Below, piece after piece: positions 1 through 64,000 of a stretch of 64,000 nucleotides of DNA. A program made the translations under genes and the position numbers. Source of the stretch: a virus. Under the pieces are notes generated by a model. The model was not told where the DNA came from, made no database searches, and worked only from the letters and a program-made list of their open reading frames with translations. The stretch spans positions 1-64,000 of the IMG/VR virus record IMGVR_UViG_3300042892_002114; one strand, written 5' to 3'. Positions within the stretch are counted from its first letter, which is position 1; each line of letters starts with the position of its first letter.

Positions 1-108
1 CCACTGCTGCCGTCTGTTCCGCTGGCACCACTACTTCCGTTGGCTCCGCTGGTTCCACTGCTGCCGTCTGTTCCACTGGCACCACTACTTCCGTTGGCAC
101 CACTGGTT
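1..108 (-). repeat. 54-bp tandem repeat, two copies visible
   Basis: Bases 1-54 and 55-108 are the same 54-bp unit with only a few substitutions. Each unit encodes 18 residues (six Gly-X-Y triplets) of the collagen-like fibre. The array probably continues beyond the left edge. In-frame repeats like this can change copy number by slippage or recombination and so alter shaft length. Confidence 0.85.
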
Positions 109-260
109 CCACTTGTTCCGCTATAACTCAAAGCATAACTTGCTGTGATAGCATAACTTGCTGAAGCATATGCAAAGCCGATCACGGTCAAATCTCCGTT
201 AATTTCGGCATTGCCGTTTACAATCAAGCCATTAGAAGCTATAAATGCGTTTGGTATCAT
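1..260 (-). CDS. Collagen-like tail fibre protein, N-terminal part (runs off the left edge)
   Basis: The reading frame starts at the ATG complementary to 258-260 and stays open to the window edge, so only about 86 residues are visible. The first 20 residues (MIPNAFIASNGLIVNGNAEI) are followed by an Ala/Ser/Tyr stretch of the ASYAITASYALS type that is common in phage tail-fibre shafts. From about residue 43 the protein is uninterrupted Gly-X-Y triplets (GTS, GAN, GSS, GAS, GTD), as in phage collagen-like fibres that form triple helices. The ATG overlaps the TGA of the gp15 gene upstream (ATGA), which implies translational coupling. I infer a trimeric fibre or fibre-attachment protein; the receptor-binding end lies outside the window. 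Confidence 0.75.
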   Translation of the reverse strand, partial: MIPNAFIASNGLIVNGNAEINGDLTVIGFAYASASYAITASYALSYSGTSGTSGANGSSGASGTDGSSGTSGANGSSGASGTDGSS

Positions 261-1579
261 ACAACCATCTTTATATATTTAACTGTCCATGTTCCAGACA
301 GTGGGGTTGCTAGTAGATTTATGCTGCCGCCAACATTATTGACAGACAATGTTACTGGTACAGATCCAATTTGATTTACTTCTGTTATATAATAACTTGA
401 AGATACACTGTTCCAACTTGCCATGACTTCATTAACTTTAACATTTGTATTAGAAACATCATATATAGATACAAGCCATCTTGCAGCATTTCTATCACCA
501 ATCAATTCAGAATCAATTTGAGCAGAACTAGAAATAATTTCAGAGTTGGCAGTTAATGATCCTGTAGCTCCAGAAATACCAGTAATATTTACAGTTTCAA
601 ATGTATTGGTTGCGTTATTGTTTGTAATGTTGTAGATTATGTTTTGAGATATTGGTGGTTGATTTGAATCAGCTAAGTTTCCATCATTAACAGACACAGA
701 TGTATGTTCTCCAGATTCTCCAATTGCACCAACAATTTTTTCATGAACATCAAATACAACTTTTCTTGGTGTAAATGCTTTTTGAACAACTGATTTATAA
801 TTTTCAAATTTATCTGGTAATAAATAAGCATTTACCATTATGCTAAATGTGCTGCGTACAATACGATCTTGACCAGCATCATTTGTTGTTTCAAAATTAT
901 AATCGCTGATGCTTGTTCTAAATTTGAATCTATTTTTATCACCCCAATAATCTTCTGTAGCAAAATTTATTGCTTCTACAACAGCATTGCCTTGTTCAAT
1001 CAGTTCTGTCCATATAATAAATTCATAGTTAATAATAACATGATCTGGCATTGCTACACTATAAATTTCTTTCACAGGCATGAATCCAGACATGGCAGAA
1101 AATCTATCATATTTATTCTTTTCAGAAAAATGTTTTACTGCTGGATATTGTAAGTAACGATTGAGTGTAATTAAATTATCATTGCGTTGCATGGTGCTTC
1201 TGCGAAAAGCAATAACTGGTGTTTGTATTTTACCATTATGATCTCTAATCACACCATCTTGTTGAATAGATTTCCATTTTTCTGGTGAAGCATAATTTAT
1301 TGGCACTTTTATTTGACGACCAGCATCTATTATTGTAGGAGATATAACAGTATCAAGATGTGTTAAAATAGCAGTATCAATATCAATGAGTGTAACTGAA
1401 AAATTCTTTTGAGCATCTGTGTCTCTACGTAAATCATATGCTCTATTTGGCTTGTGATTTGGACCATAAGCAGCCTCTACTACTGGCTTTTTAGATTCAG
1501 CCATTTCATGTCCATGATTTATTGGATTATGTGGTGGGTTATTTGCCACTGGTTTAGTTGTTGGTCCACGCCATGCCAT
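257..1579 (-). CDS. 15: Tail sheath stabiliser / tail completion protein, gp15-like, with a C-terminal extension
   Basis: In T4, gp15 caps the contracted-tail tube and sheath and joins the tail to the neck. The gp15 pattern is visible at about residues 80-260 of 440: GRQIKVPINYASPEKW corresponds to the T4 'RVPITYAS' segment, INYEFIIWTELIEQGNAVVE to 'MIYELSIFTRYEDDMFQIVE', and RSTFSIMVNAYLLP to the final strand before the Pro. Position supports this, because gp13 and gp14 homologues lie just upstream in the T4 order. T4 gp15 is about 270 residues. Here an extra region of about 150 residues (about 290-440) is Ser/Thr/Asn-rich with fibre-like phrases such as SEIISSSAQI. I chose the first ATG; MAESKK at residue 26 is an alternative start. 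The call rests on motif comparison, not a search. Confidence 0.7.
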   Translation of the reverse strand: MAWRGPTTKPVANNPPHNPINHGHEMAESKKPVVEAAYGPNHKPNRAYDLRRDTDAQKNFSVTLIDIDTAILTHLDTVISPTIIDAGRQIKVPINYASPEKWKSIQQDGVIRDHNGKIQTPVIAFRRSTMQRNDNLITLNRYLQYPAVKHFSEKNKYDRFSAMSGFMPVKEIYSVAMPDHVIINYEFIIWTELIEQGNAVVEAINFATEDYWGDKNRFKFRTSISDYNFETTNDAGQDRIVRSTFSIMVNAYLLPDKFENYKSVVQKAFTPRKVVFDVHEKIVGAIGESGEHTSVSVNDGNLADSNQPPISQNIIYNITNNNATNTFETVNITGISGATGSLTANSEIISSSAQIDSELIGDRNAARWLVSIYDVSNTNVKVNEVMASWNSVSSSYYITEVNQIGSVPVTLSVNNVGGSINLLATPLSGTWTVKYIKMVV

Positions 1580-1597
1580 ATTATATTGAGTTGTTTA

Positions 1598-1605
1598 TAT
1601 AAATA
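1598..1605 (-). promoter_or_regulatory. TATTTATA box before the gp15-like gene
   Basis: The coding strand reads CTATTTATATAAAC and the box ends 18 bases before the ATG. No Shine-Dalgarno sequence is visible for this start. The plus-strand reading is TATAAATA, which would point toward the opposing endonuclease gene instead. Confidence 0.4.
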
Positions 1606-1672
1606 GCGAGTGAGAGTAATAAAATAACAAAATGTTCATTGTTTTTAGTTTTTCATTGATATTTATTAGTAT

Positions 1673-1816
1673 ATGCCAAGAAAACGAAAATATAACACAA
1701 AAGAAGAAATCATAGACGCTCGTAGAAAATGGGCAAATGAATACTATGCAAAGAACCGCAAAAAGGTTCAAGAAAAGCGAATGGAGCGATATTATGCCGA
1801 AACGAAGCACAACTGA
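1673..1816 (+). CDS. Small basic peptide, possible detached N-terminus of the endonuclease
   Basis: This 47-residue frame starts MPRKRKYNTKEEIIDARRKW and is very rich in Lys and Arg (RKKVQEKRMERYY follows). Such basic helical segments, with a 'YYxKNR' pattern, commonly begin phage and giant-virus endonuclease-type proteins. The stop at 1814-1816 lies 20 bases inside the next gene, which uses a different frame. The start is preceded by GATATTTATTAG, a variant of the box seen before other genes. Either it is a separate coupled peptide, or the natural N-terminus of the 1794 gene cut off by a frameshift. Confidence 0.4.
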   Translation: MPRKRKYNTKEEIIDARRKWANEYYAKNRKKVQEKRMERYYAETKHN

Positions 1817-3122
1817 GGATTTTGTTGATAGAGCCAGAAAAATTCACGGGGATAAGTATGACTATTCCAAATCGGTTTATACGAGATCCTGTGATAAAGT
1901 AATCACAATTTGTAAAGAACATGGTGAATTTTTATGTAGAGCAAATGACCATTTATATAATAAAACTGGGTGTTCAAAGTGTGCAAAACAATACACTCCC
2001 ACGACCGAGGAGTTTATAGATAGAGCAAAAAGAGTTCATGGTGATAGATATGACTATTCCAAATCGGTTTATGCCGGTGCCGCAGTCAAGTTGACCGTGA
2101 TTTGTAAAAAGCATGGTGAATTTTATCCAACTGCTGCAAATCATTGCAATGGTAGCGGGTGTAAAAAATGCGGTTATGAAAGTAATAAAATTTCACTATC
2201 TGTTTCGCAGGAGGAATTTATCGAGCGAGCAAAGCAAATTCACAAAAACAAATATGACTATTCCAAATCAGTTTATACAAAAGGACACAAAAAAATAAAA
2301 ATAATATGCCCAACGCACGGAGAATTTATTCAACAAGCAAATTCTCATTTATACGGTACGGGGTGTATGTTGTGTAGAAACGAAAGAAACACTAATACGA
2401 CTGAAGAGTTTATAAATCTTGCTAAAAAAATACACGGCGATAAATATGACTATTCTAAAACTGTATATATAGGTTGTAAAATAAGAGTCGTAATAACTTG
2501 CTCAACTCACGGGGATTTTGAACAATTTCCGACATCGCATGTTGGTAAAGGAAGCAAAAACCAATGCGGATGTCCACAATGCTACATGGACAAGCACAGA
2601 ACATCCACCGAGAAACTTGTTAAAGAGTGTAAAAAAGTTCATAAAAATTTTTACGACTATTCCAAAACGGAGTATATTGACGCATATACAAAAATTAAAA
2701 TAATATGTCCAACACACGGAGTTTTTTCACAATCTCCATTCAGCCACAGAGCCGGTCAGGGTTGTAAAAAATGTACATCAAATGTTTCCAATAAAGAAAC
2801 AAAATTTCTAGATGAACTTAAAATTCCAGAAACAGGTCGTCAAAAAAGAATAAAAAAATATTTGGTGGATGGAGTTCACAAAAATGTTGTTTACGAATTT
2901 CTTGGTGATTATTGGCACGGAAACCCATCGGTACATAAACAAGAAGAAGTCAATAGAGTCACAAAAACAACTTTTGGCGAACTATATGCGGAGACGCTCA
3001 AGAAGTTTAAGACACTACACAAGATGGGCTATACCATAAAGTATATCTGGGAACTGGATTGGGACAACTGGACCAAAGTCAAATCTTCCCCATTAGAGAT
3101 ACACGAATATAAAAATCACTGA
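1794..3122 (+). CDS. Homing-type endonuclease with five DUF723-like zinc-binding repeats
   Basis: The protein has 442 residues. Five repeats of about 60 residues occupy roughly residues 5-310, each running F(I/V)xxAKxxHGxKYDYSK, then a Cys-x-x-His-Gly-x-F step and a closing Cys-x-x-Cys. This is the DUF723-type DNA-binding module found in phage and giant-virus selfish nucleases. The C-terminal 130 residues contain VVYEFLGDYWHGNP and end with a KYIWELDWD strand, like a Vsr or PD-(D/E)XK-type nuclease fold. I prefer the ATG at 1794 because GGAG lies 7 bases upstream; the in-frame ATG at 1737 has no such site. The gene is on the opposite strand to its neighbours and sits between gp14 and gp15, typical of a free-standing mobile endonuclease. 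It overlaps the gp14 3' end by 7 bases. Confidence 0.8.
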   Translation: MPKRSTTEDFVDRARKIHGDKYDYSKSVYTRSCDKVITICKEHGEFLCRANDHLYNKTGCSKCAKQYTPTTEEFIDRAKRVHGDRYDYSKSVYAGAAVKLTVICKKHGEFYPTAANHCNGSGCKKCGYESNKISLSVSQEEFIERAKQIHKNKYDYSKSVYTKGHKKIKIICPTHGEFIQQANSHLYGTGCMLCRNERNTNTTEEFINLAKKIHGDKYDYSKTVYIGCKIRVVITCSTHGDFEQFPTSHVGKGSKNQCGCPQCYMDKHRTSTEKLVKECKKVHKNFYDYSKTEYIDAYTKIKIICPTHGVFSQSPFSHRAGQGCKKCTSNVSNKETKFLDELKIPETGRQKRIKKYLVDGVHKNVVYEFLGDYWHGNPSVHKQEEVNRVTKTTFGELYAETLKKFKTLHKMGYTIKYIWELDWDNWTKVKSSPLEIHEYKNH

Positions 3123-3592
3123 TTTCTTTCTAAAATGTTTAGTGAAGTGTACTTGGTATAGTGCGCGTTGCAAATTATACTGTGGTTCTTATCACTCTGA
3201 CCCCCCAGCAGCTGCTCAGATATAACCGAATCCAATTCATAAAATTTATCGTTGAAGAATACTACATCGCCAATTTCTGGATAAAATTCTAATTGCTTTA
3301 ACATTTTTTCACGCATCTTGAAAATATGATCTTGATTTCTATTTGGTCCGAAATCGTCAAATTCTGCCGTCATTTCAGATCTTTCTATAAGTGCAGATAT
3401 TTGAACTGCTGGAAAATACCATTTACCAGTTTCTGATGAAGTTTCACCATATATATTTGTTTTGGTTTCATTTGGACAAATTTTAAATATTTGAATAAGA
3501 TTTTCAATAATTTCGCCCATCAATTCGCCGTTGAGAGAATTGATTAAGTTTAAGTCCCGTGTGCTAAAATATCTTCCTTTTAGTGATGCCAT
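3116..3592 (-). CDS. 14: Neck protein, gp14-like
   Basis: T4 gp14 forms part of the neck, closing the filled head and joining the tail. This 158-residue protein is shorter than T4 gp14 (256) but keeps its central pattern. FGPNRNQDHIFKMREKMLKQ corresponds to the T4 'EVTLSINPNLFKHQV' stretch, and GDVVFFNDKFYELDSV to 'GDLIYFPMDNSLFEINWVE'; the T4 'PFYQLGQ' step is replaced by LLGGQSDKNHS. Another shared segment is WYFPAVQISALIER near residue 60. Its placement between the gp13-like and gp15-like genes agrees with T4 neck order, although the propeller gene and two endonuclease genes have been inserted around it. It starts 7 bases after the propeller gene stop. Confidence 0.72.
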   Translation of the reverse strand: MASLKGRYFSTRDLNLINSLNGELMGEIIENLIQIFKICPNETKTNIYGETSSETGKWYFPAVQISALIERSEMTAEFDDFGPNRNQDHIFKMREKMLKQLEFYPEIGDVVFFNDKFYELDSVISEQLLGGQSDKNHSIICNAHYTKYTSLNILERNQ

Positions 3593-3599
3593 AAATATG

Positions 3600-6356
3600 T
3601 TATGTTAGTGAATAACCGGCTGCTGCTAGACCCTGTCTTGCAGATCCAACACCTGTTGTGTCATTTGCTACAACACCTGTATTACTAACCAGATTGGTTA
3701 TTGATAAATTGCTACCATTAAATCCATATCCAAATATTGCTTTGTCGCTGCCATAACCAGACGCAGCTGGCTCTTTTCTGGCGGTACCAACACCCGTCGT
3801 GTCTGTGGCTACAACACCTGTGTTACTAACAAGATTGGTCATTGATAAATAATTAGTACCAGTAGTAGTTCCATATCCAAAAATTGCTTTATCCGTTCCA
3901 TATCCCGTCGCTGCTATATGAAATCTTGGCGTGCCAACACCGGCTGTATCACTTGCTACAACGCCTGTATTGTTTACAAGATTGGTTATTGCGCTTGTCT
4001 GCCCATATCCAAATATTGCTTTGTCACTGCCATAACCAGCCGCTGCCAGATTATGTCTAGCAGGGTTAACGTTTGATGTGTCAGTTGATACAACACCCGT
4101 ATTACTTACCAGATTGATTATTGCTACGCTATTATTTGTGTATCCATATCCAAAAATAGCCTTGTCTGACCCATAACCCGCCGCTGCTAAAGCACGTCTG
4201 GTCGTGCCAACACCCGTTGTATCAGTTGCTACAACACCTGTATTGCTTACAAGATTGGTTAGTGAATAATTTTGATCGTACCCCGCCGTCGTGCCATATC
4301 CAAATAGTGCTTTGTCGGTGCCATAACCTGCTGCTGCCAGATACCATCTGGCAGTTCCAACTCCCGTTGTATCATTTGCTACAACTCCGGTGTTACTTAC
4401 GAGATTTGTCATTGAAACAACTCCGGTTGTATATCCATATCCAAATATAGCTTTTTGTGTTCCTGATAAAGCAATAGGATCAGCAAATACTTTTCTAAAT
4501 TTCATTCCACCAATTGTTGGTGCATTTACTGAATAGCCCGCCGCTGCTAAAGCTTGTCTCGCTGTACCTACACCTGCTGTATCAGTTGCTACAACCCCAG
4601 TATTACTTACAAGATTGGTTATTGAGGTTGCGGCGGCGGCATATCCATATCCAAATATAGATTTATCACCAGCATAACCTGCAGCTGCTAGATAAAATCT
4701 TGATGTACCTACACCTGCTGTATCAGTTGCTACAACACCTGTATTACTAACAAGATTAGTTAATGATACCACTCCACCCGCCGCATTTGTGTTAGTTCCA
4801 TATCCAAATATAACTTTGTCTGTTCCGTAACTTGCTGCTGCTAAAATAGATCTTGCTGTACCAACTCCAGTTGTATCAGTTGCTACAACACCAGTATTAC
4901 TTACAAGATTTGTTATTGATGTAACAGCACCTGTATATCCATATCCAAATATAGCTTTATCTGATCCATAACCGGCTGCTGCTAAAGATTGTCTCGCTGT
5001 ACCAACACCCGTTGTATCAGTTGCTACAACCCCCGTGTTGCTGACTTTGTTGGTTATTGCTGTAACAGCTCCAGTACTTCCATATCCAAATATAGATTTG
5101 TCTGATCCATAACTCGCAGCCGCTAATAGTACTCTGGCCGATCCAACGCCCGTTGTGTCTGCTGCTACAACGCCTGTGTTACTTACAAGATTTGTTATTG
5201 AAACTTGAGTTGGTGTTTGTCCATATCCAAATATTGCTTTGTCACTTCCATAACCAGCGGCTGCTAGATTATATCTCCCAGTCCCAACCCCAGTTGTGTC
5301 TGCTGCTACAACGCCTGTGTCACTTACTAAATTAGTTGTTGATACAGCACTTGGTGTATATCCATATCCAAATATAGCTTTTTGTGTTCCTGTGACAGTA
5401 GCTGCATTAAATCTATTCTTATATTTTATTCCATTTGGTGCCGGTATTGTAGTTTTTGAAAAACCTGCGGCTGCTAGACCATATCTTGCTGTGCCAACAC
5501 CCGTGGTGTCAGTTGCCACAACGCCAGTATTACTTACGAGATTGGTTATTGATTTACCGCCGCCACTATTATATCCATATCCAAAAATTGCTTTATCACT
5601 TCCATAACCAGCCGCCGACAATCTGCTTCTTATTGTTCCAACACCGGATGTATCAGTTGATACAACACCCGTATTACTTACAAGATTGGTTATTGATACA
5701 TACGTGGTTGTAAATCCATATCCAAATATTGCTTTGTCATTGCCATAACCGGCTGCTGCTAGTTCATATCTCGCGGTTCCAACACCCGTTGTATCACCCG
5801 CCACAACACCTATGTTACTTACACGATTGGTTATTGAAAGATTAGCGCCATTGTCTCCATAACCAAATATAGCTTTGTCACTTCCATAACCAGCAGCCGC
5901 TGGACCCGTTCTCGCCGTTCCAACGCCAGTTGTGTCGGTCGCTACAACTCCGACGTTGCTGACTTTATTGGTCATTGACCGATAACCACCACCAATCCCA
6001 TACCCAAATATTGCTTTGTCAGTTCCATAACCCGCAGCTGCTAGATAGTTTCTGGCTGTTCCAACTCCGCTTGTGTCAGTTGCTACAACACCAGTATTAC
6101 TGACAAGATTGGTAATTGCTGTAGCAGTGCCCGTACTTCCATACCCAAAAATAGCTTTGTCTGACCCATAACCAGCCGCTGCTAAACCGACTCTTGCTGT
6201 ACCAACTCCCGTTGTGTCATTTGCTACAACGCCGGTGTTGCTTACAAGATTAGTAATTGAAAAATAACCAGCATTATTTCCATACCCAAATATTGCTTTT
6301 TGAGTTCCTGCTAAAACAGTTGGTATATTACTTCTATTTAAATATTTTATAGCCAT
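3600..6356 (-). CDS. Predicted triple six-bladed beta-propeller protein, probable virion surface protein
   Basis: The 918 residues consist almost entirely of 18 repeats of 44-51 residues. A typical repeat runs DKAIFGYG, a variable loop of 4-12 residues, (S/A)xTNLVSNTGVVATDTTGVG, (T/S)AR, two variable residues, then LAAAGYG. Repeats 1, 7 and 13 begin with QKAIFGYG instead of DK. They follow related linkers: MAIKYLNRSNIPTVLAGT, NGIKYKNRFNAATVTGT and GGMKFRKVFADPIALSGT. Repeats 6, 12 and 18 end in FS or YS rather than YGS or YGT. The protein is therefore three modules of six repeats (about residues 1-300, 301-609 and 610-918). Each has the size and repeat number expected of a six-bladed kelch- or RCC1-like propeller. 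The fold is inferred. The gene lies among neck and tail genes, which suggests a tail-fibre or head-decoration role in binding. No signal peptide is visible. Confidence 0.75.
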   Translation of the reverse strand: MAIKYLNRSNIPTVLAGTQKAIFGYGNNAGYFSITNLVSNTGVVANDTTGVGTARVGLAAAGYGSDKAIFGYGSTGTATAITNLVSNTGVVATDTSGVGTARNYLAAAGYGTDKAIFGYGIGGGYRSMTNKVSNVGVVATDTTGVGTARTGPAAAGYGSDKAIFGYGDNGANLSITNRVSNIGVVAGDTTGVGTARYELAAAGYGNDKAIFGYGFTTTYVSITNLVSNTGVVSTDTSGVGTIRSRLSAAGYGSDKAIFGYGYNSGGGKSITNLVSNTGVVATDTTGVGTARYGLAAAGFSKTTIPAPNGIKYKNRFNAATVTGTQKAIFGYGYTPSAVSTTNLVSDTGVVAADTTGVGTGRYNLAAAGYGSDKAIFGYGQTPTQVSITNLVSNTGVVAADTTGVGSARVLLAAASYGSDKSIFGYGSTGAVTAITNKVSNTGVVATDTTGVGTARQSLAAAGYGSDKAIFGYGYTGAVTSITNLVSNTGVVATDTTGVGTARSILAAASYGTDKVIFGYGTNTNAAGGVVSLTNLVSNTGVVATDTAGVGTSRFYLAAAGYAGDKSIFGYGYAAAATSITNLVSNTGVVATDTAGVGTARQALAAAGYSVNAPTIGGMKFRKVFADPIALSGTQKAIFGYGYTTGVVSMTNLVSNTGVVANDTTGVGTARWYLAAAGYGTDKALFGYGTTAGYDQNYSLTNLVSNTGVVATDTTGVGTTRRALAAAGYGSDKAIFGYGYTNNSVAIINLVSNTGVVSTDTSNVNPARHNLAAAGYGSDKAIFGYGQTSAITNLVNNTGVVASDTAGVGTPRFHIAATGYGTDKAIFGYGTTTGTNYLSMTNLVSNTGVVATDTTGVGTARKEPAASGYGSDKAIFGYGFNGSNLSITNLVSNTGVVANDTTGVGSARQGLAAAGYSLT
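3603..6302 (-). repeat. Eighteen in-frame repeats of about 141 bp arranged as three sets of six
   Basis: Units are 132-153 bp, mostly 141 bp. Set boundaries are the 72-bp linkers at 5385-5456 and 4458-4529. At DNA level the units differ at many synonymous sites, so the duplication is not recent, yet the framework residues are kept. Variation and length changes fall in the segments encoding the two loops described for the protein. Confidence 0.9.
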
Positions 6357-6362
6357 ATGATT

Positions 6363-6770
6363 TTATGAGAATATCAACTTTTTCATTTGTTCTGATGTGA
6401 TTGGTTCATCTTCGCGTATGCGAATTATCTTATATCCTTTATCAGCAGCTATTTTATTTTTCAGTTCATCTACTATCATACTCTTTTTTTGAAATATATA
6501 TTTTGCATCTTTGGCAGTTTTTGGATGCCAAAATGCTCCATCAAATTCAAATAAAATATTTTCATCCGGTAAATATGCATCATAAAATCTACCTCCCATT
6601 GGATATTGATGAACATAATATACTCCAATTTCATCAAGCATATTATAATACTTGATTTCCAATGAAGTAAAATTTGTTGGCGGCTTCATAGTTTTTTTCA
6701 CACCAATATACTTTAGTCGTCGTCTTTCACTCTTTGACATTACCATATCTAATATAGAAAAAGGTTTCAT
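6363..6770 (-). CDS. Small Vsr/DUF559-like PD-(D/E)XK endonuclease
   Basis: The 135-residue protein contains TSLEIKYYNMLDEIGVYYVH followed by FYDAYLPDENILFEFDGAFW and HP, then a C-terminal GYKIIRIREDE. This is the order seen in very-short-patch-repair-like and DUF559 nucleases: a helix with Glu, then Asp on a beta hairpin, then E-F-D-G-x-x-W-H. The first 28 residues are basic and may bind DNA. It sits 3 bases after the gp13 stop and 6 bases before the propeller gene, inside a late operon. That position suggests a mobile-type nuclease rather than a repair enzyme. Catalytic activity is inferred from motifs only. Confidence 0.65.
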   Translation of the reverse strand: MKPFSILDMVMSKSERRRLKYIGVKKTMKPPTNFTSLEIKYYNMLDEIGVYYVHQYPMGGRFYDAYLPDENILFEFDGAFWHPKTAKDAKYIFQKKSMIVDELKNKIAADKGYKIIRIREDEPITSEQMKKLIFS

Positions 6771-6773
6771 TTT

Positions 6774-7991
6774 TTAACCAATATAAATTCCGAGTGGAAC
6801 TCGCTGTAGAGTGGATTGTAGTTGTTGCGATTCTGCTTCACGCATTTCCATTTGAGCCTTGCGACCTGTTGCTTCTAAATTCTCTCTCAACTGTGTAATC
6901 AAATCTGTTTTTTCGGCAGCAGCTTCTTGACGCAGTTCTCCACCATCCAATGTAACTTCTGCACCTGGTATTGGAATAGTTTGATACTTTTGACGAATGC
7001 TGCCCAATAGTTCTTTGCACAATGCTAAAAAGTATTTGCGTATCCATTGCTTGCCAACACTATTGATGCCGCTGTATGGAATATTATTGTATGGAACATT
7101 GCTATAATCTCCAATGGTATTTGAAGAAACATAAGAACCGCTTGCATTATAAAATGAACCAGAATTATAAATGCCCTGACTGTCTCTGTCTTTAACAAGC
7201 AGATACTCAAAATGCATCTTGTAGTTATAAGTCGGAATTGGAAATATTTTTACTTTGTTATTAACCAACTCAAAGCTATATCCAGATTTACGCACCAAAT
7301 CATTGAATTCAATAGCTTGCATACGCAACAAATCTTCAAATATTGGTGTCATCAAAAATTGAGTAGCAGGCGAATAACCAGCAAAACCCATTTCATTTAA
7401 TACATTGCTATAACTCATACCTGTCATACTAAATGGATCATATATACGAGCGGATGCAGGTGGCATATTATGAAAAATTCTGCGAATTTCAATTCTATCA
7501 AAACTTTCACTCACATCTCCCCACAATGCTTGTAGATCATATGATTGTTGTCCTTTTTGAACATCAACATAACCTTTTTTCCAATCCACATTTCCACCCA
7601 CACCAAACTCTGTGCCATAGCCTTGTGCCAATTTTATGAGTTGTGGTAATCCACTACCAGCCACATTTGTTTGAGTAAGATTTACATTGGCAGAAGTTCC
7701 TTGTAGCACACCAATATTATTACGAATATTAAATTGATTTACTTGTGCTCCATATTCATTCACAGCTTCTTCAAAACATGCATAAAAATTTATGTCTATC
7801 ATTTCAATATCAACAATAGGATAACCCAAACGAGTTGCTGCCCATCTGGCAGCATTTGGTGCTTCTGTTTTGAACTGCACATCGGTTTCATAAAAACCAA
7901 ATGGAGTGCTTCCGGTTGTGATTAAGGAACCAGAACCGGGCCAGCGGTTTCTATCTTGGTCAATATTGTAATTTATACTCGTGTCGGGCAT
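6774..7991 (-). CDS. 13: Neck protein, gp13-like
   Basis: The 405-residue protein opens with NRWPGSGSLITTGSTPFGFY and AARWAATRLGYPIVDIEMID, then FYACFEEAVNEYG, which I recognise from gp13 neck proteins of T4-like cyanophages. In T4 gp13 and gp14 assemble on the packaged head before tail joining. The region around residues 180-260 (IEIRRIFHNMPPASARIYDP, then AIEFNDLVRKSGYSF and KIFPIP) also fits that family. T4 gp13 is about 309 residues; the extra length is mainly a Ser/Asn-rich insert near 275-305 and a charged C-terminal helix. The ATG overlaps the TAA of the GIY-YIG gene (TAATG), so translation is likely coupled. Confidence 0.72.
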   Translation of the reverse strand: MPDTSINYNIDQDRNRWPGSGSLITTGSTPFGFYETDVQFKTEAPNAARWAATRLGYPIVDIEMIDINFYACFEEAVNEYGAQVNQFNIRNNIGVLQGTSANVNLTQTNVAGSGLPQLIKLAQGYGTEFGVGGNVDWKKGYVDVQKGQQSYDLQALWGDVSESFDRIEIRRIFHNMPPASARIYDPFSMTGMSYSNVLNEMGFAGYSPATQFLMTPIFEDLLRMQAIEFNDLVRKSGYSFELVNNKVKIFPIPTYNYKMHFEYLLVKDRDSQGIYNSGSFYNASGSYVSSNTIGDYSNVPYNNIPYSGINSVGKQWIRKYFLALCKELLGSIRQKYQTIPIPGAEVTLDGGELRQEAAAEKTDLITQLRENLEATGRKAQMEMREAESQQLQSTLQRVPLGIYIG

Positions 7992-8698
7992 TATGTTGTC
8001 TCCAATAGTTTAATACCAATGTTTTTGAAATTTTCTTTGCTGTTTTTCCATCGTAATTTGGCGGACTCTTTCATCTTACAAATTGTTTCTTCGCTATGCC
8101 TTCTTCCCGTGTGGGCGGATTTCATCAATTCACGAGTTTTTTCGGAGACTCCCACGTTTGCATAAAATGTACGCATTTTAATTTTGAATTCTTCAGTTCT
8201 TGGCCCAAATTTCCTGCCACGGTTTCCGTTTATTCGTATTTTTTCTTTGGTCGCTTCGCTGTGCCGTCTCCGCAGCCCACCAACTCGAAGTTTTTCACGT
8301 GTATCCGATGAACATGCCTGTGGACCACTGCCTCCGATAGTAAGGTTGTACCCATTTTCTCCAAAACTATCCTTTTCCTTTACCCAAAAACGTTCCCAAA
8401 AGTTCAATGATACTTTTGATGGGCAACAATCCATCAATTTGTAGCATGTGAAGTTGACCAATCCATATTTAGCCACGGCCCGAAAAAACAACAGTTGCCC
8501 CGAAAAATGGTTACTTTTATAGTGATACATGCGGCTACCAATTGACATCGAATTTCCAACGTACCATTTACCATTCGCGTTATTTCTCCAACCATACACA
8601 CCGGCGGAAGTAGGACACTTCTCCGTTCTCTGCCCATTTATAAAAATTATATCGTGAACACGTTCCATATACTCATAAATATAATGCAACGATGCCAT
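7991..8698 (-). CDS. GIY-YIG homing endonuclease with NUMOD3 motifs
   Basis: At residues 30-50 the protein has the GIY-YIG signature in the form AGVYGWRN followed by GKWYVGNS. It then shows a conserved arginine segment (SIGSRMYHYK) and the family Glu near NFWERFWVKE. The C-terminal half carries NUMOD3-type DNA-binding repeats: HSEATKEKIR near residue 145 and HSEETICKMKESAKLRWKNS near residue 205. Such proteins cut intron- or gene-less alleles and spread themselves. At 235 residues the protein looks complete. It precedes gp13 in the same operon, and its stop overlaps the gp13 start. Confidence 0.85.
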   Translation of the reverse strand: MASLHYIYEYMERVHDIIFINGQRTEKCPTSAGVYGWRNNANGKWYVGNSMSIGSRMYHYKSNHFSGQLLFFRAVAKYGLVNFTCYKLMDCCPSKVSLNFWERFWVKEKDSFGENGYNLTIGGSGPQACSSDTREKLRVGGLRRRHSEATKEKIRINGNRGRKFGPRTEEFKIKMRTFYANVGVSEKTRELMKSAHTGRRHSEETICKMKESAKLRWKNSKENFKNIGIKLLETT

Positions 8699-8716
8699 TT
8701 TTATCTCAATTCTCCG

Positions 8717-8724
8717 TATTTATA
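8717..8724 (+). promoter_or_regulatory. TATTTATA box, 10 bases before the small ORF at 8735
   Basis: The plus strand reads CGTATTTATAGAAAGTATATATG. On the minus strand the same bases read TATAAATA, the T4 late-promoter orientation, 18 bases upstream of the GIY-YIG ATG. Which reading is used cannot be decided from sequence. Confidence 0.35.
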
Positions 8725-8734
8725 GAAAGTATAT

Positions 8735-8899
8735 ATGATTAAGCTCAAAGACACACTTGTCAATGGTAACATGATTAAATTAAGACAAGAAGGGGTTGCA
8801 CTCTTTGCATCACGATATTTATTATACGCACAGAATAAATGTTTCATAGATATTTATAATATATATGCGCATAATCAAACTGAAAGATCTGTTATATGA
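8735..8899 (+). CDS. Small hypothetical ORF starting with a leader like that of the lysozyme
   Basis: The 54-residue frame begins MIKLKDTLVNGNMIKLRQEG. Its first residues mirror the IIKLKDLL of the lysozyme gene just downstream. It ends 35 bases inside the lysozyme gene in another frame. A TATTTATA box stands 10 bases upstream. It could be a short real gene, a decayed copy of a leader-bearing gene, or chance. No domain is recognised. Confidence 0.25.
   Translation: MIKLKDTLVNGNMIKLRQEGVALFASRYLLYAQNKCFIDIYNIYAHNQTERSVI
8850..8857 (+). promoter_or_regulatory. TATTTATA box, 7 bases before the lysozyme ATG
   Basis: The coding strand reads GATATTTATAATATATATG. This plus-strand gene carries the box in its own sense orientation, just as minus-strand genes do. 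That argues the element goes with the direction of the gene. Confidence 0.4.
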
Positions 8900-9521
8900 A
8901 CAAAAACTCATTGAAGCAGTGTCTGACCTTCCTCCAGTAAAATTTATTTCACCACCCGCACAACATGCTTATGCACAGCCAGCGGGAGATGGTGCAGGAA
9001 AGCCATATACTCAGCATAATATTGATTTTAGCGACAGAGGAGACACAGGCAACTTAACAACTCGTGCTGTGAATATAATCAAGCAATTTGAAAACAACAT
9101 CAACAATCCAAAGGGTGGATATAATAAAGCCAAGAAATTATGGTTTCCACATAAAAGTGTTGAAGGCGGCAGTGACACAATTGCTTATGGTCACAAAATT
9201 CAACCAAATGAGGATTTTAGCAAAGGCATAACTGACGATGATGCATTGAAATTACTTGAAAAAGACGCTAATAAAAAGATTGATGTTGCCAAAAAACATA
9301 TAGAAAAATTTGATAGTTTGCCATTAACCGTGAGAATTGCAACAATCAATGCATTATATCGTGGTGACATGGGACCAAAAACAATAAAGTTGTTGAACCA
9401 AAACAAGTTTGCTGATGCTGCAAAGGAATATTTAAACCACAGAGAATATCGCAGCACAAATAATCGTGGTGTAAAAAAACGTATGGACTGGAACGCTGCT
9501 GTATTTAAAGCAGCTGGTTAA
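8865..9521 (+). CDS. T4-type lysozyme-like muramidase with an N-terminal leader
   Basis: Residues 65-218 follow the GH24 layout. IIKQFE supplies the putative catalytic Glu76. GGSDTIAYGHKI (102-112) matches the 'TIGYG' loop, with Asp104 and Thr105 where T4 lysozyme has its Asp/Thr. ITDDDALKLLEKDANK matches the 'ITKDEAEKLFNQDV' helix. The family cleaves the MurNAc-GlcNAc bond of peptidoglycan. The first 12 residues, MRIIKLKDLLYE, end in L-Y-E, a T4 prohead-protease-type site, and a linker of about 50 residues follows. This suggests packaging in the head rather than only lysis, but it is inference. No signal peptide or membrane helix is seen. The gene is on the plus strand and meets the nuclease gene tail to tail with one base between. 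Confidence 0.75.
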   Translation: MRIIKLKDLLYEQKLIEAVSDLPPVKFISPPAQHAYAQPAGDGAGKPYTQHNIDFSDRGDTGNLTTRAVNIIKQFENNINNPKGGYNKAKKLWFPHKSVEGGSDTIAYGHKIQPNEDFSKGITDDDALKLLEKDANKKIDVAKKHIEKFDSLPLTVRIATINALYRGDMGPKTIKLLNQNKFADAAKEYLNHREYRSTNNRGVKKRMDWNAAVFKAAG

Positions 9522-9522
9522 A

Positions 9523-10317
9523 TTATTTCTTTGTTAAGCTAGACCAATCTTTTTGATCTGCTTTTGACTTTTCCAATTCATTTTGCTGTTTTTCTGGCAA
9601 CTTTGGATTGAAATTTATTCCAGTCTTGACTTCTATCTCTGATATGGATACAATATATTTATGAAGGTCTTCAACTGGCAGTGGAGCATTAGGAAACATA
9701 AAAGCAATAGCTTTATTTGACTTTGCATCTACAATAACTTTCCACATATAATCTGGAATACCAACTTTGTTATTACCAATTTCTTTGTATCCTTTGTTAT
9801 AAAATGTGCCAGTTATAACATATACATCTTTGCCTTCAATTACCCAGTTTCTGACAGCAGTTTCCAATTGTTTCCAAATTCCTCTATTATGATTTGGAAC
9901 TTGAGGAACCATATTAGAAAGAAAGAAACTTTCACTCATAACATCATCATTTTGAGTATTGTCTCCGGCAGGTACAAGATGACCACGATCAAATGGATTT
10001 CCAACATAATCAGATAATAATGATTGATGTTGTTTTGCTATTTCTGGATCTGGTCTAAAATCATCTTTACGTTTTGATTTTCCATTAATCTTTTCAAGTG
10101 TTGGATGTTCTACAACATACTCAGCTGTTTTGGTATCATAACGATAATGAATAGCATAATTCTTTTTGATTATATACTGAGTATCTTTTACAATTTTACT
10201 GATTGGTGCACCGTTCACAACAAATTGAGACGCCTTATCATCAATTGGATTGGCGACCAAAGCAGTAACCAATGTTAACAAACACAATGAATAGTAATAT
10301 ATTTTCTTCATAAGCAT
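9523..10317 (-). CDS. Secreted DNA/RNA non-specific endonuclease (NUC1 / endonuclease G family)
   Basis: The catalytic motif DRGHLVPAGD stands at residues 110-119, with His113 as the general base. SNMVPQVPNHNRGIWKQLE at 134-152 supplies the metal-binding Asn and the following Trp/Glu. Both are hallmarks of the beta-beta-alpha-metal NUC1 family, which cuts DNA and RNA without sequence preference. Residues 1-22 form a typical signal peptide (Met-Lys-Lys, then a hydrophobic core, then TALVA), so the product is probably exported to the periplasm or outside. The start is either Met1 or Met3; neither has a clear ribosome site. At 264 residues the length is normal. In a phage it could degrade competing or host DNA, or nucleic acid released at lysis; this role is inferred. 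Confidence 0.85.
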   Translation of the reverse strand: MLMKKIYYYSLCLLTLVTALVANPIDDKASQFVVNGAPISKIVKDTQYIIKKNYAIHYRYDTKTAEYVVEHPTLEKINGKSKRKDDFRPDPEIAKQHQSLLSDYVGNPFDRGHLVPAGDNTQNDDVMSESFFLSNMVPQVPNHNRGIWKQLETAVRNWVIEGKDVYVITGTFYNKGYKEIGNNKVGIPDYMWKVIVDAKSNKAIAFMFPNAPLPVEDLHKYIVSISEIEVKTGINFNPKLPEKQQNELEKSKADQKDWSSLTKK

Positions 10318-10353
10318 GGTATAATATATATTATATATACGGTATAAGTTATG

Positions 10354-11877
10354 TTATGATATATTCATTTCGTATTTTAGATGACCACAATCCCATATAC
10401 GATCATATCTTAATTTTCTCATTATTTCTGGTTCTGTCATAGATTCTGGCAATCCATATTTTTTTACCAATTTTGATTTTGTAAAGTTGTAGCGGTGCAA
10501 TCTTGTTTTATATTTTTGCATATAAAAATAATTTGGTTTTGTTTCGGATACAAACTCAAATTTATTTTTCTCATATACATTATTTATTTTTGACGACCAT
10601 CTACGATCTGCATATGTGATAATCTTTTTTGGATTGTTAGTTTTTATAAAATGTGACAATAATTTACTAAATCCGCCGCGAACATTGTGTCCATTTAAAT
10701 TGCAGAATCTAACAAGTTCCCAAGTATCATTTTCATATTTTTTTATACCCAATGCTACTCTAGGTTTTGAAAACGTCATAACTGATACAAGCATGTTGCT
10801 GTCAAACAGCCCTATCATAGTGTTGGATTTATCATTTCCTTGTAGATGATTGATATTAAGAAACTCCGATTTTTGTTTACTGGATATATTTTCAATCTTT
10901 AAATCTCTGGCATTCAATTTTTTAATATATATTCCAAAGAGATTATTCAGTCTATTTTTCACTATAGTTGGTTTATCTCGCCACTCATCTTCAAATATTT
11001 GAATGAGTTTTATTCCATTTTTTTCTGACGTATTTGTTTTAAATAAATGATAATCTTTCATTCTTCCTCCCGCCATTTCTGAATGAAAATACAATCCGTT
11101 ATATTCAATACCTATCTTTTTATCTTCACAGTATATATCAAGTTCAATATTATGTAATATTTTTTTGGTATTATATAAAAACTTTGACTGCGGTGAAATG
11201 GTTAATAGATAATCGCGGATCTCTCGCTCGGCTTTTGACGAACTGTCAAATTCTATCTCAGATAAATTTTTAGAAAATTCTTTCTTTGTATTCTCTGAAA
11301 CCAATTCGCCATATTTTTCTTTATATTCTTCGCATGTTATATCATGCTTTTTTAAGTGTGAGTTTGTAATTTCTTTCAACTTTTCATCGCAAATTTTACA
11401 AGATATATGGTTGCCATCTGAATAATTTATATGATCAAACCTTGTTACTGAATTTTGAAATGTCTTCCAGAGTCTCTTATAATCTGGATATTCTTCTATA
11501 ACATTTGAAATTGTTTTATTGTGTGAAGATATGTGTCTAGTAAACACTCCGCTCACATTATTAAAATCTTTACTGGTCCAATCGCAATATGGGCAATTTA
11601 ATAATGGTTTAGCTTCAACAATCTCTGTATCAAAATGTTGAACATAATTTTCAACAGAAATTCCTTTCTTGATTAAATAACGAGTTATTATACCAGATTT
11701 GTTATTTATATCTTTTGTTTTCCAACCATCCAATTTGGATACAAGTATTTTTGTTTCATCGTTTTTCAATAATGATACTCTTCGGCAATTGTATGTTTTG
11801 TCCGAAAACTTACAAGTATTTGAACAATAATTTTTTTGCCGTTTCAATAATGGTTTGGTACATATAATGCAATTCAT
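10354..11877 (-). CDS. Large phage endonuclease: zinc-finger segments, PD-(D/E)XK core and GNAT-like C-terminal domain
   Basis: The N-terminus (CIICTKPLLKRQKNYCSNTC) is a treble-clef-like zinc motif. Further Cys/His pairs follow at about residues 94-120 (CPYCDW, then HISSH) and 158-180 (CKICDE, then HLKKH). The nuclease core is SSKAEREIRDYLL, then ELDIYCEDKKIGIEYNGLYF and HSE, then GIKLIQIFEDEW: a Glu helix, an Asp strand, I-E-Y-N-G and a following Glu. The C-terminal region (about 330-480) has MIGLFDSNMLVSVMTFSKPR, VRFCNLNGHNVRGGFSKLL and ITYADRRWS, a layout resembling N-acetyltransferase folds. This combination recurs in a large family of phage free-standing endonucleases. A good ribosome site (AAGGAG) precedes the ATG. 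The gene lies downstream of the capsid terminator, so it needs its own promoter or read-through. Confidence 0.75.
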   Translation of the reverse strand: MNCIICTKPLLKRQKNYCSNTCKFSDKTYNCRRVSLLKNDETKILVSKLDGWKTKDINNKSGIITRYLIKKGISVENYVQHFDTEIVEAKPLLNCPYCDWTSKDFNNVSGVFTRHISSHNKTISNVIEEYPDYKRLWKTFQNSVTRFDHINYSDGNHISCKICDEKLKEITNSHLKKHDITCEEYKEKYGELVSENTKKEFSKNLSEIEFDSSSKAEREIRDYLLTISPQSKFLYNTKKILHNIELDIYCEDKKIGIEYNGLYFHSEMAGGRMKDYHLFKTNTSEKNGIKLIQIFEDEWRDKPTIVKNRLNNLFGIYIKKLNARDLKIENISSKQKSEFLNINHLQGNDKSNTMIGLFDSNMLVSVMTFSKPRVALGIKKYENDTWELVRFCNLNGHNVRGGFSKLLSHFIKTNNPKKIITYADRRWSSKINNVYEKNKFEFVSETKPNYFYMQKYKTRLHRYNFTKSKLVKKYGLPESMTEPEIMRKLRYDRIWDCGHLKYEMNIS

Positions 11878-11895
11878 ATTTTACTCCTTGATGTG

Positions 11896-11907
11896 GAATA
11901 ATTATTC
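11896..11907. other. 12-bp perfect palindrome GAATAATTATTC
   Basis: It lies between the capsid-gene terminator and the start of the endonuclease gene, 18 bases upstream of that ATG and just above its ribosome site. It might be an operator or just an AT-rich coincidence. Confidence 0.25.
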
Positions 11908-11940
11908 ACACAAACAGAAAAAACGCAAAATAAATAAACA

Positions 11941-11972
11941 AAAAAAGACCGCCCTTTCGGGCGGTCTTTTTT
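11941..11972 (-). terminator. Rho-independent terminator after the major capsid gene
   Basis: A perfect 8-bp GC-rich stem (GACCGCCC / GGGCGGTC, 11947-11954 and 11959-11966) closes on a 4-base loop that reads GAAA on the minus strand, a GNRA tetraloop. Six T residues follow and six A residues precede, so it can work in both directions. It begins 28 bases beyond the capsid stop codon and is the strongest terminator in the window. Confidence 0.95.
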
Positions 11973-12000
11973 ATAAAATCTCTGTTTAAGAGATGAACTA

Positions 12001-13605
12001 TTATACTTCGTCCAAGTTGCCGATGACGATTTTGCCAAAAAACTCTGGTCTCAAAATCTTCTTGGCGTAGCGTGTCATTACGCCACGACGTGGAGTAAAG
12101 TTCACTGGATCATACACCAACGGTGTTTGAATCAGTGGGATATATGGAGCGTAAACAGCGCCGGTTTCTAGGAAGTTTGTTCCACGGAAACCTACCAACA
12201 TAACATTGTCTGTCATGTATGGGTTCTTGTATACTGTCCAACGGTTGCTTAGAGCGCCAACTTTGGCAACGCCCATTGCGAACTTGGCTTGGTCGCCGTC
12301 CGTGTTGGTGCTGAAGCCTGGGATGGATTCAATGATTGTAGCTACGTCTGGGGAGCAAACTAGGAAGTTTGCACCGCCACGCAGTGTCAATTGGTGAATC
12401 TTATTCGAGACCTTTTGGATCTTGTTGCCCAGTGTTTGGAACCATGTGCTCTTGACATATGCAGTGCGGTTAGCAGCTGTGTCTTGGAATCTTCCAACGG
12501 AAGCATTGTATTCACTACCAACGCGAGCTGACCAGTATTCAGTTGTAGCATCTGGAGCAGCTGTGACCAACATGTCCAAGATTTCCAAATCAATTTCCAT
12601 CGAAACGTATTCAGATAGAAGAGCGGTTAGCTCGGCTTCTGCGTCGATAGAGTGATATGCATTCAAGTCTTGAGCCAATTCTGGTGTCCAGACGGCTTTC
12701 AACTTACGGGTCTTGGCAACAATGGCTTCCGACTTCAACTCTAGGTTGACTTCTGGAATACCGATGTCGTTTGGTGTACCGGTGGTATTTGGCAATCCGG
12801 TTCCTTTGTCTTCGAAGTCGCCACGAGATGTTGGCTCTGGTTGATTGTGGTACGAAACGCCGAAGCTGTTTGCACCAGCTGCAATCGACGCAGATGTTAC
12901 GAAGGTTACGGTAGAACCGGATGTGGTTGTGAATCCTGGGTAGAAATCAACAATGCCAGAACCGCTGATGGTGAAGGCACGAACACCGGTGGTGTCAAAG
13001 CCTGTACCAGCTAGGTCAACTGTGACTTTGATGATTTGACCGTCTGCGACAGACGCTGAAAGTTCTGGAACGAACTTTGCATCCAGCCAAGAACCTGTGG
13101 CCAAAGAACCTGTTAGGCTGACGGCGGTGTCATTGATGGTGTAACCGAAACGACCTTGGCCATATAGACCATTGACGGCGGAATCAGTTGAACCATTCTT
13201 TGTGCCCGTACCACCGAACAACGATTGACCGTTGAAGGCTGGTTTACCGGCTTGGTTGGAACCATACTTGAAGTCCAGATAGAATACCAGACCGGAAGGA
13301 AGATTCATCGGTTGAACCGAGACGAATTCCTTGGCAGCGATTTCAGCGAAAACGCGGCGAACTAGTGGGAGAGCAACGCCAGCCCATTGTTCGGAATTAG
13401 CGGAGGTACCTGTGCGGGTAGCTTCGTCAATTAGTTGCTTTGCTTGATTTTCCAAAAGGATGGACATGTGCGACTTTTCGATGTCGCTTTTCATGCCTTC
13501 TAGAAGACCTGTTTTTTCCCATTTGGTCATTAGACCGCGTGTTTGAGACATTAGTTGAACCATTGGGTTCGATGTCTCGCTTAGTAGTGATTTGATGTCT
13601 GACAT
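12001..13605 (-). CDS. 23: Major capsid protein, gp23-like
   Basis: The 534-residue protein has the T4-type capsid signature at about 75-115: VALPLVRRVFAEIAAKEFVS, VQPMNLPSGLVFYLDFKYG. It forms the hexameric shell lattice of the head (HK97 fold in the family). Residues 58-62 (LIDEA) contain an I-D-E/A site at the place where T4 gp23 is cut after Glu65 by the gp21 protease, so mature protein probably starts at Ala62. AGGAAA lies 7 bases before the ATG. The gene follows the scaffold gene and ends at a strong terminator, matching high late expression. Its codons are richer in G and C at third positions than most neighbours. Confidence 0.95.
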   Translation of the reverse strand: MSDIKSLLSETSNPMVQLMSQTRGLMTKWEKTGLLEGMKSDIEKSHMSILLENQAKQLIDEATRTGTSANSEQWAGVALPLVRRVFAEIAAKEFVSVQPMNLPSGLVFYLDFKYGSNQAGKPAFNGQSLFGGTGTKNGSTDSAVNGLYGQGRFGYTINDTAVSLTGSLATGSWLDAKFVPELSASVADGQIIKVTVDLAGTGFDTTGVRAFTISGSGIVDFYPGFTTTSGSTVTFVTSASIAAGANSFGVSYHNQPEPTSRGDFEDKGTGLPNTTGTPNDIGIPEVNLELKSEAIVAKTRKLKAVWTPELAQDLNAYHSIDAEAELTALLSEYVSMEIDLEILDMLVTAAPDATTEYWSARVGSEYNASVGRFQDTAANRTAYVKSTWFQTLGNKIQKVSNKIHQLTLRGGANFLVCSPDVATIIESIPGFSTNTDGDQAKFAMGVAKVGALSNRWTVYKNPYMTDNVMLVGFRGTNFLETGAVYAPYIPLIQTPLVYDPVNFTPRRGVMTRYAKKILRPEFFGKIVIGNLDEV

Positions 13606-13646
13606 AATAATTTCCTATATTTAGATGTTGATTGTTTTATACTTAC

Positions 13647-15080
13647 TTACTTACTGCGAATACCGGCCAATTTCTTAAAGCGGTTTGCCATTTCGGCTCC
13701 TTCTGTAAGAACAGCGGCTTTTGTCGGTCTGGTCGATGCAACTGGCTTGGAGGCGAGTCCTTCGGTGATGGATCTAACAGTTTGAGAAACAACCTTTTTA
13801 GTGGCTGGTGCTGCAACAACTGTCTTCTTTCCACCGAAATTAAATGATTCGGCCAACGTAGCGTAAACAAGCTTGGCTTCACGAACCGATTTCGTGAGGT
13901 CAAATGACTCGATTACTTTTAGTTTTTGCTCATTGTTTAGGCTGGCTTGTTTGAACAACTTGTTCGTGTACAACAGCTTGGCATTGAGCAGGTTAACTTC
14001 ATTGATGCGGTCCCGTAGATAAACGACTGCGCTACGGTATTCTGCTAGTTCCTTCTTCAACGAAATGTTTTCTTTGACGGTTTCTTTTTTCTCGTCTTCT
14101 TCGTCCTCAGATTCTTCATCTTCGGATTTTTCCGATTTACCAGCTTTTTTGGCTTGGTAAGCGGCTAGACCGGCTGGAAGTTTTCCTTCTTCGACGTTCT
14201 TTTCGTCGTCAGCGTCTTCGTCGTCCGTTTCGGAAAGAAGTTCATCAAGATTGATTTCTTCTTCTAGTCCTGTTTCGGAGGCTTCTGGAGCGTGGGCTTC
14301 TTCAGCTCCCATGCCGCCCATTTCATCCATTCCACCAACGTCATTCAGACCGTCTTCCAATTCTTTTAGGATTTCATCCAAAGAAGTTTCATCAACTTCT
14401 TCGTTTTCCTTCAAGGCTGCGGTATCATTGTCATATCCACCCTTGGATACTTCATTTCCTTGACCTTGTGGGTCATTGGTCTTGTGACCATTTGTGGTCT
14501 TGGTATAGTCAGAAGAAGCCTTGGCTGTTTTCTTGGCGGCTGATAAAGAACCCTTGGTTCCTCCGATTGCGGTTCCGACCGACTTCACCATCTTTTTACC
14601 CGGATCTTCTGTATTGTGACCCTTGGTGGTCTTCTTGTAATCACCAGAAGCCTTGTCGCCCTCGGCTATATAGTTGGTGTCGTCAAGTTCACCTTCTAGT
14701 TCATCTAGACCAGCTTCGTCACCAACGGGTGTGGATGACATCTCAGCGGATGGTTCTTCAACTGGGGCGTCCATAGCTGCATCTTGTGCGGCATCGGCGT
14801 GACCTTCTGGTGAGCCACCTGCTGCCATAGCTGCATCTTGTGCGGCATCAGCATGAACTTCACCACCACCCATATCGTCCATTGGCAATGGAGCTTCTGG
14901 TGCTGGAGCTGCGTCTGGTGAGATTTCTTCATCACCTGCAACTTCGGCACGTAGCTTTTCAGACAACATGCTTTGTAGTTTTGGAGCAAAGTGCTCTTCG
15001 AGAGCAGCTTTTGCGTTTGATAGAGCAGTGGCGCGAACGGCTTTAGCGTCTGCGATTGCTTGTTTTAATAGATCTGACAT
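13647..15080 (-). CDS. 22: Prohead core scaffolding protein, gp22-like
   Basis: The protein sits between protease-side genes and the capsid gene, as T4 gene 22 does. It has the expected composition: very acidic, Ala-rich, with long helical ends. Residues 1-45 form a helix (ATALSNAKAALEEHFAPKLQ) and residues 335-477 another, ending MANRFKKLAGIRSK, a capsid-binding-type tail. The middle is low-complexity, with internal duplications: HADAAQDAAM twice, and a DYxKTTxGHxTxDP segment twice. Many (L/I)xE tripeptides offer cuts for the gp21 protease, which in T4 reduces gp22 to peptides after assembly. At 477 residues it is longer than T4 gp22 (269), mainly because of the acidic middle. Confidence 0.85.
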   Translation of the reverse strand: MSDLLKQAIADAKAVRATALSNAKAALEEHFAPKLQSMLSEKLRAEVAGDEEISPDAAPAPEAPLPMDDMGGGEVHADAAQDAAMAAGGSPEGHADAAQDAAMDAPVEEPSAEMSSTPVGDEAGLDELEGELDDTNYIAEGDKASGDYKKTTKGHNTEDPGKKMVKSVGTAIGGTKGSLSAAKKTAKASSDYTKTTNGHKTNDPQGQGNEVSKGGYDNDTAALKENEEVDETSLDEILKELEDGLNDVGGMDEMGGMGAEEAHAPEASETGLEEEINLDELLSETDDEDADDEKNVEEGKLPAGLAAYQAKKAGKSEKSEDEESEDEEDEKKETVKENISLKKELAEYRSAVVYLRDRINEVNLLNAKLLYTNKLFKQASLNNEQKLKVIESFDLTKSVREAKLVYATLAESFNFGGKKTVVAAPATKKVVSQTVRSITEGLASKPVASTRPTKAAVLTEGAEMANRFKKLAGIRSK

Positions 15081-15219
15081 AATAGTTTATCCTTTTTGGT
15101 TGATGAAACTATTAGAGTTTCAAATTAAATTTTGAACTGCCTCGCACCAAATAATGATGCATTTTATAATAAATAAATATATACGTATTTACAAAAAACG
15201 TAAAAATATATAATATTTT

Positions 15220-15669
15220 TTACTTTTTCGCAATTTTGCTGATTGCTGGACCAGTACCTTCGTTCAAATCTTTGATTTCAAAATAACGACCCAATACATG
15301 TCCACCATCTTCATACAATGCTTCCATGCGTTGTTGAACTGTGTGTGCTTCTTTAGCAAGTTTGTTGAATTCTTCACTAACACGACGCAAATCTTTCATG
15401 TTGCGCGATACAGTGTTTTTATCAAACCAATCTTCACCAGTTTCACTGAGAGTAAATTTTTCAGCAGCTTCTGTAATCTTGCTTAATGTATGAGCAATTT
15501 CCATTAAATTACCTTCTGGTGGACGACGTAAAAGATTTCCATACTCATTATAACGACCAATTGCATCCAGAGCGGATTTCTTTTCTTCATTGGTCCATTC
15601 TTTTTGTTGATCATTATTGGTAGGTTGGTCAATACCTTCAATCAGAGGTCTTAGTTTAAGTATTTTCAT
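15220..15669 (-). CDS. Hypothetical head-core protein with (L/I)xE leader
   Basis: I do not recognise the fold of this 149-residue protein. It begins MKILKLRPLIEGIDQ, a short basic-hydrophobic leader ending in L-I-E/G, like T4 capsid-targeting sequences cut by the prohead protease. The rest is mostly predicted helix and charged, e.g. LRRVSEEFNKLAKEAHTVQQ. It lies between gp21 and gp22 in the head operon, where T4 has small core proteins. I infer a prohead core or internal protein. It starts 8 bases after the upstream stop. Confidence 0.55.
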   Translation of the reverse strand: MKILKLRPLIEGIDQPTNNDQQKEWTNEEKKSALDAIGRYNEYGNLLRRPPEGNLMEIAHTLSKITEAAEKFTLSETGEDWFDKNTVSRNMKDLRRVSEEFNKLAKEAHTVQQRMEALYEDGGHVLGRYFEIKDLNEGTGPAISKIAKK

Positions 15670-15677
15670 AAAAATTA

Positions 15678-16406
15678 TTAGGCTTCTGATGTTTCTTCTG
15701 GTTGTTTGGTCGCCATTGTTTTCATGGACGACAATAGTTCTGGAAAACCAGGAATCACTCTATATGATGCAGTTTCTTCACTGAATGCATTGATGTCTTC
15801 TGGTGTAGTAATTTTTAGTTTTTGTACCATTTCACCAGCAAGTGCATCAATTGTATTAGTCTTGAAGGCATGATCCAGAATCTTTGATATTAAAAATTGT
15901 GTACCAGCATTTGAACCAAGTTTAATATAAGAATGTTTTTTGATTTCTTTTTCCGCTTGATCTTTTTCGGCTTTGGCTTTTTCTAGTTCTGCTTTTGCCT
16001 CGGCGGCGTCAGATTGTGCTTCTTCAGAATCTTCTTCTGCACCGGCACCTTCTTCATCGCCAAGTCCTGCGGTTGGGTCAGTACCAGCGTCTTCTTTACC
16101 ACCATCGGGCGGTGCACCAGCACCTGCATCTTTACCATCTTGTTTTGCTTTTGGTTCATTGGTTGGTTCTTCATCTGCTCCTCCCAGTGGCGGTAATCCG
16201 CCAGCATCTTTTTCTTCACCGGTATCATCCGCTGGCTTCTTTTTTTCGTCTGCTTCTTTTTTCAAAGTTTTCTTTGAAACTTTTTTATTTTTCTTGGCTT
16301 CTTCAAGAATATTCCAATCAACGCCTGTCATACGACCTTGAGTAGCTTTTTGAGATATACCAGAGATAAGTTGTTTTAGAAATGGATTTGTGATTTTGTT
16401 GCTCAT
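15678..16406 (-). CDS. Hypothetical acidic, coiled-coil head-core protein
   Basis: The 242-residue product starts MSNKITNPFLKQLISGISQK. A basic patch (KKNKKVSKKTLKKEADEKKK) is followed by an acidic, Gly/Pro-rich stretch of about 90 residues. Then comes a strong coiled-coil (AKAELEKAKAEKDQAEKEIK) and a compact C-terminal part. The frame is open 20 codons further upstream, but that would run into the previous gene and the extension looks non-coding. The ATG at 16406 follows a TATTTATA box. Composition and position resemble T4 gp67/gp68-type core proteins; homology is not shown. Confidence 0.55.
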   Translation of the reverse strand: MSNKITNPFLKQLISGISQKATQGRMTGVDWNILEEAKKNKKVSKKTLKKEADEKKKPADDTGEEKDAGGLPPLGGADEEPTNEPKAKQDGKDAGAGAPPDGGKEDAGTDPTAGLGDEEGAGAEEDSEEAQSDAAEAKAELEKAKAEKDQAEKEIKKHSYIKLGSNAGTQFLISKILDHAFKTNTIDALAGEMVQKLKITTPEDINAFSEETASYRVIPGFPELLSSMKTMATKQPEETSEA

Positions 16407-16411
16407 ATTGT

Positions 16412-16419
16412 TATAAATA
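16412..16419 (-). promoter_or_regulatory. TATTTATA box, 5 bases before the ATG at 16406
   Basis: The coding strand reads ATATATATTTATAACAATATG. The box takes the place where a ribosome site would be, and no Shine-Dalgarno sequence is present. Confidence 0.4.
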
Positions 16420-16447
16420 TATATCAATTTATGTAAATTGTGTAAAA

Positions 16448-17620
16448 TTAGTTTCTTGGTTCCCAATAACGACCTTTTCCAAATATTCTTTCAGCCGCAG
16501 AAACTGCACTAGTATAGTCTCTACCAATTTTATGTTTGATTCCCCATTTGCCACTTTTGAATTGAGTCAAACCATATTGCTTTGCAATTGATTCTTTACC
16601 AGACGGAACATTGAAGAATGTAATACCAGCCATCTTTGGTTTGTTGGAGTATTGTCCTTTTTCTTCTCTGTCTTCTTTGTCATATGCAGAACTGCCAAGT
16701 TTTTCTTCTTCACCTTCTTGCATATACAATTGATCGTCTTGAATTTTTTCATGAACCAATTCATTATTTTGAGCATCCAAATCTTCAATTTCTTTATCGC
16801 TGAGTGGTGTACCATCCATATAATTTGCAGCAGAAATATAAGCATCAGAAAAATCTGGATAATCTCTACGATCAACTCCGTCAATTTCAATTGATTTTTC
16901 ATCAACTTCTTTGCCATTTAGCATAAGAGGTGTTGATTTATTTTCTTTGATTATCTTCTTGGCGATGTTGGAAAGACTGCGACCTTCATATATTGGTGCA
17001 CCAAAATTATCATATCCAATTGGTCCACCATCACCTTCATCATCTCCATCTCCATATTTCTTTTCTAAAACAGCAACGACTTTATAGAACAAATTTTCTT
17101 GTTTTTTGTTTCCCATTGAATTCCAAAATGCTTGAAGCTTTTTGTTTTTTGGATCGTTTATGACAAATTCCTCGAAATCATCATAAGATATATTTTCTGG
17201 AGAATCTACATCAGCATAGTTCATCCAATCTTCTGCTTTTTTTGCAAGAGATTTTATCAACTTGGCTTCATTACCACCAGCAGGAGCCTTGGTTGGAGTT
17301 GCCGTTTTTGATGAAAGTTTGTAATTTAATGGAGTTGGTTGGTCGTCACCATAATAATCTGGGTCTGCTTTCAGTGCTTTATTATACAAATATGTTGACA
17401 CCATATCATGTATTTCATTCTTCTGCTTGCTGCTCAACTTGTTCCAAAAATTTAGAATCTTCTTGTTATTGGAATCTTCAATTGCAGATTGTAGACCGGA
17501 AATATCAATGTCGTGTGCAGCATCAAGACCAATCACATCTTGGTACTTGGTGGCTTCTCTGGCAAGATATTGCACAATTTTCTTGATTGCTGTTTCGTTT
17601 GGTATTGTTGCTTCGTTCAT
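16448..17620 (-). CDS. Hypothetical head-region protein with internal duplication
   Basis: The family of this 390-residue protein is not recognised. The N-terminal 190 residues contain two related segments, ILNFWNKLSSKQKNEIHDMV (about 55-75) and LQAFWNSMGNKKQENLFYKV (about 160-180), so a domain seems duplicated. An acidic Gly-rich linker follows. Then comes a second leader-like helix, RSLSNIAKKIIKEN, with an I-K-E site. The C-terminus GKWGIKHKIGRDYTSAVSAA and ERIFGKGRYW is basic and aromatic. It lies directly downstream of the prohead protease gene (6 bases), suggesting a core or internal head protein that is cut during maturation. Confidence 0.5.
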   Translation of the reverse strand: MNEATIPNETAIKKIVQYLAREATKYQDVIGLDAAHDIDISGLQSAIEDSNNKKILNFWNKLSSKQKNEIHDMVSTYLYNKALKADPDYYGDDQPTPLNYKLSSKTATPTKAPAGGNEAKLIKSLAKKAEDWMNYADVDSPENISYDDFEEFVINDPKNKKLQAFWNSMGNKKQENLFYKVVAVLEKKYGDGDDEGDGGPIGYDNFGAPIYEGRSLSNIAKKIIKENKSTPLMLNGKEVDEKSIEIDGVDRRDYPDFSDAYISAANYMDGTPLSDKEIEDLDAQNNELVHEKIQDDQLYMQEGEEEKLGSSAYDKEDREEKGQYSNKPKMAGITFFNVPSGKESIAKQYGLTQFKSGKWGIKHKIGRDYTSAVSAAERIFGKGRYWEPRN

Positions 17621-17626
17621 AATTTT

Positions 17627-18253
17627 TTAACGGGTTTCTGAAAGAATATCACGAATGATATTTTCAATTTTTAGATATTTATTGATGTCTTTGCGATCTT
17701 GATTGCCGCCAATCAATTGTTTTTCACGATTGATGCCTTCGGCAAGATTCATATAAGCACCGCGTGTGCTTGGTGAAGATACAAGGTCAAAACACAATAG
17801 TTCAAAGTCATCTTGTACTTCAACAGTATTTTCATTCACATTGCGAACACTTCCCAAACCGCGACTACTAATACCAATACGAATATTGTTTCTAATCAAA
17901 TCTCTTGCAATATTACCACTTGGTGTAGTTAAAATTTCAATTGTACCAACCACAGTATCACCTTCCCAGTGACATTCTGTGACATTGTGGCATACATTCT
18001 TTAGATTGATGATACTGGATTCCGGATGATCAAGTTCACCCAGAGCGCGACGTTCTTTGATGATTTGTTGATATTTTTCAACTTCACGCTCTAATACTTC
18101 GCGTGGATATACACGACCATTATGATTCTTTTCACCGGCTTTTTGTAATGGACCTTTTAGAACCAATGGACCACCAGTATTTGCTTTTGCTTCTGTAAGC
18201 ATCTGCGGAGTGATATCAAATGGTATAAAATCTACTAATAGTTGTTTGCTCAT
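17627..18253 (-). CDS. 21: Prohead core protease, gp21-like
   Basis: Starting at the ATG at 18253 the product has 208 residues, close to T4 gp21 (212). The family is a serine protease of herpesvirus-assemblin-like fold. ALGELDHPESS gives the catalytic His76, WEGDTVVGTIEILTTPSGN is the typical strand, and RIGISSRGLG gives the catalytic Ser (129/130). NHNGRVYPREVL is the conserved substrate-cleft region. MLTEA at 19-22 is a likely self-cleavage site. It cuts after (I/L)xE in scaffold and capsid proteins during head maturation. The open frame extends 26 codons further upstream, but that part overlaps the previous gene. Confidence 0.92.
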   Translation of the reverse strand: MSKQLLVDFIPFDITPQMLTEAKANTGGPLVLKGPLQKAGEKNHNGRVYPREVLEREVEKYQQIIKERRALGELDHPESSIINLKNVCHNVTECHWEGDTVVGTIEILTTPSGNIARDLIRNNIRIGISSRGLGSVRNVNENTVEVQDDFELLCFDLVSSPSTRGAYMNLAEGINREKQLIGGNQDRKDINKYLKIENIIRDILSETR

Positions 18254-18254
18254 A

Positions 18255-18797
18255 TTATTTACTTTGTATAATGTTTCGTTTAGAAGCAATACCCATAGTT
18301 TGTGGATATTGAATACCACCAACTTGACCACGAGTCAAACTTGCTGGAGCTTGTGATTTTGCTTGAGGAGCATCATTTACTTGTATCTGTGAATCATCCA
18401 GATAATATTCATTTTCTGATTCATTGCCTTCTTTGCCAGTAAATACAATATAATATTTGTCTTTCATATAACGAACTTCAATGTTATTGACCGCGAGGCT
18501 ATATTCTTTTTCAATTTGGCCAACACTACCTTTGGATGCTTTTACAATTACATTCTTTTTTAGAAATGATTTCTTTAGTTCATCGGCCAGTTTTTTTACA
18601 GCAGCATCTTCTTGTTTTTCCAATTCTGTCTTGAAGTTTTTGAACATATTAGAAATATCAATCATTTTGGCATTTGGTGTAGCAGGAGGCGTGACTGCAT
18701 TTGGCGCACGGCCCGGTGACATAGCACCCGCAGCAGATGGATTGTTGCCCCATGTGTCTTCTTTCAAAATCTTTTTAGCAATGTCTGTTAGATTCAT
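18255..18797 (-). CDS. Hypothetical head-operon protein with capsid-targeting-like leader
   Basis: From the ATG at 18797 the product has 180 residues and starts MNLTDIAKKILKEDTWGNNP, with an L-K-E/D site at 11-13 closing an amphipathic helix. A Pro/Ala linker follows, then a helical region (NMFKNFKTELEKQEDAAVKK) and a small beta-rich part (IEVRYMKDKYYIVFTGKEGN). The fold is unknown to me. Its stop lies one base before the protease start, so the two are probably coupled. The longer upstream frame overlaps the next gene and is rejected. It may be an internal or core protein. Confidence 0.5.
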   Translation of the reverse strand: MNLTDIAKKILKEDTWGNNPSAAGAMSPGRAPNAVTPPATPNAKMIDISNMFKNFKTELEKQEDAAVKKLADELKKSFLKKNVIVKASKGSVGQIEKEYSLAVNNIEVRYMKDKYYIVFTGKEGNESENEYYLDDSQIQVNDAPQAKSQAPASLTRGQVGGIQYPQTMGIASKRNIIQSK

Positions 18798-18802
18798 AAA
18801 TT

Positions 18803-19294
18803 TTATTTTTTTCCCATTCTGTTGATTCTTTTGGCAATTTCTTTCAATCGACCATGAATTTCTTTCATGTCTGGTTGAGTACGTGCCCACAAACTTTCTG
18901 TTTTTACATTTGTTTCGGTTTTTAGTCTCTCACAGATGTTTAGTAGATATTCAACTTCACCAAGCATCTTCTTTGCTTGATTGATGCCATATGAAATTTT
19001 GGCATGATTTTTCATCATATCACTATCTTTAAAATTACGATAGCGGCTGCGACCTTCCATAATACCAATATCACGACGTAGTGTTAGTGTTTCACCTTCA
19101 CCAACTGTTGTATCATCTGTGTCTTCTTTGCCTACAACTTTGCCACCTGGCATACTACGTTCTGCTGATTTCTTTTTGCTTTTATGGCCACGAAATGCTG
19201 CTGGTGTTTGATAACCAGCAACAGCACCCGTTGCTGTCATTTCTTCAATGACTTCTTCAACAAGCTCGCGAAGTATTTCTTTGGTGTCTTTCAT
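18803..19294 (-). CDS. Hypothetical head-operon protein with the 'TATGAVAGYxTP' motif
   Basis: The 163-residue product begins MKDTKEILRELVEEVIEEMT, an acidic amphipathic helix holding L-R-E, L-V-E and I-E-E sites. TATGAVAGYQTPAAFRGHKS follows. I recall this kind of segment from several small proteins of marine T4-like phages, where it follows a leader helix. The second half is helical and basic (MKEIHGRLKEIAKRINRMGK). Function is unknown. It lies between the 99-residue and 180-residue genes with 3-5 base gaps. Confidence 0.55.
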   Translation of the reverse strand: MKDTKEILRELVEEVIEEMTATGAVAGYQTPAAFRGHKSKKKSAERSMPGGKVVGKEDTDDTTVGEGETLTLRRDIGIMEGRSRYRNFKDSDMMKNHAKISYGINQAKKMLGEVEYLLNICERLKTETNVKTESLWARTQPDMKEIHGRLKEIAKRINRMGKK

Positions 19295-19297
19295 ATT

Positions 19298-19597
19298 TTA
19301 TTTTCCAATATATCCAACAAATGCATGATCTGATGGAGCATTGTTTACAATATACCAAGCTGCTGTGTCTGAAACCTCGGTTCCCATATCTCTAACATCT
19401 TCTCCTTGCATTAATGTTGCTTTTGTCCAATTGTTTGCTACTGATATATCACAACGATTTGCAACAAGTTTATATGGATTCATACTATACAACTCTTTAG
19501 AATCAACAAAATAAATGTATTTTCCAACAACCTTTTGTGGTTGTGTGGCTTCATTTATTGTTTCTCTGATTAGTTGTTTTAGTTCTGACTTTGTCAT
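19298..19597 (-). CDS. Hypothetical small head-operon protein with leader
   Basis: The 99-residue product starts MTKSELKQLIRETINEATQP. I-R-E/T at residues 10-12 and I-N-E/A at 14-16 both fit the T4 prohead-protease consensus; the latter has the classic Ala after the cut. The remainder (VVGKYIYFVDSKELYSMNPY, then AWYIVNNAPSDHAFVGYIGK) looks like a small beta-sheet domain. It may be an internal head protein. No known family is recognised. Confidence 0.5.
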   Translation of the reverse strand: MTKSELKQLIRETINEATQPQKVVGKYIYFVDSKELYSMNPYKLVANRCDISVANNWTKATLMQGEDVRDMGTEVSDTAAWYIVNNAPSDHAFVGYIGK

Positions 19598-19601
19598 ATG
19601 T

Positions 19602-20477
19602 TTATTTTAGGTTTTTAAGTTCTTTGATCAGTTCATAACTCAACATGAGTGCCATGATTTGATTTTCTTTGACCAAGGTACCCTTGGTAATTTTGTCCAA
19701 TTGATTCAATGTTTCATCAAGTTTGATGCGAACAACATCATTGTTTACATGCGATTTGAGTTCATTGATTTCTTTGCGAACCAAAGGAACTTCATTATTG
19801 ATATATTGGCGCAGCGAGTTTGTGTTGCTGATATTATTGATATATTCACGAATAAGTACCTTTTGCTTGTCGTCCAATCCTTTATACTTTTCATTGAACG
19901 AATCAACAAGCAACTTATAAGCAAGCAAACGAACATCTTCATTTTGTTGTTGATATATTTTGACCAAATCTTTCTTTTCATCTTCACTGACCAACCGAGT
20001 TGGTGTTTTGGCAGCAGCAATGCTTTCTACTATACATGTACGGGCCTTAAAAATTTCGCGAGGATCGCATTCAACCGAATTTACACTTTCTTCAAATACT
20101 TTATAAATACTGGCAAGAAGCTTATAGTTTGAAATACTACCTTTGAGAAAATCATCCAATGGATAGTTTTCGCGAATTTCTTTGATTAAATTATACTTCT
20201 GTAGATTTAATGCGCGTTCATCCAATTTTTTGCGAGTGCGAATAATTTGTTCAAGCAATCTATCAGCGGAAGTTTGATCCTTGGTCTTATCTTCCATGAT
20301 TATGCGATATAATCTATTTTCTCGACCGAGTTCAGTAGATTCTGAAAAATAATCACGCAATATTGCGTTGGCTTTTGAATCCCCCTGACCGTTAAGAATG
20401 TCGGCGGTCACTTGGCGTACCAACAGTTCAAATAGTATTCCAGCATTCTTATACTTAGAGTGTTTCAGCTTCTTCAT
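19602..20477 (-). CDS. Conserved hypothetical head-operon protein
   Basis: The 291-residue protein opens with MKKLKHSKYKNAGILFELLV and RQVTADILNG, an N-terminus I have seen in conserved unknown proteins beside the portal gene of marine T4-like phages. It is all helical and charged, e.g. LLEQIIRTRKKLDERALNLQ. The order portal, this gene, small proteins, protease corresponds to the T4 positions of core genes 67 and 68, so it may be a prohead core component. That is based on position only. A TATTTATA box precedes it at 14 bases. Confidence 0.6.
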   Translation of the reverse strand: MKKLKHSKYKNAGILFELLVRQVTADILNGQGDSKANAILRDYFSESTELGRENRLYRIIMEDKTKDQTSADRLLEQIIRTRKKLDERALNLQKYNLIKEIRENYPLDDFLKGSISNYKLLASIYKVFEESVNSVECDPREIFKARTCIVESIAAAKTPTRLVSEDEKKDLVKIYQQQNEDVRLLAYKLLVDSFNEKYKGLDDKQKVLIREYINNISNTNSLRQYINNEVPLVRKEINELKSHVNNDVVRIKLDETLNQLDKITKGTLVKENQIMALMLSYELIKELKNLK

Positions 20478-20491
20478 ACAGTTTTATTATT

Positions 20492-20499
20492 TATAAATA
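20492..20499 (-). promoter_or_regulatory. TATTTATA box in a self-complementary TATTTATAAATA
   Basis: The coding strand reads CATATTTATAAATAATAAAACTGTATG. The box overlaps a T4-orientation TATAAATA (plus-strand 20488-20495), so this site alone fits both readings. It stands between the portal gene and the 291-residue gene. Confidence 0.4.
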
Positions 20500-20526
20500 T
20501 GTGTGTGGGTGATAAAAACTCATATT

Positions 20527-23500
20527 TTAGAGTGGTTTATCATCATCAATTAGATTAGACTCATCCATAATGGATTTTTCTTCGGTTATTATTTTCTTAT
20601 TTTTATTATTATACTTGTCCATCAATGACTTTTTTATACTTTTAAGATCTTCGTCCATGCTACCCAATGGGGAACCTCTGTATATATGAGTCGTTCTGCG
20701 GTCTGACTTGGACTTTTCTTTATTTTGTCCGTTGCCAAGAATATCTTCTCCGCGTGTTTTTGTGAATGTATCGCTATATTCTTCTTTTTTGCCGTCTTGA
20801 CTTGGACGAATGCCGCGCTCTCTTTCTTTGCGAGTTTCTTCATCAAGAACTGGCTCATTTGCGTTCTTTTCTTCTTCCAACGGTGGCAAACCACCGGCTT
20901 CACCACCACCACCAGCGTCTTCGCCACCGCCACCAAGGTCTGGTAGACCGCCAGCATCTCCACCACCGCCACCCATGTCTCCACCACCACCACCACCGGA
21001 TTCACCACCAGCTTCACCACCACCGGTGGTCAGAGCGGGATCACTGCCTTCGTCGGTAATTTGTTGAATTCTCCAACCTTCTTTTTTGTCTTTTATGACT
21101 TCTTGTTGCAGATCTTCAACATCATCGCCGGACATATTGAATATATTATTATATAGCCACTTCTTGCTAAACATATTGCTCTCCATCATATCGGCAGCAA
21201 GATTTACTTTATTCTGCCAAATTTCCAACTTTTCTTGTTCAAAGATGGTAGAAGGATTGCTCAATTCCAACTCAAAATCAACCAACGACGCATCTTGATA
21301 TCCTTGTACATACAAATGAACAATAGCAATCTTGGTCAGTTCAGAAACAAGAATACGTTGAATACGACCAATGGTACGAGCAAAACGAACATCTTCTGCT
21401 GCCAATGTAGCCTTGCCAGAAATACTTTCATCATAACCCAAGAATGCTTTTGGAATCTTGAGTGCTGCCATCATTTTATTACGAACATATTCCAAGTCAT
21501 CAATACCAGTAAATTCCATACCAGGTAATGTATCAATCTTTGTGCCACTGTCTCCACCACGAACTGGTAGATAAAAATCTTCAACCATATTATTCAAGTT
21601 GAAACGAAGGTTATAATCACCAGTCTTTTCATCAATATATGGCACTTTTTTAACTTGAGTGATAATCTTTTGCATGGCGGCATCAACTTCACTTGGTGCA
21701 ATATTACCAACATCAATAGAGAAAATACGCTTTTCCGGAGCCTTCATGATACGATGGATCAACATGGCATCTTCCATAAGGCTCAATTGCTTCCATACAC
21801 GACGTGCTGGTTCAATCATGCTCTTGCCATATGGTAAGAAATTGCTATCACTCAACAATCTAAAATGAGCAATTTCAAAGTTTTCATATTCCATACCACC
21901 ACCCATACCATCATGCTGATATTTGACATAGTTAAGATTTTTTGGATCACTACCTTCAACACGAGTCAATTCATATGGACTGATTGGATGCACCAAGTGA
22001 ATGCCATATTCTGGTGATATTTCCAATCTCAAGAAAAAATCACCATATTTACAATTCTTTACAAATACTCCACTGTTTGGCATGATTGAACCATTGGCAT
22101 CTCTTCCACATACTGCAAAATTATGCCTATCATCTTCTCCATTTGGACCAACCACGGTCATGCAATATACGTCGGCGGTTTCATTAACAACTTCAATCCG
22201 AGCAACTTTGTGATTGGACACCACAAATGAATCCATATTTTCTTTTTGAATTCTTCGAAATTCTCTGTTATTAAGAGAAGACCACTCGGAAATAAATTTT
22301 GGATTATTTTTTAAAGATTGATATGCCGCTTGCATGGAGATTGGAGAACCCCCATTAAACTTTACTTCATTGTATATATCCAACATTTTACTTGACCATT
22401 TTACTTTCATTCGAAACTTTGCCATATCAGACCGAACTGGATCTTTCCACATTTCTGTTTTATTCTTTGCCCTGACACTATTGTGAGATTGATGAAGGTC
22501 GGAAGAATTGTATTTAATAAAATCCAGTACCGGTTTTCCTTTCATTTCTTTACTCAATCGCTCGCGTCTAGAACTTGAACGAAGATACTTGTCTATACCC
22601 ATCAAACGTTTTTTTGTCACTTCCGGTGAGTGTAGAATTTTTTTACAATGGTCCGCGTGCAATTGGCGATGTGCAAAGAATTCCATTGGTTCTAAATTTG
22701 GCGGAGTATTGTCGTATTTGTTAAAATTCTTGTGGTGCAAAATTCTATTTTCCTTGTCAGTTTCTATTCCAGACGATTTAGCCACCAACCGATGTGTGTA
22801 GTCATATTTATCGGTTTCTGGATTATATATCATCTCATACTCGTTCATTCCTCCTTTTTTTGGACTCAACTTGCGATAAAATGGCATCAAACTGTCATTT
22901 TCTAACAACTCATCTGCTCTCTTGGTAGTTCCGTTGCGAAGTATGAATGGATGTTCTGGCGCGGTTTCTATTACCGAGCCATCATCAAGTGTCACTTTTA
23001 CAATTTTGTTTGATGTATAATTTTTGTTACACCACACAACTTTACCAGGAACAATCTTTTTAGTATCATCTTGTACAGAATAAACCCAAATTTCCTCACC
23101 GGCGTTTAATCGGTTTGATAGCGACTCTATAGTAATAATCTCACCCGATAGGATTGGAATTGGGGAATCGTATTTGACTGGCATGTTTCTGGTCCAACTC
23201 CACATATTGAACTCAACATTTAAAATATCATAAAACAAATTGTTGAGAATTTTTTTGATGTTTTCATTCTTTGAGCGAATTGTAAGAACATTTCCAAATT
23301 CTGAAGGAACAAGGCACTCATCTGAGTAAATATCCAATGCAGATGCAATGATTGGGTCCATGTCCATTACATCATAATCTCTAAACAATTCTAAACGACT
23401 TGCTTGATATGCCATAGACATATCGCGATTATGCAAGTTGTATGTACTGCTTCTTAATCTATTGAAACGATCACGCAAACTATTTCTGTCTGTTGCGTAT

Positions 23501-23613
23501 TGAATTTCATCTGTGTCTATAACTTTTATCTTTTTTCCGCCAACATGACGCACGAGCACGTCCGTTGAGAACATCTTCTTTAGTCTTGTGAATATATCTT
23601 TTTGTTCTGCCAT
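20527..23613 (-). CDS. 20: Portal vertex protein, gp20-like, interrupted in frame by an intein
   Basis: The full product has 1028 residues; removing the intein (145-520) leaves 652. The N-extein ends LNVEFNMWSWTRNM and the C-extein begins CKYGDFFLRLEISPEYGIHL, the normal continuous sequence of this portal family. PISPYELTRVEGSDPKNLNY, PARRVWKQLSLMEDAMLIHR and PGMEFTGIDDLEYVRNKMMA are typical portal core segments. The portal is the dodecameric ring through which DNA is packaged and the head-to-neck joining site. The C-terminus adds about 150 residues beyond T4 gp20 (524), with a Gly-rich linker and a charged tail. The gene sits between terminase and head-core genes in T4 order. Confidence 0.93.
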   Translation of the reverse strand: MAEQKDIFTRLKKMFSTDVLVRHVGGKKIKVIDTDEIQYATDRNSLRDRFNRLRSSTYNLHNRDMSMAYQASRLELFRDYDVMDMDPIIASALDIYSDECLVPSEFGNVLTIRSKNENIKKILNNLFYDILNVEFNMWSWTRNMPVKYDSPIPILSGEIITIESLSNRLNAGEEIWVYSVQDDTKKIVPGKVVWCNKNYTSNKIVKVTLDDGSVIETAPEHPFILRNGTTKRADELLENDSLMPFYRKLSPKKGGMNEYEMIYNPETDKYDYTHRLVAKSSGIETDKENRILHHKNFNKYDNTPPNLEPMEFFAHRQLHADHCKKILHSPEVTKKRLMGIDKYLRSSSRRERLSKEMKGKPVLDFIKYNSSDLHQSHNSVRAKNKTEMWKDPVRSDMAKFRMKVKWSSKMLDIYNEVKFNGGSPISMQAAYQSLKNNPKFISEWSSLNNREFRRIQKENMDSFVVSNHKVARIEVVNETADVYCMTVVGPNGEDDRHNFAVCGRDANGSIMPNSGVFVKNCKYGDFFLRLEISPEYGIHLVHPISPYELTRVEGSDPKNLNYVKYQHDGMGGGMEYENFEIAHFRLLSDSNFLPYGKSMIEPARRVWKQLSLMEDAMLIHRIMKAPEKRIFSIDVGNIAPSEVDAAMQKIITQVKKVPYIDEKTGDYNLRFNLNNMVEDFYLPVRGGDSGTKIDTLPGMEFTGIDDLEYVRNKMMAALKIPKAFLGYDESISGKATLAAEDVRFARTIGRIQRILVSELTKIAIVHLYVQGYQDASLVDFELELSNPSTIFEQEKLEIWQNKVNLAADMMESNMFSKKWLYNNIFNMSGDDVEDLQQEVIKDKKEGWRIQQITDEGSDPALTTGGGEAGGESGGGGGGDMGGGGGDAGGLPDLGGGGEDAGGGGEAGGLPPLEEEKNANEPVLDEETRKERERGIRPSQDGKKEEYSDTFTKTRGEDILGNGQNKEKSKSDRRTTHIYRGSPLGSMDEDLKSIKKSLMDKYNNKNKKIITEEKSIMDESNLIDDDKPL
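22054..23181 (-). mobile_element. Intein with HNH homing endonuclease, in the portal gene
   Basis: The 376-residue insert (portal residues 145-520) begins with Pro145, with a block-A-like DSPIPILSGE at 149-158. Block B is GSVIETAPEHPF, with His221. An HNH nuclease follows: ILHHKNFNKYDN (291-302), Asn306, and HRQLH (315-319). Block F is DVYCMTV (481-487), then HNF at 497-499. Block G is GVFVKN with terminal Asn520, and Cys521 is the +1 residue. Position 1 is Pro, not Cys or Ser, and block F position 4 is Cys484. This suggests a splicing route starting at the block-F Cys, as in class 3 inteins. The penultimate residue is Lys, not His. Splicing itself is inferred. Confidence 0.92.
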
Positions 23614-23641
23614 AAGTATGTATATATATGAGCGTCTATTC

Positions 23642-23649
23642 TATAAATA
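23642..23649 (-). promoter_or_regulatory. TATTTATA box before the portal gene
   Basis: The coding strand reads GTATATATTTATAGAATAG and the box ends 28 bases before the portal ATG, in the 67-base gap after the terminase gene. Confidence 0.4.
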
Positions 23650-23680
23650 TATACTCATGATATTTTTATAAGATATATCA

Positions 23681-25336
23681 TCACAGCAGCCATGTTAGGT
23701 CTTCTGTTTTGCTTTGACCAGCCACACCACTTGGACCACCAATGCTCATTTTCCAAGGATTGCTGTAAACTCCATAAGGATTATTACCAGATTTATGCAA
23801 TGCCACCATATTATTTTTTATCTGCTCACTTGAAGTGGAACCTATCTTTGATATTATAAGACGAGTAGATTCATCTGCTTCTTTTCTCAATCGCAATGCT
23901 ACATCTCTTATCCACAATCCAATAGCCATTGACAATACGAGGTCATCATTATAACCAGTCATGGCTTCTGCTTTTGCAGATGATCCACCGGTGTTTTTCC
24001 ATATGAATACATTCAGTTCTTCCAACAATCGCTTGCTGTGTATGATTACTTCTTTATTGCGAATATAACTTTCAAGCTTAGATATTAGAAGCGGTCTGGA
24101 CTTATTGGATGTGGTAAAGCCCGGTGTCATTTTGCGTTCTTCGGCATTTATCTTGTTTGTGGATTGAGATTCTACATCCACATATTGTAGGTCCGATGAA
24201 CTATAAAATAGATTTGGATAGTTGCTGTCTAATACAACTTGTATAACTGCCCATCCTACGTTGGCATTTTCTATAACAAGCAATGCTTGATTATATTCAG
24301 TTGCAATCGTCATAAGCAATCGAGCATAATCACTTGTGGGTATTTTTCCTTTATATTCTGCCACTTGTTCCATTGTTTCTATTTCCAAAACTTGACATGC
24401 ACTAAAGTCGGCGGCGTCTCCTCGACCAACGTCGGCACTTATCATATAACTCTTACCAGCTTCTGGATATTTGTATATCCACAATCCTTTGTCATGTCCT
24501 CGCTTTTCTGTTGGATCAATCGCGTGATTTTTTTCATACCATTCTAGTAGTGGAATATCAATAACGGTATTACCTGATGTGCTAAATTCACAATCACATT
24601 CTTGTGCCGCACCTTTTTCGCCGGACAACTTTGTTTGATCATCGCGCCATTTTTGATCGCGTTCTGGATGATGATTCCACGGTAAGCTAATGCGATTCAT
24701 GTTGTTTAGACCAGATTCACTTTCTGTCCACATTTTGTGAAACCAATTACCCACACCATTCGGTGTAGACAACACAACCGCTTTACCACCAGTAGCCAAT
24801 GTGTATTGTGAAGACAACCAGATTTCGTCGATATTGTCGATGAACGCAGCTTCGTCAATGATCAGCAAAGATGCGGCACCTGAACGACCGGCTGTACCCG
24901 CTGATGAAATAGCAACAATCTTGGAGCCGTTGGATAGTTTCAATGACAGTCGATTGTCTTCTGATTCTCGCAGTTTCAACCAACTTGGTAGATTGTCATT
25001 GGCAAAACGAACTTTGGTTACAATTGCTTTGGATGTTTCTTGAGTGATACTCAAACAAATAATTTCTTTGTTTTCATGAAACACCATGAGCCACAATGAA
25101 TATCCAGCAACTAGTGTAGTAATACCCATCTGACGACTCTTGAGAATAATATTTTGGTCATACTTTATCAAGTCGGCCAAAGTTTTGTCTTGAAATGGAT
25201 AAGTAAGAAATGGCAGTGTGCCGCGAATAGGATGTTGAATCTTCACATACTTCTTCATGAAGTATATTGGGTCTTTGGCACACTTTATATACTCTTCCCG
25301 AATTACATCTCTAATATTTTTTGTCGTATTAGACAT
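23681..25336 (-). CDS. 17: Terminase large subunit, gp17-like
   Basis: The 551-residue protein has the packaging ATPase and headful nuclease domains. Walker A is the T4-type KSRQMGITT (66-74) and Walker B is LLIIDEAAF (158-165, Asp161/Glu162). Motif III is VVLSTPNGVGNWF near 188-199. The RNase H-like nuclease shows SADVGRGDAADFSA (Asp302), a second acidic strand in LLVIENANVG and a third in GYNDDLVLSMAIG. It pumps DNA into the prohead through the portal and cuts concatemers. Length and order (17 then 20) match T4. Its ATG lies inside the end of the upstream gene by 8 bases. Confidence 0.95.
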   Translation of the reverse strand: MSNTTKNIRDVIREEYIKCAKDPIYFMKKYVKIQHPIRGTLPFLTYPFQDKTLADLIKYDQNIILKSRQMGITTLVAGYSLWLMVFHENKEIICLSITQETSKAIVTKVRFANDNLPSWLKLRESEDNRLSLKLSNGSKIVAISSAGTAGRSGAASLLIIDEAAFIDNIDEIWLSSQYTLATGGKAVVLSTPNGVGNWFHKMWTESESGLNNMNRISLPWNHHPERDQKWRDDQTKLSGEKGAAQECDCEFSTSGNTVIDIPLLEWYEKNHAIDPTEKRGHDKGLWIYKYPEAGKSYMISADVGRGDAADFSACQVLEIETMEQVAEYKGKIPTSDYARLLMTIATEYNQALLVIENANVGWAVIQVVLDSNYPNLFYSSSDLQYVDVESQSTNKINAEERKMTPGFTTSNKSRPLLISKLESYIRNKEVIIHSKRLLEELNVFIWKNTGGSSAKAEAMTGYNDDLVLSMAIGLWIRDVALRLRKEADESTRLIISKIGSTSSEQIKNNMVALHKSGNNPYGVYSNPWKMSIGGPSGVAGQSKTEDLTWLL

Positions 25337-25712
25337 AATTGTGAGGTTCGTATTTGGTATATAACGGATGTGTATAATTTGCCATTACAATGTCTGGTAT
25401 TTCATCATACACATATTTTCTAAATTGTGAAGCCGATGCATCAATAATCACACCCTCCACTTCCACCCAATCATGGTCTATGGTATATTCATCATTTACT
25501 TCATCTAATGGACTAATAAATTGATATGCCGCTGGTTCGTCCAACGTGAAATTACCTTCAATATGTTTGGCATTTATTCCACGACTTTTTAGTTCTTTGA
25601 CCAAATCTTTCGCGATAAACTCGCACATACCTTTTTCTGGGTATTTGTTCTTTACTCTGATTGCCAATCCTTCGATTATATCAGACTGGTGCAAGAACTG
25701 AGTCAATTTCAT
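25329..25712 (-). CDS. Hypothetical protein, possible transglutaminase/papain-like fold
   Basis: The 127-residue product has the spacing of a small Cys-His-Asp protease-like domain. CEFIAKDLVKELKSRG (Cys near residue 30 on a helix) is followed by DHDWVEVEGVIIDASASQF, in which His-x-Trp-Val-Glu and I-I-D-A supply candidate His and Asp. The first 14 residues, MKLTQFLHQSDIIE, end in I-I-E/G, matching the prohead-protease consensus. It is thus possibly a packaged enzyme, but activity and fold are guesses from pattern. It overlaps the terminase start by 8 bases and the upstream gene by 32 bases. Confidence 0.5.
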   Translation of the reverse strand: MKLTQFLHQSDIIEGLAIRVKNKYPEKGMCEFIAKDLVKELKSRGINAKHIEGNFTLDEPAAYQFISPLDEVNDEYTIDHDWVEVEGVIIDASASQFRKYVYDEIPDIVMANYTHPLYTKYEPHNYV

Positions 25713-26301
25713 TATTGATTTTCTTTAACTCCTTTTCGCCATCTTTTATTTTCTTCAAACAAGTTTTCCAATCTTTTTCAACAAGTGTAGTCAATTCAGC
25801 ACGCACATTATTATCCCATTCTTCAACAAATCCATTGGAATTGACATATGTTAGTTTCTTTGAGCTGTCTGATGCCAAATATTCTCTACTTTCTTTCAGT
25901 TTACGCTTTATATCTTTCAAGTAAGATAATTCATTTTCCAATAGTTTCTTGGTTTCGTATAACTTGAATTTTCCTTTGACACGCAGTTGAGTTTCTTCTT
26001 CAACCAAACAATCAAAGCATTTTTCAGTTTTGAAATACATTTTGCGATCAAGTTTTGAACCCCAACGAACCTCGGTTCCACAGCATTTACATTTATCGTT
26101 GGTTTCTATTCTAATGATGTCTGAAACTCTGGTTACTGCTGACGGACCATATTCTCTTTGTTCCCATTCTTTTCCACTGCTGTCTGTCCATCGTTCACCC
26201 GTTTTGCGAATGATAAACTTATCCTTATCGCCAGTATATCCTACTTTTATGTAGGGTCTTTCTCCCGCCAAATATGACTTAATTATATCCGTGTTTTTCA
26301 T
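25681..26301 (-). CDS. Hypothetical zinc-binding, coiled-coil protein upstream of terminase
   Basis: Of 206 residues, the middle contains CKCCGTEVRWGSKLDRKMYF then EKCFDCLVEEE, a four-Cys zinc-ribbon-like site at about 71-96. From residue 110 on it is predicted coiled-coil (KKLLENELSYLKDIKRKLKE). I recall similar unknown proteins in marine T4-like phages. T4 has the small terminase gene 16 just before 17, and a coiled coil would fit a terminase small subunit, but the zinc site is not typical. I make no functional call. AAAGG precedes the ATG by 8 bases. Confidence 0.55.
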   Translation of the reverse strand: MKNTDIIKSYLAGERPYIKVGYTGDKDKFIIRKTGERWTDSSGKEWEQREYGPSAVTRVSDIIRIETNDKCKCCGTEVRWGSKLDRKMYFKTEKCFDCLVEEETQLRVKGKFKLYETKKLLENELSYLKDIKRKLKESREYLASDSSKKLTYVNSNGFVEEWDNNVRAELTTLVEKDWKTCLKKIKDGEKELKKINNEIDSVLAPV

Positions 26302-26327
26302 AATGTTATAACCTTTTGTATATATAT

Positions 26328-26361
26328 AAATGTTCGCTTCATTTATTCTTTGCGAACATTT
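26328..26361 (-). terminator. Perfect 10-bp hairpin after the nucleotidyltransferase gene
   Basis: AAATGTTCGC (26328-26337) and GCGAACATTT (26352-26361) are exact inverted repeats around a 14-base loop. The hairpin starts 2 bases beyond the stop codon of the 1306-residue gene and fills much of the 61-base gap before the zinc-protein gene. On the minus strand it is followed by ATATATATA rather than a T-run, so it may be a weak terminator, a 3' end stabiliser or a processing site. Confidence 0.5.
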
Positions 26362-26362
26362 A

Positions 26363-29300
26363 TTATATGGATATTCCTAAAATCGTTTTGGCTGCTTTTT
26401 GTATTGGAGCATATTCTGCTGATTCCAACCCCGCTTGAGTCAAACCTTCCTTGGCTCTTTCCAGTGCTTTGACTTGAACATCTTTTGGTAGAGTCTTCAT
26501 GAGTGTCAGCAATCCAACATAACTTCTGAAGTTTTCAACATCTTGACCACTTGGCTTGCGTTTAAAAATAAGCTCAAATACTTTATTTACGCTGTTGATA
26601 CGATCTTCTGGTTTGCTTTCGCTGGCAGCAATGTCGGTATAAACATCCACCTTTTTACCTTGATAGTCCATATTCTTAGCCACAAGGCGATATGCCTTGC
26701 GCACACCGGCATGACCAGAACCGCTTGTATTGAGAGTATATTCTGCTGGTAGAGCATGTGTAGCATTGACTGATACAACACTCTTGCCTTTGGCATCAAC
26801 CAAACTCTTCAACTGACCAGATTGTATCTTGAGTGCAGTTGAGTTGGTGACATACACCGCATTTGGCAGTGCGGTTGCTGCTCGTGTCAGACCGCGTAAT
26901 AAAATAGCTCCTGCTAATCCTTTGATGCCAGTCGTCAAATCTTGCCATGGAGAATCTTTAATAAACTTGTTCCACTCAGATGGCTTTTCATAGCCTTGAG
27001 GGTCCAATGTCATTTCATCTCCTTCAAAGTCGATTTGAACAACCTGTTTTACCGGAGAATAATACCACAATGTGACTGTTTGACCTGCCAAAGCACGTTG
27101 ATTTTTTGTACGACCAACATAATGAAAATTTTTACTAACTTTATTTTTTGGTGTTGCTTTCCATTCAACTTGCTTGTCATCAATACTGTCCAAATATGCT
27201 TCCATTGTGTCCAATTTTTCTTTTGGCACAATCACATCAATATCTCCAAAAGCAGATTTGTATTTAGCCAAATCTTTATATTTTGCATCGCCGCTCATTA
27301 GATATTGAGAACTGCCGTTGAACACAAACCCATTTTCAATATATGGATTGTTCTTTTTCCAAAAACCTACCTTACTATTCAGTGCATATATAAGTTCCTT
27401 CACATCACCAGATACAGCAGAACGAATGTCTTTGCCTTGTGGATCAACAATCCTGAGTTTTGTGGTGGCTTGGGCTGGTTGACCATTTACGGTCTTTGAC
27501 GTTTTGTCATCTACAGCAGCAACAGATTGACCAGACTCGGTCAATGATGCAATTGCTTCTCTGATTAGTTGCTTGGCTAGTTCTATACCAAGATTTGCGT
27601 CGTGTTTTATTTTTTCAATATTTTTCATAGCTTCTGGTGTTTCTGCTTTTTCTAATTTTTTTGCAGTGCTGGCCGATTTCATATTTTTTATGAATGTATC
27701 CAGCACATATTTTACAAATTCTTCTCTGGATTTAAATGTTGTTCCATTCTTTGATACAACAACTCCTTTATCAAATGCTCTGTTATTATCAAGTGCTTTA
27801 CTCAAAGCAACCACGGTTTCGCATTTTTTCTTTAATGATGGATCGTTTGCATCCAATCCATAATAACCTTGTAATACTGATGAATTTACTTTTGAAACAC
27901 CAGCAAGATTGCCATAGAACTTCAATATATCCAAAAATACTTGATTTGGATTAAAGAACACAGGCTTTGAGTTTGTTTTGATCAGAGATGACGCAACCTT
28001 GCCATCTATCGTATTTATATATGGATTGGTGTTTGATCCCAACACAACATTAAGAGCATCGGATAATGCACTCAATAGATTTCCAGTAACAAATCCTTTT
28101 AGTCCTTTTTCCGGAGTTGTTCTAATTTTTGTCCATTCCGATGATACTTTATATGACAAAACCAAATCAACTTGAATTTTTTCACCACCAACGTTGAATA
28201 TTAAATATCCTGTACCAAAGTCTTTATCTTGAAAGTTTGGATATATATAACTTGGTTTTTTTTCTTGAATAAACTGGATAATCTTTTCTGAATACTTTTT
28301 ATTAGATGCTAGTTGTGATGTTCTATCATTAGTTTCTTCTGGTAATATAATTTGAATATCTATATCACCATATTCTACACCATCTTTTTCTAAATCTTGT
28401 TTATAATACATTGCTGAACCTACCGGTCCATTGGATTCTATTGGAGGAAGATTTGAATATGCATTGAATTCTGAAACAAATTTATCCATTGCACTCAAAA
28501 TATTTAACACTTTCTTTGGAGTTATAATAGTTGATTGTGTAGAAGTAGATCTCCAACCGCCTTCACCAAACATTTCTTTTTCTATTTCATTTACAACTTC
28601 CTCAGCAAAGTTTATATATGGATTAACTTCTGATACCGGCTCTGGCTTGTTTGCTATGAGAGTATTCCAAATTTCTTCTTTGTCTTTGTTGCCGACCGGT
28701 GGAAGATTTTTCAAGAATGATTCTTTATCATTGTTCATCAAAAATTCACGCATTTTTGTGCCACTTACATTCACTGTAGCAGTTCTTTCTACACCAATTT
28801 TTTTAATTTTATTAGCAGCCAACAACTCTGGATACTTTTTTAAATCTTCATCTTTGAAGTTTATTTCAACATCATCTTTGTCAGAATACAAATTTATGGT
28901 TGGCATATCTGCGGCATCTTGAGTCAATCTTTGTTCCAACCACGCAAGTTCATGCATAATGGCCCGAACTGGAGAATCAACAAACTTTACTTTTACATTC
29001 TTTGGCAAAGATGGAATAAACACATCACTCCATAGTTTTACAAAGTCATCTCCCTTTATAGGAAACTCACCCTTCTTTATTCTATCGGAAGATGATGTAT
29101 AAACAATGACTCGATCATTTTCATTGGCTGCTTTTTCAATAAGCTTCCAGTGACCAATGTGCAGTGGCTTGCCAGCAATTGGAATAAGACCAAGAGTTTT
29201 GTTGGTTGATCCCAACAACCCTTGTTTGGATGTCATCAAACGAATCGTATCATGAATATCATCTTTGATTTGAACAATGTTCTTTTTGTTGCCAGCAATC

Positions 29301-30283
29301 TGTTGTAGAGCATCAAAGAACTTCTTTAACTTTGGTTGATTCTTAGCAACATAAAAATTTGAATCTGAAATAACATCTTCTTCGGATTTTCCTTCAGTAC
29401 CAATTGCGGCAAAAATATTTTGTATCAATGCTCTGATTTGTTGAAAGTATGCTGAAGCGGCTTCTGGTTCAAGTTTATATGCGTCCTTCTTTGCACCACG
29501 AACTCCAGCATCATATTGATCGGCTTGCACCAACTTGAAGAACTCTCCATTATCAAGCTTCATTACCACACCTTCTGTTGTGCCACCCAATGTAGATGGA
29601 ACAGCCAAAATAGCCTCCGAAAATTTTGTTACAACATCAGTCGGATTGGTCCAATCAACATTTGTTAGTTTTGATCCAAACAACGGATTCTTCAGCAGAT
29701 TTTCCTTGCTGAGTTTTCCCTGAAAGAAGATAGGAAATGATGATATTTCCAACAAGTCTGCCATCTTGTTCACAGATTTGTAGTCTGTTATTTCTTGTTT
29801 CGGAATGGTATGCAAATCTCCGCCAACCACACGATACTGCACTTCACCATAACTTCTTAAAAACAAGCCACCCTTGTTGACATATGTACGAGTCAAAGTG
29901 TCTTTGTTTTGAGCAAACTCAACGCTAAACTCAGTACTCTTTGGAATGCTGTTAATCTTATTGTTTATCTTAGACAAATGATCAAATATCATGGAATATT
30001 GACCAATGCCAACAGAAGATTGGGATATATCACCCTTTTCTTTATCATTCAAATGAGCAAACTCTTTGGCATACAACACAGTTCCTTTGTATGCCACAAC
30101 CCAATTCTTGGTATAATCTGCTTTATCAACTTGCTGTGTACGCACCAATGTCAGTTTTGTTCCATCCACCTTTTCGGTGATGACCATGTTCTGACTTAGT
30201 ATTTCATTGGCTCTTTTTAGACGCAGTGACTCTGTTTTTGGTTCAAAAATATACTTTTTTAGGTTTTTTATAGAAATGTCCAT
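26363..30283 (-). CDS. Four-domain nucleotidyltransferase protein (ligase-like, NMNAT-like, two pol-beta-like)
   Basis: This 1306-residue protein carries four distinct nucleotidyl-transfer signatures. (1) Residues 30-255 look like a DNA/RNA ligase core: EKVDG (Lys38), FSVEFAQN (119-126), TEGVVMK (236-242), FFKLVQ (248-253). (2) Residues 362-520 look like a cytidylyltransferase/NMN adenylyltransferase: LGLIPIAGKPLHIGHWKLI with the H-x-G-H at 375-378, and NVSGTKMREF (505-514) as the ISSTxxR-type motif. (3) Residues 615-715 form a polymerase-beta-type domain: VGS, GDIDI (Asp640/Asp642), QVDLVL (Asp706). (4) Residues 985-1090 form a second one: NGSS, GDIDVIV (Asp1014/Asp1016), QIDFEG (Asp1085). 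Acidic leader-like helices (LAKQLIREAI) lie between them. No signal peptide or transmembrane helix is seen. Substrates are unknown; RNA repair or NAD metabolism are possibilities. Confidence 0.75.
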   Translation of the reverse strand: MDISIKNLKKYIFEPKTESLRLKRANEILSQNMVITEKVDGTKLTLVRTQQVDKADYTKNWVVAYKGTVLYAKEFAHLNDKEKGDISQSSVGIGQYSMIFDHLSKINNKINSIPKSTEFSVEFAQNKDTLTRTYVNKGGLFLRSYGEVQYRVVGGDLHTIPKQEITDYKSVNKMADLLEISSFPIFFQGKLSKENLLKNPLFGSKLTNVDWTNPTDVVTKFSEAILAVPSTLGGTTEGVVMKLDNGEFFKLVQADQYDAGVRGAKKDAYKLEPEAASAYFQQIRALIQNIFAAIGTEGKSEEDVISDSNFYVAKNQPKLKKFFDALQQIAGNKKNIVQIKDDIHDTIRLMTSKQGLLGSTNKTLGLIPIAGKPLHIGHWKLIEKAANENDRVIVYTSSSDRIKKGEFPIKGDDFVKLWSDVFIPSLPKNVKVKFVDSPVRAIMHELAWLEQRLTQDAADMPTINLYSDKDDVEINFKDEDLKKYPELLAANKIKKIGVERTATVNVSGTKMREFLMNNDKESFLKNLPPVGNKDKEEIWNTLIANKPEPVSEVNPYINFAEEVVNEIEKEMFGEGGWRSTSTQSTIITPKKVLNILSAMDKFVSEFNAYSNLPPIESNGPVGSAMYYKQDLEKDGVEYGDIDIQIILPEETNDRTSQLASNKKYSEKIIQFIQEKKPSYIYPNFQDKDFGTGYLIFNVGGEKIQVDLVLSYKVSSEWTKIRTTPEKGLKGFVTGNLLSALSDALNVVLGSNTNPYINTIDGKVASSLIKTNSKPVFFNPNQVFLDILKFYGNLAGVSKVNSSVLQGYYGLDANDPSLKKKCETVVALSKALDNNRAFDKGVVVSKNGTTFKSREEFVKYVLDTFIKNMKSASTAKKLEKAETPEAMKNIEKIKHDANLGIELAKQLIREAIASLTESGQSVAAVDDKTSKTVNGQPAQATTKLRIVDPQGKDIRSAVSGDVKELIYALNSKVGFWKKNNPYIENGFVFNGSSQYLMSGDAKYKDLAKYKSAFGDIDVIVPKEKLDTMEAYLDSIDDKQVEWKATPKNKVSKNFHYVGRTKNQRALAGQTVTLWYYSPVKQVVQIDFEGDEMTLDPQGYEKPSEWNKFIKDSPWQDLTTGIKGLAGAILLRGLTRAATALPNAVYVTNSTALKIQSGQLKSLVDAKGKSVVSVNATHALPAEYTLNTSGSGHAGVRKAYRLVAKNMDYQGKKVDVYTDIAASESKPEDRINSVNKVFELIFKRKPSGQDVENFRSYVGLLTLMKTLPKDVQVKALERAKEGLTQAGLESAEYAPIQKAAKTILGISI

Positions 30284-30309
30284 GCTTATAAGTATATATC
30301 ACCGGTTTA

Positions 30310-32445
30310 TTATATCAATTTTTTGACTTGTTTCAATACCATATCTGCTGATATTTCCTTGGAACATTCAAAGTTTTTGTTCCTTGGGCACCAAAACCAA
30401 TCATTGCGACTAAACTTGCAGGACATATCGTTCCAACAACCATTACAGACACTTTCATTGATTACTCTATATTCAGTATGAAACTCGCACAGACTCTTGG
30501 TAAATCCACTGATCAACACCACGGGCTTGCCCACGGCCCATGCCAACCAACTCAAACCAGAGCTTAGTCCAATAAAGAACTGTGCGCCTGCTATTTGAGC
30601 CATGCGTTCGTCCAGTGTAAAGTCGCCAGTTTTATCCACACAACCTTCTGGCATATAATTCATACTTTTGTCTACGCCAAAACTATTGTGTCGGTCAATG
30701 CACCATACTTCATATCCATTGCTCTTTAGATAATCCACCACGGTCTTCCATCCAGTTTTATTGTTCCAATACTTTGCTTGACAAGTACTTTGAGTAGCAA
30801 TACACACATATTTCTTCTTTACATTTTTATACTTATTGGCATCAAAAGTAATCTTTGGTTTGTATTCTATATTGGTCAAACCTAGTATGGTTGTGGCAAT
30901 TGAACATAGATTGAGCAACCTTGGGTCGGTTGGAATATGATTCTTGGTATTTTCTCCATCAAAACATCCAATCTTGTATTTAGCATAATATGGATCTGTA
31001 TACACATCCACTGCCAAAAATTTTATATTTGGATAATTCTTCTCAAACATTGGACGAAGTACTTTATTAAACACTGCACATTCCATTATACATTGATGTT
31101 TCTTCTGAAACTCATCAACAGCACCAATCCACGCCAACAAATCTCCTAAACTTTCACTGTCCAATACAACTTTAACTTTTTTATTTTTTGGATCAAATGT
31201 GTGTTTTTCTACCAATACATCATAACCATCTGATATGTCATATACCTCAACCACCCACTTGTTGAAATACTTTGTGGAAGTTGATGCCCACATATTATTT
31301 TTAAGTTTCGTTTCATATACAACATGACCTGTATGAAAATCAATAAACTTGATCTTATAACTCTTGTCAACTGGACCGGGTATATCTACCTTAGCACCAT
31401 CATCAAAAGTTATTTTAATTTTGTTTTCTGGTTTCTTTGGCTCTTTGTATACCACGTCTGTATTTTTATAACTATCAATCAACTGATTACCAAAAATACA
31501 TTCACAATATTCGCTGTATAGTTTGGCTAAGTCATGTACTCTGTTGCTGTACGAATTTTCTTTGGCATTTTCCAATGCGGCATTTCTATATGCTTTATAA
31601 TTTAATCTCACATCTTCAATACCATGAATTGCTTCAGATATGTCACGTGAAGTAACAACCATACCTTTGTATTTTTTTTCTTCAAACGTACCAACCACTG
31701 GCAACCCACATGCCATTGCTTCTAATAATGTGAGGTTTGGATGACCAGCCTCTAGTTCAGAGAAGTGTAAAAATATATCATGACTGTTATATAACTCAAT
31801 GAGCGACTTTTCATCCAAGTCATATAACTTGGTCAACTGTTCATAGTTGTTGAGTTCGGGATCGAGTGTTTTGAAGAAGTTATCGTTGTTACGCGGACCA
31901 GCAATTGTCAGCGGTAGTCCCAACTGTTTGGCTGCTTGAATTGCAATAGCAAACCCTTTACGGTCTTTGCTTTGGTCATTAGCATATCCATTGTTGGCTA
32001 CGCACAACAACTTTGGACTGCTGCTCATCTCTCTTGTTTTGTATGTAAAGACATCTGTATTGACGGCGTGAGAAAAGTAACGCAACTTTTTGCTGCCAAA
32101 ATATGGTATCAAAAACTTACATGGTGACAAAGAAAACACACTATTTTCAATTGCTTTAAAATTTTCTTTATACACATGCGATTCTTTGCCATACAAAAAT
32201 GCGTGATGATCATGAATGCTAAAGATGTATGGAACACCGCGTTCATGAAGCATATTGGCGAGATTGGCCACGTGTACATGCACAACCATACTTTCATCAT
32301 ATTTAACATCATTGAGATATTTTATCTCATTACGGATGTTCAGCTTGTTCAATTCAAGATGATAATCCCAGATAATTTTTTCGATTGCACCCCACCCATT
32401 TGGTGGAATTGATATAAGTCCCGGCGTAATATTGATTATTTTCAT
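30310..32445 (-). CDS. Two-domain glycosyltransferase: GT4-type plus TibC-like O-heptosyltransferase
   Basis: Residues 1-330 form a GT4 glycosyltransferase: PPNGWGAIEKIIWDYHLEL at the N-terminus, LLCVANNGYANDQSKDRKGF in the middle, and LTLLEAMACGLPVVGTFEEK as the donor-binding E-x7-E region. Residues 400-711 resemble autotransporter heptosyltransferases of the TibC/BAHT type: SLGDLLAWIGAVDEFQKKH, FFIGLSSGLSWLAWAVGKPV, and a C-terminal Cys cluster (CNGCWND, then FWCPRNKNFEC; Cys667, 670, 686, 694) like the iron-binding site of that family. Known members transfer heptose from ADP-heptose to Ser of autotransporters. Fusion in a phage suggests building a glycan on a virion or host-surface protein; the acceptor is unknown. 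It is the last gene of the glycan island. Confidence 0.8.
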   Translation of the reverse strand: MKIINITPGLISIPPNGWGAIEKIIWDYHLELNKLNIRNEIKYLNDVKYDESMVVHVHVANLANMLHERGVPYIFSIHDHHAFLYGKESHVYKENFKAIENSVFSLSPCKFLIPYFGSKKLRYFSHAVNTDVFTYKTREMSSSPKLLCVANNGYANDQSKDRKGFAIAIQAAKQLGLPLTIAGPRNNDNFFKTLDPELNNYEQLTKLYDLDEKSLIELYNSHDIFLHFSELEAGHPNLTLLEAMACGLPVVGTFEEKKYKGMVVTSRDISEAIHGIEDVRLNYKAYRNAALENAKENSYSNRVHDLAKLYSEYCECIFGNQLIDSYKNTDVVYKEPKKPENKIKITFDDGAKVDIPGPVDKSYKIKFIDFHTGHVVYETKLKNNMWASTSTKYFNKWVVEVYDISDGYDVLVEKHTFDPKNKKVKVVLDSESLGDLLAWIGAVDEFQKKHQCIMECAVFNKVLRPMFEKNYPNIKFLAVDVYTDPYYAKYKIGCFDGENTKNHIPTDPRLLNLCSIATTILGLTNIEYKPKITFDANKYKNVKKKYVCIATQSTCQAKYWNNKTGWKTVVDYLKSNGYEVWCIDRHNSFGVDKSMNYMPEGCVDKTGDFTLDERMAQIAGAQFFIGLSSGLSWLAWAVGKPVVLISGFTKSLCEFHTEYRVINESVCNGCWNDMSCKFSRNDWFWCPRNKNFECSKEISADMVLKQVKKLI

Positions 32446-32529
32446 TTTAAATTCTTTCTATCCAATTTGGTGTAGTCACCGTATTTGTATCAGTGTATAT
32501 ATTTAAAGTTTTGTTTGATGTCAAGTATT

Positions 32530-33510
32530 TTATTTCAATCTTACAAAACTTCTATTTTTTGGATCAAGTATGCTATTTTTATTAAATTTAATTAAGCGAG
32601 CATCACTGATTCGTACAACAAATTCTTGGTTTTTTGGATTTATTTTAAAAACCATGCCCGTGAGCGAATTGGGTATAGTTTCGCATAAAACGTCATCAAC
32701 ATATACCTCCAACTTATCAGCTCTTGGACTTTTATTTAAATACACAAATGCAATGTCTGTCGTATTTTCTATCTTGAGCACGGTTGAAATACCAACCATG
32801 TCAGTCACAATTCCATCCTCCGCGAACGCACTCATACCATGCTTACTGGTTGCAAAATATTTTTCAATTCCAATATTTTCAAGCATATGAACGTCTCCAA
32901 ATAATTTTTTTCTCTCAACGCTCTTATACAAGAAACTTTCCAGCGTTCCATATGCACCAACTTCTTTGCAGTTAATTATATATTCGTCGGAGGAATTTGA
33001 AAACTTAAATGTATTCTTAAAAAATTCAATTGATGAATAAAATATCGTTGAAACGAACACATAATCAAATTTTAAAAACATTGCTTTTTTATTGTTAGTT
33101 TCAGATATATTTTTTAAATTTTTTAACTTTATAACATCTTGTTCCGAAAATAGACAGTCACCTTCCACATAAACAAATGAATCATATGAATCTTTCGCAA
33201 AATTGACTGCGTTCATTATAGAGCGAAACACTGCATAACTATGATTTTTATGATTTGCAAGTTGGTATATTCTAAAGAAAAACTTGGGATAATCCGCGTA
33301 AAAATTAACATTTGGATTTGATGGTATAAAATCGTTGCGACAATCGTATATAAAATATTTAACCATATTTTGTATTTCTTTACTAACCGGACAGTGCGTA
33401 ACCAACAAAACATCAAAATCGTTATTAACTCTTTCCAAAACGGATTGTAAAACTTGTTCCGTTTTTTGCTCGGATGGGTATGAGCCAACTATCAATAGTT
33501 GTTTTTTCAT
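32530..33510 (-). CDS. Glycosyltransferase-like protein (GT-A type)
   Basis: Residues 1-150 look like a GT-A Rossmann-type domain: QLLIVGSYPSEQKTEQVLQS at the start, FDVLLVTHCPVSKEI, and SFVYVEGDCLFSEQDV, where E-G-D stands in the usual D-x-D position. The C-terminal 80 residues, from about 245, are beta-rich (VYVDDVLCETIPNSLTGMVF) and resemble segments in the other large proteins of this island. No family is assigned with certainty. The ATG overlaps the upstream methyltransferase stop by 4 bases, so it belongs to the same operon. Confidence 0.6.
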   Translation of the reverse strand: MKKQLLIVGSYPSEQKTEQVLQSVLERVNNDFDVLLVTHCPVSKEIQNMVKYFIYDCRNDFIPSNPNVNFYADYPKFFFRIYQLANHKNHSYAVFRSIMNAVNFAKDSYDSFVYVEGDCLFSEQDVIKLKNLKNISETNNKKAMFLKFDYVFVSTIFYSSIEFFKNTFKFSNSSDEYIINCKEVGAYGTLESFLYKSVERKKLFGDVHMLENIGIEKYFATSKHGMSAFAEDGIVTDMVGISTVLKIENTTDIAFVYLNKSPRADKLEVYVDDVLCETIPNSLTGMVFKINPKNQEFVVRISDARLIKFNKNSILDPKNRSFVRLK

Positions 33511-34421
33511 TTTGTCGCGTATATGAATCCAACTGTATCATTTTCTGTACAATGTCTATATTGTACGTTATATCCATTATCTATGAGTTTTTTGGCTATT
33601 GGCTTTGGATCAAAGTGAAACTCAATGAAGAATTGATTTATTCTATCAAAATGTTTTTGGTTTAAATTTTCAATTACTTTAAATTCAGTTCCTTCGATGT
33701 CAAGCTTTAGCAAATTTATATTGTCTTCCATACTTAATATAGAATCTACGCATGTTGTTGGTACATGTATTTTTACAGAATTTTCTACATTCAAAAACTC
33801 ACTTGTACCAACCGATGCTCCAAGTGATATGTTTATATCCATACCAACATCCGACACATTCATACCTTTGTTGAGCAGCGTTATGCTTGCATCTTGACCA
33901 AAGTTTTTTTCCAAGTAAAAGAACGCCAATGGATCTGGGTCTATACTGTATATCTTTCTTGCACCAAAGTGTTTAGAATATAAAGTAAAAAACCCAACGT
34001 TGGCACCAGCATCAACAACTGTACCAGAAACGTCTATATCTTTACACAAATCCCCATAGAAGAAGTCTGCGTATGATGGACCGGTGGGATCAAATGGATC
34101 TGAATGAAATGTGCTGGCAAACCGTTTTGCGTTCTTGTTTACAACAATATTTTGATATTGGATCAGTCGAAAATCTTTGTTATATATTTTTACAACAAAT
34201 CCGGGAAAATTTGGATTATTTATAACAAATGAATTTATTTTTTGGGACAATGGTTGCATCCATAAATTTAAACCGGCCTCCACATCTTGTGTACAAGCAT
34301 AATAAACAGCACCCGTATACAAGTCACCAACAGTGAATATATACTTTGACGTATATTGCAATTTATAGTTAAAATAAACTGCAAAATTTTCTCGGTCTAA
34401 ATATAAGTCGAAAAAAATCAC
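33507..34421 (-). CDS. FkbM-family SAM-dependent methyltransferase
   Basis: After a beta-rich N-terminal part (1-110), the protein has the FkbM motifs. GTVVDAGANVGFFTLYSKHF is the SAM-binding glycine loop, KIYSIDPDPLAFFYLEKNF the acidic strand 2, and NLLKLDIEGTEFKVIENL then FIEFHFD the signature. FkbM enzymes O-methylate sugars and other hydroxyl groups. It probably caps or modifies a glycan made by the neighbouring transferases. Overlaps of 4 bases on each side show a tight operon. The N-terminal 110 residues resemble the extra region in the 850-residue island protein. Confidence 0.85.
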   Translation of the reverse strand: MIFFDLYLDRENFAVYFNYKLQYTSKYIFTVGDLYTGAVYYACTQDVEAGLNLWMQPLSQKINSFVINNPNFPGFVVKIYNKDFRLIQYQNIVVNKNAKRFASTFHSDPFDPTGPSYADFFYGDLCKDIDVSGTVVDAGANVGFFTLYSKHFGARKIYSIDPDPLAFFYLEKNFGQDASITLLNKGMNVSDVGMDINISLGASVGTSEFLNVENSVKIHVPTTCVDSILSMEDNINLLKLDIEGTEFKVIENLNQKHFDRINQFFIEFHFDPKPIAKKLIDNGYNVQYRHCTENDTVGFIYATK

Positions 34422-35236
34422 GATAATAGATATTCCAACGTTCTGTTTGTTTCTCCAGCTTCCTTGAAGCCGTGATATAACAAAACTCTATCTGGATCTT
34501 CAACCGCCTCCCAACTTGAACCAAATGCATCTACGCTGTTCATGAATATTGTATTTTTGGCTTTGCGTTCTTCAACGACCCTCACAGTTTCTAATAGATG
34601 TGTATTTACAAATGCTTGTTTTAGATTTTTATTTGCACCGCGCTTCCATAAGCACACATTGAATGCAGTTTCATCGGCGTATGGAAAATAATCTTTACGA
34701 CGATCCAACAAATATTTGTTCTGGCAGATTGAAGTATATTCTTCAAAGAACTCTTTGCAGTTTGGGTTGAATGCATAAAAACAAGACCAGCAATATCTCA
34801 TGCTTCTGTTTTCCAGTCCATGATATTTCATCAATTTTTGTTCGTTGAAAATAATTTTTACTCCATTAACTTCTTGCCAAATGAATGGATATTCATGTGG
34901 ACCATAACTTGCCATAGGATATGACTCGTTATATTTGTGGTCATTAAAGTTGAAGTTTCGCGAGAACAATACGTCTGTATCCGTGAACAAATAATATTCA
35001 TTTGGAAACATCTGCATTGTAAGCAAAGAAAGCTCGGCTTTATAGAAGTGGAAGGTTGGATATTGTGGCCGATAATCAACCTTTACTTTTTGCAAGTTCT
35101 TGAATTCAAAACTGCTGTCAAATCCGATTGTATAATAAACAATCTTTATATCGTCTGTGATTTTGTTTGTCAAAGACTTGATACAAGAGATTGCTTGATA
35201 TTCGCAGTTCTTATCGCTGTATAGAAATATAACCAT
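34418..35236 (-). CDS. Glycosyltransferase (GT-A, GT8-like)
   Basis: The 272-residue protein has a single GT-A-like domain. MVIFLYSDKNCEYQAISCIK at the N-terminus is the nucleotide-sugar strand. PNEYYLFTDTDVLFSRNF contains the metal-binding D-x-D as Asp-Thr-Asp. YFPYADETAFNVCLWKRG and LLYHGFKEAG give the later acidic and His positions, as in glycogenin-like transferases. It probably adds a hexose in the island's pathway. It overlaps the FkbM gene by 4 bases. The donor sugar cannot be told from sequence. Confidence 0.75.
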   Translation of the reverse strand: MVIFLYSDKNCEYQAISCIKSLTNKITDDIKIVYYTIGFDSSFEFKNLQKVKVDYRPQYPTFHFYKAELSLLTMQMFPNEYYLFTDTDVLFSRNFNFNDHKYNESYPMASYGPHEYPFIWQEVNGVKIIFNEQKLMKYHGLENRSMRYCWSCFYAFNPNCKEFFEEYTSICQNKYLLDRRKDYFPYADETAFNVCLWKRGANKNLKQAFVNTHLLETVRVVEERKAKNTIFMNSVDAFGSSWEAVEDPDRVLLYHGFKEAGETNRTLEYLLS

Positions 35237-35248
35237 AGTTGTGTTTTA

Positions 35249-37801
35249 TTAGAAGGGTTTGAATGTGTACCATTGTCTCCAATATGGCTCGCTAGTGGTT
35301 GAATAGACCTTTAAGTCATTCTTGGCCATAAACTCATTGACGGCTTTTCTGACGCCAAATTTTCCAGCATACACAGGTTCTTTTCCGGAACCTGTCAGCC
35401 AAATATCACCGTCGTCCGGAATATAATCATCGCCACAGAACAACCCACCTTTCTTTACCTTTGGCCACCAAGCTTTCATATCACGCACAACTCCTTCATA
35501 AGAATGATCGGCGTCAATATAAACAAAGTCAAAATGTTCATCTGGAAACATATGAGCACTGGCCGCACTGTCCATGCGAATGATATGAGCACGATTTTGC
35601 CATGGTTTGATGTTCTCACAGGTCTTCACCAAGCAATCGTAATGATACTTATCATCTTGACCGTTCATATCAACATAGCTGCTAAGATGACGCCAAGCAT
35701 CCACTAGATATAGTTGACCTTCGTGCCAACGTTCCAATATTATCTTTGAATACTCTCCTCTGAGTACTCCAATTTCAATTCCTTTTCCGTGTGGAAACAT
35801 ATCATTGACCAATACCGCCAAATCTCGCTTGTCCGGACATCCACGAGCGTCAAGCATTTTTTGCAAATCCGTGTTTCTATCATCAATCTTCACTTCCGAT
35901 TTGGTTGCAAAAATGAACCCACCCTGTGCGTGTAAGCTTTGGACGGTGCAATTGAACCCAGCCGTTTTCAACTGGTTCAATACCAAAGTTGCATCTTTTT
36001 CATAAGTTCTTCCGCCAATGATATGATATTCCATTAGAATATTATCAATCATAGCCAAATCCGAATCATCCATTGAAGCGAACAAATCATATTCAGCGGT
36101 TTCTATGTCCACCTTCATCAAATCAATCTTTTGGATGTTATATTTCGTCACAAACGATTTGAACGATGTTGCATCTACTTTATACGATGTGTCCGAACCA
36201 TTCACATTTGCCACCGATGATACGATGGAATTTTTGCTGTCAACAAAGAATTCAAGTTGACCATCTTTATTGGACATAGCTTTCTCTACAACCACAACTT
36301 CATCTCCAAAAGAATTCTTCAATATTTTCAATGCATCCCTATTTGGTTCAACCGAGTAAACTTTTTGGCATTTTGCCGTGTGTTTTATATATTCTGTCCA
36401 CAGCCCGATATTTGCACCCACGTCAACAACAGTGTTAAATGTCTTTCCGTGTAAATATTTGTCATATATCTTATCAACAAAGAATTCCGTGTAATTCATA
36501 TATGTCGGCTGTGTGTCGTTTTTAAGAATAGATTGATATTTGTTGAATGCGGCGGGCTTTATGCGAAAAGTCTTGGAATCTAGCAATACACCGTTTTGAT
36601 AAAATTCCACCAACAATCCACCAAAGTATGGCTCGGTTTCATAATCAATCACGTGCTTCGGGGTAGGAATAATCCACCATTCCAAATTGGCAGGAAGCTG
36701 TGGATATTCAACAGCCCACACCACAGTGCGAGAATCCAGTTCTTTCACGGAGATGAGTAAATTATCTACGGTTTTATTGGCCGAGAATAGTACCTTGTTG
36801 TCTGTATTGTCGTATTTTACGTTGAAGCGAGTCATAGATTTTTCTGTATATAGGTTTAGGGCTTTTAGTATTTTGTTTAAATTTTCATCCTTGCTATCAT
36901 AATCAAGATATTTGATATTTTCATATTTGTCATACATTCCCATATACACAGGAGAATTATAAATCAACGTTGGTATATTGTATGATATTGCTTCGCGTAT
37001 AACCAATGGACTTGTTTCTTTGTCTCCATTTTCATCCTTGGACACAAACAGAAACAAATCGGCTGCTTGATAAAAATTATCCACATCTTTTCTTTCATTC
37101 CACCATTTGCAGTTGGATGGAAAATCTTTCATCAACGGTTCCCAATAGCTTCTAAAATTGTCTGCTTGATTTCCAATAAAATGAAACTGGATAGGTTGGT
37201 CTTTGAGTATTCTGGCATACTCAATAATTTCTTTTTGGTTTTTTCTTGATGTGAACAAACCAACGTGCACCACATGCTTTTTCTTTGGATCAAGACCCAA
37301 CACTCTCAGTGCTTCTTCTCTTGGCTTTCTGGGGTTGATGAGAATAGGATATTCACAAACTTCGGACGGTACATCAATATCTTTGAGATTTTCTTTTTGA
37401 TATTTGCTCACATATATCAATCGGTCTGGAAAGAATACTTTACCTTTTGGATCAAAGCTGCTGTCATGCGATGTTTCAATGATTTTATATCGTCTATCTT
37501 TGATGTATATCTTTTTGGCAATATCATGGTCCATGAAATATTCTGGCATTTCTTCCAGATGCACAACGTCGGGGTCCAAATCTTTGATTATGTCAACTAT
37601 TTTTGAGCGATCATAGTTCACAGAAATCAACCTGTCTTTGAGAATTTCTTTTATTTTGTTCTTTTGTACTGTGAAACAGCCGTGGTCTGCATACTCAATA
37701 CAATATATCTCGTGGTCTTTGTGCAAGACCTGTATCTTCTTCAACAAAAATTGCGGACAGCCACCCGTCGATAAATGCGGAGTAATATATAAAATTTTCA
37801 T
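35249..37801 (-). CDS. Three-domain fusion: GT4 glycosyltransferase, FkbM methyltransferase, class I methyltransferase
   Basis: Of 850 residues, 1-330 form a GT4 transferase (MKILYITPHLSTGGCPQFLL; KHVVHVGLFTSRKNQKEIIE; SPLVIREAISYNIPTLIYN). Residues 340-430 form a beta-rich insert. Residues 435-640 are FkbM-like (NTVVDVGANIGLWTEYIKHT; KVYSVEPNRDALKILKNSF; DLMKVDIETAEYDLFASM). Residues 650-850 are a second SAM methyltransferase of the Methyltransf_24 type (GKGIEIGVLRGEYSKIILE; DFVYIDADHSYEGVVRDMKA; GGLFCGDDY). It probably extends and methylates the same glycan. It is the first gene of the island, so a promoter is expected in the 192-base gap upstream. Confidence 0.82.
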   Translation of the reverse strand: MKILYITPHLSTGGCPQFLLKKIQVLHKDHEIYCIEYADHGCFTVQKNKIKEILKDRLISVNYDRSKIVDIIKDLDPDVVHLEEMPEYFMDHDIAKKIYIKDRRYKIIETSHDSSFDPKGKVFFPDRLIYVSKYQKENLKDIDVPSEVCEYPILINPRKPREEALRVLGLDPKKKHVVHVGLFTSRKNQKEIIEYARILKDQPIQFHFIGNQADNFRSYWEPLMKDFPSNCKWWNERKDVDNFYQAADLFLFVSKDENGDKETSPLVIREAISYNIPTLIYNSPVYMGMYDKYENIKYLDYDSKDENLNKILKALNLYTEKSMTRFNVKYDNTDNKVLFSANKTVDNLLISVKELDSRTVVWAVEYPQLPANLEWWIIPTPKHVIDYETEPYFGGLLVEFYQNGVLLDSKTFRIKPAAFNKYQSILKNDTQPTYMNYTEFFVDKIYDKYLHGKTFNTVVDVGANIGLWTEYIKHTAKCQKVYSVEPNRDALKILKNSFGDEVVVVEKAMSNKDGQLEFFVDSKNSIVSSVANVNGSDTSYKVDATSFKSFVTKYNIQKIDLMKVDIETAEYDLFASMDDSDLAMIDNILMEYHIIGGRTYEKDATLVLNQLKTAGFNCTVQSLHAQGGFIFATKSEVKIDDRNTDLQKMLDARGCPDKRDLAVLVNDMFPHGKGIEIGVLRGEYSKIILERWHEGQLYLVDAWRHLSSYVDMNGQDDKYHYDCLVKTCENIKPWQNRAHIIRMDSAASAHMFPDEHFDFVYIDADHSYEGVVRDMKAWWPKVKKGGLFCGDDYIPDDGDIWLTGSGKEPVYAGKFGVRKAVNEFMAKNDLKVYSTTSEPYWRQWYTFKPF

Positions 37802-37993
37802 CTTTAGTAGAGTATAACCATTGTTTTATTTGTCAAGCGAAATTTACAAGAATCGCTCGTTCATATATATTGAATACCAAAACAAATTTCAAGTTTTGTA
37901 TTTATATAATTACTTCTTTAGTAATAAAAAATTAATAGTTTATACAGTTCAAAAAGAAAAAGCACCGCTCAGGCACCATTATAGAAACCACCG

Positions 37994-40099
37994 CTACCCA
38001 CCACCGCCAACCAACGTGGTTCCGCTTGGATCAACGAATATTTGTTTTTTTAATGGCAAGAACGTTTGATTATATATAAAAGTATAAGAATCTTCACCAT
38101 ATGCAAGTTGATGGGCACCATCATATAGTTCAGCTTCAATTTCAAACAATTCGTTTCTTAAAGTGGCTTTTATTGGAATCTTTATTTTAAAATTATCCAC
38201 CGAATAATCCAACGCCTGATATGAACACAGGTTGAGTTTTGATATACTCCAAGTACCGGACACAGGAACCAACATTATTGTGCCATATCTTTCTATATCA
38301 GAAAAGAAAGTTGATTTGTATCTTCGACCAGCGCCAAATTTAAATGTACTATCAATTGTGGCAATCTTTATTTTGTCGTCGCCGCTTACAAAATAAACAT
38401 ACAACACCGAAGTGCTGCTGTTTTCAACCGACGGTTTTACGTTTATAGAAAACTCGTACAATGAATTTTGTTTCAATGTGATTGGATTGCTGTCATATAC
38501 AGCACCTTGTATCAAATTTTCTTGAGAATTTGTATATGAAGTCAATTCTGGTGCATTATCAAGTCCCAGATATGATGCAGTTGGATATGATGCAAAATTT
38601 ATAAAAGCATCCGATTTACCATACCAATAAGAATTTGGTAGTAAGGTATAACTTATATACGCCGCAGTTCTACCGACACTTGTATCATCTTTATATATCA
38701 CATAATCAATTTGATTTTCATTTCCTGTGTGAGATACAGTGACACCGTCAATAAACACTTGGTTGGTTTGTGAAAACCCACAACTGCCTTGAACCAGCCA
38801 ATATTTGGAAACATGTGCCGCGTTGTAAAATTCACCGGGATTATTGTACAGTCCATTATCAAATTTGGTTGTTGAAATTAAATTTGTAGGTTTTATTTTT
38901 CCTTCACAAATCAATGTTTTTGTTTCTGGACTATTTAGGCTGCGACCGTAAACTTTATAGCTATTCAGATCTCCACATAATACTCGCAAATTGTTGAAAT
39001 AAATATCCAATATGGATTTTTTGTAGAAAGTGGAACCAGATACAATTGCTCGTGGCAATTCAGTTACAATATTTTTGTGAATAATTTCAAACTCACCATT
39101 ATCAATACTCAATATGTAAAAATTCTTTTTGTGATTAACGGTCTGCTTTGATGGATCATTGCTTGTACCATATCCCTTTATATTTGCCAAGTTATTTTTA
39201 GCATATGAAGAATCTTGATTGGAACGATCTATCAAATCAGACACAGTTGAAAAAGGAATATCTAATAACACCGTTGTGTCATTTACTACGCTGTCAATTT
39301 TTGCTATAAAATCGGTAGAAATCAATCCTTCGTATTGTATTTGGTTGTTTGTATAATTGGTATATGTAAATTTCTTTACGGTTGGACTCTTGATACGAAC
39401 TTGTTCACCTTCCATGGATGAACTGAATTTTGATCCACCTTTCCAATATAATTGATAAATTGGCTTGTCGTATTGATAATCATAATCACCATCCGAGTTA
39501 TTTTTTGGAAATACGGCAATTGATGAAAATGAACCGGACGATATACAATAGGAAGATGTTGGATATATTGGACAATCATATATTTCTGATGAAACTTCAA
39601 TATATGGAGAATCAAAGAATCTTACTTCAGTGTCTGTCTTTTTAGTTGGATCAATCAATATATTGCTAGACCATAATATATTTACTTTTGTCAGCGGGGT
39701 GGGCGACGGAGCTTGAATCAGTGGAAGGCGCTGATTTTTATCTATTTTATATCCATTGTTCTTAAAGTAAGCAATTATTCCGGTATAATCTCCAGTATCA
39801 AGTCCAATCGAACGTATTTCCAACCTACCAATGCCAGTTGGTGTGGTTGATGGAATATTAACATAATACAACCTACCAGAATCAGTAACTTCACTGTATT
39901 TTGCGTCAGTTGGACGTATAATACCAGAAGATAATATATTACCATCCACATCATATGCAGATAATGTAATATCCGAATCTGGAACAACCAAGTTAGTCGG
40001 ATTTACAATGAATGAATTTTTTCCAGATTTGAGCGTATCCTTAAAGTCGGATAAAATAAAATATGTATTCTGCGAGTTGCTATCCGGTACTGTGTCCAT
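37994..40099 (-). CDS. Probable tail-surface structural protein
   Basis: The 701 residues are predicted all-beta, rich in Ser, Thr, Asn and Tyr, with no catalytic motif I recognise. Phrases such as SSGSFSSIAVFPKNNSDGDY, YWKGGSKFSSSMEGEQVRIK and YTNSQENLIQGAVYDSNPI are typical of large tail and fibre proteins in marine myoviruses. The C-terminus is a bare Gly tail (DPSGTTLVGGGG). Residues 530-650 could be a jelly-roll carbohydrate-binding domain (LYEFSINVKPSVENSSTSVL). It lies between the recombination nuclease gene and the glycan island. I infer an adsorption or decoration role. The start codon sits in a hairpin. Confidence 0.55.
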   Translation of the reverse strand: MDTVPDSNSQNTYFILSDFKDTLKSGKNSFIVNPTNLVVPDSDITLSAYDVDGNILSSGIIRPTDAKYSEVTDSGRLYYVNIPSTTPTGIGRLEIRSIGLDTGDYTGIIAYFKNNGYKIDKNQRLPLIQAPSPTPLTKVNILWSSNILIDPTKKTDTEVRFFDSPYIEVSSEIYDCPIYPTSSYCISSGSFSSIAVFPKNNSDGDYDYQYDKPIYQLYWKGGSKFSSSMEGEQVRIKSPTVKKFTYTNYTNNQIQYEGLISTDFIAKIDSVVNDTTVLLDIPFSTVSDLIDRSNQDSSYAKNNLANIKGYGTSNDPSKQTVNHKKNFYILSIDNGEFEIIHKNIVTELPRAIVSGSTFYKKSILDIYFNNLRVLCGDLNSYKVYGRSLNSPETKTLICEGKIKPTNLISTTKFDNGLYNNPGEFYNAAHVSKYWLVQGSCGFSQTNQVFIDGVTVSHTGNENQIDYVIYKDDTSVGRTAAYISYTLLPNSYWYGKSDAFINFASYPTASYLGLDNAPELTSYTNSQENLIQGAVYDSNPITLKQNSLYEFSINVKPSVENSSTSVLYVYFVSGDDKIKIATIDSTFKFGAGRRYKSTFFSDIERYGTIMLVPVSGTWSISKLNLCSYQALDYSVDNFKIKIPIKATLRNELFEIEAELYDGAHQLAYGEDSYTFIYNQTFLPLKKQIFVDPSGTTLVGGGG

Positions 40100-40120
40100 A
40101 GGTTGTATATACGCCTATGG
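40096..40120 (-). promoter_or_regulatory. Hairpin that contains the start codon of the 701-residue tail protein
   Basis: CCATAGG and CCTATGG are exact 7-base inverted repeats around an 11-base loop. On the mRNA the second arm carries the ATG, so pairing would hide the start. A GATAAATA/TATTTATC box begins at 40120. Such a stem could lower translation or act as a heat- or protein-sensitive switch; that is inference. Confidence 0.4.
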
Positions 40121-40144
40121 ATAAATATGACTCAGACGTTGTTA

Positions 40145-43100
40145 TCAAACGTGATTTATATGTGAAAATCCATCAATCTTCCTGATTTCCAGTTGTTTGT
40201 CTACCATGTCTCGCATTGCGTCAATATGACTTATTATTATAATAAAATCAAAATGGGGCTTCAGATAATTAAATAACGAATGTAACATCGGAAAATTGGA
40301 TGCATCCAACGCAGATACCCCTTCGTCAACTACCAAAAAGTTGGAACGCGGTAGATTGCTGATGTTGATCAAGGATACTCTCAAAGCCAAAGCACTAACA
40401 AACTTTTCCATACCAGAGCATAGTTCCAATGGCCATTTTTTGTCATCATATTTGATATATACATTGACATTCTTGCCATCTGTTTCAATACTCATACTAA
40501 ACTCAACCATTTGAGATAATATATTATTTACTTCTTGTTCAATTCTTGGAATGGCATCTGAAATAATTTTATATGGTACGCCATCTTTACCAATTGAAGT
40601 TAGATAATATTGATAAGCAGCAAGCTCGTTTTCATACTCTTCTACTTTTTTGATTTGTTCTTCGATATTTTTTATTTGGTCTGTCAATGACACTTTGCGG
40701 CTATACGCATCCACATATTCTCGCTCAATATTCTTTAGTTTTGATGTTATAGTAGCAACATCATTTTTCAAATCGTAAACAGATGATTCAACCAGTTTGT
40801 TGCTTTCTACAATTTCTTTGGACTTTTCATACAACTCAACCAGATTGTCAATATCAACTATTCTATTAGAGTTTTTAGAAATTAAATTATTGAGATTGGA
40901 TTTTTCCAGTTCTTTCTTGGAAATGAATGCTGTGAGTGTATTGATAGTTTCTTTGAGCAGCACACTTTGTTCATATTGAGCCACAAATGGTTCAACTTCT
41001 ATAATCTGTGTTTTGATGGTTGATATGGCATCAAACAGTTCTCTTGCATCAGTTTTGTCGGATTCCAAACTATCTTTAGCAGATATAGCATCTTTTACAA
41101 ACGCATTATCACAGCAATATTCACAATTTGGATCATATTTGTGGTTGGATAGATGTTCTATTTTCTTGAGTTTTTCTTTGACCACGAGCTTAAATTTTTC
41201 CAATTCTTGCTCAAGACGAGTTTTTTGACGAACAAAACTTGCATGCTTGTCCGATTTTTCTTTTAGATCATCTGGAAATGCAGATAGTTTATTGGAAGCA
41301 TCCACATATTCTTTTTTCTTTGACTCTGTGTTTGTGTCAATAACCGAAATAGCATCAACAGATTGACTATTTTTTGTTTCTAAAGTTTCGCGCTCTTTTT
41401 TTAGAGCAAATACATTTGTTGGCACATTTTCAAGTTTTATAATCTTGGCTTGTTGTTCAACGATTTTATTATCAAGTTCATTCTTCTTTGATGAATATTG
41501 ATCGCGTTGACCAGTCAAATCAATAAGTTTGGACTCTGCCAATCCCAAATCATTTTTATTGGACTCAATCTTGACTTGATTGTTTTCTTTGTTGAATGAC
41601 TTGATGGCACCTGTTAGTTCTTTTAGTTTGTCATTGCCCTTGGCCACAAGTTTATCAAACACATTTAGACCAATGAACTGACACAACAAATCCTTGCGTT
41701 CAGTTTGACCCATTTCAACAAACGACCCTTGATTGCCTTGTAATGCAAGTGAAGTTAGTACAAAGTCATCATAATCGCCGATATAATCACGAATGATTTC
41801 ATTTGTGCTTCTGCGAGCTTCACTGTTGAGGCTAATCTTTTCGTCTTTCTCCATCTTATAGAAGTTTACATCAACTTTTACATTGCCTTTTTTATCTCTG
41901 ATGCCTTTGCGCTCAATGATATATTGAATATCATTTATCTCAAATGTGAACTTGCCATGAAAAGACATTTTTTGTGAGTTCATCACATGAGTTGCTTTGA
42001 ATGCTCTGGCACTTTTATCAAATGCTGTAAAGCATAATGCGTCCATCAATGATGATTTTCCGCTCGCATTATTTGCGAACAAACCATACACATCTTCCAG
42101 TTTAGTAAAGTCAATCACATTGTTTTCACCATAACTAAACATATTACTGAACTCAAACTTGATTGGCTTCCAACGAATGTTGCGTGAAGTGTCATCTTTG
42201 CTCAAATCAGCATTGAGGTCTTTGTTGATTTTATGAACAGACTCAAGTGTGCCATCGTCCATAATATCTGGATATTTAGCTTTGAGTGCTTCACTAATAA
42301 GTTTATTTTGATAATCAACATTGCCAATCTGACTCAAGTTGGCAGCAGCTTGAACACTTACAACTTTAGAAGCATCGTCGCCATCAACTCGCATATAAAT
42401 AATGTCGCTGATTTCATGCGTCTTTTTGATTTCATTTACTACCTTTTTTAGTTCAGTAGCAATAGTTTCTTTGCAACGCACACGAAGTTTTGGCTTCTTG
42501 GGCATTGTGCTTATATCAGTCATCAACTTGCCGTCATCAATATCAATAGTGAAATAACCATAATCATTTGGTATTTCTACATGCTTGTATGCTCTGTTCT
42601 TTATATCCCACAAACAAATGCCGTGACCAAGCAATGCTTCGCCATGATTTTGTTGAATAACCGAACCAGCATAACGAATGATTGGTTTTTCTGATACTGG
42701 ATCGCACATTTGCAGATTTTGTGCCAAATGAATATCACCCAACAATGCCATATCATGACCATCAAACATATCATTCATGATACTCTTGTTGGTTACGGTA
42801 TAACCCACATCAGTCTTGGCGTCAAATACACCACCATGAAATAAAGCAATCTTTGTATCAAACTCCGTCTTGATTTTCTTGGTCACATCTTTCATTTTTA
42901 TAAATGAAGTATGGTCGGTGAAAATAGACATGTTATTTATAAGAATATTAGCAAATGAATACAACTTGCTTTCTTTTAGATAATAAAGATTGTCATGAGC
43001 CAAATTTTCTACAATAGGAGTCAAACTATCCAATCTCGTTGTGTTTGTGAGAAGACAATCATGATTGCCCGCAATAACAATCGTAGGACGCAAATCAGAT

Positions 43101-43348
43101 AAACTCTTTAGAAGGTCGCTCATGAGTTGAACACATTCGGGCGAAAGGTCAACTTTGCTGTGTGTGAGGTCTCCCGCTATAACAACCAATGTGTTTACTG
43201 GTGTCTTTTTAACCTCTTCATACACCTTCCCAAACACTTCACGATATTCTTCATGGCGTTTGGTCAAACGAATATGAATGTCCGCCATATGAACAATATA
43301 ATCCACTCTGGTTAGATTGGTGTTTAGTTTCTCAAATGTATCTATCAT
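40145..43348 (-). CDS. 47-46: Fused gp47-gp46 (Mre11-Rad50 / SbcD-SbcC) recombination nuclease
   Basis: T4 makes gp47 (nuclease) and gp46 (ATPase) from separate genes; here one 1067-residue frame holds both. Residues 15-330 are a calcineurin-like phosphoesterase: MADIHIRL (Asp23, His25), VVIAGDLTHSK (Asp60), VIAGNHDCL (94-97), LGDIHLAQ. Residues 392-1067 are Rad50-like: FSYGENNVIDF, then Walker A GLFANNASGKSSLMDAL (423-437), long coiled coils with a zinc hook C-E-Y-C at 742-745, the signature LCSGMEKFVSALALR, and Walker B FLVVDEGVSALD. The complex resects DNA ends for recombination-dependent replication. No stop or frameshift is seen at the junction near residues 370-390. Confidence 0.93.
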   Translation of the reverse strand: MIDTFEKLNTNLTRVDYIVHMADIHIRLTKRHEEYREVFGKVYEEVKKTPVNTLVVIAGDLTHSKVDLSPECVQLMSDLLKSLSDLRPTIVIAGNHDCLLTNTTRLDSLTPIVENLAHDNLYYLKESKLYSFANILINNMSIFTDHTSFIKMKDVTKKIKTEFDTKIALFHGGVFDAKTDVGYTVTNKSIMNDMFDGHDMALLGDIHLAQNLQMCDPVSEKPIIRYAGSVIQQNHGEALLGHGICLWDIKNRAYKHVEIPNDYGYFTIDIDDGKLMTDISTMPKKPKLRVRCKETIATELKKVVNEIKKTHEISDIIYMRVDGDDASKVVSVQAAANLSQIGNVDYQNKLISEALKAKYPDIMDDGTLESVHKINKDLNADLSKDDTSRNIRWKPIKFEFSNMFSYGENNVIDFTKLEDVYGLFANNASGKSSLMDALCFTAFDKSARAFKATHVMNSQKMSFHGKFTFEINDIQYIIERKGIRDKKGNVKVDVNFYKMEKDEKISLNSEARRSTNEIIRDYIGDYDDFVLTSLALQGNQGSFVEMGQTERKDLLCQFIGLNVFDKLVAKGNDKLKELTGAIKSFNKENNQVKIESNKNDLGLAESKLIDLTGQRDQYSSKKNELDNKIVEQQAKIIKLENVPTNVFALKKERETLETKNSQSVDAISVIDTNTESKKKEYVDASNKLSAFPDDLKEKSDKHASFVRQKTRLEQELEKFKLVVKEKLKKIEHLSNHKYDPNCEYCCDNAFVKDAISAKDSLESDKTDARELFDAISTIKTQIIEVEPFVAQYEQSVLLKETINTLTAFISKKELEKSNLNNLISKNSNRIVDIDNLVELYEKSKEIVESNKLVESSVYDLKNDVATITSKLKNIEREYVDAYSRKVSLTDQIKNIEEQIKKVEEYENELAAYQYYLTSIGKDGVPYKIISDAIPRIEQEVNNILSQMVEFSMSIETDGKNVNVYIKYDDKKWPLELCSGMEKFVSALALRVSLINISNLPRSNFLVVDEGVSALDASNFPMLHSLFNYLKPHFDFIIIISHIDAMRDMVDKQLEIRKIDGFSHINHV

Positions 43349-44280
43349 AAAGTTTTTAGTTCGGCTATAAGCTTTGGCTCGTCAAATGTGGTTTCTTTCA
43401 CCCGAAAGAACTTACATTTTAGGCACTCTTCTATTTGTTGTTGTCTTATTGTATCTTTTTCTTTTAGCGTTCCATCCACATTATAATGATGCGGTTCGTC
43501 CCACTCAATCACTATATTGCGGGTTGGTTCGTAATAGTCAATCCAATATCCAAGTTTTGCGAGGAAATGTTCTCCGCCATTCATTGCGTGCTTTCCATCC
43601 CACCCAAGTGCGGAGTTTATATTATCAAATACTTTACACGCGGATTTATTATATGATGGGACTATTTGATGGCCATTGTATTTGTCTTCCGCTATTTCTT
43701 TTATTCTTTTCAACCGAAGCTTTGTTTTGCCTTCTTCCGATATTATTGGACCGGGAATATTTTTTAGTTTTCTTGTTTCGCTTATTTTCTTTCGAGTTTC
43801 TAATGTATGATTTTTTCCATACATTCCGTTATTCTCTCCCGCGTTGATTTCTTTTAGCCGTTCTATGGTTGCCAATGAGTGTTTTTTTCCCAGCATTGGA
43901 TGTGTATATTTTTTATGTCTTTTTACAAGACCGGCGCTGACATTTTTTCTCTGCGCTTCGGTCATTTTTACTCCACCTCTGTATGGAGGTTTATATCCAG
44001 CATCCATTCTTTTTTTGGCATGACAAGAACCGCATAAAGATTTTCTCTTTTTTCCGATTTGGTATCCACGCTTTGACTCGTATATCAACATCTTATTACA
44101 CTTTGGGCAGTGTCTTATTCTTTTCTTTTGATCCCCAATAACGACCCATTCGGTTTTCACAGATAAGTGCTCTATGACGACTATAGTATAGTTTTGCTCG
44201 CTTCCGATTGTCTTCTCGGATTGACTCTGCGGTTCTTGTTTTTTTTCTTCCCATGATGATGTTGTGTTTGTATTGTTCAT
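43345..44280 (-). CDS. NUMOD3-containing homing-type endonuclease
   Basis: The 311-residue protein has a four-Cys zinc motif (CPKCNKMLI near residue 60, SLCGSCHAKKR near 83). NUMOD3-like helices follow (KHSLATIERLKEINAGENNG, then HTLETRKKISETRKLKN). A C-terminal nuclease-like domain includes GGEHFLAKLGYWIDYYEP, NIVIEWDEPHHYN and CKFFRVKETTF, a Vsr/PD-(D/E)XK-type order (Glu, Asp, then E-W-D). It lies between primase and the gp47-gp46 gene, overlapping the latter's ATG by 4 bases. It is probably a mobile nuclease gene inserted in the replication operon. Confidence 0.78.
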   Translation of the reverse strand: MNNTNTTSSWEEKKQEPQSQSEKTIGSEQNYTIVVIEHLSVKTEWVVIGDQKKRIRHCPKCNKMLIYESKRGYQIGKKRKSLCGSCHAKKRMDAGYKPPYRGGVKMTEAQRKNVSAGLVKRHKKYTHPMLGKKHSLATIERLKEINAGENNGMYGKNHTLETRKKISETRKLKNIPGPIISEEGKTKLRLKRIKEIAEDKYNGHQIVPSYNKSACKVFDNINSALGWDGKHAMNGGEHFLAKLGYWIDYYEPTRNIVIEWDEPHHYNVDGTLKEKDTIRQQQIEECLKCKFFRVKETTFDEPKLIAELKTL

Positions 44281-44343
44281 ATAAACATAAATATATGTTG
44301 TTAGAACAAAAAGTGTTAGAACATACTTATTATATTATTATTA

Positions 44344-45315
44344 TTATTCCAATCTTAGCATTGTTAGTGCTCTAAAGTCAAGCACATCTGTTTTTCTAAT
44401 CTGTTCCATTGTTTCAACAAATCCCAATGTGTTTGGGTCTTTGCCTTGCAGTCGAACCAACTTGGCTATTTTACCAATAGAGTTTATATATTCTGCGATG
44501 CGAATTGCATTATTCAATGCATCATCATCCAACACAATATTCACTTCTGGACATTTGCTTTGTATAATAGATGTCTTGAGTTTTTGACTCATACTTTTTC
44601 CAAAAAGTGGAATTGCATTTCTTTTTAGCGAGATTGCATCCAAAGCACCCTCACATAAATAAATTGGAAAATCAAAATCAACAAGGTTCTCAAATCCTAC
44701 AATATTTTTACTAAACTCGCTGTTCTTGTATTTGTAGCCATCATCATAATAACTGCGGCAACTATAAAAGTTTAAGTTATTGTTTTTATCATATGACGGA
44801 AATACAAGACGATTGGCAAATGGACCTGTTGCACAATATCCAATATTGTATTTTATAATATCACAGAATGATAGTTTGCGTTTTTTTGCATAGTTTAATG
44901 CAATACGATATTCTATACTATCATCATTTTCAGCTAAACTTTTAAACTCATCTGGTAAACATAATATTTCACCACAATCTTCATATACTTTATTTGAAGT
45001 TAGTGAAGCAATCTTTTTATCAAACTCTGATAAACTATTTTTAGAAACATGTGCTCCTACAAGAGATTCCAACTTGTTGAACTGTTCTTGCGTGGCTTGT
45101 GCAAGTTTCAACAACCAATATAATCCTCTGCCTTTTATATTACATGTCCAACAATGCCAAGCATTTGGAGCATCAAGACACACTTCCAATTTTCGCTTGC
45201 GATGATGACATTTTGGACAATGATATTGTAAATTATTTCCTTTACGCAGTCGTCCTGTGTCTTTTAGAACATTATTTACTAAAATTGTGAGTTCTGATGT
45301 TTTTAGCGACGACAT
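44344..45315 (-). CDS. 61: DNA primase, gp61/DnaG-like
   Basis: The 323-residue protein has the primase zinc-binding domain (YHCPKCHH with Cys33/Cys36, then WHCWTCNIKG with Cys55/Cys58). A TOPRIM-type catalytic part follows: FANRLVFPSYDKNNNLNFYS, IYLCEGALDAISL with the conserved Glu, and VNIVLDDDALNNA with the Asp cluster. Size is close to T4 gp61 (342). It makes RNA primers for lagging-strand synthesis with the replicative helicase, which lies outside this window. It stands with resolvase and gp47-gp46 in a replication and recombination block. Confidence 0.9.
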   Translation of the reverse strand: MSSLKTSELTILVNNVLKDTGRLRKGNNLQYHCPKCHHRKRKLEVCLDAPNAWHCWTCNIKGRGLYWLLKLAQATQEQFNKLESLVGAHVSKNSLSEFDKKIASLTSNKVYEDCGEILCLPDEFKSLAENDDSIEYRIALNYAKKRKLSFCDIIKYNIGYCATGPFANRLVFPSYDKNNNLNFYSCRSYYDDGYKYKNSEFSKNIVGFENLVDFDFPIYLCEGALDAISLKRNAIPLFGKSMSQKLKTSIIQSKCPEVNIVLDDDALNNAIRIAEYINSIGKIAKLVRLQGKDPNTLGFVETMEQIRKTDVLDFRALTMLRLE

Positions 45316-45365
45316 TTACACCGTCACTATACACAAAAGTGTTATATGGTCAAACTATAAAATCA

Positions 45366-45656
45366 TTAGTATTGCTTATCGCCCTTTTCACTCTCATCTA
45401 CAATCATAACAATATCATTCATATAATCGCGCAAATCACGAAGCGCCTCTGTTGGGTCTTCTCTATTTTCATATGCAGAGATCATTGTGCGTTTTGCAAT
45501 TTTTCTACATAATATGCTATTTTGTTTAAGACGATGTATTTCGTGTATCAATGCCTGTATAAGTTCTTTTTCATCTTTAACAAGTCTTGACTTTATTGGA
45601 AAGTCTGGTCCATTATTAAATGCTTGCCTTGCTATTGATGCTGGAGAATGGTTCAT
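45366..45656 (-). CDS. Small hypothetical protein in the replication block
   Basis: The 96 residues are mostly helical and charged (DEKELIQALIHEIHRLKQNS, then DPTEALRDLRDYMNDIVMIV). I recognise no family. It lies between the resolvase and primase genes on the same strand, with gaps of 29 and 50 bases. A box of the TATTTATA kind stands only 4 bases before its ATG, and no ribosome site is visible. It may be a small replication or regulatory protein; that rests on context only. Confidence 0.55.
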   Translation of the reverse strand: MNHSPASIARQAFNNGPDFPIKSRLVKDEKELIQALIHEIHRLKQNSILCRKIAKRTMISAYENREDPTEALRDLRDYMNDIVMIVDESEKGDKQY

Positions 45657-45660
45657 ATGT

Positions 45661-45668
45661 TATAAATA
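45661..45668 (-). promoter_or_regulatory. TATTTATA box, 4 bases before the ATG at 45656
   Basis: The coding strand reads GTTATATTTATAACATATG. The symmetric GTTATA...TATAAC around it could form a small stem directly before the start codon. Confidence 0.4.
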
Positions 45669-45685
45669 TAACACCAAGACAGAAA

Positions 45686-46177
45686 TCAACCCGCTAAACT
45701 TAATACTATAGCATCTCTAACATCTTCCATTCTTTTTTCTTCATTGCCCTTTTTATTAAGAATAGTCCAAGGCTTCATGTCATATAACTTCTCAACTTGC
45801 TCTTTTACAAACACTTTTGACTTTATTCCTTTGGCACGCGCCATGCCAAATGCTTTCTTTCGTGCTGTTTGAGCATGTATGCTATCTACTTTCAATTTAT
45901 AATGGTTTTCTAGTATATAACCAACAACTGCCTTGTTTTTAACAAGTTTGATTATAACTTGCTGCGAAGTGCCTCCACCAGCAAATCCAAACAAGCTTTC
46001 TTCAATCATTATTTTCTCAAAAGTTTGATCTTTTAAAGCAGTTATAATAAGTTCTGCTTTAGCAGCATACTCAATCGCATCTGAAATATCAACAAACCCA
46101 GCACCAAGAATAATCTTATCTTCTGCTACAGCCCAACCACAAGTTGTGGTGGATAAATCTAATCCCAATACTTTCAT
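45686..46177 (-). CDS. RuvC-like Holliday-junction resolvase
   Basis: The 163-residue protein shows the RuvC/RNase H fold residues in order: VLGLDLSTTTCGWAV (Asp7), KIMIEESLFGF (Glu59/Glu60), VDSIHAQTARKKAFG, and EDVRDAIVLSLAG, whose Asp residues complete the metal site. It would cut branched DNA before packaging, a job done in T4 by the unrelated gp49. AAAAGG lies 6 bases before the ATG. It sits at the head of the replication block, just after tail genes. Confidence 0.85.
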   Translation of the reverse strand: MKVLGLDLSTTTCGWAVAEDKIILGAGFVDISDAIEYAAKAELIITALKDQTFEKIMIEESLFGFAGGGTSQQVIIKLVKNKAVVGYILENHYKLKVDSIHAQTARKKAFGMARAKGIKSKVFVKEQVEKLYDMKPWTILNKKGNEEKRMEDVRDAIVLSLAG

Positions 46178-46200
46178 ATAACCTTTTTATAAAAATTATA

Positions 46201-46530
46201 TTACAAACGACCAGATGGTGCGTACTTTGTGGTATTAATACCTTTGGTATCAATGTAATTCAATCCCGCGTCTGTAAATTGGGTGATTTGAATTGGTTGC
46301 TTGATCTTAAAGTTTGCTTGTGCAAAATCGTTTCCGGCTGCGCCAATTGGAGTTCCGTTGATTGCATTGGTTGCGGTGTTATCCAAGCCCACATCTTTGG
46401 CACTGCCGCCACCAACGTTGGCAAGATCTTGATATCTTTTATAAATACCTTCAAGACCGCCATCGGTCAATGAATGTCTGTCAATTGGTGCTTTTGGATC
46501 TGGTCTTGGACTTGTTGAACCTGGGTGCAT
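46201..46530 (-). CDS. Small hypothetical tail-region protein
   Basis: The 109-residue product begins MHPGSTSPRPDPKAPIDRHS and is rich in Gly, Asn and Thr with little predicted order. No transmembrane helix or catalytic motif is seen. It follows the FG-GAP/dockerin tail gene by 36 bases and has the best ribosome site in the window (CAGGAGAAAC, 9 bases before the ATG), so strong expression is likely. A minor structural protein is the simplest guess; no family is recognised. Confidence 0.5.
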   Translation of the reverse strand: MHPGSTSPRPDPKAPIDRHSLTDGGLEGIYKRYQDLANVGGGSAKDVGLDNTATNAINGTPIGAAGNDFAQANFKIKQPIQITQFTDAGLNYIDTKGINTTKYAPSGRL

Positions 46531-46553
46531 ATATAGTTTCTCCTGTTGTTTAT

Positions 46554-46561
46554 TATAAATA
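46554..46561 (-). promoter_or_regulatory. TATTTATA box before the 109-residue gene
   Basis: The coding strand reads ATTATATTTATAATAAACAACAGGAG. Here the box lies 23 bases before the ATG, upstream of a clear Shine-Dalgarno site, the arrangement expected if the box belongs to a promoter. Confidence 0.45.
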
Positions 46562-46566
46562 TAATG

Positions 46567-49500
46567 TTATGTATCAAAACGGACAATAATATTGACTGGC
46601 CAATCAATTAAATTTTTTATAGGACGGCCAAGTTTGCCAACTGCCACAAGTTGATTGTCTTGATATAATCCAATCGTAGTAACACATGGTGACAAGAATG
46701 AACCAGTTGCGTCATATGATGAACTATATTGATAACCAATAAATTCTGGATTTACTCTGAATGGATTGTTGCCGCAATATGGATTTAGATAATCTTCTAT
46801 ATCTTTGACATATCTACGAGTTGAATCTGATGTGAGATATTGTGCCAAAGTACTTGGATTTAATCTCTTCAACACATATAGTGCCAATATATAACCATCA
46901 TTCATGTTGATTTTTCCATCACCATCAATATCCAATAAACCAGTATCATATAAATTATTTGTTATAAACATATATGCAGTGTTGTTGAATGCTGACAAAT
47001 ATGAATATTTGATGCTGGATGCCGTATCATCTTCTTGTTGTAACACATCTTCGGATTCTGTTTGAAGAATATCATTTGCCCACCAACTAAAATCGGTGTT
47101 TGTGTCTTGTTCCAAAACAATGCCATTATCATCCAACACATAATCTGCATAAAACTTCTTGAGTTTCAAGTATCTCATGATAAGATCTACATCTTTATAA
47201 TCAAACACACCATCTTGATTTACATCAAATGTAAGAGGGTTTGGCTGCAATGAAGTTGGGTTGGTACTATAATTAAATTCACCCGGTCTTATTGACACAA
47301 GATATTCATGTTCATATATTGTATGAGCACCTTGATAATCCAAAGTAAATCCGCGAGAACCAGTTCCTGTCATCACATCATGATACATTGAAGATGTATT
47401 GGTGATGGCCAAATGTCCATTCTTATAAAACACATTGCCAATCTTTGGATCAACTTCATATTTGTTCATGTCATACACAAACACAGAACCAGAATATGAT
47501 GATGAAAATGAACCAGATTGATTTATTGGGTCCAACGCATCATTGCAAACGGAACCAACCACCAAATTCTGCCAGTCTCCACCCGCCATTATGCTTCCGG
47601 ACCATGCACAGAATGAATATGTAAAAGGCGATACACTCTGTGTGACAAAGTGGTTGGTGTTGCCATTACTTCCGCTGTACCAGATATCCATGTAATAATC
47701 TCCGTAGTAAAGAACGGAATCTACGGTGTATGAATAAGAACGAATGGAAGGAGCTAAATTTACGATTGGTGCTCCGACGCACATAAAATCGGATGCGATA
47801 GAAACAGAATATCCGTAGATATTGTATGGATGATTTTCTTCTTTGTTTCTTCTCAATTCACCGGCTCTATACCAGTTGTCATTTGTAAAATCAAAATTAT
47901 ACAATGTCACTCTACCCAACACAGAATCTAAAGAAGCAGAAGATTCATATGCATAATTTTCCAATATATAAGAACCGCTAGAATATACCACAGTTCTACC
48001 CAAAGTATCTGGTAATGAAGTAACTGCGGCTGTTGTACCGTCAATAGATACGGCATGTCCAAAATTATTATTGGTCAGATATTCTCTGTTTCCAAATGTT
48101 TTTGTCAGAAGGTCATATTGCCACGCCAAACATGCTTCATCATATCTATATGTGTATAAATATGCCGCGCCCAAAATCATAGCATTTCCTGTATATCCAT
48201 AGTATGGCTTAAAACCTTTATCGGCTTTGCACCCGATAATCAAGTTTTTTCCGCTTATATCCACGCTGTAACCAAACATGTCGGACACAATTGTATCGGA
48301 CGCATCGACGGAATATTCCGGAGCATCAATATTCAAATCACCATAACCCGAAGTTGCGGTGAATAGTTGATTTTGGCTCCAAGATGCAGTTGGGCATGCG
48401 GATAGAGATGCTGAGTGATAAGAACATGTGAACACAGCCGCGTAGCCTTTACCGGGTTTGTTTGTTCCTACAACCAATCGGTTTGAATCTAAAGATACAC
48501 ACCATCCAAAGTTGTCACCGACAGACTGATTGCTTGGAGTGATTGTAGTTTCATACACCCACGAATAGTTTCCGGAAACAAATGTTGGTGTATAACTTTG
48601 TGACGCAATATATGAACCGGTTTGCAGTTCTTTGCAAAAATCTTCTTGTGTAACAACCTGCATCCACACGGAACCGGTGTTGATACTTTGACATGGATAT
48701 TCAGCATCCATGTATCTTTTCTTTCTGTACAAATATACTGCACCCTTACTGCCGCTAACACCTGTAGCACCAACCGCTAATATATCATTGTCTATTGCAA
48801 CCGACGCGCCAAATCTGTCTCCGTTGCTTTTTCCTTTTAGAATATTAATTATTCCCCAATTATCTTCGCCACCCTTGTATCTGTCATAAACACACACAAA
48901 ACCTGGATACATACTTGAAGAACATACTGAACCCGTTGGAGAACCAACCGCCAAAAAATTATCTCGCACACACACAGATGTTCCAAAAGAATCTTTAAAA
49001 TATGACGATGTGTCTGTCAAACTTTGAGTAAATGGAAAATGAATCTTTGCAATTGGACGATGATGACCCCGAGTTTCATCATACTTGAATAACGCGGCAT
49101 GACCAATGCGAGCATCGGATAAACTATAAGCATCCATAGATGAACCAACCGCAACATATTTGGACCAACAACTCACAGATTCACCAAAGTGTTCATTTTC
49201 GGGAAAAAATAAATCCTGATGACTTCCTGTGTTTAATACCCACTCAGATCCACTTGATACTGGTGGAACATATGTTACTTGAAGCCCCATCGCCATATAT
49301 TGTTTGGCATTAATATAATTAACATATTGCGTGGAACCATTACTAAATGTTACATAAAATAAACCACTACCCGTGTCCCATTGTGAAATTGATACGTGAG
49401 TGTCTCTTATTGCTTGTATCTCTGCCGTTGATGGAAAGTGCGAACCGGTTGCATACAAGTTGGTGTAACCATCGTCATGAATTTTTAGAGTCTGGTGAAT

Positions 49501-49947
49501 ATCAGAATCATCCACAAGTTTAACCGTATTTGGTATAACTTTTTCACCATATACATTATGTTTCAATGTGGCAGTGATGATGCGATCATGAATTTCACGA
49601 ACTTCTTCTTTTCCAGTTTTTGGATCTTGTGTATATTCTTCAACACCAAACAACTTGATTGGTTCGCCGACATTCTTATAAAACATAGCATCGGTCATAC
49701 TATGTATATTTCTGGCATATTTACCAGAAGAATTTATTGGCTCATTGGTTGATACATAGTATATGCTACCAGACGGATAAAATGGAGTTGAAAGTTTAAG
49801 ACCTTCATTCACTTCCATTCTTCCATTATAATAAGTGCTATCACCATATGTGTTTACGCTCGCAGAATCAATGCTTTGTAATGTCCAATGCTTGAACGTG
49901 CTAAATGGTCTTACTGTGATGTCTCCCGCAGTGAACTGCTTAATCAT
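46567..49947 (-). CDS. Tail protein with integrin-like FG-GAP propeller and a dockerin pair
   Basis: The first 60 residues (MIKQFTAGDITVRPFSTFKH) and last 40 (CVTTIGLYQDNQLVAVGKLG, ending in IIVRFDT) match the ends of the neighbouring 382-residue protein, so the two are paralogues. Inserted here are seven FG-GAP-type blades from about residue 240 to 830. Each begins FGxSV and continues to (L/V)AVG, e.g. FGASVAIDNDILAVGATGVS. This fits a seven-bladed propeller as in integrin alpha chains. Residues 906-930 and 1006-1029 (FDVNQDGVFDYKDVDLIMRY; DIDGDGKINMNDGYILALY) are calcium-binding dockerin type I repeats. No phage cohesin partner is seen. A host-surface or polysaccharide-complex binding role is inferred. 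Confidence 0.8.
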   Translation of the reverse strand: MIKQFTAGDITVRPFSTFKHWTLQSIDSASVNTYGDSTYYNGRMEVNEGLKLSTPFYPSGSIYYVSTNEPINSSGKYARNIHSMTDAMFYKNVGEPIKLFGVEEYTQDPKTGKEEVREIHDRIITATLKHNVYGEKVIPNTVKLVDDSDIHQTLKIHDDGYTNLYATGSHFPSTAEIQAIRDTHVSISQWDTGSGLFYVTFSNGSTQYVNYINAKQYMAMGLQVTYVPPVSSGSEWVLNTGSHQDLFFPENEHFGESVSCWSKYVAVGSSMDAYSLSDARIGHAALFKYDETRGHHRPIAKIHFPFTQSLTDTSSYFKDSFGTSVCVRDNFLAVGSPTGSVCSSSMYPGFVCVYDRYKGGEDNWGIINILKGKSNGDRFGASVAIDNDILAVGATGVSGSKGAVYLYRKKRYMDAEYPCQSINTGSVWMQVVTQEDFCKELQTGSYIASQSYTPTFVSGNYSWVYETTITPSNQSVGDNFGWCVSLDSNRLVVGTNKPGKGYAAVFTCSYHSASLSACPTASWSQNQLFTATSGYGDLNIDAPEYSVDASDTIVSDMFGYSVDISGKNLIIGCKADKGFKPYYGYTGNAMILGAAYLYTYRYDEACLAWQYDLLTKTFGNREYLTNNNFGHAVSIDGTTAAVTSLPDTLGRTVVYSSGSYILENYAYESSASLDSVLGRVTLYNFDFTNDNWYRAGELRRNKEENHPYNIYGYSVSIASDFMCVGAPIVNLAPSIRSYSYTVDSVLYYGDYYMDIWYSGSNGNTNHFVTQSVSPFTYSFCAWSGSIMAGGDWQNLVVGSVCNDALDPINQSGSFSSSYSGSVFVYDMNKYEVDPKIGNVFYKNGHLAITNTSSMYHDVMTGTGSRGFTLDYQGAHTIYEHEYLVSIRPGEFNYSTNPTSLQPNPLTFDVNQDGVFDYKDVDLIMRYLKLKKFYADYVLDDNGIVLEQDTNTDFSWWANDILQTESEDVLQQEDDTASSIKYSYLSAFNNTAYMFITNNLYDTGLLDIDGDGKINMNDGYILALYVLKRLNPSTLAQYLTSDSTRRYVKDIEDYLNPYCGNNPFRVNPEFIGYQYSSSYDATGSFLSPCVTTIGLYQDNQLVAVGKLGRPIKNLIDWPVNIIVRFDT

Positions 49948-49988
49948 ATAGACATAAATATTTGTCTACACTGGGATTTACCCGTTAC

Positions 49989-51137
49989 TCAAACATCAAT
50001 TTTTATTTTTATCAAGCACTCGTTGGTAAAGTCTTTTAACAACGGCTGACTCAACTTGGCAACTGCAACAAGGTCGTTGTTGTCATTATATAAACCAACT
50101 GTGGTGATATATACCTTTGGATTGGTATAAAAATCGCTAAATCTTAGCTTACCAATGTCTTGAGAATTGCTCGGATTATCGTTATCGGATATTACAAATG
50201 TTGGATTGTTGCTGTAGTTGTATTCTTGGTTCTTTACTCGAACAAAGAAGTGACGAGCAGGAACATATTCAGTTACTCTGGCTTTCATACCACTAAATAC
50301 CGCACCGTTCTTTATAGAACTAAACAACAAATTGCTCATGCGAGCAAATTGTGATCCCCATTCGTTTGCAGTATTCCAGTACAAAGAGTATCCATCAACT
50401 TTACCAATCAATTCATGTACCTTCTTGGCATTTAGAATAATAATACCCAAGTCTGGATACATCAAACCAATTGCTTGATAATTTCTTGTAGAAAGAGAAC
50501 CGGAAGCCAATGTTCCTTGTAGCAGGTTGTATCTCTTACCACCAGTTTGAACGCCGGTGTCTGGATTAATTCTAGAGTCATCAATTATTGTGATTATGGT
50601 TCCGAAACCACCCACACCGGAACCACTCAGTGTCATTTCAAATTGACCGGGATCTAATTTGTCTTTATACTTAGCATTTCTAAAAGAAATTGCGTAGATA
50701 TCATCCGCGTTTTCGTATGCATCAGAACCTGAAATAGAAGAAGATATAAACGTGAACTTGTCGTCACCGGGTGACAGCAACAAGTTTCTGTACTGATTAT
50801 ATATTGCCTTGGTTGGAAACAACAAACTTCCTTGCGAAGAATTTGTGTCGAAAGTAGAAGAACCGGACCCCGCATAATGACCATATGCAATGGAGAAATA
50901 AATATCGGAATTTGATGATCCGGTTGGAGCATCATACACATTGGTATAGTAAAGACCATTCAATGGTTCAAACAATGAAGAAGATTGTTGGGTTTGACGG
51001 CTACTGGTGTAAAATGATGAACCCACAGATACGGAACCACTTCCCCATATCGCTTCACCATCACTCCACAATCCGGTGGAAACTGGCTGAGTTCTTCCCG
51101 CCACTATGTCTGTCGAATCAAATTGTTTAAAAATCAT
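49989..51137 (-). CDS. Tail/baseplate structural protein, short paralogue of the FG-GAP protein
   Basis: The 382 residues begin MIFKQFDSTDIVAGRTQPVS, followed by a Ser/Gly-rich region, and end with VYITTVGLYNDNNDLVAVAK, LSQPLLKDFTNECLIKIKI. I recognise this terminal pattern from uncharacterised structural proteins of T4-like cyanophages, where Gln-Phe-x-x-x-Asp-Ile starts are frequent. The middle (DGYSLYWNTANEWGSQFARM, then NPTFVISDNDNPSN) is all-beta. It lies in the baseplate and tail block 10 bases after the 213-residue gene. It probably forms a peripheral baseplate or fibre-connecting part. Confidence 0.6.
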   Translation of the reverse strand: MIFKQFDSTDIVAGRTQPVSTGLWSDGEAIWGSGSVSVGSSFYTSSRQTQQSSSLFEPLNGLYYTNVYDAPTGSSNSDIYFSIAYGHYAGSGSSTFDTNSSQGSLLFPTKAIYNQYRNLLLSPGDDKFTFISSSISGSDAYENADDIYAISFRNAKYKDKLDPGQFEMTLSGSGVGGFGTIITIIDDSRINPDTGVQTGGKRYNLLQGTLASGSLSTRNYQAIGLMYPDLGIIILNAKKVHELIGKVDGYSLYWNTANEWGSQFARMSNLLFSSIKNGAVFSGMKARVTEYVPARHFFVRVKNQEYNYSNNPTFVISDNDNPSNSQDIGKLRFSDFYTNPKVYITTVGLYNDNNDLVAVAKLSQPLLKDFTNECLIKIKIDV

Positions 51138-51147
51138 TGTGGTAAAA

Positions 51148-51789
51148 TTACGAGGTTGTGGTTCCCTTTACATTCACAGTAACTGGTATTGTTACCGATC
51201 CGCCACTTTCATTTCCAACCACCGTGAGAGTTGCACTCAAGGTTTGTGTCAATGCTGAGTTTGGAACAAAACGGAAACGAAGACCAAGGCTAACTTGAGC
51301 AGTCGTCGAAGAAACATCTCCAATAAAAGTTGGGATAGTTGCGTTTGTAACATTCTGAAGTTGTTCGCCGATTATTGTGCCAGCCGACTTGTTGGACAAA
51401 ATTGCTGTATAACCAAGAGTTGTGTTATACACTGGATTGGTAGAAGGAACAATAACCACTTCTCCCTTATAGTCCTTGTCTACATAAATTGCACTTTGTC
51501 CAAGAGAAATGACTGGGATAGACGTGACTCCGGAAGGCAGAGTAACAAGCTTGTATTTTAGCAACTGAGTTTCGTCAGTGAATGCTTCAAATACCGGTGT
51601 GTTGCGAATAGCCAAATCATAGTAGGCTGAACCCTGTGGGTGATTTGGTTGATACAGACGATAATCAATTTCGTCGTCGGCCAAGGCATATGACTTGATA
51701 TTCAATCCGCCATTTGCCGCAAGTAGCTCTCTACCCTTCTTTGTCAAGACCGCATCCACTGTTATTATTTCATTATTGATATACGCCAT
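51148..51789 (-). CDS. Conserved tail structural protein with Ig-like C-terminus
   Basis: The 213-residue protein starts MAYINNEIITVDAVLTKKGR ELL and continues YALADDEIDYRLYQPNHPQG SAYYD, a segment I have seen in conserved virion proteins of marine T4-like phages. Residues 120-213 are strand-rich, with SATLTVVGNESGGSVTIPVT, resembling an Ig-like domain. Its place between baseplate genes suggests a tail-associated part. GAGAAAG lies 8 bases before the ATG. Exact role unknown. Confidence 0.6.
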   Translation of the reverse strand: MAYINNEIITVDAVLTKKGRELLAANGGLNIKSYALADDEIDYRLYQPNHPQGSAYYDLAIRNTPVFEAFTDETQLLKYKLVTLPSGVTSIPVISLGQSAIYVDKDYKGEVVIVPSTNPVYNTTLGYTAILSNKSAGTIIGEQLQNVTNATIPTFIGDVSSTTAQVSLGLRFRFVPNSALTQTLSATLTVVGNESGGSVTIPVTVNVKGTTTS

Positions 51790-51840
51790 ATAGTGTTACT
51801 TTCTCAATAAATATATATCTGATTACTTTTTTTACTATTT

Positions 51841-54800
51841 TTACACCGTTTTTGTTTCAATTGGCTCAGAGTTATTCAACAAACCGGTGGTAACATCAAC
51901 AGTAGTTTTTTTATTTTGACTGTGCTTTTTCCACTTAAAACGGACTTTTGAATTGTCGTATGAGTTTATTTCCTTTAAAGAAAACTGTCGTTTACCGTAT
52001 TTATGGTGATTGTTGAAATACCCATTCAGCAATTCGGCGTTCTGGGGGTAATATTCCATAGATAGTGTTTTTTTATAATCAATGCCAGAAGACAAAGAAC
52101 CGAAGAATGTACCCGATGTTCTATATTTGAAGTCGTCGGTGACAGGACCAGTTCCAGATGACAAAAATGTGGTATTATATTTTGCAAGATTCAATGTAGC
52201 CGGAACTCCGCCGAATATACTTCCAACAAAATGATATGTTCCACCAGAATATGTAAAAGTTCCGGTGTAAATCATAGGATATGCCGAAACATAATCAGCA
52301 GTTATAGAAATGCCGGGTGATGATATTACACCATTTCCCGTCGATCCCCACACAGAACCGGATAATATTGTGCCATTCAATGAATGTGCTGATGATACAG
52401 TGAAAGATGTTGGCAACCCAATTGACGATGGAACAAAGCTGACGCTTCCGCTGTAGTATATATCTTCATAGGAAATTGTCGTGATATATGAAGTTAATTC
52501 TGGCAATTTTGCCATATTAATTTTGTAATAAGAAGACGACATTGTTTGAACTGTTCCATTCAAATTGACATTTATCTCACGGTCATTGAACGAAGACGAT
52601 GGTAAATTGTATTTGTTGTATACTTGATACTGCTTCTTGACTTTGATTACATCGGCTCTGTAATATTCTCCATTATAGTATGTTACTCCATTGTCTGAAT
52701 ATACTCCAAATCCGTACTGGTCTTCGTCGGTTGGAAAAAATATTTGATTTACATCACTTAAAATTGATGTTCCTTCATTTTTCGTAACCAAAGTATCTTC
52801 AAATTTTGGAACCTGTGTTCCGGCGATTCCGCGATTAACTTCTATGTGCGATTCTTTTTGTTGAATGGTTTCTTGAACCATTGGCTTCAACTGAATCTTC
52901 GGACGCTCCAAAATGGACGGTTCAATCAAAATACCATCAACGAGGTTGGCTCTGGCTGGAACAACCGACTTGATATATTTGAACATCGCCTTATCAAAAT
53001 AGAATCGTACCACGTTCATAAACAACTGATAGTCTATTGCACCAAATCCTTGGTCATAGAATATTTGCCTAAACTTTTCAAATCGAGTGTATGAGCTTGC
53101 ATACACATATGAAGGGTCTCCAATTAATTCAGATAACGGATAATTTCCAAAGAACTTGATTATTTCTGTGTTTTGAATTTCTGAAGGAGAGAAGAATATA
53201 CCAAGTCTATTAGATCCCATGCCAACAAGTTCACTTGATTGTAGGGACGAGCGTTCGGTTGAAGACAAGCTTGATATCAACTCTTGTTCAACATAATTTA
53301 TTTTATTGCTTCCGAACTTACCAGCACCATAATCAGGTAATTTTACTGTCTGTCTTGAATCCTTGCGAGTAAACTGCCAAGGAAATCCGGGTCCATTTGT
53401 AGGATCACATTCGGTCACTTGCTTCAGCGGAATATTATTTTCTGGGAAGTTTACTGCATCAAACGTCGGAAAATCACTACGGAAAGACAAATTGTTTAAG
53501 GTGGTGGAATTTGAAGGTGCATGCAATTCCAATGGACGTTCAAACGATATTCTGAGAAGATTATCAGAAATCATATTCACCGGAGAATTCATATCATATG
53601 CATTCTGATGCAATGTGTGATTTTCAAAAACAGAATCGCTGATGGGAGATTCCCAAATTTTTATTTCATCAATGTTTCCAAAGAATGCTTCTGGATCAAT
53701 ATTTAATGAAGCGGTATTCTGGTTATAGTTACCAATATAAACATGTGAACCAGAACGGAATTGTGTATTACAACTTCCACTCAAATATTGGCTTGCCGTT
53801 GCAAAGAATGTTATTCTTGAATCCTCGGCTCGTTGCAGTTGCACATCATACTTAATTGGGTATTGATCTATTTGAGACGGAGTGAAATTGTAAACGGAAA
53901 ATTCTTGGGATGCATCATGGCGGCGAAGCATGGCGTGATAGGTATTGCCATCAAACACCGGTGCCTTGTTGGTCATGATAGTCTTTACGCTACCGGAACC
54001 ATCGTCCAAGCTAAAGAACAGTTTTCCCCAATCCAATCCTTTGTCTCTATATACACCCAATAACCAACTACCTGGACATTCAGCTAATCTGAATACATGT
54101 CCTTCCTCACTTGTGTTGGTTTTGTCAAACGCAAAGTTGAATTCTAATGTTTGAGCACTTCCAGTCCAGTTGACCTTGAAATATTCCGAATTTCCACCAA
54201 AATATGGTTCGTATTTTACTTCGTCGATCACATACTCAGAAGTATCTTGTAGATTATGTATATTATGAATTCCACCATACTCTTTTATTTTTATGATATT
54301 CTTTGGTATTCCAAAGCAGCTCAACAATGATGACAATGAAGCTTCTGTACCTTTGGTCTTGTAGATATAAGGCAGGGTGTTGAGAATACGCTTCCAGATG
54401 ATTTGATTCCGCTGTTCTTCGGACAATTGTCTAGTTTGGTTATACAACTCTGTGCCAATATCAAAATCGTTTTGATTAAATGAAGACAATAATAACGGTA
54501 GATTCTCTTTAGAAATCTCCGCTTCCCATCCAAGCGATGCCAACATGTCTTCAACAATGTCCACAGAAATACCATAATTTGAACTGTTGGAATAATTGTT
54601 TTTCTCAGTGATTTGCTTGATGCTCAAAGAAAGATTGTCAAAGAAATGACCAACCATGCCAACAAACTTTATATAATCAATATTGGCATCCGATTCTTCC
54701 ACCATGAATTGTGGAAGATTGTTAATTAAAGAATTTCCATTGCTGCGATCATACAAAGACGACGAACCAATATGCTCCGTATACCATACAGGATTGTTGT

Positions 54801-56520
54801 ACAAGAATTTCTCATACCCATCCATTGAAGTTTCAATGTTGTCTATTTCCGTGTTAGCGTCTGTACGTTCTTTTATATAAAACTGATCGTCTGGATTGCT
54901 ATCAAGTTTGGTTGTAAAATATTCTATGTCGCCTTGCAATTTTTCAATTTGAGACTTTTTTGTATCAAATGCGGAAACTCTTAAAGTTGCTGATGAGAAA
55001 TTTACAAAGTTTTCAAATTTTCTGTAATTTGTATTATCAACAATGGTATCAAACGGAACACTTATCTTGGAAACCATTTCGCTGTACGCACTGCCGGTTT
55101 GGTTTATCAATTGTTCCATTGATAAAGCTTCTGTAGCATTACCCTGACTCTCAATCCTAACCAAAAAATTTGGACCCTTTAACCGAATCGTTTGTATATT
55201 TGGTTTGGTAAAATAGTATAAATTCTGAACTATAGGAAGAAATCCAAAGTTGTTCGAGATCCACAGATCATCTCCAACTGATATTGACGATGGTAAAGGA
55301 TCGCTCAGTTTTAATACCAACTTATCGTAAAATCTTGGATCGGCGGTGGAAACCACCTTTTTATTGAGAATGGAATATTTTTTATCTCCGTCAAAATTTA
55401 CATAATTCTTAAAATATCCGGACAAATATATGTTGTGCTTTGCCTCTATAACATAAATTTCCGGATAAAAAATGAGATTATAATAGATATACCCAAGAAA
55501 TTCTAGTATAGAGTTATAATCGTCCGGCTTCCTGTTGGTTATTCTGTTGAGTTCTTGATCAACTACAAATCTGAATATGCTATAATAGTAGTCGCGTACA
55601 TCTTGAAAATTGGTACCGGACTCATAATTCTGATATAACCAGTTTTTGAATTGGTCATATATTCCAAGAATATCATTTGTAGAAATTTCTCCACTGTTGC
55701 GAATGTTACCCTTCTTCACGCCATAGAACATGTCGGTCAGAAGATTTATAGCATCAATATCATTACCAGATTCCGATTCTCTGCTGTTCAATCCGTAATT
55801 ATACTTAAAGCTTGCGGCGGCATTTAAATATTGATTTTTCGCCGCGTAATATAAATTGTATATTGGTGGAGAAGAAATAGAATCTGTAAGAGACTCTGCG
55901 ATTTCCTTAATTTGAAATTGATAATTTAAGAATACATTAAATTCATCAACGGTGTTTGATCGTATTCCTTTTAGAGTCTTGGGAATTATTGCTATTTCAG
56001 TTCTTGATGTAGAGATTGTATCTATTATCAGCTTTTCGTCCGAACCGGATTCTGTTCCAACCAAATTTCTCAATAATTCTATGGAAACCTTGTAATTTCC
56101 ATCGGTTATTCCCACATTGTTCAACTCTTTGGATACATCCAATAAAATAGAACTTGTTAAAACGGAACCGGATGTATTTGTTGAATCGGTTGTTTCGGAA
56201 TAATCTGGCGTCGAATCTATAATAGGAAGAGTACTATTAAACTTCTCGTATGAATAAGTAACATATTTGTTGGTTACATCATAATATGACTGAGTATTTT
56301 TTGTATACGATCCGGACGACATGATCACGGATGCAGTTACTTGAGACTCATCAAAATTGAATACTGAGATCTTTATTATGTCCTTATCCGACTCCCCAAA
56401 CGGAAAATTAACATAAGTTTGATTCTCGGTATAAAACTTCAAATCTTTTTCAGAAAAAGTAGAACCAACATTCAAAGAAGATGTGGATTGTGTTCTATAT
56501 TTTATATCTGTAAGTTTCAT
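51841..56520 (-). CDS. Giant baseplate protein with LamG-like lectin domain
   Basis: At 1559 residues this is the largest gene in the window. Its place after gp25 and gp6 corresponds to the T4 wedge gene 7 (1032 residues). Residues 690-750 (NQIIWKRILNTLPYIYKTKG TEASLSSLLSCFGI) resemble the P2 gpI/tail-I type segment found in wedge proteins. Residues 770-960 have a LamG/concanavalin layout (LEFNFAFDKTNTSEEGHVF; FDGNTYHAMLRRHDASQEFS; AFFGNIDEIKIWESPIS), a sugar-binding fold. The C-terminal third is Ser/Gly-rich beta structure. I infer a wedge scaffold carrying a surface-binding module; homology to gp7 is not proven. The ATG overlaps the upstream 73-residue gene stop. Confidence 0.6.
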   Translation of the reverse strand: MKLTDIKYRTQSTSSLNVGSTFSEKDLKFYTENQTYVNFPFGESDKDIIKISVFNFDESQVTASVIMSSGSYTKNTQSYYDVTNKYVTYSYEKFNSTLPIIDSTPDYSETTDSTNTSGSVLTSSILLDVSKELNNVGITDGNYKVSIELLRNLVGTESGSDEKLIIDTISTSRTEIAIIPKTLKGIRSNTVDEFNVFLNYQFQIKEIAESLTDSISSPPIYNLYYAAKNQYLNAAASFKYNYGLNSRESESGNDIDAINLLTDMFYGVKKGNIRNSGEISTNDILGIYDQFKNWLYQNYESGTNFQDVRDYYYSIFRFVVDQELNRITNRKPDDYNSILEFLGYIYYNLIFYPEIYVIEAKHNIYLSGYFKNYVNFDGDKKYSILNKKVVSTADPRFYDKLVLKLSDPLPSSISVGDDLWISNNFGFLPIVQNLYYFTKPNIQTIRLKGPNFLVRIESQGNATEALSMEQLINQTGSAYSEMVSKISVPFDTIVDNTNYRKFENFVNFSSATLRVSAFDTKKSQIEKLQGDIEYFTTKLDSNPDDQFYIKERTDANTEIDNIETSMDGYEKFLYNNPVWYTEHIGSSSLYDRSNGNSLINNLPQFMVEESDANIDYIKFVGMVGHFFDNLSLSIKQITEKNNYSNSSNYGISVDIVEDMLASLGWEAEISKENLPLLLSSFNQNDFDIGTELYNQTRQLSEEQRNQIIWKRILNTLPYIYKTKGTEASLSSLLSCFGIPKNIIKIKEYGGIHNIHNLQDTSEYVIDEVKYEPYFGGNSEYFKVNWTGSAQTLEFNFAFDKTNTSEEGHVFRLAECPGSWLLGVYRDKGLDWGKLFFSLDDGSGSVKTIMTNKAPVFDGNTYHAMLRRHDASQEFSVYNFTPSQIDQYPIKYDVQLQRAEDSRITFFATASQYLSGSCNTQFRSGSHVYIGNYNQNTASLNIDPEAFFGNIDEIKIWESPISDSVFENHTLHQNAYDMNSPVNMISDNLLRISFERPLELHAPSNSTTLNNLSFRSDFPTFDAVNFPENNIPLKQVTECDPTNGPGFPWQFTRKDSRQTVKLPDYGAGKFGSNKINYVEQELISSLSSTERSSLQSSELVGMGSNRLGIFFSPSEIQNTEIIKFFGNYPLSELIGDPSYVYASSYTRFEKFRQIFYDQGFGAIDYQLFMNVVRFYFDKAMFKYIKSVVPARANLVDGILIEPSILERPKIQLKPMVQETIQQKESHIEVNRGIAGTQVPKFEDTLVTKNEGTSILSDVNQIFFPTDEDQYGFGVYSDNGVTYYNGEYYRADVIKVKKQYQVYNKYNLPSSSFNDREINVNLNGTVQTMSSSYYKINMAKLPELTSYITTISYEDIYYSGSVSFVPSSIGLPTSFTVSSAHSLNGTILSGSVWGSTGNGVISSPGISITADYVSAYPMIYTGTFTYSGGTYHFVGSIFGGVPATLNLAKYNTTFLSSGTGPVTDDFKYRTSGTFFGSLSSGIDYKKTLSMEYYPQNAELLNGYFNNHHKYGKRQFSLKEINSYDNSKVRFKWKKHSQNKKTTVDVTTGLLNNSEPIETKTV

Positions 56521-56738
56521 AGTTCTTTGAATGTAACATCATATTTTGTTTCTACTTTGATTGGATCATACACAACATTCTGTAAAGGAATGGTTATCGA
56601 GGATGAATACAACTGGCCACTAACATTTTGTATAATCAAATTACCGTATGAATCTATGTTTGGGATTATTGACCCGCTGGAATATAGAGTCTGTATATCA
56701 TTTTGATTATAACCTGTCAGATATGGATTTGGTTTCAT
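56517..56738 (-). CDS. Small hypothetical baseplate-operon protein
   Basis: The 73-residue product begins MKPNPYLTGYNQNDIQTLYS and has predicted beta strands (YGNLIIQNVSGQLYSSSITI). Both ends overlap neighbours by 4 bases (ATGA at each junction), which strongly supports real, coupled translation between the DNRLRE-like gene and the 1559-residue gene. No family is recognised. It may be a small wedge-associated subunit. Confidence 0.6.
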   Translation of the reverse strand: MKPNPYLTGYNQNDIQTLYSSGSIIPNIDSYGNLIIQNVSGQLYSSSITIPLQNVVYDPIKVETKYDVTFKEL

Positions 56739-58069
56739 CTAGAGATCTTGAATGCGGTTGGAACAGTGAATGTCATTATAGAGCCACTTTGCTCTGAACG
56801 AATTTCTACCTTGTAATATCTTTCTTGAGGAAGACCGGTTGTATCCAACATAAAATAATTTCCATATGAATCAAAACTTAATCTGGTATATTCGTCATAT
56901 GGCAATACAGAATCTTCGGTTTCAGCGTCTTTAATAGAATAGAAACTTGAACTTGGTAAATAATACGGAGTCAAATAGTCTGAAAGTTTGTTTGTAAATG
57001 TTTTTTGTGGATAACGCTTTCTTGAAGTTACATCCATTCTTAAAATAGAACCGTGCTTATATTCTTTAGCAAGGTTCTTCATATTAACAACGGCGTCTCT
57101 CAATTGAATTGGGTCAGCACTACCGGTTTCTATTAACGCATCATTCCAAGCAACATCAATGTATGGAGAATATATTGTATTGGTTTCTTTGGAGAAGAAT
57201 CTTAATTTCCCATAATCAATAGAACTTGATTCATCGCTATGTAATACAATCAATCCGTTATTTTCAATTCCACCTGTTAGCCATGCTTCTACGATTGGGG
57301 TTACATCCATACGAACATCGCTGGTTTGATAATCAAACGATTGAGTGCAAGCATATCCTCCGGTAACTGGTGCTATATAAGATGAAGTTGCTGGTGGAAC
57401 ATAAGTGTCGTCGCAATTTGGAAACGGATTATATGGATTGTTGTATGGAAGTTGAGCATATCCAGAACCAGAACCTAGCAAGCTTGCAGAAATCCACCAA
57501 ACACCACCGCCGCTACAATCGGTTAAAGAACCAGTTGTCCATTTTTCAGAGAATCCATCAACAAACTTCCAATTTGCTCCATCCGACGCAGATTGACCAT
57601 CGTACTTATATCCAGAACCCATTCCCCAAGATTGAGAAATTGGATATGCAGCAAGTGTGTATTTTACAGGAACTTCTTTAGATTCGCATGTTTTTAGAAC
57701 AAGATAAAAGCGAGGATTTACTATCTTGTTACATACTATAGAAGATGATATATCACTCAAATCAAATTGTAATAATGCTCTTGATAATACAGAACCTTGA
57801 GTAACTTGACTGGTTTGGATATATGAACTTGATATAACCTTCGGGTCGGTTGAACCTGAATCAAAGGAAGCGGACATCGAACCGCTTAAAAGTTCAATGC
57901 TTGAACTGGTGAATGAAATTGGTGTGGAATATGTTCCCTTACTTGAGCAACTAGCATAAGATACCCGTTTTTCCACTTCAATAATTTCGTCCAACCCCAT
58001 GTTCTTGAACATATATGACGGATCGTTGCTGATGGTGGTGTCTTTGGTTGGATATAAAAAGTAATGCAT
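56735..58069 (-). CDS. Tail protein with DNRLRE/CBM96-like domain
   Basis: The 444-residue protein begins HYFLYPTKDTTISNDPSYMF, then SRALLQFDLSDISSSIVCNK, YTLAAYPISQSWGMGSGYKY and SDVRMDVTPIVEAWLTGG. This order (a T-x-D-T-x-I-S start, a 'LLxFDLS' strand, Trp-containing loop, then 'VTPxVEAW') is that of DNRLRE/CBM96 beta-sandwich domains of cell-surface and matrix proteins. In a phage it likely serves as a structural or glycan-binding part of the baseplate periphery. It follows gp6 by 56 bases and overlaps the 73-residue gene by 4. Confidence 0.65.
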   Translation of the reverse strand: MHYFLYPTKDTTISNDPSYMFKNMGLDEIIEVEKRVSYASCSSKGTYSTPISFTSSSIELLSGSMSASFDSGSTDPKVISSSYIQTSQVTQGSVLSRALLQFDLSDISSSIVCNKIVNPRFYLVLKTCESKEVPVKYTLAAYPISQSWGMGSGYKYDGQSASDGANWKFVDGFSEKWTTGSLTDCSGGGVWWISASLLGSGSGYAQLPYNNPYNPFPNCDDTYVPPATSSYIAPVTGGYACTQSFDYQTSDVRMDVTPIVEAWLTGGIENNGLIVLHSDESSSIDYGKLRFFSKETNTIYSPYIDVAWNDALIETGSADPIQLRDAVVNMKNLAKEYKHGSILRMDVTSRKRYPQKTFTNKLSDYLTPYYLPSSSFYSIKDAETEDSVLPYDEYTRLSFDSYGNYFMLDTTGLPQERYYKVEIRSEQSGSIMTFTVPTAFKISR

Positions 58070-58087
58070 ATACTATGTTCTTTACAT

Positions 58088-58095
58088 TATAAATA
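58088..58095 (-). promoter_or_regulatory. TATTTATA box before the DNRLRE-like gene
   Basis: The coding strand reads GAGTATATTTATAATGTAAAGAAC. The box ends 18 bases before the ATG, with a weak AAAGAA ribosome site between them. Confidence 0.4.
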
Positions 58096-58125
58096 TACTC
58101 CCCAACCAATAAATTGAGCCTATAT

Positions 58126-60081
58126 TTATGCCACTCTGCCTACAATGTCTTTTGTGGGAAATCTTACTTCAAATATCGAAGGATCAATTGATGGATATAC
58201 CACCTTGTCTAATGTAGCTTTGACTATATCATATTCATATGGAGAATAATCACCATCTCGCAATGTTAAATTTTTGATTTTCAATGAAGAAACGGATTGC
58301 ACTCCATCAATCTTGGCAATCTCCAGCTCAAGGCGACTCAAATTAATTGGTTGGCAAAACTGAATATTGTTGATGTCAAAGAATTGTTGAACCAAAGTCA
58401 AACAATTTGCCAACACTTCTCGCTTATTATAATTTTTATAAGCAATGATAGTGAAGTCCACTCCGATATTTATTATATATCCATCCAATAGATTTACACT
58501 GTCTGTCAACATACGATATTGATTGAGATAGTTCTTGAGATTTTGACGAATGGCTTCGTTTGTATTTATCAAACGTTGGTTCGTATCATAACCAAGCAAA
58601 TATAGATTGATGGCCGACTGGTTGTTCTGGTTGATATTCTTACGATTTGTATTTTCAGGACCAAGTGAGCTTGTAGAAAGTTGATTTGGAAATGCCTGTA
58701 TATTTGGTAAATCCAAGTTAGTATCTGCAACAGCATACGCCTTGGCAACAGAACCAAACTTTGACGGCATTGAATATGTTCTTACAACATAATCTTTTTG
58801 AGTAACTGCTCTACCTTGTGCAGAAAAACTTGATAATGCATTGTTGCGAATTTCATCATTGGTTTCCGAACCGCGACCGCCAGAAGCTGGAACCGGGTTA
58901 TTTACTTTTACAGAACGTCTGACCAAATTTGTAAGTCCCTGATCAAACACAGGTAATTCTGTGATATCTCCGAAGAATTCAACGTTGGTAATGTTCTTTA
59001 TAGTATTGGCATTAACATTGCTTTCCAATCCACCACCTGTGATATAACGAATGGTCAATGTTGTGTTGCTCGGAGCTTGTCCAAATGCCCTAGACGACAG
59101 AAAATTTGCTGGGTCGTAGTTTATGCTCTCATTTCTGAATGTGTTTGGTTTTCCAACCGTATATACGTTTGGAACAATGATTTCGTCGTCGGAGATATTT
59201 GTACCAGACCCAAACTCCAAGAATGTTGTATTGTCGGCTTGTACACCGGTAACAAACCGTTTAGATGTTCTTAAATACTTTAGTAAGAACGGAACGGTGT
59301 CTCTGTGTGAAGAAAGTGACATATCGTTTTTGTATATATTCTCACTTTCAATTGGCACCAAATCTTGTGCAAGATAATCTGTTTCATGCCACCGATTTCC
59401 GTCAGAATCATATACATCAAAAACTTCAATGATATTTGTTTCAGATAGATATATTTTATAAAATGGAGATGGTGCTGATATGCTCACAGTTTTGCTTATC
59501 AATTGACCAGAAAATGCTTCAGCGGACTTTTTTAATACATAAAATTCTGGCTGACTAGCAGCGTTGCGTTGATATACAGAAACTTCAAGCGGATCGTTCT
59601 GGGTATCTACAGTAAAGTCTACTGGTACACTAGTCAAAAATGAAACTCCGGAATCGCTAGTAGCGGACATACCGGGTTTTATGATTTGAGCATAACTCAT
59701 ATCCGGAACAATGCTACCGTCTTCTGAAATTTTTGATGGCACCAATTGATATACATCAAAATTTGTTACGCTTGGAGCGGTTGGTTTTGACTTGTAACTC
59801 AAAGAACGAGCAGAATCAATAATATTCTGACGCTCTTCTGAATTTACCAACATAGATTCTTTGAATTGATAGTCTATATAATATGATAATACGTCACCAA
59901 CATAAGCCGCCATTTCAATATACATCATGCCAGGTGAAGCATCGCTAAAATCCTTGTATGTGTTTGGATAATATGTTTTAGAAAAATCAATCAAAGACTG
60001 CTTCAATTGCGAGAAGTCCTTGCTTAGATACTTAACATCTCTTTTTCCAGGTTGAAAGGATTTTGGTGTGTCTAAAATCAT
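58126..60081 (-). CDS. 6: Baseplate wedge protein, gp6-like (baseplate J family)
   Basis: The 651-residue length matches T4 gp6 (660). The N-terminus has DVKYLSKDFSQLKQSLIDFS, DFSDASPGMMYIEMAAYVGD and VLSYYIDYQFKESMLVNSEE, the classic start of gp6. Later segments, RGSETNDEIRNNALSSFSAQ and GRAVTQKDYVVRTYSMPSKF, are the baseplate J-like core. The C-terminal part (NIGVDFTIIAYKNYNKREVL) also fits. gp6 joins neighbouring wedges into the baseplate ring. The ATG overlaps the end of gp25 by 4 bases, the same order as T4 (25 then 6). Confidence 0.93.
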   Translation of the reverse strand: MILDTPKSFQPGKRDVKYLSKDFSQLKQSLIDFSKTYYPNTYKDFSDASPGMMYIEMAAYVGDVLSYYIDYQFKESMLVNSEERQNIIDSARSLSYKSKPTAPSVTNFDVYQLVPSKISEDGSIVPDMSYAQIIKPGMSATSDSGVSFLTSVPVDFTVDTQNDPLEVSVYQRNAASQPEFYVLKKSAEAFSGQLISKTVSISAPSPFYKIYLSETNIIEVFDVYDSDGNRWHETDYLAQDLVPIESENIYKNDMSLSSHRDTVPFLLKYLRTSKRFVTGVQADNTTFLEFGSGTNISDDEIIVPNVYTVGKPNTFRNESINYDPANFLSSRAFGQAPSNTTLTIRYITGGGLESNVNANTIKNITNVEFFGDITELPVFDQGLTNLVRRSVKVNNPVPASGGRGSETNDEIRNNALSSFSAQGRAVTQKDYVVRTYSMPSKFGSVAKAYAVADTNLDLPNIQAFPNQLSTSSLGPENTNRKNINQNNQSAINLYLLGYDTNQRLINTNEAIRQNLKNYLNQYRMLTDSVNLLDGYIINIGVDFTIIAYKNYNKREVLANCLTLVQQFFDINNIQFCQPINLSRLELEIAKIDGVQSVSSLKIKNLTLRDGDYSPYEYDIVKATLDKVVYPSIDPSIFEVRFPTKDIVGRVA

Positions 60082-60482
60082 ATATTATTTGTGTTCATTC
60101 CCACTTGCAATGTTTGTTGGTCAAAAACTCCAATAGATGGAACGGTGAATACAACAGACACATCCAAGCGATTATAATTGTTATCTTTGTTATTCGCCAC
60201 TGACACAGACTGCACATTCACATAACTCATCCATTTGGCAATGTCTCTCCGAATAGTACTATCAATAATTGGAGTCATATCATCTGACATATTCTCAAAT
60301 AATACATTCCACAACCCAGATCCAAAATCTGGGTTCATTCTGCGTTCTCCCTTTTTTGTTTTTAGCAACAAATTTAAGTTGGATTTTACTTGTTCAATTA
60401 CACTGTAACTTTGGTTGAAATATCCATGTTGCCCATGAGTGATGGGAAGAACTATACCATAAGTTTGTGTTGCAGTTGCCAT
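60078..60482 (-). CDS. 25: Baseplate wedge protein, gp25-like
   Basis: The 134-residue product matches T4 gp25 (132) in size. ERRMNPDFGSGLWNVLFENM is the conserved gp25/GPW motif, and TIRRDIAKWMSYVNVQSVSV the following helix and strand. The protein is needed for sheath assembly from the baseplate and has relatives in R-type pyocins and type VI secretion systems. It is coupled to gp6 by a 4-base overlap. Confidence 0.93.
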   Translation of the reverse strand: MATATQTYGIVLPITHGQHGYFNQSYSVIEQVKSNLNLLLKTKKGERRMNPDFGSGLWNVLFENMSDDMTPIIDSTIRRDIAKWMSYVNVQSVSVANNKDNNYNRLDVSVVFTVPSIGVFDQQTLQVGMNTNNI

Positions 60483-60484
60483 CT

Positions 60485-60934
60485 TTAAGCCGGTCTACCA
60501 GATTTTGCTTTGGCGTCAATCGCCTTCATCAATTTGGAATAGTCTCTGGTCATTGCATTTGCTACGGCGGCAACGTCCTTGTTTTCGGCCAACACTTCTT
60601 TTGGTAGATTTTTGATAGTGTCTATTGCAGATGGAATAGACACAGAACTTTCGTCCGGTATTCCTCCAACCGTCTCGTTCAATATTTGGTTAAATATTGG
60701 GTTTGAAGAAAATGTTCTTGGTGCTTGTACCGGTGCTTTCTTAATCGGCGTCTCGAAAGAAACCGATGGCTTTTTTCTTGGTGCAGCAGGTATAGTTGGT
60801 TCTTTTTCTTCGGTAATAACCGGTTGGGCGGTGATTCGCTCGGCCAATACTTCCATTAGATATTGAGGAAGAGCATTATTGATCTCTTCTCGCACAACCG
60901 TTCTTATAATTTCTACCAGTTCTTTCTTGTTCAT
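60485..60934 (-). CDS. Hypothetical protein with acidic leader, upstream of gp25
   Basis: The 149-residue product begins MNKKELVEIIRTVVREEINN, an amphipathic helix like the leaders in the head operon, with L-V-E and L-M-E sites. A Pro/Lys-rich linker (APRKKPSVSFETPIKKAPVQ) follows, then a helical C-terminus (AAVANAMTRDYSKLMKAIDA). No family is recognised. It stands 2 bases before the gp25 start, so it belongs to the baseplate operon. AAGGAA precedes its ATG. Confidence 0.55.
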   Translation of the reverse strand: MNKKELVEIIRTVVREEINNALPQYLMEVLAERITAQPVITEEKEPTIPAAPRKKPSVSFETPIKKAPVQAPRTFSSNPIFNQILNETVGGIPDESSVSIPSAIDTIKNLPKEVLAENKDVAAVANAMTRDYSKLMKAIDAKAKSGRPA

Positions 60935-60949
60935 ATATATGATTCCTTA

Positions 60950-60957
60950 TATAAATA
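60950..60957 (-). promoter_or_regulatory. TATTTATA box before the 149-residue gene
   Basis: The coding strand reads ATTATATTTATATAAGGAATC. It ends 15 bases before the ATG and directly abuts the AAGGAA ribosome site, so the leader RNA would be short if this is a -10 element. Confidence 0.4.
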
Positions 60958-60974
60958 TAATGTGTTTTTGATAA

Positions 60975-61871
60975 TTATCCCGATGGTGGGAAACTGAATG
61001 CACTTATTTTATCATTCGTGAATGATGTAGCGCCTGAAAGTGTATTGTTTATTGGGGTAGATACCGCCGATAGATTAAGATTTGCGGTTCCACCCGAAGT
61101 ATTTTCCGACACAATACCCGAAACGCCGTCTTGAACATCGATGGTCGCACCAGATGTTGCATTTTGGATATTTCCTTGTATTCCTTGCATTTGATCCTGT
61201 AGTTTAGATATACCAGTCTGGTCCATTGCACCGTTTACCGCATCACCAACCTGGTTTTTCAAATCTCCAACCGCCTGATCTACCATATCCTCAACCAATG
61301 ACTTTAATATTGCACCGGGATTTCCGGAAGATAGTGCGGAAATTATCGCAATCGCCCCACCTACCATTGCCATGTTTATTTTAAGACCCGGTGCAAATGG
61401 CGGAACTATAGTTGTGTATTTTGTAATTTTGTCGGCAATAAACTTTGGTCCGGCACCAAGAAGAATACCGGCTTTATCCAAACCTGGAAAGCTTGGCATG
61501 TTTGGCAAATTCAAACTTGGAAGCGGTGGCAATGATGCTGCAAAATTTGGAAGAGATGTTGATAATCCCATGGTACCTGCGACACCCGACAGAGAAGTTG
61601 GACCCCCGAACGCCGCCGATATACCACCAATCGTCGTGGGAGCCCCAAAACTTGAAACAGCCCCCGACAATGTTTTTGGAACCCCGCCAATTGTTGAGGA
61701 AATTCCCGAAACAGATGCAATGGAAGATAAAGAAGAACCCGCTCCAATAGATATTGTGGGAGATTTTAACATCGACAAACCGGTGGATGTCACGCCGTTT
61801 GTCATAGCCGATAGAGACGTTGGTGGACTGGAAGACACAGTCGGTGCAGAAAATAATGGAATGTCTGGCAT
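60975..61871 (-). CDS. Hypothetical low-complexity protein beside the baseplate hub gene
   Basis: The N-terminal 150 of 298 residues are Ser/Gly/Pro/Thr-rich with irregular repeats (e.g. GVPKTLSGAVSSFGAPTTIG). Residues 163-182 (LKINMAMVGGAIAIISALSS) form a hydrophobic helix long enough to span a membrane. The C-terminal part has amphipathic helices (LVEDMVDQAVGDLKNQVGDA) and Gly/Asn-rich strands. It starts 3 bases after the hub gene stop. The mixture recalls proteins carried in the tail tube or at its tip, but no homology is recognised. Confidence 0.5.
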   Translation of the reverse strand: MPDIPLFSAPTVSSSPPTSLSAMTNGVTSTGLSMLKSPTISIGAGSSLSSIASVSGISSTIGGVPKTLSGAVSSFGAPTTIGGISAAFGGPTSLSGVAGTMGLSTSLPNFAASLPPLPSLNLPNMPSFPGLDKAGILLGAGPKFIADKITKYTTIVPPFAPGLKINMAMVGGAIAIISALSSGNPGAILKSLVEDMVDQAVGDLKNQVGDAVNGAMDQTGISKLQDQMQGIQGNIQNATSGATIDVQDGVSGIVSENTSGGTANLNLSAVSTPINNTLSGATSFTNDKISAFSFPPSG

Positions 61872-61874
61872 ATG

Positions 61875-63302
61875 TTAATCTACCCCCCCAGCAACGAACA
61901 CTCTACCACTCATGAGTGAACTCAATTGAGAGCGAAGAGCCAGCAAACTGATCTGGGATGCTTGTAGAGACAGCAATTGCTCCGCCCACAATACTGACGC
62001 GGGTGGTAATATAGGAAGTAGGGTTGGGCCAGTTTTGGTCAAATGTAAGTGAGTCTGTAGGGCCATTAGGACTTGAATTTGTGTATTGACATTCAATAAC
62101 ATCCAATCGCACATTGAATACATCCAAGCCACCGTACTTCTTCCTAACAAAGCGGGTTCATATGTTTTTCCATGATCTCCCAAATATATCTTAGGAGAAT
62201 TTATTGTCGCCGTCTTTAATGCGGTGAGTGTCATTCTATTAACACATGATATAGAAATTGCGTCGTCACTTGTCATTCCAATGTTTTTCTTAGAGAAGAA
62301 AAACATTTCATTGGATTTGGAAGAAAGCACCAACCTATCGCTGTTTATTACGATCTGATCACCGTCCAGTTTTGGTAAACCCACCGGTTTGTTTCCACGT
62401 ATTATTGCGTTCGTTGTCGTGGGTTGAAATTTTGAAACAGTTTTGCCAGAAGTAATGTGTACGGAAGATCCATCTTTATTTATATCTTCTTCTGTATATC
62501 CCTTTGCGGTAAATCCTTCTGGATTTTTAATTGGTGCTTGACGGTTACGCAGCAGAATCATCGGATTACCACCTCCGTCAGCGTAATCATCTTTTCCATT
62601 GTCATTTCCCCTAACACCGTCATATGCTCCAAATCTTATAGAAGATCCAAATCTTGATTCTAGTATAGTATCTCCTTCATATCTTTTAATAGAGCGAATC
62701 TTTGGATTAAATTTAAAATAGTTTCCCAATACTCCTGTATAATTTTCCCCACCAAAAAAATTCATAGTAGATTTTGGACCTGTGTATGGTTCTCCGTTGT
62801 TGTATTCATCTGTATTTTGATCTACCCAACCAGACACACGCTCAGTTATAAAACTTGCATTGCTATTCACAACCGATTTGAAGTTTAATTTACGAGAATA
62901 GAAATAGCTTTCCATATATCTTCCAACAATCACCATTTCATTCATCAACGGCCACTCGGTTATACCAGTATTTTCAATTGGATATGCCCAACCAAGTTGT
63001 TCTTTATCTTTACCTCTTTCACTGTTCAAGAATCTAAATTTTATTGCACCAATTTGACCATAATCATTTGTACCGGAAACAGGTTCACTGCCATCTATGT
63101 TCGGTGGAAAATCGTTTGTATCCAATTCGTCTGTAAATGCAGGGTGTTTATCGTCCAATATAATATCCAGTACTACCGCTTCTTCCAATTCATAGAAATA
63201 ACTTGTATCAGGTTTGCGTTCAATAACAAACCTTTTTGAAGCAAGCATGTCATCTTGCTTTATGTTGAGGTCACTTCTGCGTTCTGTTTCTGTGTATGAC
63301 AT
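61875..63302 (-). CDS. 5: Baseplate hub protein, gp5-like (no lysozyme domain seen)
   Basis: The 475-residue protein contains RYEGDTILESRFGSSIRFGA, the OB-fold signature of gp5/hub-spike proteins in T4-like cyanophages. It is followed by MILLRNRQ and SVHITSGKTVSKF, then beta-helix-like strands (DQIVINSDRLVLSSKSNEMF FFSKKN). Unlike T4 gp5, no internal lysozyme is visible. The C-terminal 90 residues are helical (SLQASQISLLALRSQLSSLM), which is unusual for a spike tip. The start overlaps the upstream TAA (TAATG). Confidence 0.7.
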   Translation of the reverse strand: MSYTETERRSDLNIKQDDMLASKRFVIERKPDTSYFYELEEAVVLDIILDDKHPAFTDELDTNDFPPNIDGSEPVSGTNDYGQIGAIKFRFLNSERGKDKEQLGWAYPIENTGITEWPLMNEMVIVGRYMESYFYSRKLNFKSVVNSNASFITERVSGWVDQNTDEYNNGEPYTGPKSTMNFFGGENYTGVLGNYFKFNPKIRSIKRYEGDTILESRFGSSIRFGAYDGVRGNDNGKDDYADGGGNPMILLRNRQAPIKNPEGFTAKGYTEEDINKDGSSVHITSGKTVSKFQPTTTNAIIRGNKPVGLPKLDGDQIVINSDRLVLSSKSNEMFFFSKKNIGMTSDDAISISCVNRMTLTALKTATINSPKIYLGDHGKTYEPALLGRSTVAWMYSMCDWMLLNVNTQIQVLMALQTHLHLTKTGPTLLPILPPASVLWAEQLLSLQASQISLLALRSQLSSLMSGRVFVAGGVD

Positions 63303-63682
63303 TATTTAGGTTCTGCTTTTGATTTTTCTGGAGACTTCATTGTTTTGGCGGTTTCTTCTATAGCCGACATGAGTTGCTTTTTTTCTTCTTCTGTCAATAT
63401 TGTACCACCACCTTCGCCGTCCGGTCCAACCTTACCAGACATCAATCGTTGAATAATTGCGGCAAGTTTGATTAGTTGCTCATCATTGCGCACAGACACA
63501 TCAAAATATTCTTTGAGCAACGGAACGATTGTAACAGCGTCATTTACAGTCTTGATCATGTCCTTCAAGTCGGTAATCAATATGTCCAACTGATCTTTCT
63601 TTTGTTCCGAGTTATTTATAATATCTTTACACAAAGAAGCAAAACTTTTTCCCTTGTAAATCTCAAATTCATACGTTTCCAT
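63302..63682 (-). CDS. Hypothetical helical protein upstream of the hub gene
   Basis: The 126-residue product begins METYEFEIYKGKSFASLCKD and is mainly helical (QLDILITDLKDMIKTVNDAV), with a Gly-rich loop (GPDGEGGGTILTEEEKKQLM) and a Lys-rich end. It is coupled to the hub gene by the TAATG overlap. I recall similar unknown proteins next to gp5 in marine T4-like phages, so it may be a hub-assembly factor or a small hub part. No catalytic motif is visible. Confidence 0.55.
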   Translation of the reverse strand: METYEFEIYKGKSFASLCKDIINNSEQKKDQLDILITDLKDMIKTVNDAVTIVPLLKEYFDVSVRNDEQLIKLAAIIQRLMSGKVGPDGEGGGTILTEEEKKQLMSAIEETAKTMKSPEKSKAEPK

Positions 63683-63685
63683 GCC

Positions 63686-63693
63686 TATAAATA
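63686..63693 (-). promoter_or_regulatory. TATTTATA box, 3 bases before the ATG at 63682
   Basis: The coding strand reads AACTATTTATAGGCATGG. This is the shortest spacing in the window; the box plus AGG occupies the ribosome-site position. Confidence 0.4.
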
Positions 63694-63723
63694 GTTATTG
63701 AGTGAGTATTTTAACGTTGGTTG

Positions 63724-63987
63724 TCAAGCATCAATACCAGTTATTTTTCCGGTGTTATAATATTCCTCTCGTATTTTACGCTGTGGCTCCATGAGCTTAT
63801 TTATAACTTTTGTAATGTGTTGAGTTTGGCAGTCTGCGATTTCTCGTATATATAGATACAATGCTTTTTTATTGAATATATCAATACGATCAGCATTTCT
63901 GAATATTTCAACAACTGCATTTGCAATCTTCAAGTCACGATCTTTGGTAAAATACTTGCCCACATTTTGGTCCCAATATTCGACCAT
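63724..63987 (-). CDS. Hypothetical protein, possible helix-turn-helix; may start outside the window
   Basis: From the ATG at 63987 the product has 87 residues: MVEYWDQNVGKYFTKDRDLK, then KALYLYIREIADCQTQHITK VINKL. The second segment looks like a winged-helix or helix-turn-helix unit with a recognition helix. The frame is open to the right edge without a stop, so the true start may lie beyond 64000. However, the last bases (coding ATTTATCAAACTCATGG) resemble the start-associated box seen elsewhere, which would favour 63987. A transcription-related role is only a possibility. Confidence 0.5.
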   Translation of the reverse strand: MVEYWDQNVGKYFTKDRDLKIANAVVEIFRNADRIDIFNKKALYLYIREIADCQTQHITKVINKLMEPQRKIREEYYNTGKITGIDA

Positions 63988-64000
63988 GAGTTTGATAAAT

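Follow-up and report, generated by a model that had tools for sequence, protein, structure and literature searches.

The window, i.e., the whole 64,000-nucleotide stretch of DNA analyzed here, is part of a 91,314-base virus record. On its minus strand, the ORF at 20527-23613 encodes a portal protein, as indicated by highly significant matches to Pfam (Portal_T4, PF07230, E 5.2e-65) and PHROG (phrog_213, portal, E 6e-61). T4-type portals are structural proteins that are required for packaging. The frame is interrupted by an intein; the features of this locus are given below, where the Pro1 clade denotes the group of inteins starting with proline to which the window intein belongs.

20527..23613 (-), portal protein (gp20-like) precursor, T4-type, 1028 aa; predicted spliced product 652 aa
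23182..23613 (-), N-extein, residues 1-144, ending with TRNM, which abuts CKYGD directly in 77 intein-free loci
22054..23181 (-), intein, 376 aa, Pro1 to Asn376 (precursor residues 145-520), recognized by PF14890, TIGR01445 and a Hint fold model
23143..23181 (-), block A, PVKYDSPIPILSG; Pro1 codon 23179-23181; Pro1 in 59/59 clade members
23029..23034 (-), Trp50-Cys51 pair; Trp50 in 59/59 and Cys51 in 56/59 members of the Pro1 clade
22939..22980 (-), block B, residues 68-81; Ala74 at B7, His77 at B10, Phe79 at B12
22615..22839 (-), HNH endonuclease region, intein residues 115-189; phrog_21964 (E 9e-10), phrog_7545 (E 2.5e-9)
22114..22173 (-), block F, DVYCMTVVGPNGEDDRHNFA; Cys340 at F4 (precursor Cys484, codon 22162-22164); F13-type His353
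22054..22074 (-), block G, SGVFVKN; Val374 at G5, Lys375 at G6 (penultimate), Asn376 at G7
22051..22053 (-), Cys at +1, residue 1 of the C-extein; portal residue, Cys in all compared intein-free portals
20530..22053 (-), C-extein, 508 aa, beginning with CKYGDFF
23681-25336, terminase large subunit, adjoining the portal gene
17627-18331, prohead protease (Peptidase_S77), near the portal gene

Elsewhere on the minus strand of the window, a single ORF (40145-43348) combines a metallophosphatase domain with a subsequent SMC-type N domain and looks like a fused SbcD/SbcC (T4 gp47/gp46) protein. Another single ORF (35249-37801) encompasses a glycosyltransferase and two methyltransferase domains (FkbM type and Methyltransf_24), and a large ORF (46567-49947) contains FG-GAP repeats along with a weak dockerin match.

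Boundaries and identity of the insert

The insert starts with PVKYDSPI and ends with SGVFVKN, which is followed by CKYGDFF; the earlier note, made from the sequence alone, had split the portal frame between TRNM and CKYGDFF by 376 residues, and this placement is exact to the base. When the C-extein was used to search viral contigs, 80 portal loci were retrieved. At least 77 related portals lack the insert and join [TV]RN[MLTV] directly to CKYGD, and 7 loci carry a Pro1 insert at the TRNM/CKYGD site, some of these being one contig fetched twice. Among the intein-free portals is that of the locus L008, a protein of 652 residues that shows 99.8% amino acid identity and 98.0% base identity to the window portal. 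Because the empty sites, L008 included, join TRNM and CKYGD directly, the insert boundaries are unambiguous, and proline is residue 1. The insertion is in frame, exactly absent from relatives, and its removal leaves a contiguous host protein. No shifted junction restores TRNM-CKYGD, given that the two ends present Met vs Asn and Pro vs Cys, and this closes off the alternative of another N-junction with Cys or Ser. From the distribution of window-L008 differences around the intein, we claim only a recombination boundary: a clean co-conversion tract around the intein was considered and rejected, as the differences nearly end ~690 bases downstream and the upstream divergence continues for 4 kb.

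The profile search proposed in the earlier note confirmed the identity of the insert, with scores above the cut-offs for both Pfam Intein_splicing (PF14890, 57.9 bits, cut-off 35.8) and NCBIfam intein_Nterm (TIGR01445, 40.6 bits, cut-off 24.5, match beginning at residue 2). The predicted structure (one model, mean pLDDT 88.9) is a Hint fold, and inteins head its matches in the PDB (lowest E 4e-8; E <=0.001 for 40 chains). The insert contains blocks A, B, F and G, HisB10, a terminal Asn and one of the residues Cys, Ser or Thr at +1, as an intein should, and the HNH nuclease noticed previously was recovered by phrog_21964. At residue 1, it has Pro and not the Cys, Ser or Thr of class 1 inteins. 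The class 3 marks are only partly present: residue 1 is compatible as far as the presence of Pro goes and F4 is Cys340, within the motif DVYCMTV, but TrpB12 is replaced by Phe79 and ThrG5 by Val374. In class 3 inteins, +1 is usually Ser or Thr and rarely Cys; it is Cys in the window. All these residues, together with the penultimate Lys, had been read correctly in the earlier note.

The window intein and the intein of the locus L165 share 94.9% of their residues (dN 0.021, dS 0.35, dN/dS ~0.06), indicating purifying selection on the intein, whereas dS between the exteins is saturated. The intein was recently transferred between phages, after the portals had diverged.

A clade of portal inteins starting with proline

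A combination of profile and motif scans identified 59 distinct Pro1 inteins that could be read at both ends, a count that omits a few hits cut by contig ends as well as L199, the end of which reads as Gln. Thus, the description of the window intein as non-canonical stands but it is not a single oddity: the clade comprises at least 59 distinct Pro1 inteins that occupy three sites in phage portal genes, namely, RN[MLTV]|CKYGD (site a), typically LRYNx[ML]|[SCT]xxxD (site b, the main site) and LPGG[YF]|TGDID (site c). Identity to the window intein ranges from 95% down to 33% among 48 of these. Pro1, Trp50, HisB10, CysF4, HisF13 and the terminal Asn are each present in 59/59 sequences, and B7 is Ala in 49/59. 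The suggestion of a variant subtype fits the conservation pattern, TrpB12 being found in 0/59 and ThrG5 in 1/59 members. By contrast, the penultimate Lys and the +1 Cys, also highlighted in the earlier note, do occur in the window but are not signatures of the clade, since both vary: +1 is C in 25, S in 29 and T in 5 sequences, and the penultimate residue (G6), although never His (0/59), is Ser in 18/59. A second conserved cysteine, Cys51, which that note did not mention, is present in 56/59 Pro1 inteins compared to 0/64 other inteins; the remaining three sequences (L237, L238 and L250), which form the deepest branch of the clade, have Val51 and retain CysF4.

The constancy of CysF4 is not a selection artefact, because two of the three scan sets were picked by motifs outside block F; the third set was chosen by DVYCMTV itself and is not independent evidence on this position. 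Ten Pro1 forms are only 157-249 aa long, with little or no room for a nuclease, and nevertheless keep the splicing residues, which implies that splicing itself is under selection, independently of homing.

Several loci show additional complexity. The portal genes of L112 and L176 each carry two Pro1 inteins, one at site b and another at site c, and +1 of the latter is Thr. In L199, an intein with Pro1 and CysF4 starts at residue 668 of a minus-strand ORF, its apparent last residue being Gln (MFQ|S) rather than Asn. In L125 (2462-3931) and L126 (3501-4970), the joined frame of a Pro1-type match in the portal gene is interrupted by seven stops, and these copies are hence broken or frameshifted. 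Finally, L004/L005 (contigs identical to L098/L099 and L188/L198) encode four inteins in one portal ORF, three with Cys1 and AspF4 and one with Pro1 and CysF4, and the neighboring terminase likewise contains intein blocks.

Phylogeny and possible origin

For comparison, we used 34 Cys1/Ser1 relatives, sampled irrespective of whether F4 is Cys, 21 Cys1 inteins chosen by their block F motif DTGCITV and, from phage genomes, 9 canonical class 3 inteins; a mycobacterial DnaB intein fragment served solely as a query to retrieve class 3 sequences. HisB10 is present in all 123 aligned rows. The canonical class 3 inteins have TrpB12, CysF4, ThrG5 and HisG6 in 9/9 sequences each, and one of them (L225) likewise begins with Pro. 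Among the 34 Cys1/Ser1 relatives, F4 is D in 19, T in 9, C in 3 and N in 3, whereas ThrB7 is nearly invariant (32/34, and 53/55 of all Cys1/Ser1 rows). Thus, F4 is free to vary in the Cys1 relatives but the pairing of Pro1 with CysF4 holds in 59/59 cases. CysF4 in class 1 inteins is already known (PMC4031507), and the Cys1/CysF4 state is common at portal site b: the inteins of the loci L253-L295 (e.g., L278, L279 and L260) combine Cys1 with a block F Cys (DTGCITV) and ThrB7, and mostly have W-A at positions 50-51.

Trees were built for three data sets after masking the trait columns. The Pro1 clade forms one branch in each (bootstrap/SH-aLRT 100/96, 94/90 and 97/87), so that Pro1 appeared once in the tree and its link with CysF4 is a single event that was subsequently retained, not many independent ones. 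In the best trees, the Pro1 clade groups with class 1 HNH inteins, and the canonical class 3 inteins form one branch behind a long edge (100/99-100/100). Although the tree shape favors an origin independent of class 3, we did not retain this as a conclusion because a joint clade of Pro1 and class 3 inteins is not rejected in any of the three AU tests (p 0.29, 0.30 and 0.41). Judging from these trees, a second origin of splicing by a block F Cys is possible. In particular, such splicing may have evolved a second time inside the class 1 HNH portal inteins, with CysF4 arising beside a working Cys1, followed by the replacement of Cys1 by Pro and of ThrB7 by Ala and the gain of C51, without a stage that carried the W and T marks; we put this scenario forward tentatively, at slightly below an even chance. 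The Cys1/CysF4 inteins at site b, 21 of which were sampled, are plausible intermediates between class 1 and class 3.

Probable splicing route and relationship to known inteins

Taken together, the sequence features make it quite probable that this HNH intein of a T4-type portal gene is active and mobile and follows a class-3-type splicing route in which the W and T marks are absent. As first nucleophile, Cys484 (intein Cys340) is the strongest candidate. Assisted by HisB10, Cys340 would attack the Met144-Pro145 bond and hold the N-extein as a thioester, from which the N-extein would pass to the +1 Cys; Asn376 would then cyclize, probably helped by the His of block F and not by one at the penultimate position, and ligation of the exteins would give the 652-residue portal. 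We infer every one of these chemical steps, and capsid assembly would be expected to depend on them.

The class-3-type route is favored because, in the Pro1 clade, Ser and Thr are freely used at +1, CysF4 is fixed and ThrB7 is lost. The Thr at B7 tunes the N-junction in class 1 inteins, and class 3 inteins have no fixed residue at this position (PMC7891396). Absence of these two marks does not necessarily bar this route: one class 3 intein that has Met at B12 was shown to splice fast, and replacement of its Thr by Ala slowed splicing ~tenfold (PMC7891396); in the literature searched, we found no experimentally tested class 3 intein that lacks both TrpB12 and ThrG5. A survey of 1701 class 3 sequences, defined by the absence of Cys1 and the presence of Cys at F4, reports that deviations from the marks are rare (6.1% for W and 4.6% for T) (PMC7891396). 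By this loose definition, the Pro1 clade belongs to class 3; by the WCT motif it does not, as the W and T marks are missing.

In a class 2 route, the type seen in KlbA inteins, the N-junction would be attacked by the +1 Cys itself, with CysF4 in an assisting role only. Such a route is compatible with the non-nucleophilic residue 1 and the +1 Cys of the window as well as with the penultimate position, which is not His and resembles that of KlbA inteins in the 18 relatives with Ser at G6. However, Ser or Thr occupies +1 in 34/59 clade members with everything else kept, i.e., in over half of the family, and +1 is thus not specialized for attack by Cys. Furthermore, the class 2 route is known only from KlbA orthologs and needs Asp at F4 (PMC4031507), whereas the host protein here is a portal and F4 is always Cys, and a class 3 intein that splices with its natural Cys at +1 was shown to be incapable of class 2 splicing (PMC5222942). 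We therefore consider this route unlikely.

The strong association of Cys51 with Pro1 raises the alternative that Cys51 rather than Cys340 is the first nucleophile, or that the two form a redox-controlled pair. Cys51 initially appeared invariant (50/50) but the earliest-branching Pro1 inteins, with Val51 and CysF4, exclude it as the sole nucleophile required across the clade, and the nucleophile position of class 3 inteins is established as CysF4. This reading is accordingly a very improbable one; Cys51 is possibly an auxiliary residue or a redox partner of Cys340. That the intein is splicing-defective, i.e., decayed or cleavage-only, could be suspected because its residue 1 differs from that of class 1 inteins and its B12 and G5 residues differ from those of class 3, but is highly unlikely in view of the open frame, the low dN/dS, the conservation of all catalytic positions in 59 sequences including the minimal forms, and the cost that lost splicing should have in a gene needed for packaging.

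In the literature searched, which was covered in part, we found no earlier report of the Pro1 portal intein clade. These inteins are of interest for how class 3 splicing arose and for what it minimally requires. In a passage of PMC3196547 that cites Tori and Perler 2011, class 3 is proposed to descend from a class 1 intein of a phage through loss of the nucleophile; according to the opposing view (PMC7664689), a direct descent of class 3 from class 1 is impossible, since the WCT motif could not be grafted successfully. Portal genes hold natural Cys1/CysF4 and Pro1/CysF4 inteins at one site, with related splicing blocks, and accordingly this question can be tested by mutating natural pairs. The Pro1 clade would widen the class 3 signature such that CysF4 and HisB10 suffice and W and T are not defining. 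The natural minimal forms, which precede Cys, Ser or Thr, are useful for protein ligation.

Among the known systems, class 3 inteins (MP-Be DnaB, Dra Snf2, Msm/Mch DnaB1 and Bvi IcmO type) share with the Pro1 clade the lack of an N-terminal nucleophile, CysF4, HisB10 and the terminal Asn; the window intein differs in lacking TrpB12, ThrG5 and the penultimate His, and the Pro1 inteins always have HisF13 and form a separate clade. The split class 3 intein AceL NrdHF, for which the class 3 mechanism was demonstrated and HisB10 is essential, also lacks TrpB12 and the penultimate His; unlike the window intein, which is contiguous and contains an HNH domain, it is split, keeps ThrG5, has Ala1 and Ser at +1, and lacks HisF13 (PMC7891396). 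The Cys1 HNH portal inteins with DTGCITV are similar to the Pro1 inteins in the splicing blocks, the main insertion site, CysF4 and, often, Lys at G6, but have Cys1, ThrB7 and Ala51 and are expected to be class 1. The class 2 KlbA inteins resemble the window intein in the non-nucleophilic residue 1 and the Cys at +1, but have AspF4 and reside in an unrelated host protein, whereas the Pro1 clade combines CysF4 with a variable +1 residue.

Follow-up and report, generated by a model that had tools for sequence, protein, structure and literature searches.

A phage polypeptide joining a ligase, an NMNAT-like domain and two pol-beta-type nucleotidyltransferases: a possible head-packaged repair polyprotein

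Domain organisation of the 1306-residue polypeptide

The window analysed here is a 64,000-nucleotide stretch of viral DNA (IMG/VR record IMGVR_UViG_3300042892_002114, positions 1 to 64,000). A long open reading frame encoding ligase, NMNAT-like and two nucleotidyltransferase domains (N1 and N2) is located on its minus strand together with packaging and head genes. The features are as follows.

26363..30283, minus: whole open reading frame from an ATG start, 1306 aa, in the order ligase, NMNAT-like, N1, N2
29510..30283, minus: Rnl2-type ATP-dependent ligase core, residues 1-258 (Pfam RNA_ligase, T4 Rnl2 fold match, 39/39 invariance)
29213..29509, minus: helical bridge from the ligase to the NMNAT-like domain, residues 259-357 (AlphaFold2 model, pTM 0.88)
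28649..29212, minus: NMNAT-like domain of the HIGH superfamily, residues 358-545 (NMNAT profile match, NMNAT/NadM fold matches, motif table)
28562..28615, minus: leader-like helix ending F572-G-E574, residues 557-574, predicted site E574-G575 (invariance, pLDDT <50)
27638..28561, minus: N1, residues 575-882, GS..GDID638/640..D706 (family invariants, AlphaFold2 model, fold search)
27536..27637, minus: leader-like helix ending L914-T-E916, residues 883-916, predicted site E916-S917 (invariance, pLDDT <50)
26366..27535, minus: N2, residues 917-1306, GSS..GDID1014/1016..D1085 (52-sequence invariants, phrog_19290, AlphaFold2 model)
23681..25336, minus: large terminase subunit (linkage kept in the close family)
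20527..23613, minus: intein-interrupted portal of the T4 gp20 type (Pfam and PHROGs matches)
17627..18331, minus: head maturation protease of the T4 gp21 type, presumed to do the processing (phrog_207, E 1.5e-53)
12001..13605, minus: major head protein whose propeptide ends in LIDE, ahead of ATRTG (phrog_138, 2e-72; site by analogy with T4 gp23)

The open reading frame is intact in many IMG/VR contigs (identity 64-100%). A sequence-only reading had claimed four nucleotidyltransferase-type domains in one phage polypeptide, and the intact frame, AlphaFold2 models and fold searches bear this out. At the level of sequence and models, the single 1306-residue chain is confirmed to comprise an Rnl2-type ligase, an NMNAT/HIGH domain and two pol-beta-type nucleotidyltransferases. 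The structure prediction and fold search proposed in that reading yielded confident AlphaFold2 models (pLDDT 91.0 and pTM 0.88 for residues 1-560; pLDDT 86.9 for residues 550-1306) that match T4 RNA ligase 2, archaeal NMNAT and DNA polymerase beta, and the residues it named (K38, H375/H378, D638/D640 and D1014/D1016) are all present. Pfam matches to the window protein by itself are weak (RNA_ligase at 33-245, E 3e-4; HIGH-type matches at 358-404), and over the family members they reach 1e-6 for RNA_ligase, 2e-12 for Citrate_ly_lig and 2e-8 for CTP_transf_like. PHROGs gave an NMNAT/cytidylyltransferase match and an unknown family at 973-1272.

The ligase contains motif I as K38xDG (K38 codon 30170-30172) and the further motif residues E122, E237G and K250; residues K38, D40, G41, E122, E237, G238 and K250 are invariant in 39 of 39 homologues. 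Its top fold match is T4 Rnl2 (2hvr, E 5e-8), the fold being of the RNA ligase 2/Naegleria RNA ligase type, and PF09414 was matched in 16 family members (best 1e-6). The covalent nucleotidyltransferase motifs I (KxDG), III and IV (EG) of Rnl2-type enzymes are present. Motif V of Rnl2 is KxK. Since only K250 of this lysine pair is kept, with a hydrophobic residue at the first position, the domain is, by its motifs, Rnl2-like rather than a canonical Rnl2 member.

In the NMNAT-like domain, the motifs H375-I-G-H378 and S507-GTKMR are both complete in the window lineage. The family profile search reached NMNAT/PPAT structures (8e-9) and the fold search matched archaeal NMNAT/NadM. The HIGH fold is common to NMNAT, PPAT and cytidylyltransferases.

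The pattern GS..GDxD..D is invariant in 52 N2 and 23 N1 sequences, and both domains place the GS..DxD..D triad on a pol-beta fold. The best fold match of the joined N1-N2 model is the DNA polymerase beta family (E 7e-4), a search that does not distinguish whether N1 or N2 is the matched half. A PDB sequence search with the N1 and N2 profiles returned nothing useful, and homology between N1 and N2 was not detected by profile comparison of their shallow alignments. Identity with RlaP was rejected, as neither the window protein nor the N2 family members match PF10127; RlaP is present as separate genes in three records, including a 297-kb relative that is 97% identical to the window's contig. N2 looks phage-only at the sensitivity of a single pattern scan, because that scan found none in bacterial and archaeal genomes.

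Module organisation, leaders and predicted head-protease sites

Many phages carry the same parts as adjacent genes, N2 followed by the ligase-NMNAT gene (LIG-NMN). Two arrangements are seen among the fusions: LIG-NMN-(N1)-N2, and N2 with the KxDG and HxGH motifs after it. In 15 contigs a metallophosphoesterase lies close to the module, in 6 a P-loop kinase does, and a kinase is fused to LIG-NMN in L059. Genes for CCA-type enzymes lie nearby in Va1 and L125, and some operons include a possible PD-(D/E)XK nuclease-like protein (judged by eye). Because the Rnl2 fold and invariant active sites occur with kinase and phosphoesterase neighbours, a role in nucleic-acid repair is suggested, which supports the RNA (or nucleic-acid) end repair offered among the earlier alternatives. 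Parts and context together point to a module that repairs nucleic acid, most likely RNA, by end-healing, nucleotide addition and sealing.

When they stand alone, the N1, N2, ligase-NMNAT, kinase and nuclease-like proteins frequently start with a leader resembling the T4 capsid-targeting leader and ending (L/I/F)xE before the mature protein. P1 is Glu in 46 of 46 correctly parsed N2 leaders (P3 is L/I in 44) and in 35 of 35 N1 sequences. Examples from LIG-NMN are MDFLRYLNE and MNFVQYINE, each followed after the cut point by GKEQLDISI, and the same kind of start is seen in L138 on the LIG-like, NMN, N2 and F454 genes as well as on one more gene upstream. T4 IPII/IPIII start with MKTYQEFIAE, followed by A after the cut point. 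Residues 4 and 7 of the T4 leader serve targeting and residues 8 and 10 processing (PMC9026906); it is positions 4, 7, 8 and 10 that match in the leaders of the relatives. The apparent T4-like leaders on these repair-type proteins are a new observation of this analysis. A strict T4-leader pattern is no commoner in N2 than in other open reading frames; the case for N2 leaders is built instead on the (L/I)xE-GGN junction and leaderless M-GGN forms. Of some 26 phages in which the genes are separate, about 7, e.g., Va1, have no visible leader on either partner.

The window protein starts directly with MDISI, and the N-terminal leader of 10-19 residues ending (L/I)xE is absent from it. Leader-like helices between its domains had been noticed in the sequence-only reading; segments of this kind do occur at both joints, and they are better described as protease-site-like. 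At the first joint, E574 and G575-G-W are invariant in the 18 fused proteins and in 35 N1 sequences in all, and P3 is hydrophobic. At the second joint, L914, E916, S917 and G918 are invariant in the 18 fused proteins and P2 is the most variable column; IRE909 is a second possible site at this joint. Both sites fall in the main disordered loops of the AlphaFold2 models (pLDDT <50 at 567-575 and 913-918). They are internal, and the aromatic residues that serve targeting in the T4 leader are missing from them.

The conserved protease-type sites (E574/E916) and a gp21-type protease (phrog_207) are encoded in the same genome. Among the relatives, many of whose contigs are fragments, this protease turned up in only 11 of the 39 contigs with leaders and in 7 of the 17 with leaderless N2. 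PF03420 and phrog_3014 gave no match in contigs devoid of phrog_207, but the controls were equally silent, so that this result says nothing for or against a protease there. The position beside packaging genes pointed out earlier holds, with the large terminase subunit three genes downstream and the portal near. Packaging, which the first reading had only raised, gains strong sequence support because relatives carry T4-like leaders and (L/F)xE sites are conserved at both joints. We infer that the window protein is a repair polyprotein that is packaged in the head and processed by the protease. The 11 gel proteins of the Campylobacter phage CP220 do not evidently include N2 or LIG-NMN, and the virion proteomics text of Campylobacter phage CP21 does not name them.

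Proposed role and alternative explanations

Computation shows the folds, the conservation of active sites and of the joint sites, the module context and the leader motif; activity, RNA as substrate, cleavage, packaging and ejection are inferred. The polypeptide would be a nucleic-acid repair kit made as a polyprotein, packaged in the head, cut into enzymes and ejected with the DNA, an account whose chances we judge to be even. It would be synthesised late beside the packaging genes and taken up into the prohead, where the gp21-type protease would cut E574-G575 and E916-S917 to release ligase-NMNAT, N1 and N2. Ejection with the DNA would provide activity ahead of phage gene expression. The Rnl2-type ligase would seal nicks or breaks, the two pol-beta-type transferases would restore lost nucleotides, the NMNAT-like domain would help by adenylyl transfer, and the kinase and phosphoesterase of relatives would prepare the ends. 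The likeliest substrate is RNA, e.g., tRNA cut by host anti-phage nucleases. A broader reading, put forward a little more tentatively, is that T4-like and jumbo phages carry in the head a whole repair machine with T4-type leaders, injected against host nuclease damage at entry, which in the window lineage would be produced as one chain for the head protease to divide into enzymes. This machine would consist of the ligase, the NMNAT-like enzyme and nucleotide-adding enzymes, supplemented in some phages by kinase and nuclease-like proteins.

An RNA-repair multienzyme of the cytoplasm, its joints being leader remnants from gene fusion and its chain neither packaged nor cut, is unlikely. The missing N-terminal leader of the window protein and the several relatives leaderless on both partners (e.g., Va1) are in its favour, but 18 diverged fusions retain the P1 Glu and P3 L/F, with P2 the most variable position, the predicted sites are in disordered loops and the gene stays beside terminase and portal.

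Rnl2-like ligases are able to act on DNA-containing nicks. A DNA end/gap repair machine that mends packaged or newly injected phage DNA by pol-X-like filling and nick sealing is distinctly unlikely; it is consistent with DNA polymerases beta, mu and lambda as the best N1-N2 fold matches and with the possible nuclease-like protein, whereas the ligase fold is that of RNA ligases and a CCA-adding-type gene can be nearby.

An NAD-restoring counter-defence enzyme, with NMNAT activity as the main point, had also been suggested and is now disfavoured as improbable. It agrees with the NMNAT/NadM fold match and with HxGH and SGTKMR motifs that the window lineage has in full. However, distant relatives keep the HxGH and ISxTxxR motifs of NMN adenylyltransferases only in part: while the ligase and nucleotidyltransferase residues are invariant despite wide divergence, the NMNAT motif has decayed in about half of the homologues. 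H378 is invariant (39/39), but H375 is Thr/Ser in 24 of 39 and R512 is absent in 20 of 39. NAMPT/NadV was not found in the window's contig or its 297-kb relative, and NAMPT is absent from 19 of 24 records searched, these and other close relatives among them. Structural or protein-modifying head proteins that keep the folds for another purpose are highly improbable despite the fusion of N1 to a lysozyme-like domain in L191-L198 and the adjoining portal, as homologues that have diverged very far still share every nucleotidyl-transfer residue.

Known phage RNA repair is mounted in response, once infection is under way. If the proposed reading is true, a repair kit delivered with the genome would protect translation or the entering nucleic acid ahead of all phage gene expression, and the known use of T4-type capsid targeting would be widened. 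A leader ending (L/I)xE before a conserved mature start would be a sequence sign for finding further injected enzymes. The prediction is sharp at the sequence level (two cut sites, three products and named catalytic residues) and applies to cultured phages, namely Campylobacter Firehammervirus, the Vibrio Va1 group and Stenotrophomonas Menderavirus.

Comparison with known systems

The window ligase shares the fold, motifs I, III and IV and the ligase lysine (Lys38) with the T4 Rnl2 family. It differs in a motif V with one Lys (K250xxQ) and in continuing, within a multienzyme, into a helical bridge and an NMNAT-like domain. RNA repair operons with RlaP pol-beta nucleotidyltransferases (PMC7824862) and bacterial Pnkp/Hen1 repair likewise combine a ligase with a pol-beta transferase, and kinase/phosphoesterase genes are close by in the relatives; in contrast to those systems, N1 and N2 do not match RlaP, which is a separate gene in the 297-kb relative, an NMNAT-like domain is added and the leaders indicate probable packaging. 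The phage NAD salvage enzymes NadM/NadR (PMC9503650) have a similar NMNAT-like HIGH domain, whereas the window protein is free of their kind of Nudix or kinase fusion, its lineage has no NadV partner and the motif is decayed in relatives.

Polyvalent proteins of phages and conjugative elements also contain many enzymatic domains per chain and are thought to be injected, and the ligase-NMNAT-nucleotidyltransferase architecture was not found among the terms looked up in the paper describing them (PMC5512222). The window chain differs from them in its apparent cleavage by the head protease. In T4 IPI-III and Alt, as in the relatives, a short leader (F/Y)xx(F/Y)(I/L)xE precedes the mature protein, and a gp21-type protease is encoded in the genome; here, however, the cargo would be a set of repair enzymes, and the sites in the window protein are internal, between domains.

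Window gene and its genomic setting

The open reading frame at 26363-30283 (minus strand), proposed in a sequence-only reading, is intact and stop-free, encodes 1306 aa from an ATG start and has relatives in IMG/VR. Close relatives of the protein were found there at 28 loci, and the complete ones are mostly full length with 64-100% identity. The virus record containing the gene is 91 kb in length. A 97% identical copy is present on a 297-kb contig (L007), so the window probably derives from a large phage. Another 97%-identical copy (contig L022, 1944-5159) shows an in-frame loss of most of N1, the first of two pol-beta-type nucleotidyltransferases (window residues 617-860), which is either a natural deletion or an assembly artefact. 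Downstream of the window gene, a pair of small genes is followed by the large terminase and then by a T4-type portal gene with an intein, and a gp21-type head protease followed by the major head protein lies beyond the portal.

Features of the window around the gene (leader, short N-terminal segment like the T4 capsid-targeting sequence, ending (L/I/F)xE)
8865-9521, plus strand: lysozyme-like ORF (weak PF00959) with leader-like start MRIIKLKDLLYEQKLIEA
10354-11877: homing endonuclease gene (phrog_3339, 9e-98) adjoining the major head protein gene
15220-15669: small gene near the head cluster; start MKILKLRPLIEGID ends in an (L/I)xE-type site
19298-19597: small gene near the head cluster; start MTKSELKQLIRETINEA ends in an (L/I)xE-type site
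20527-23613: the intein interrupts the portal gene here and combines a splicing domain (160-489) with an HNH endonuclease
25329-25712: 127-aa protein adjoining the gene, with leader-like start MKLTQFLHQSDIIEGLAI; kept in four close relatives
25681-26301: 206-aa protein, one segment of which is rich in Cys (possible zinc); kept beside the gene in 10 related contigs
30310-37801: upstream block of glycosyltransferase- and methyltransferase-like genes (assigned by eye)

Folds and catalytic residues

Pfam matches of the single window sequence were weak; therefore, homologues were collected domain by domain and deep alignments were built. Residues 1-560 were modelled with pLDDT 91.0 and pTM 0.88; in this model the ligase packs with the NMNAT-like part as a single unit (LIG-NMN). 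Its fold search returned T4 RNA ligase 2 (5e-8) along with Naegleria RNA ligase and archaeal NMNAT/NadM, in agreement with the domains first read from motifs. For residues 550-1306 (pLDDT 86.9), the top PDB match was DNA polymerase beta (7e-4), followed by related superfamily members, and TM-scores were modest; because N1 and the second transferase, N2, were searched as one joined query, this match may belong to either. DNA repair is another possible role of the module, since the best fold match was to polymerase beta.

Ligase residues K38, D40, G41, E122, E237, G238 and K250 are invariant (39/39, identity down to 23%). Motif V keeps a single lysine, where Rnl2 has two. The GS..GDxD..D triad is invariant in N2 (n=52) and N1 (n=23). 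In the HxGH motif, H378 is invariant (39/39) but H375 is replaced by Thr or Ser in 24/39; R512 of the same domain is lost in 20/39 sequences. NAD restoration, the other role initially suggested besides repair, is less likely since the NMNAT motif decays whereas the ligase does not, and NAMPT was found in only 5/24 records, all outside the window lineage.

The module in related phages

Close relatives show the domain order LIG-NMN-N1-N2 or LIG-NMN-N2, whereas a single chain in L135-L153 runs from N2 to a KxDG motif and then HxGH (motifs by eye); given this difference in order, fusion of the parts arose more than once. Distant phages carry the same parts as separate genes, commonly N2 with the LIG-NMN gene directly after it, and Xanthomonas phage X1 and Stenotrophomonas phage YB07 have separate adjoining genes for N2, for a KxDG protein and for the NMNAT-like domain. 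N1 is absent from L028, L056, L105 and L109 and is thus dispensable. Two N2 paralogues lie side by side in L083 and L132, in L083 ahead of the LIG-NMN gene.

Established RNA repair combines end healing, nucleotide addition and sealing (PMC7824862). Near the module, 15 contigs encode a calcineurin-type phosphoesterase (Pfam Metallophos, 2e-9) and 6 encode a P-loop kinase (AAA_33). Family F454, in which a PD-(D/E)XK pattern is possible by eye, also recurs there. A kinase is joined to LIG-NMN in L059, and a CCA-adding-type gene is found nearby in Va1 and L125. In L202, the 297-kb jumbo relative, an RlaP-type NTase is encoded by a gene of its own (3e-17), and P-loop kinase genes are present as well. 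The window protein is best explained as a repair polyprotein, with RNA as its most likely substrate.

Leaders, predicted cut sites and proposed packaging

Standalone N1 often starts MKIREIILE/GGW or similar (slash, predicted cut site). A leader-bearing N1 in L191-L198 (about 5980-7690) is joined to a C-terminal lysozyme-like domain (tblastn matches to phage endolysins). Some standalone N2 proteins have a short leader whose (L/I)xE end immediately precedes GGN; the others start directly with M-GGN, a start that after Met removal gives the N terminus expected for the leader form after cleavage. The last leader residue is Glu and P3 is hydrophobic in 35/35 N1 and 46/46 correctly parsed N2 forms (one mis-parsed entry, L105, left out). 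Many phages with leaderless N2 have a leader on LIG-NMN (e.g., MDFLRYLNE/GKEQLDISI, MNFETYLSE/SRDQLDISI). Leader starts in L138 are found on the LIG-like, NMN, N2 and F454 genes as well as on a gene upstream; the N1-lacking L105 and L109 also have an N-terminal leader.

The window protein itself starts directly with MDISI and lacks a leader, but both its joints hold a site (F572-G-E574/G575-G-W and L914-T-E916/S917-G). Both Glu residues occur in all 18 distinct four-domain proteins compared; these have F/L or L at P3, while P2 ranks with the most variable alignment columns. The 550-1306 model drops below pLDDT 50 only at its first three residues, 567-575 and 913-918; the latter two segments each follow a helix, and these helices are the ones noticed earlier as leader-like.

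A strict T4-like pattern occurs in 8/52 LIG genes vs 11/516 other ORFs (Fisher p 1e-4, to be taken as a guide because related sequences are not independent), and several of these 11 are kinase or F454 genes from the same operon; N2 showed no enrichment for this pattern. Of some 26 phages with separate genes, about 7 show a leader on neither partner; packaging may therefore not extend to all carriers.

Computation supports the folds, active sites, module and sites of the proposed repair polyprotein. We infer its enzyme activity and substrate, and that it would enter the phage head, be cut by the gp21-type protease and leave along with the DNA at ejection.

The literature covers jumbo-phage RNA repair, T4 capsid targeting, polyvalent proteins and NAD salvage; the ligase-NMNAT-NTase module or its packaging was not found in open-licence literature, and earlier mention is possible. 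T4 IPII and IPIII start with MKTYQEFIAE/A. In IPIII, residues 4 and 7 serve targeting and residues 8 and 10 processing (PMC9026906), and these positions are those common to the leaders of the module proteins.
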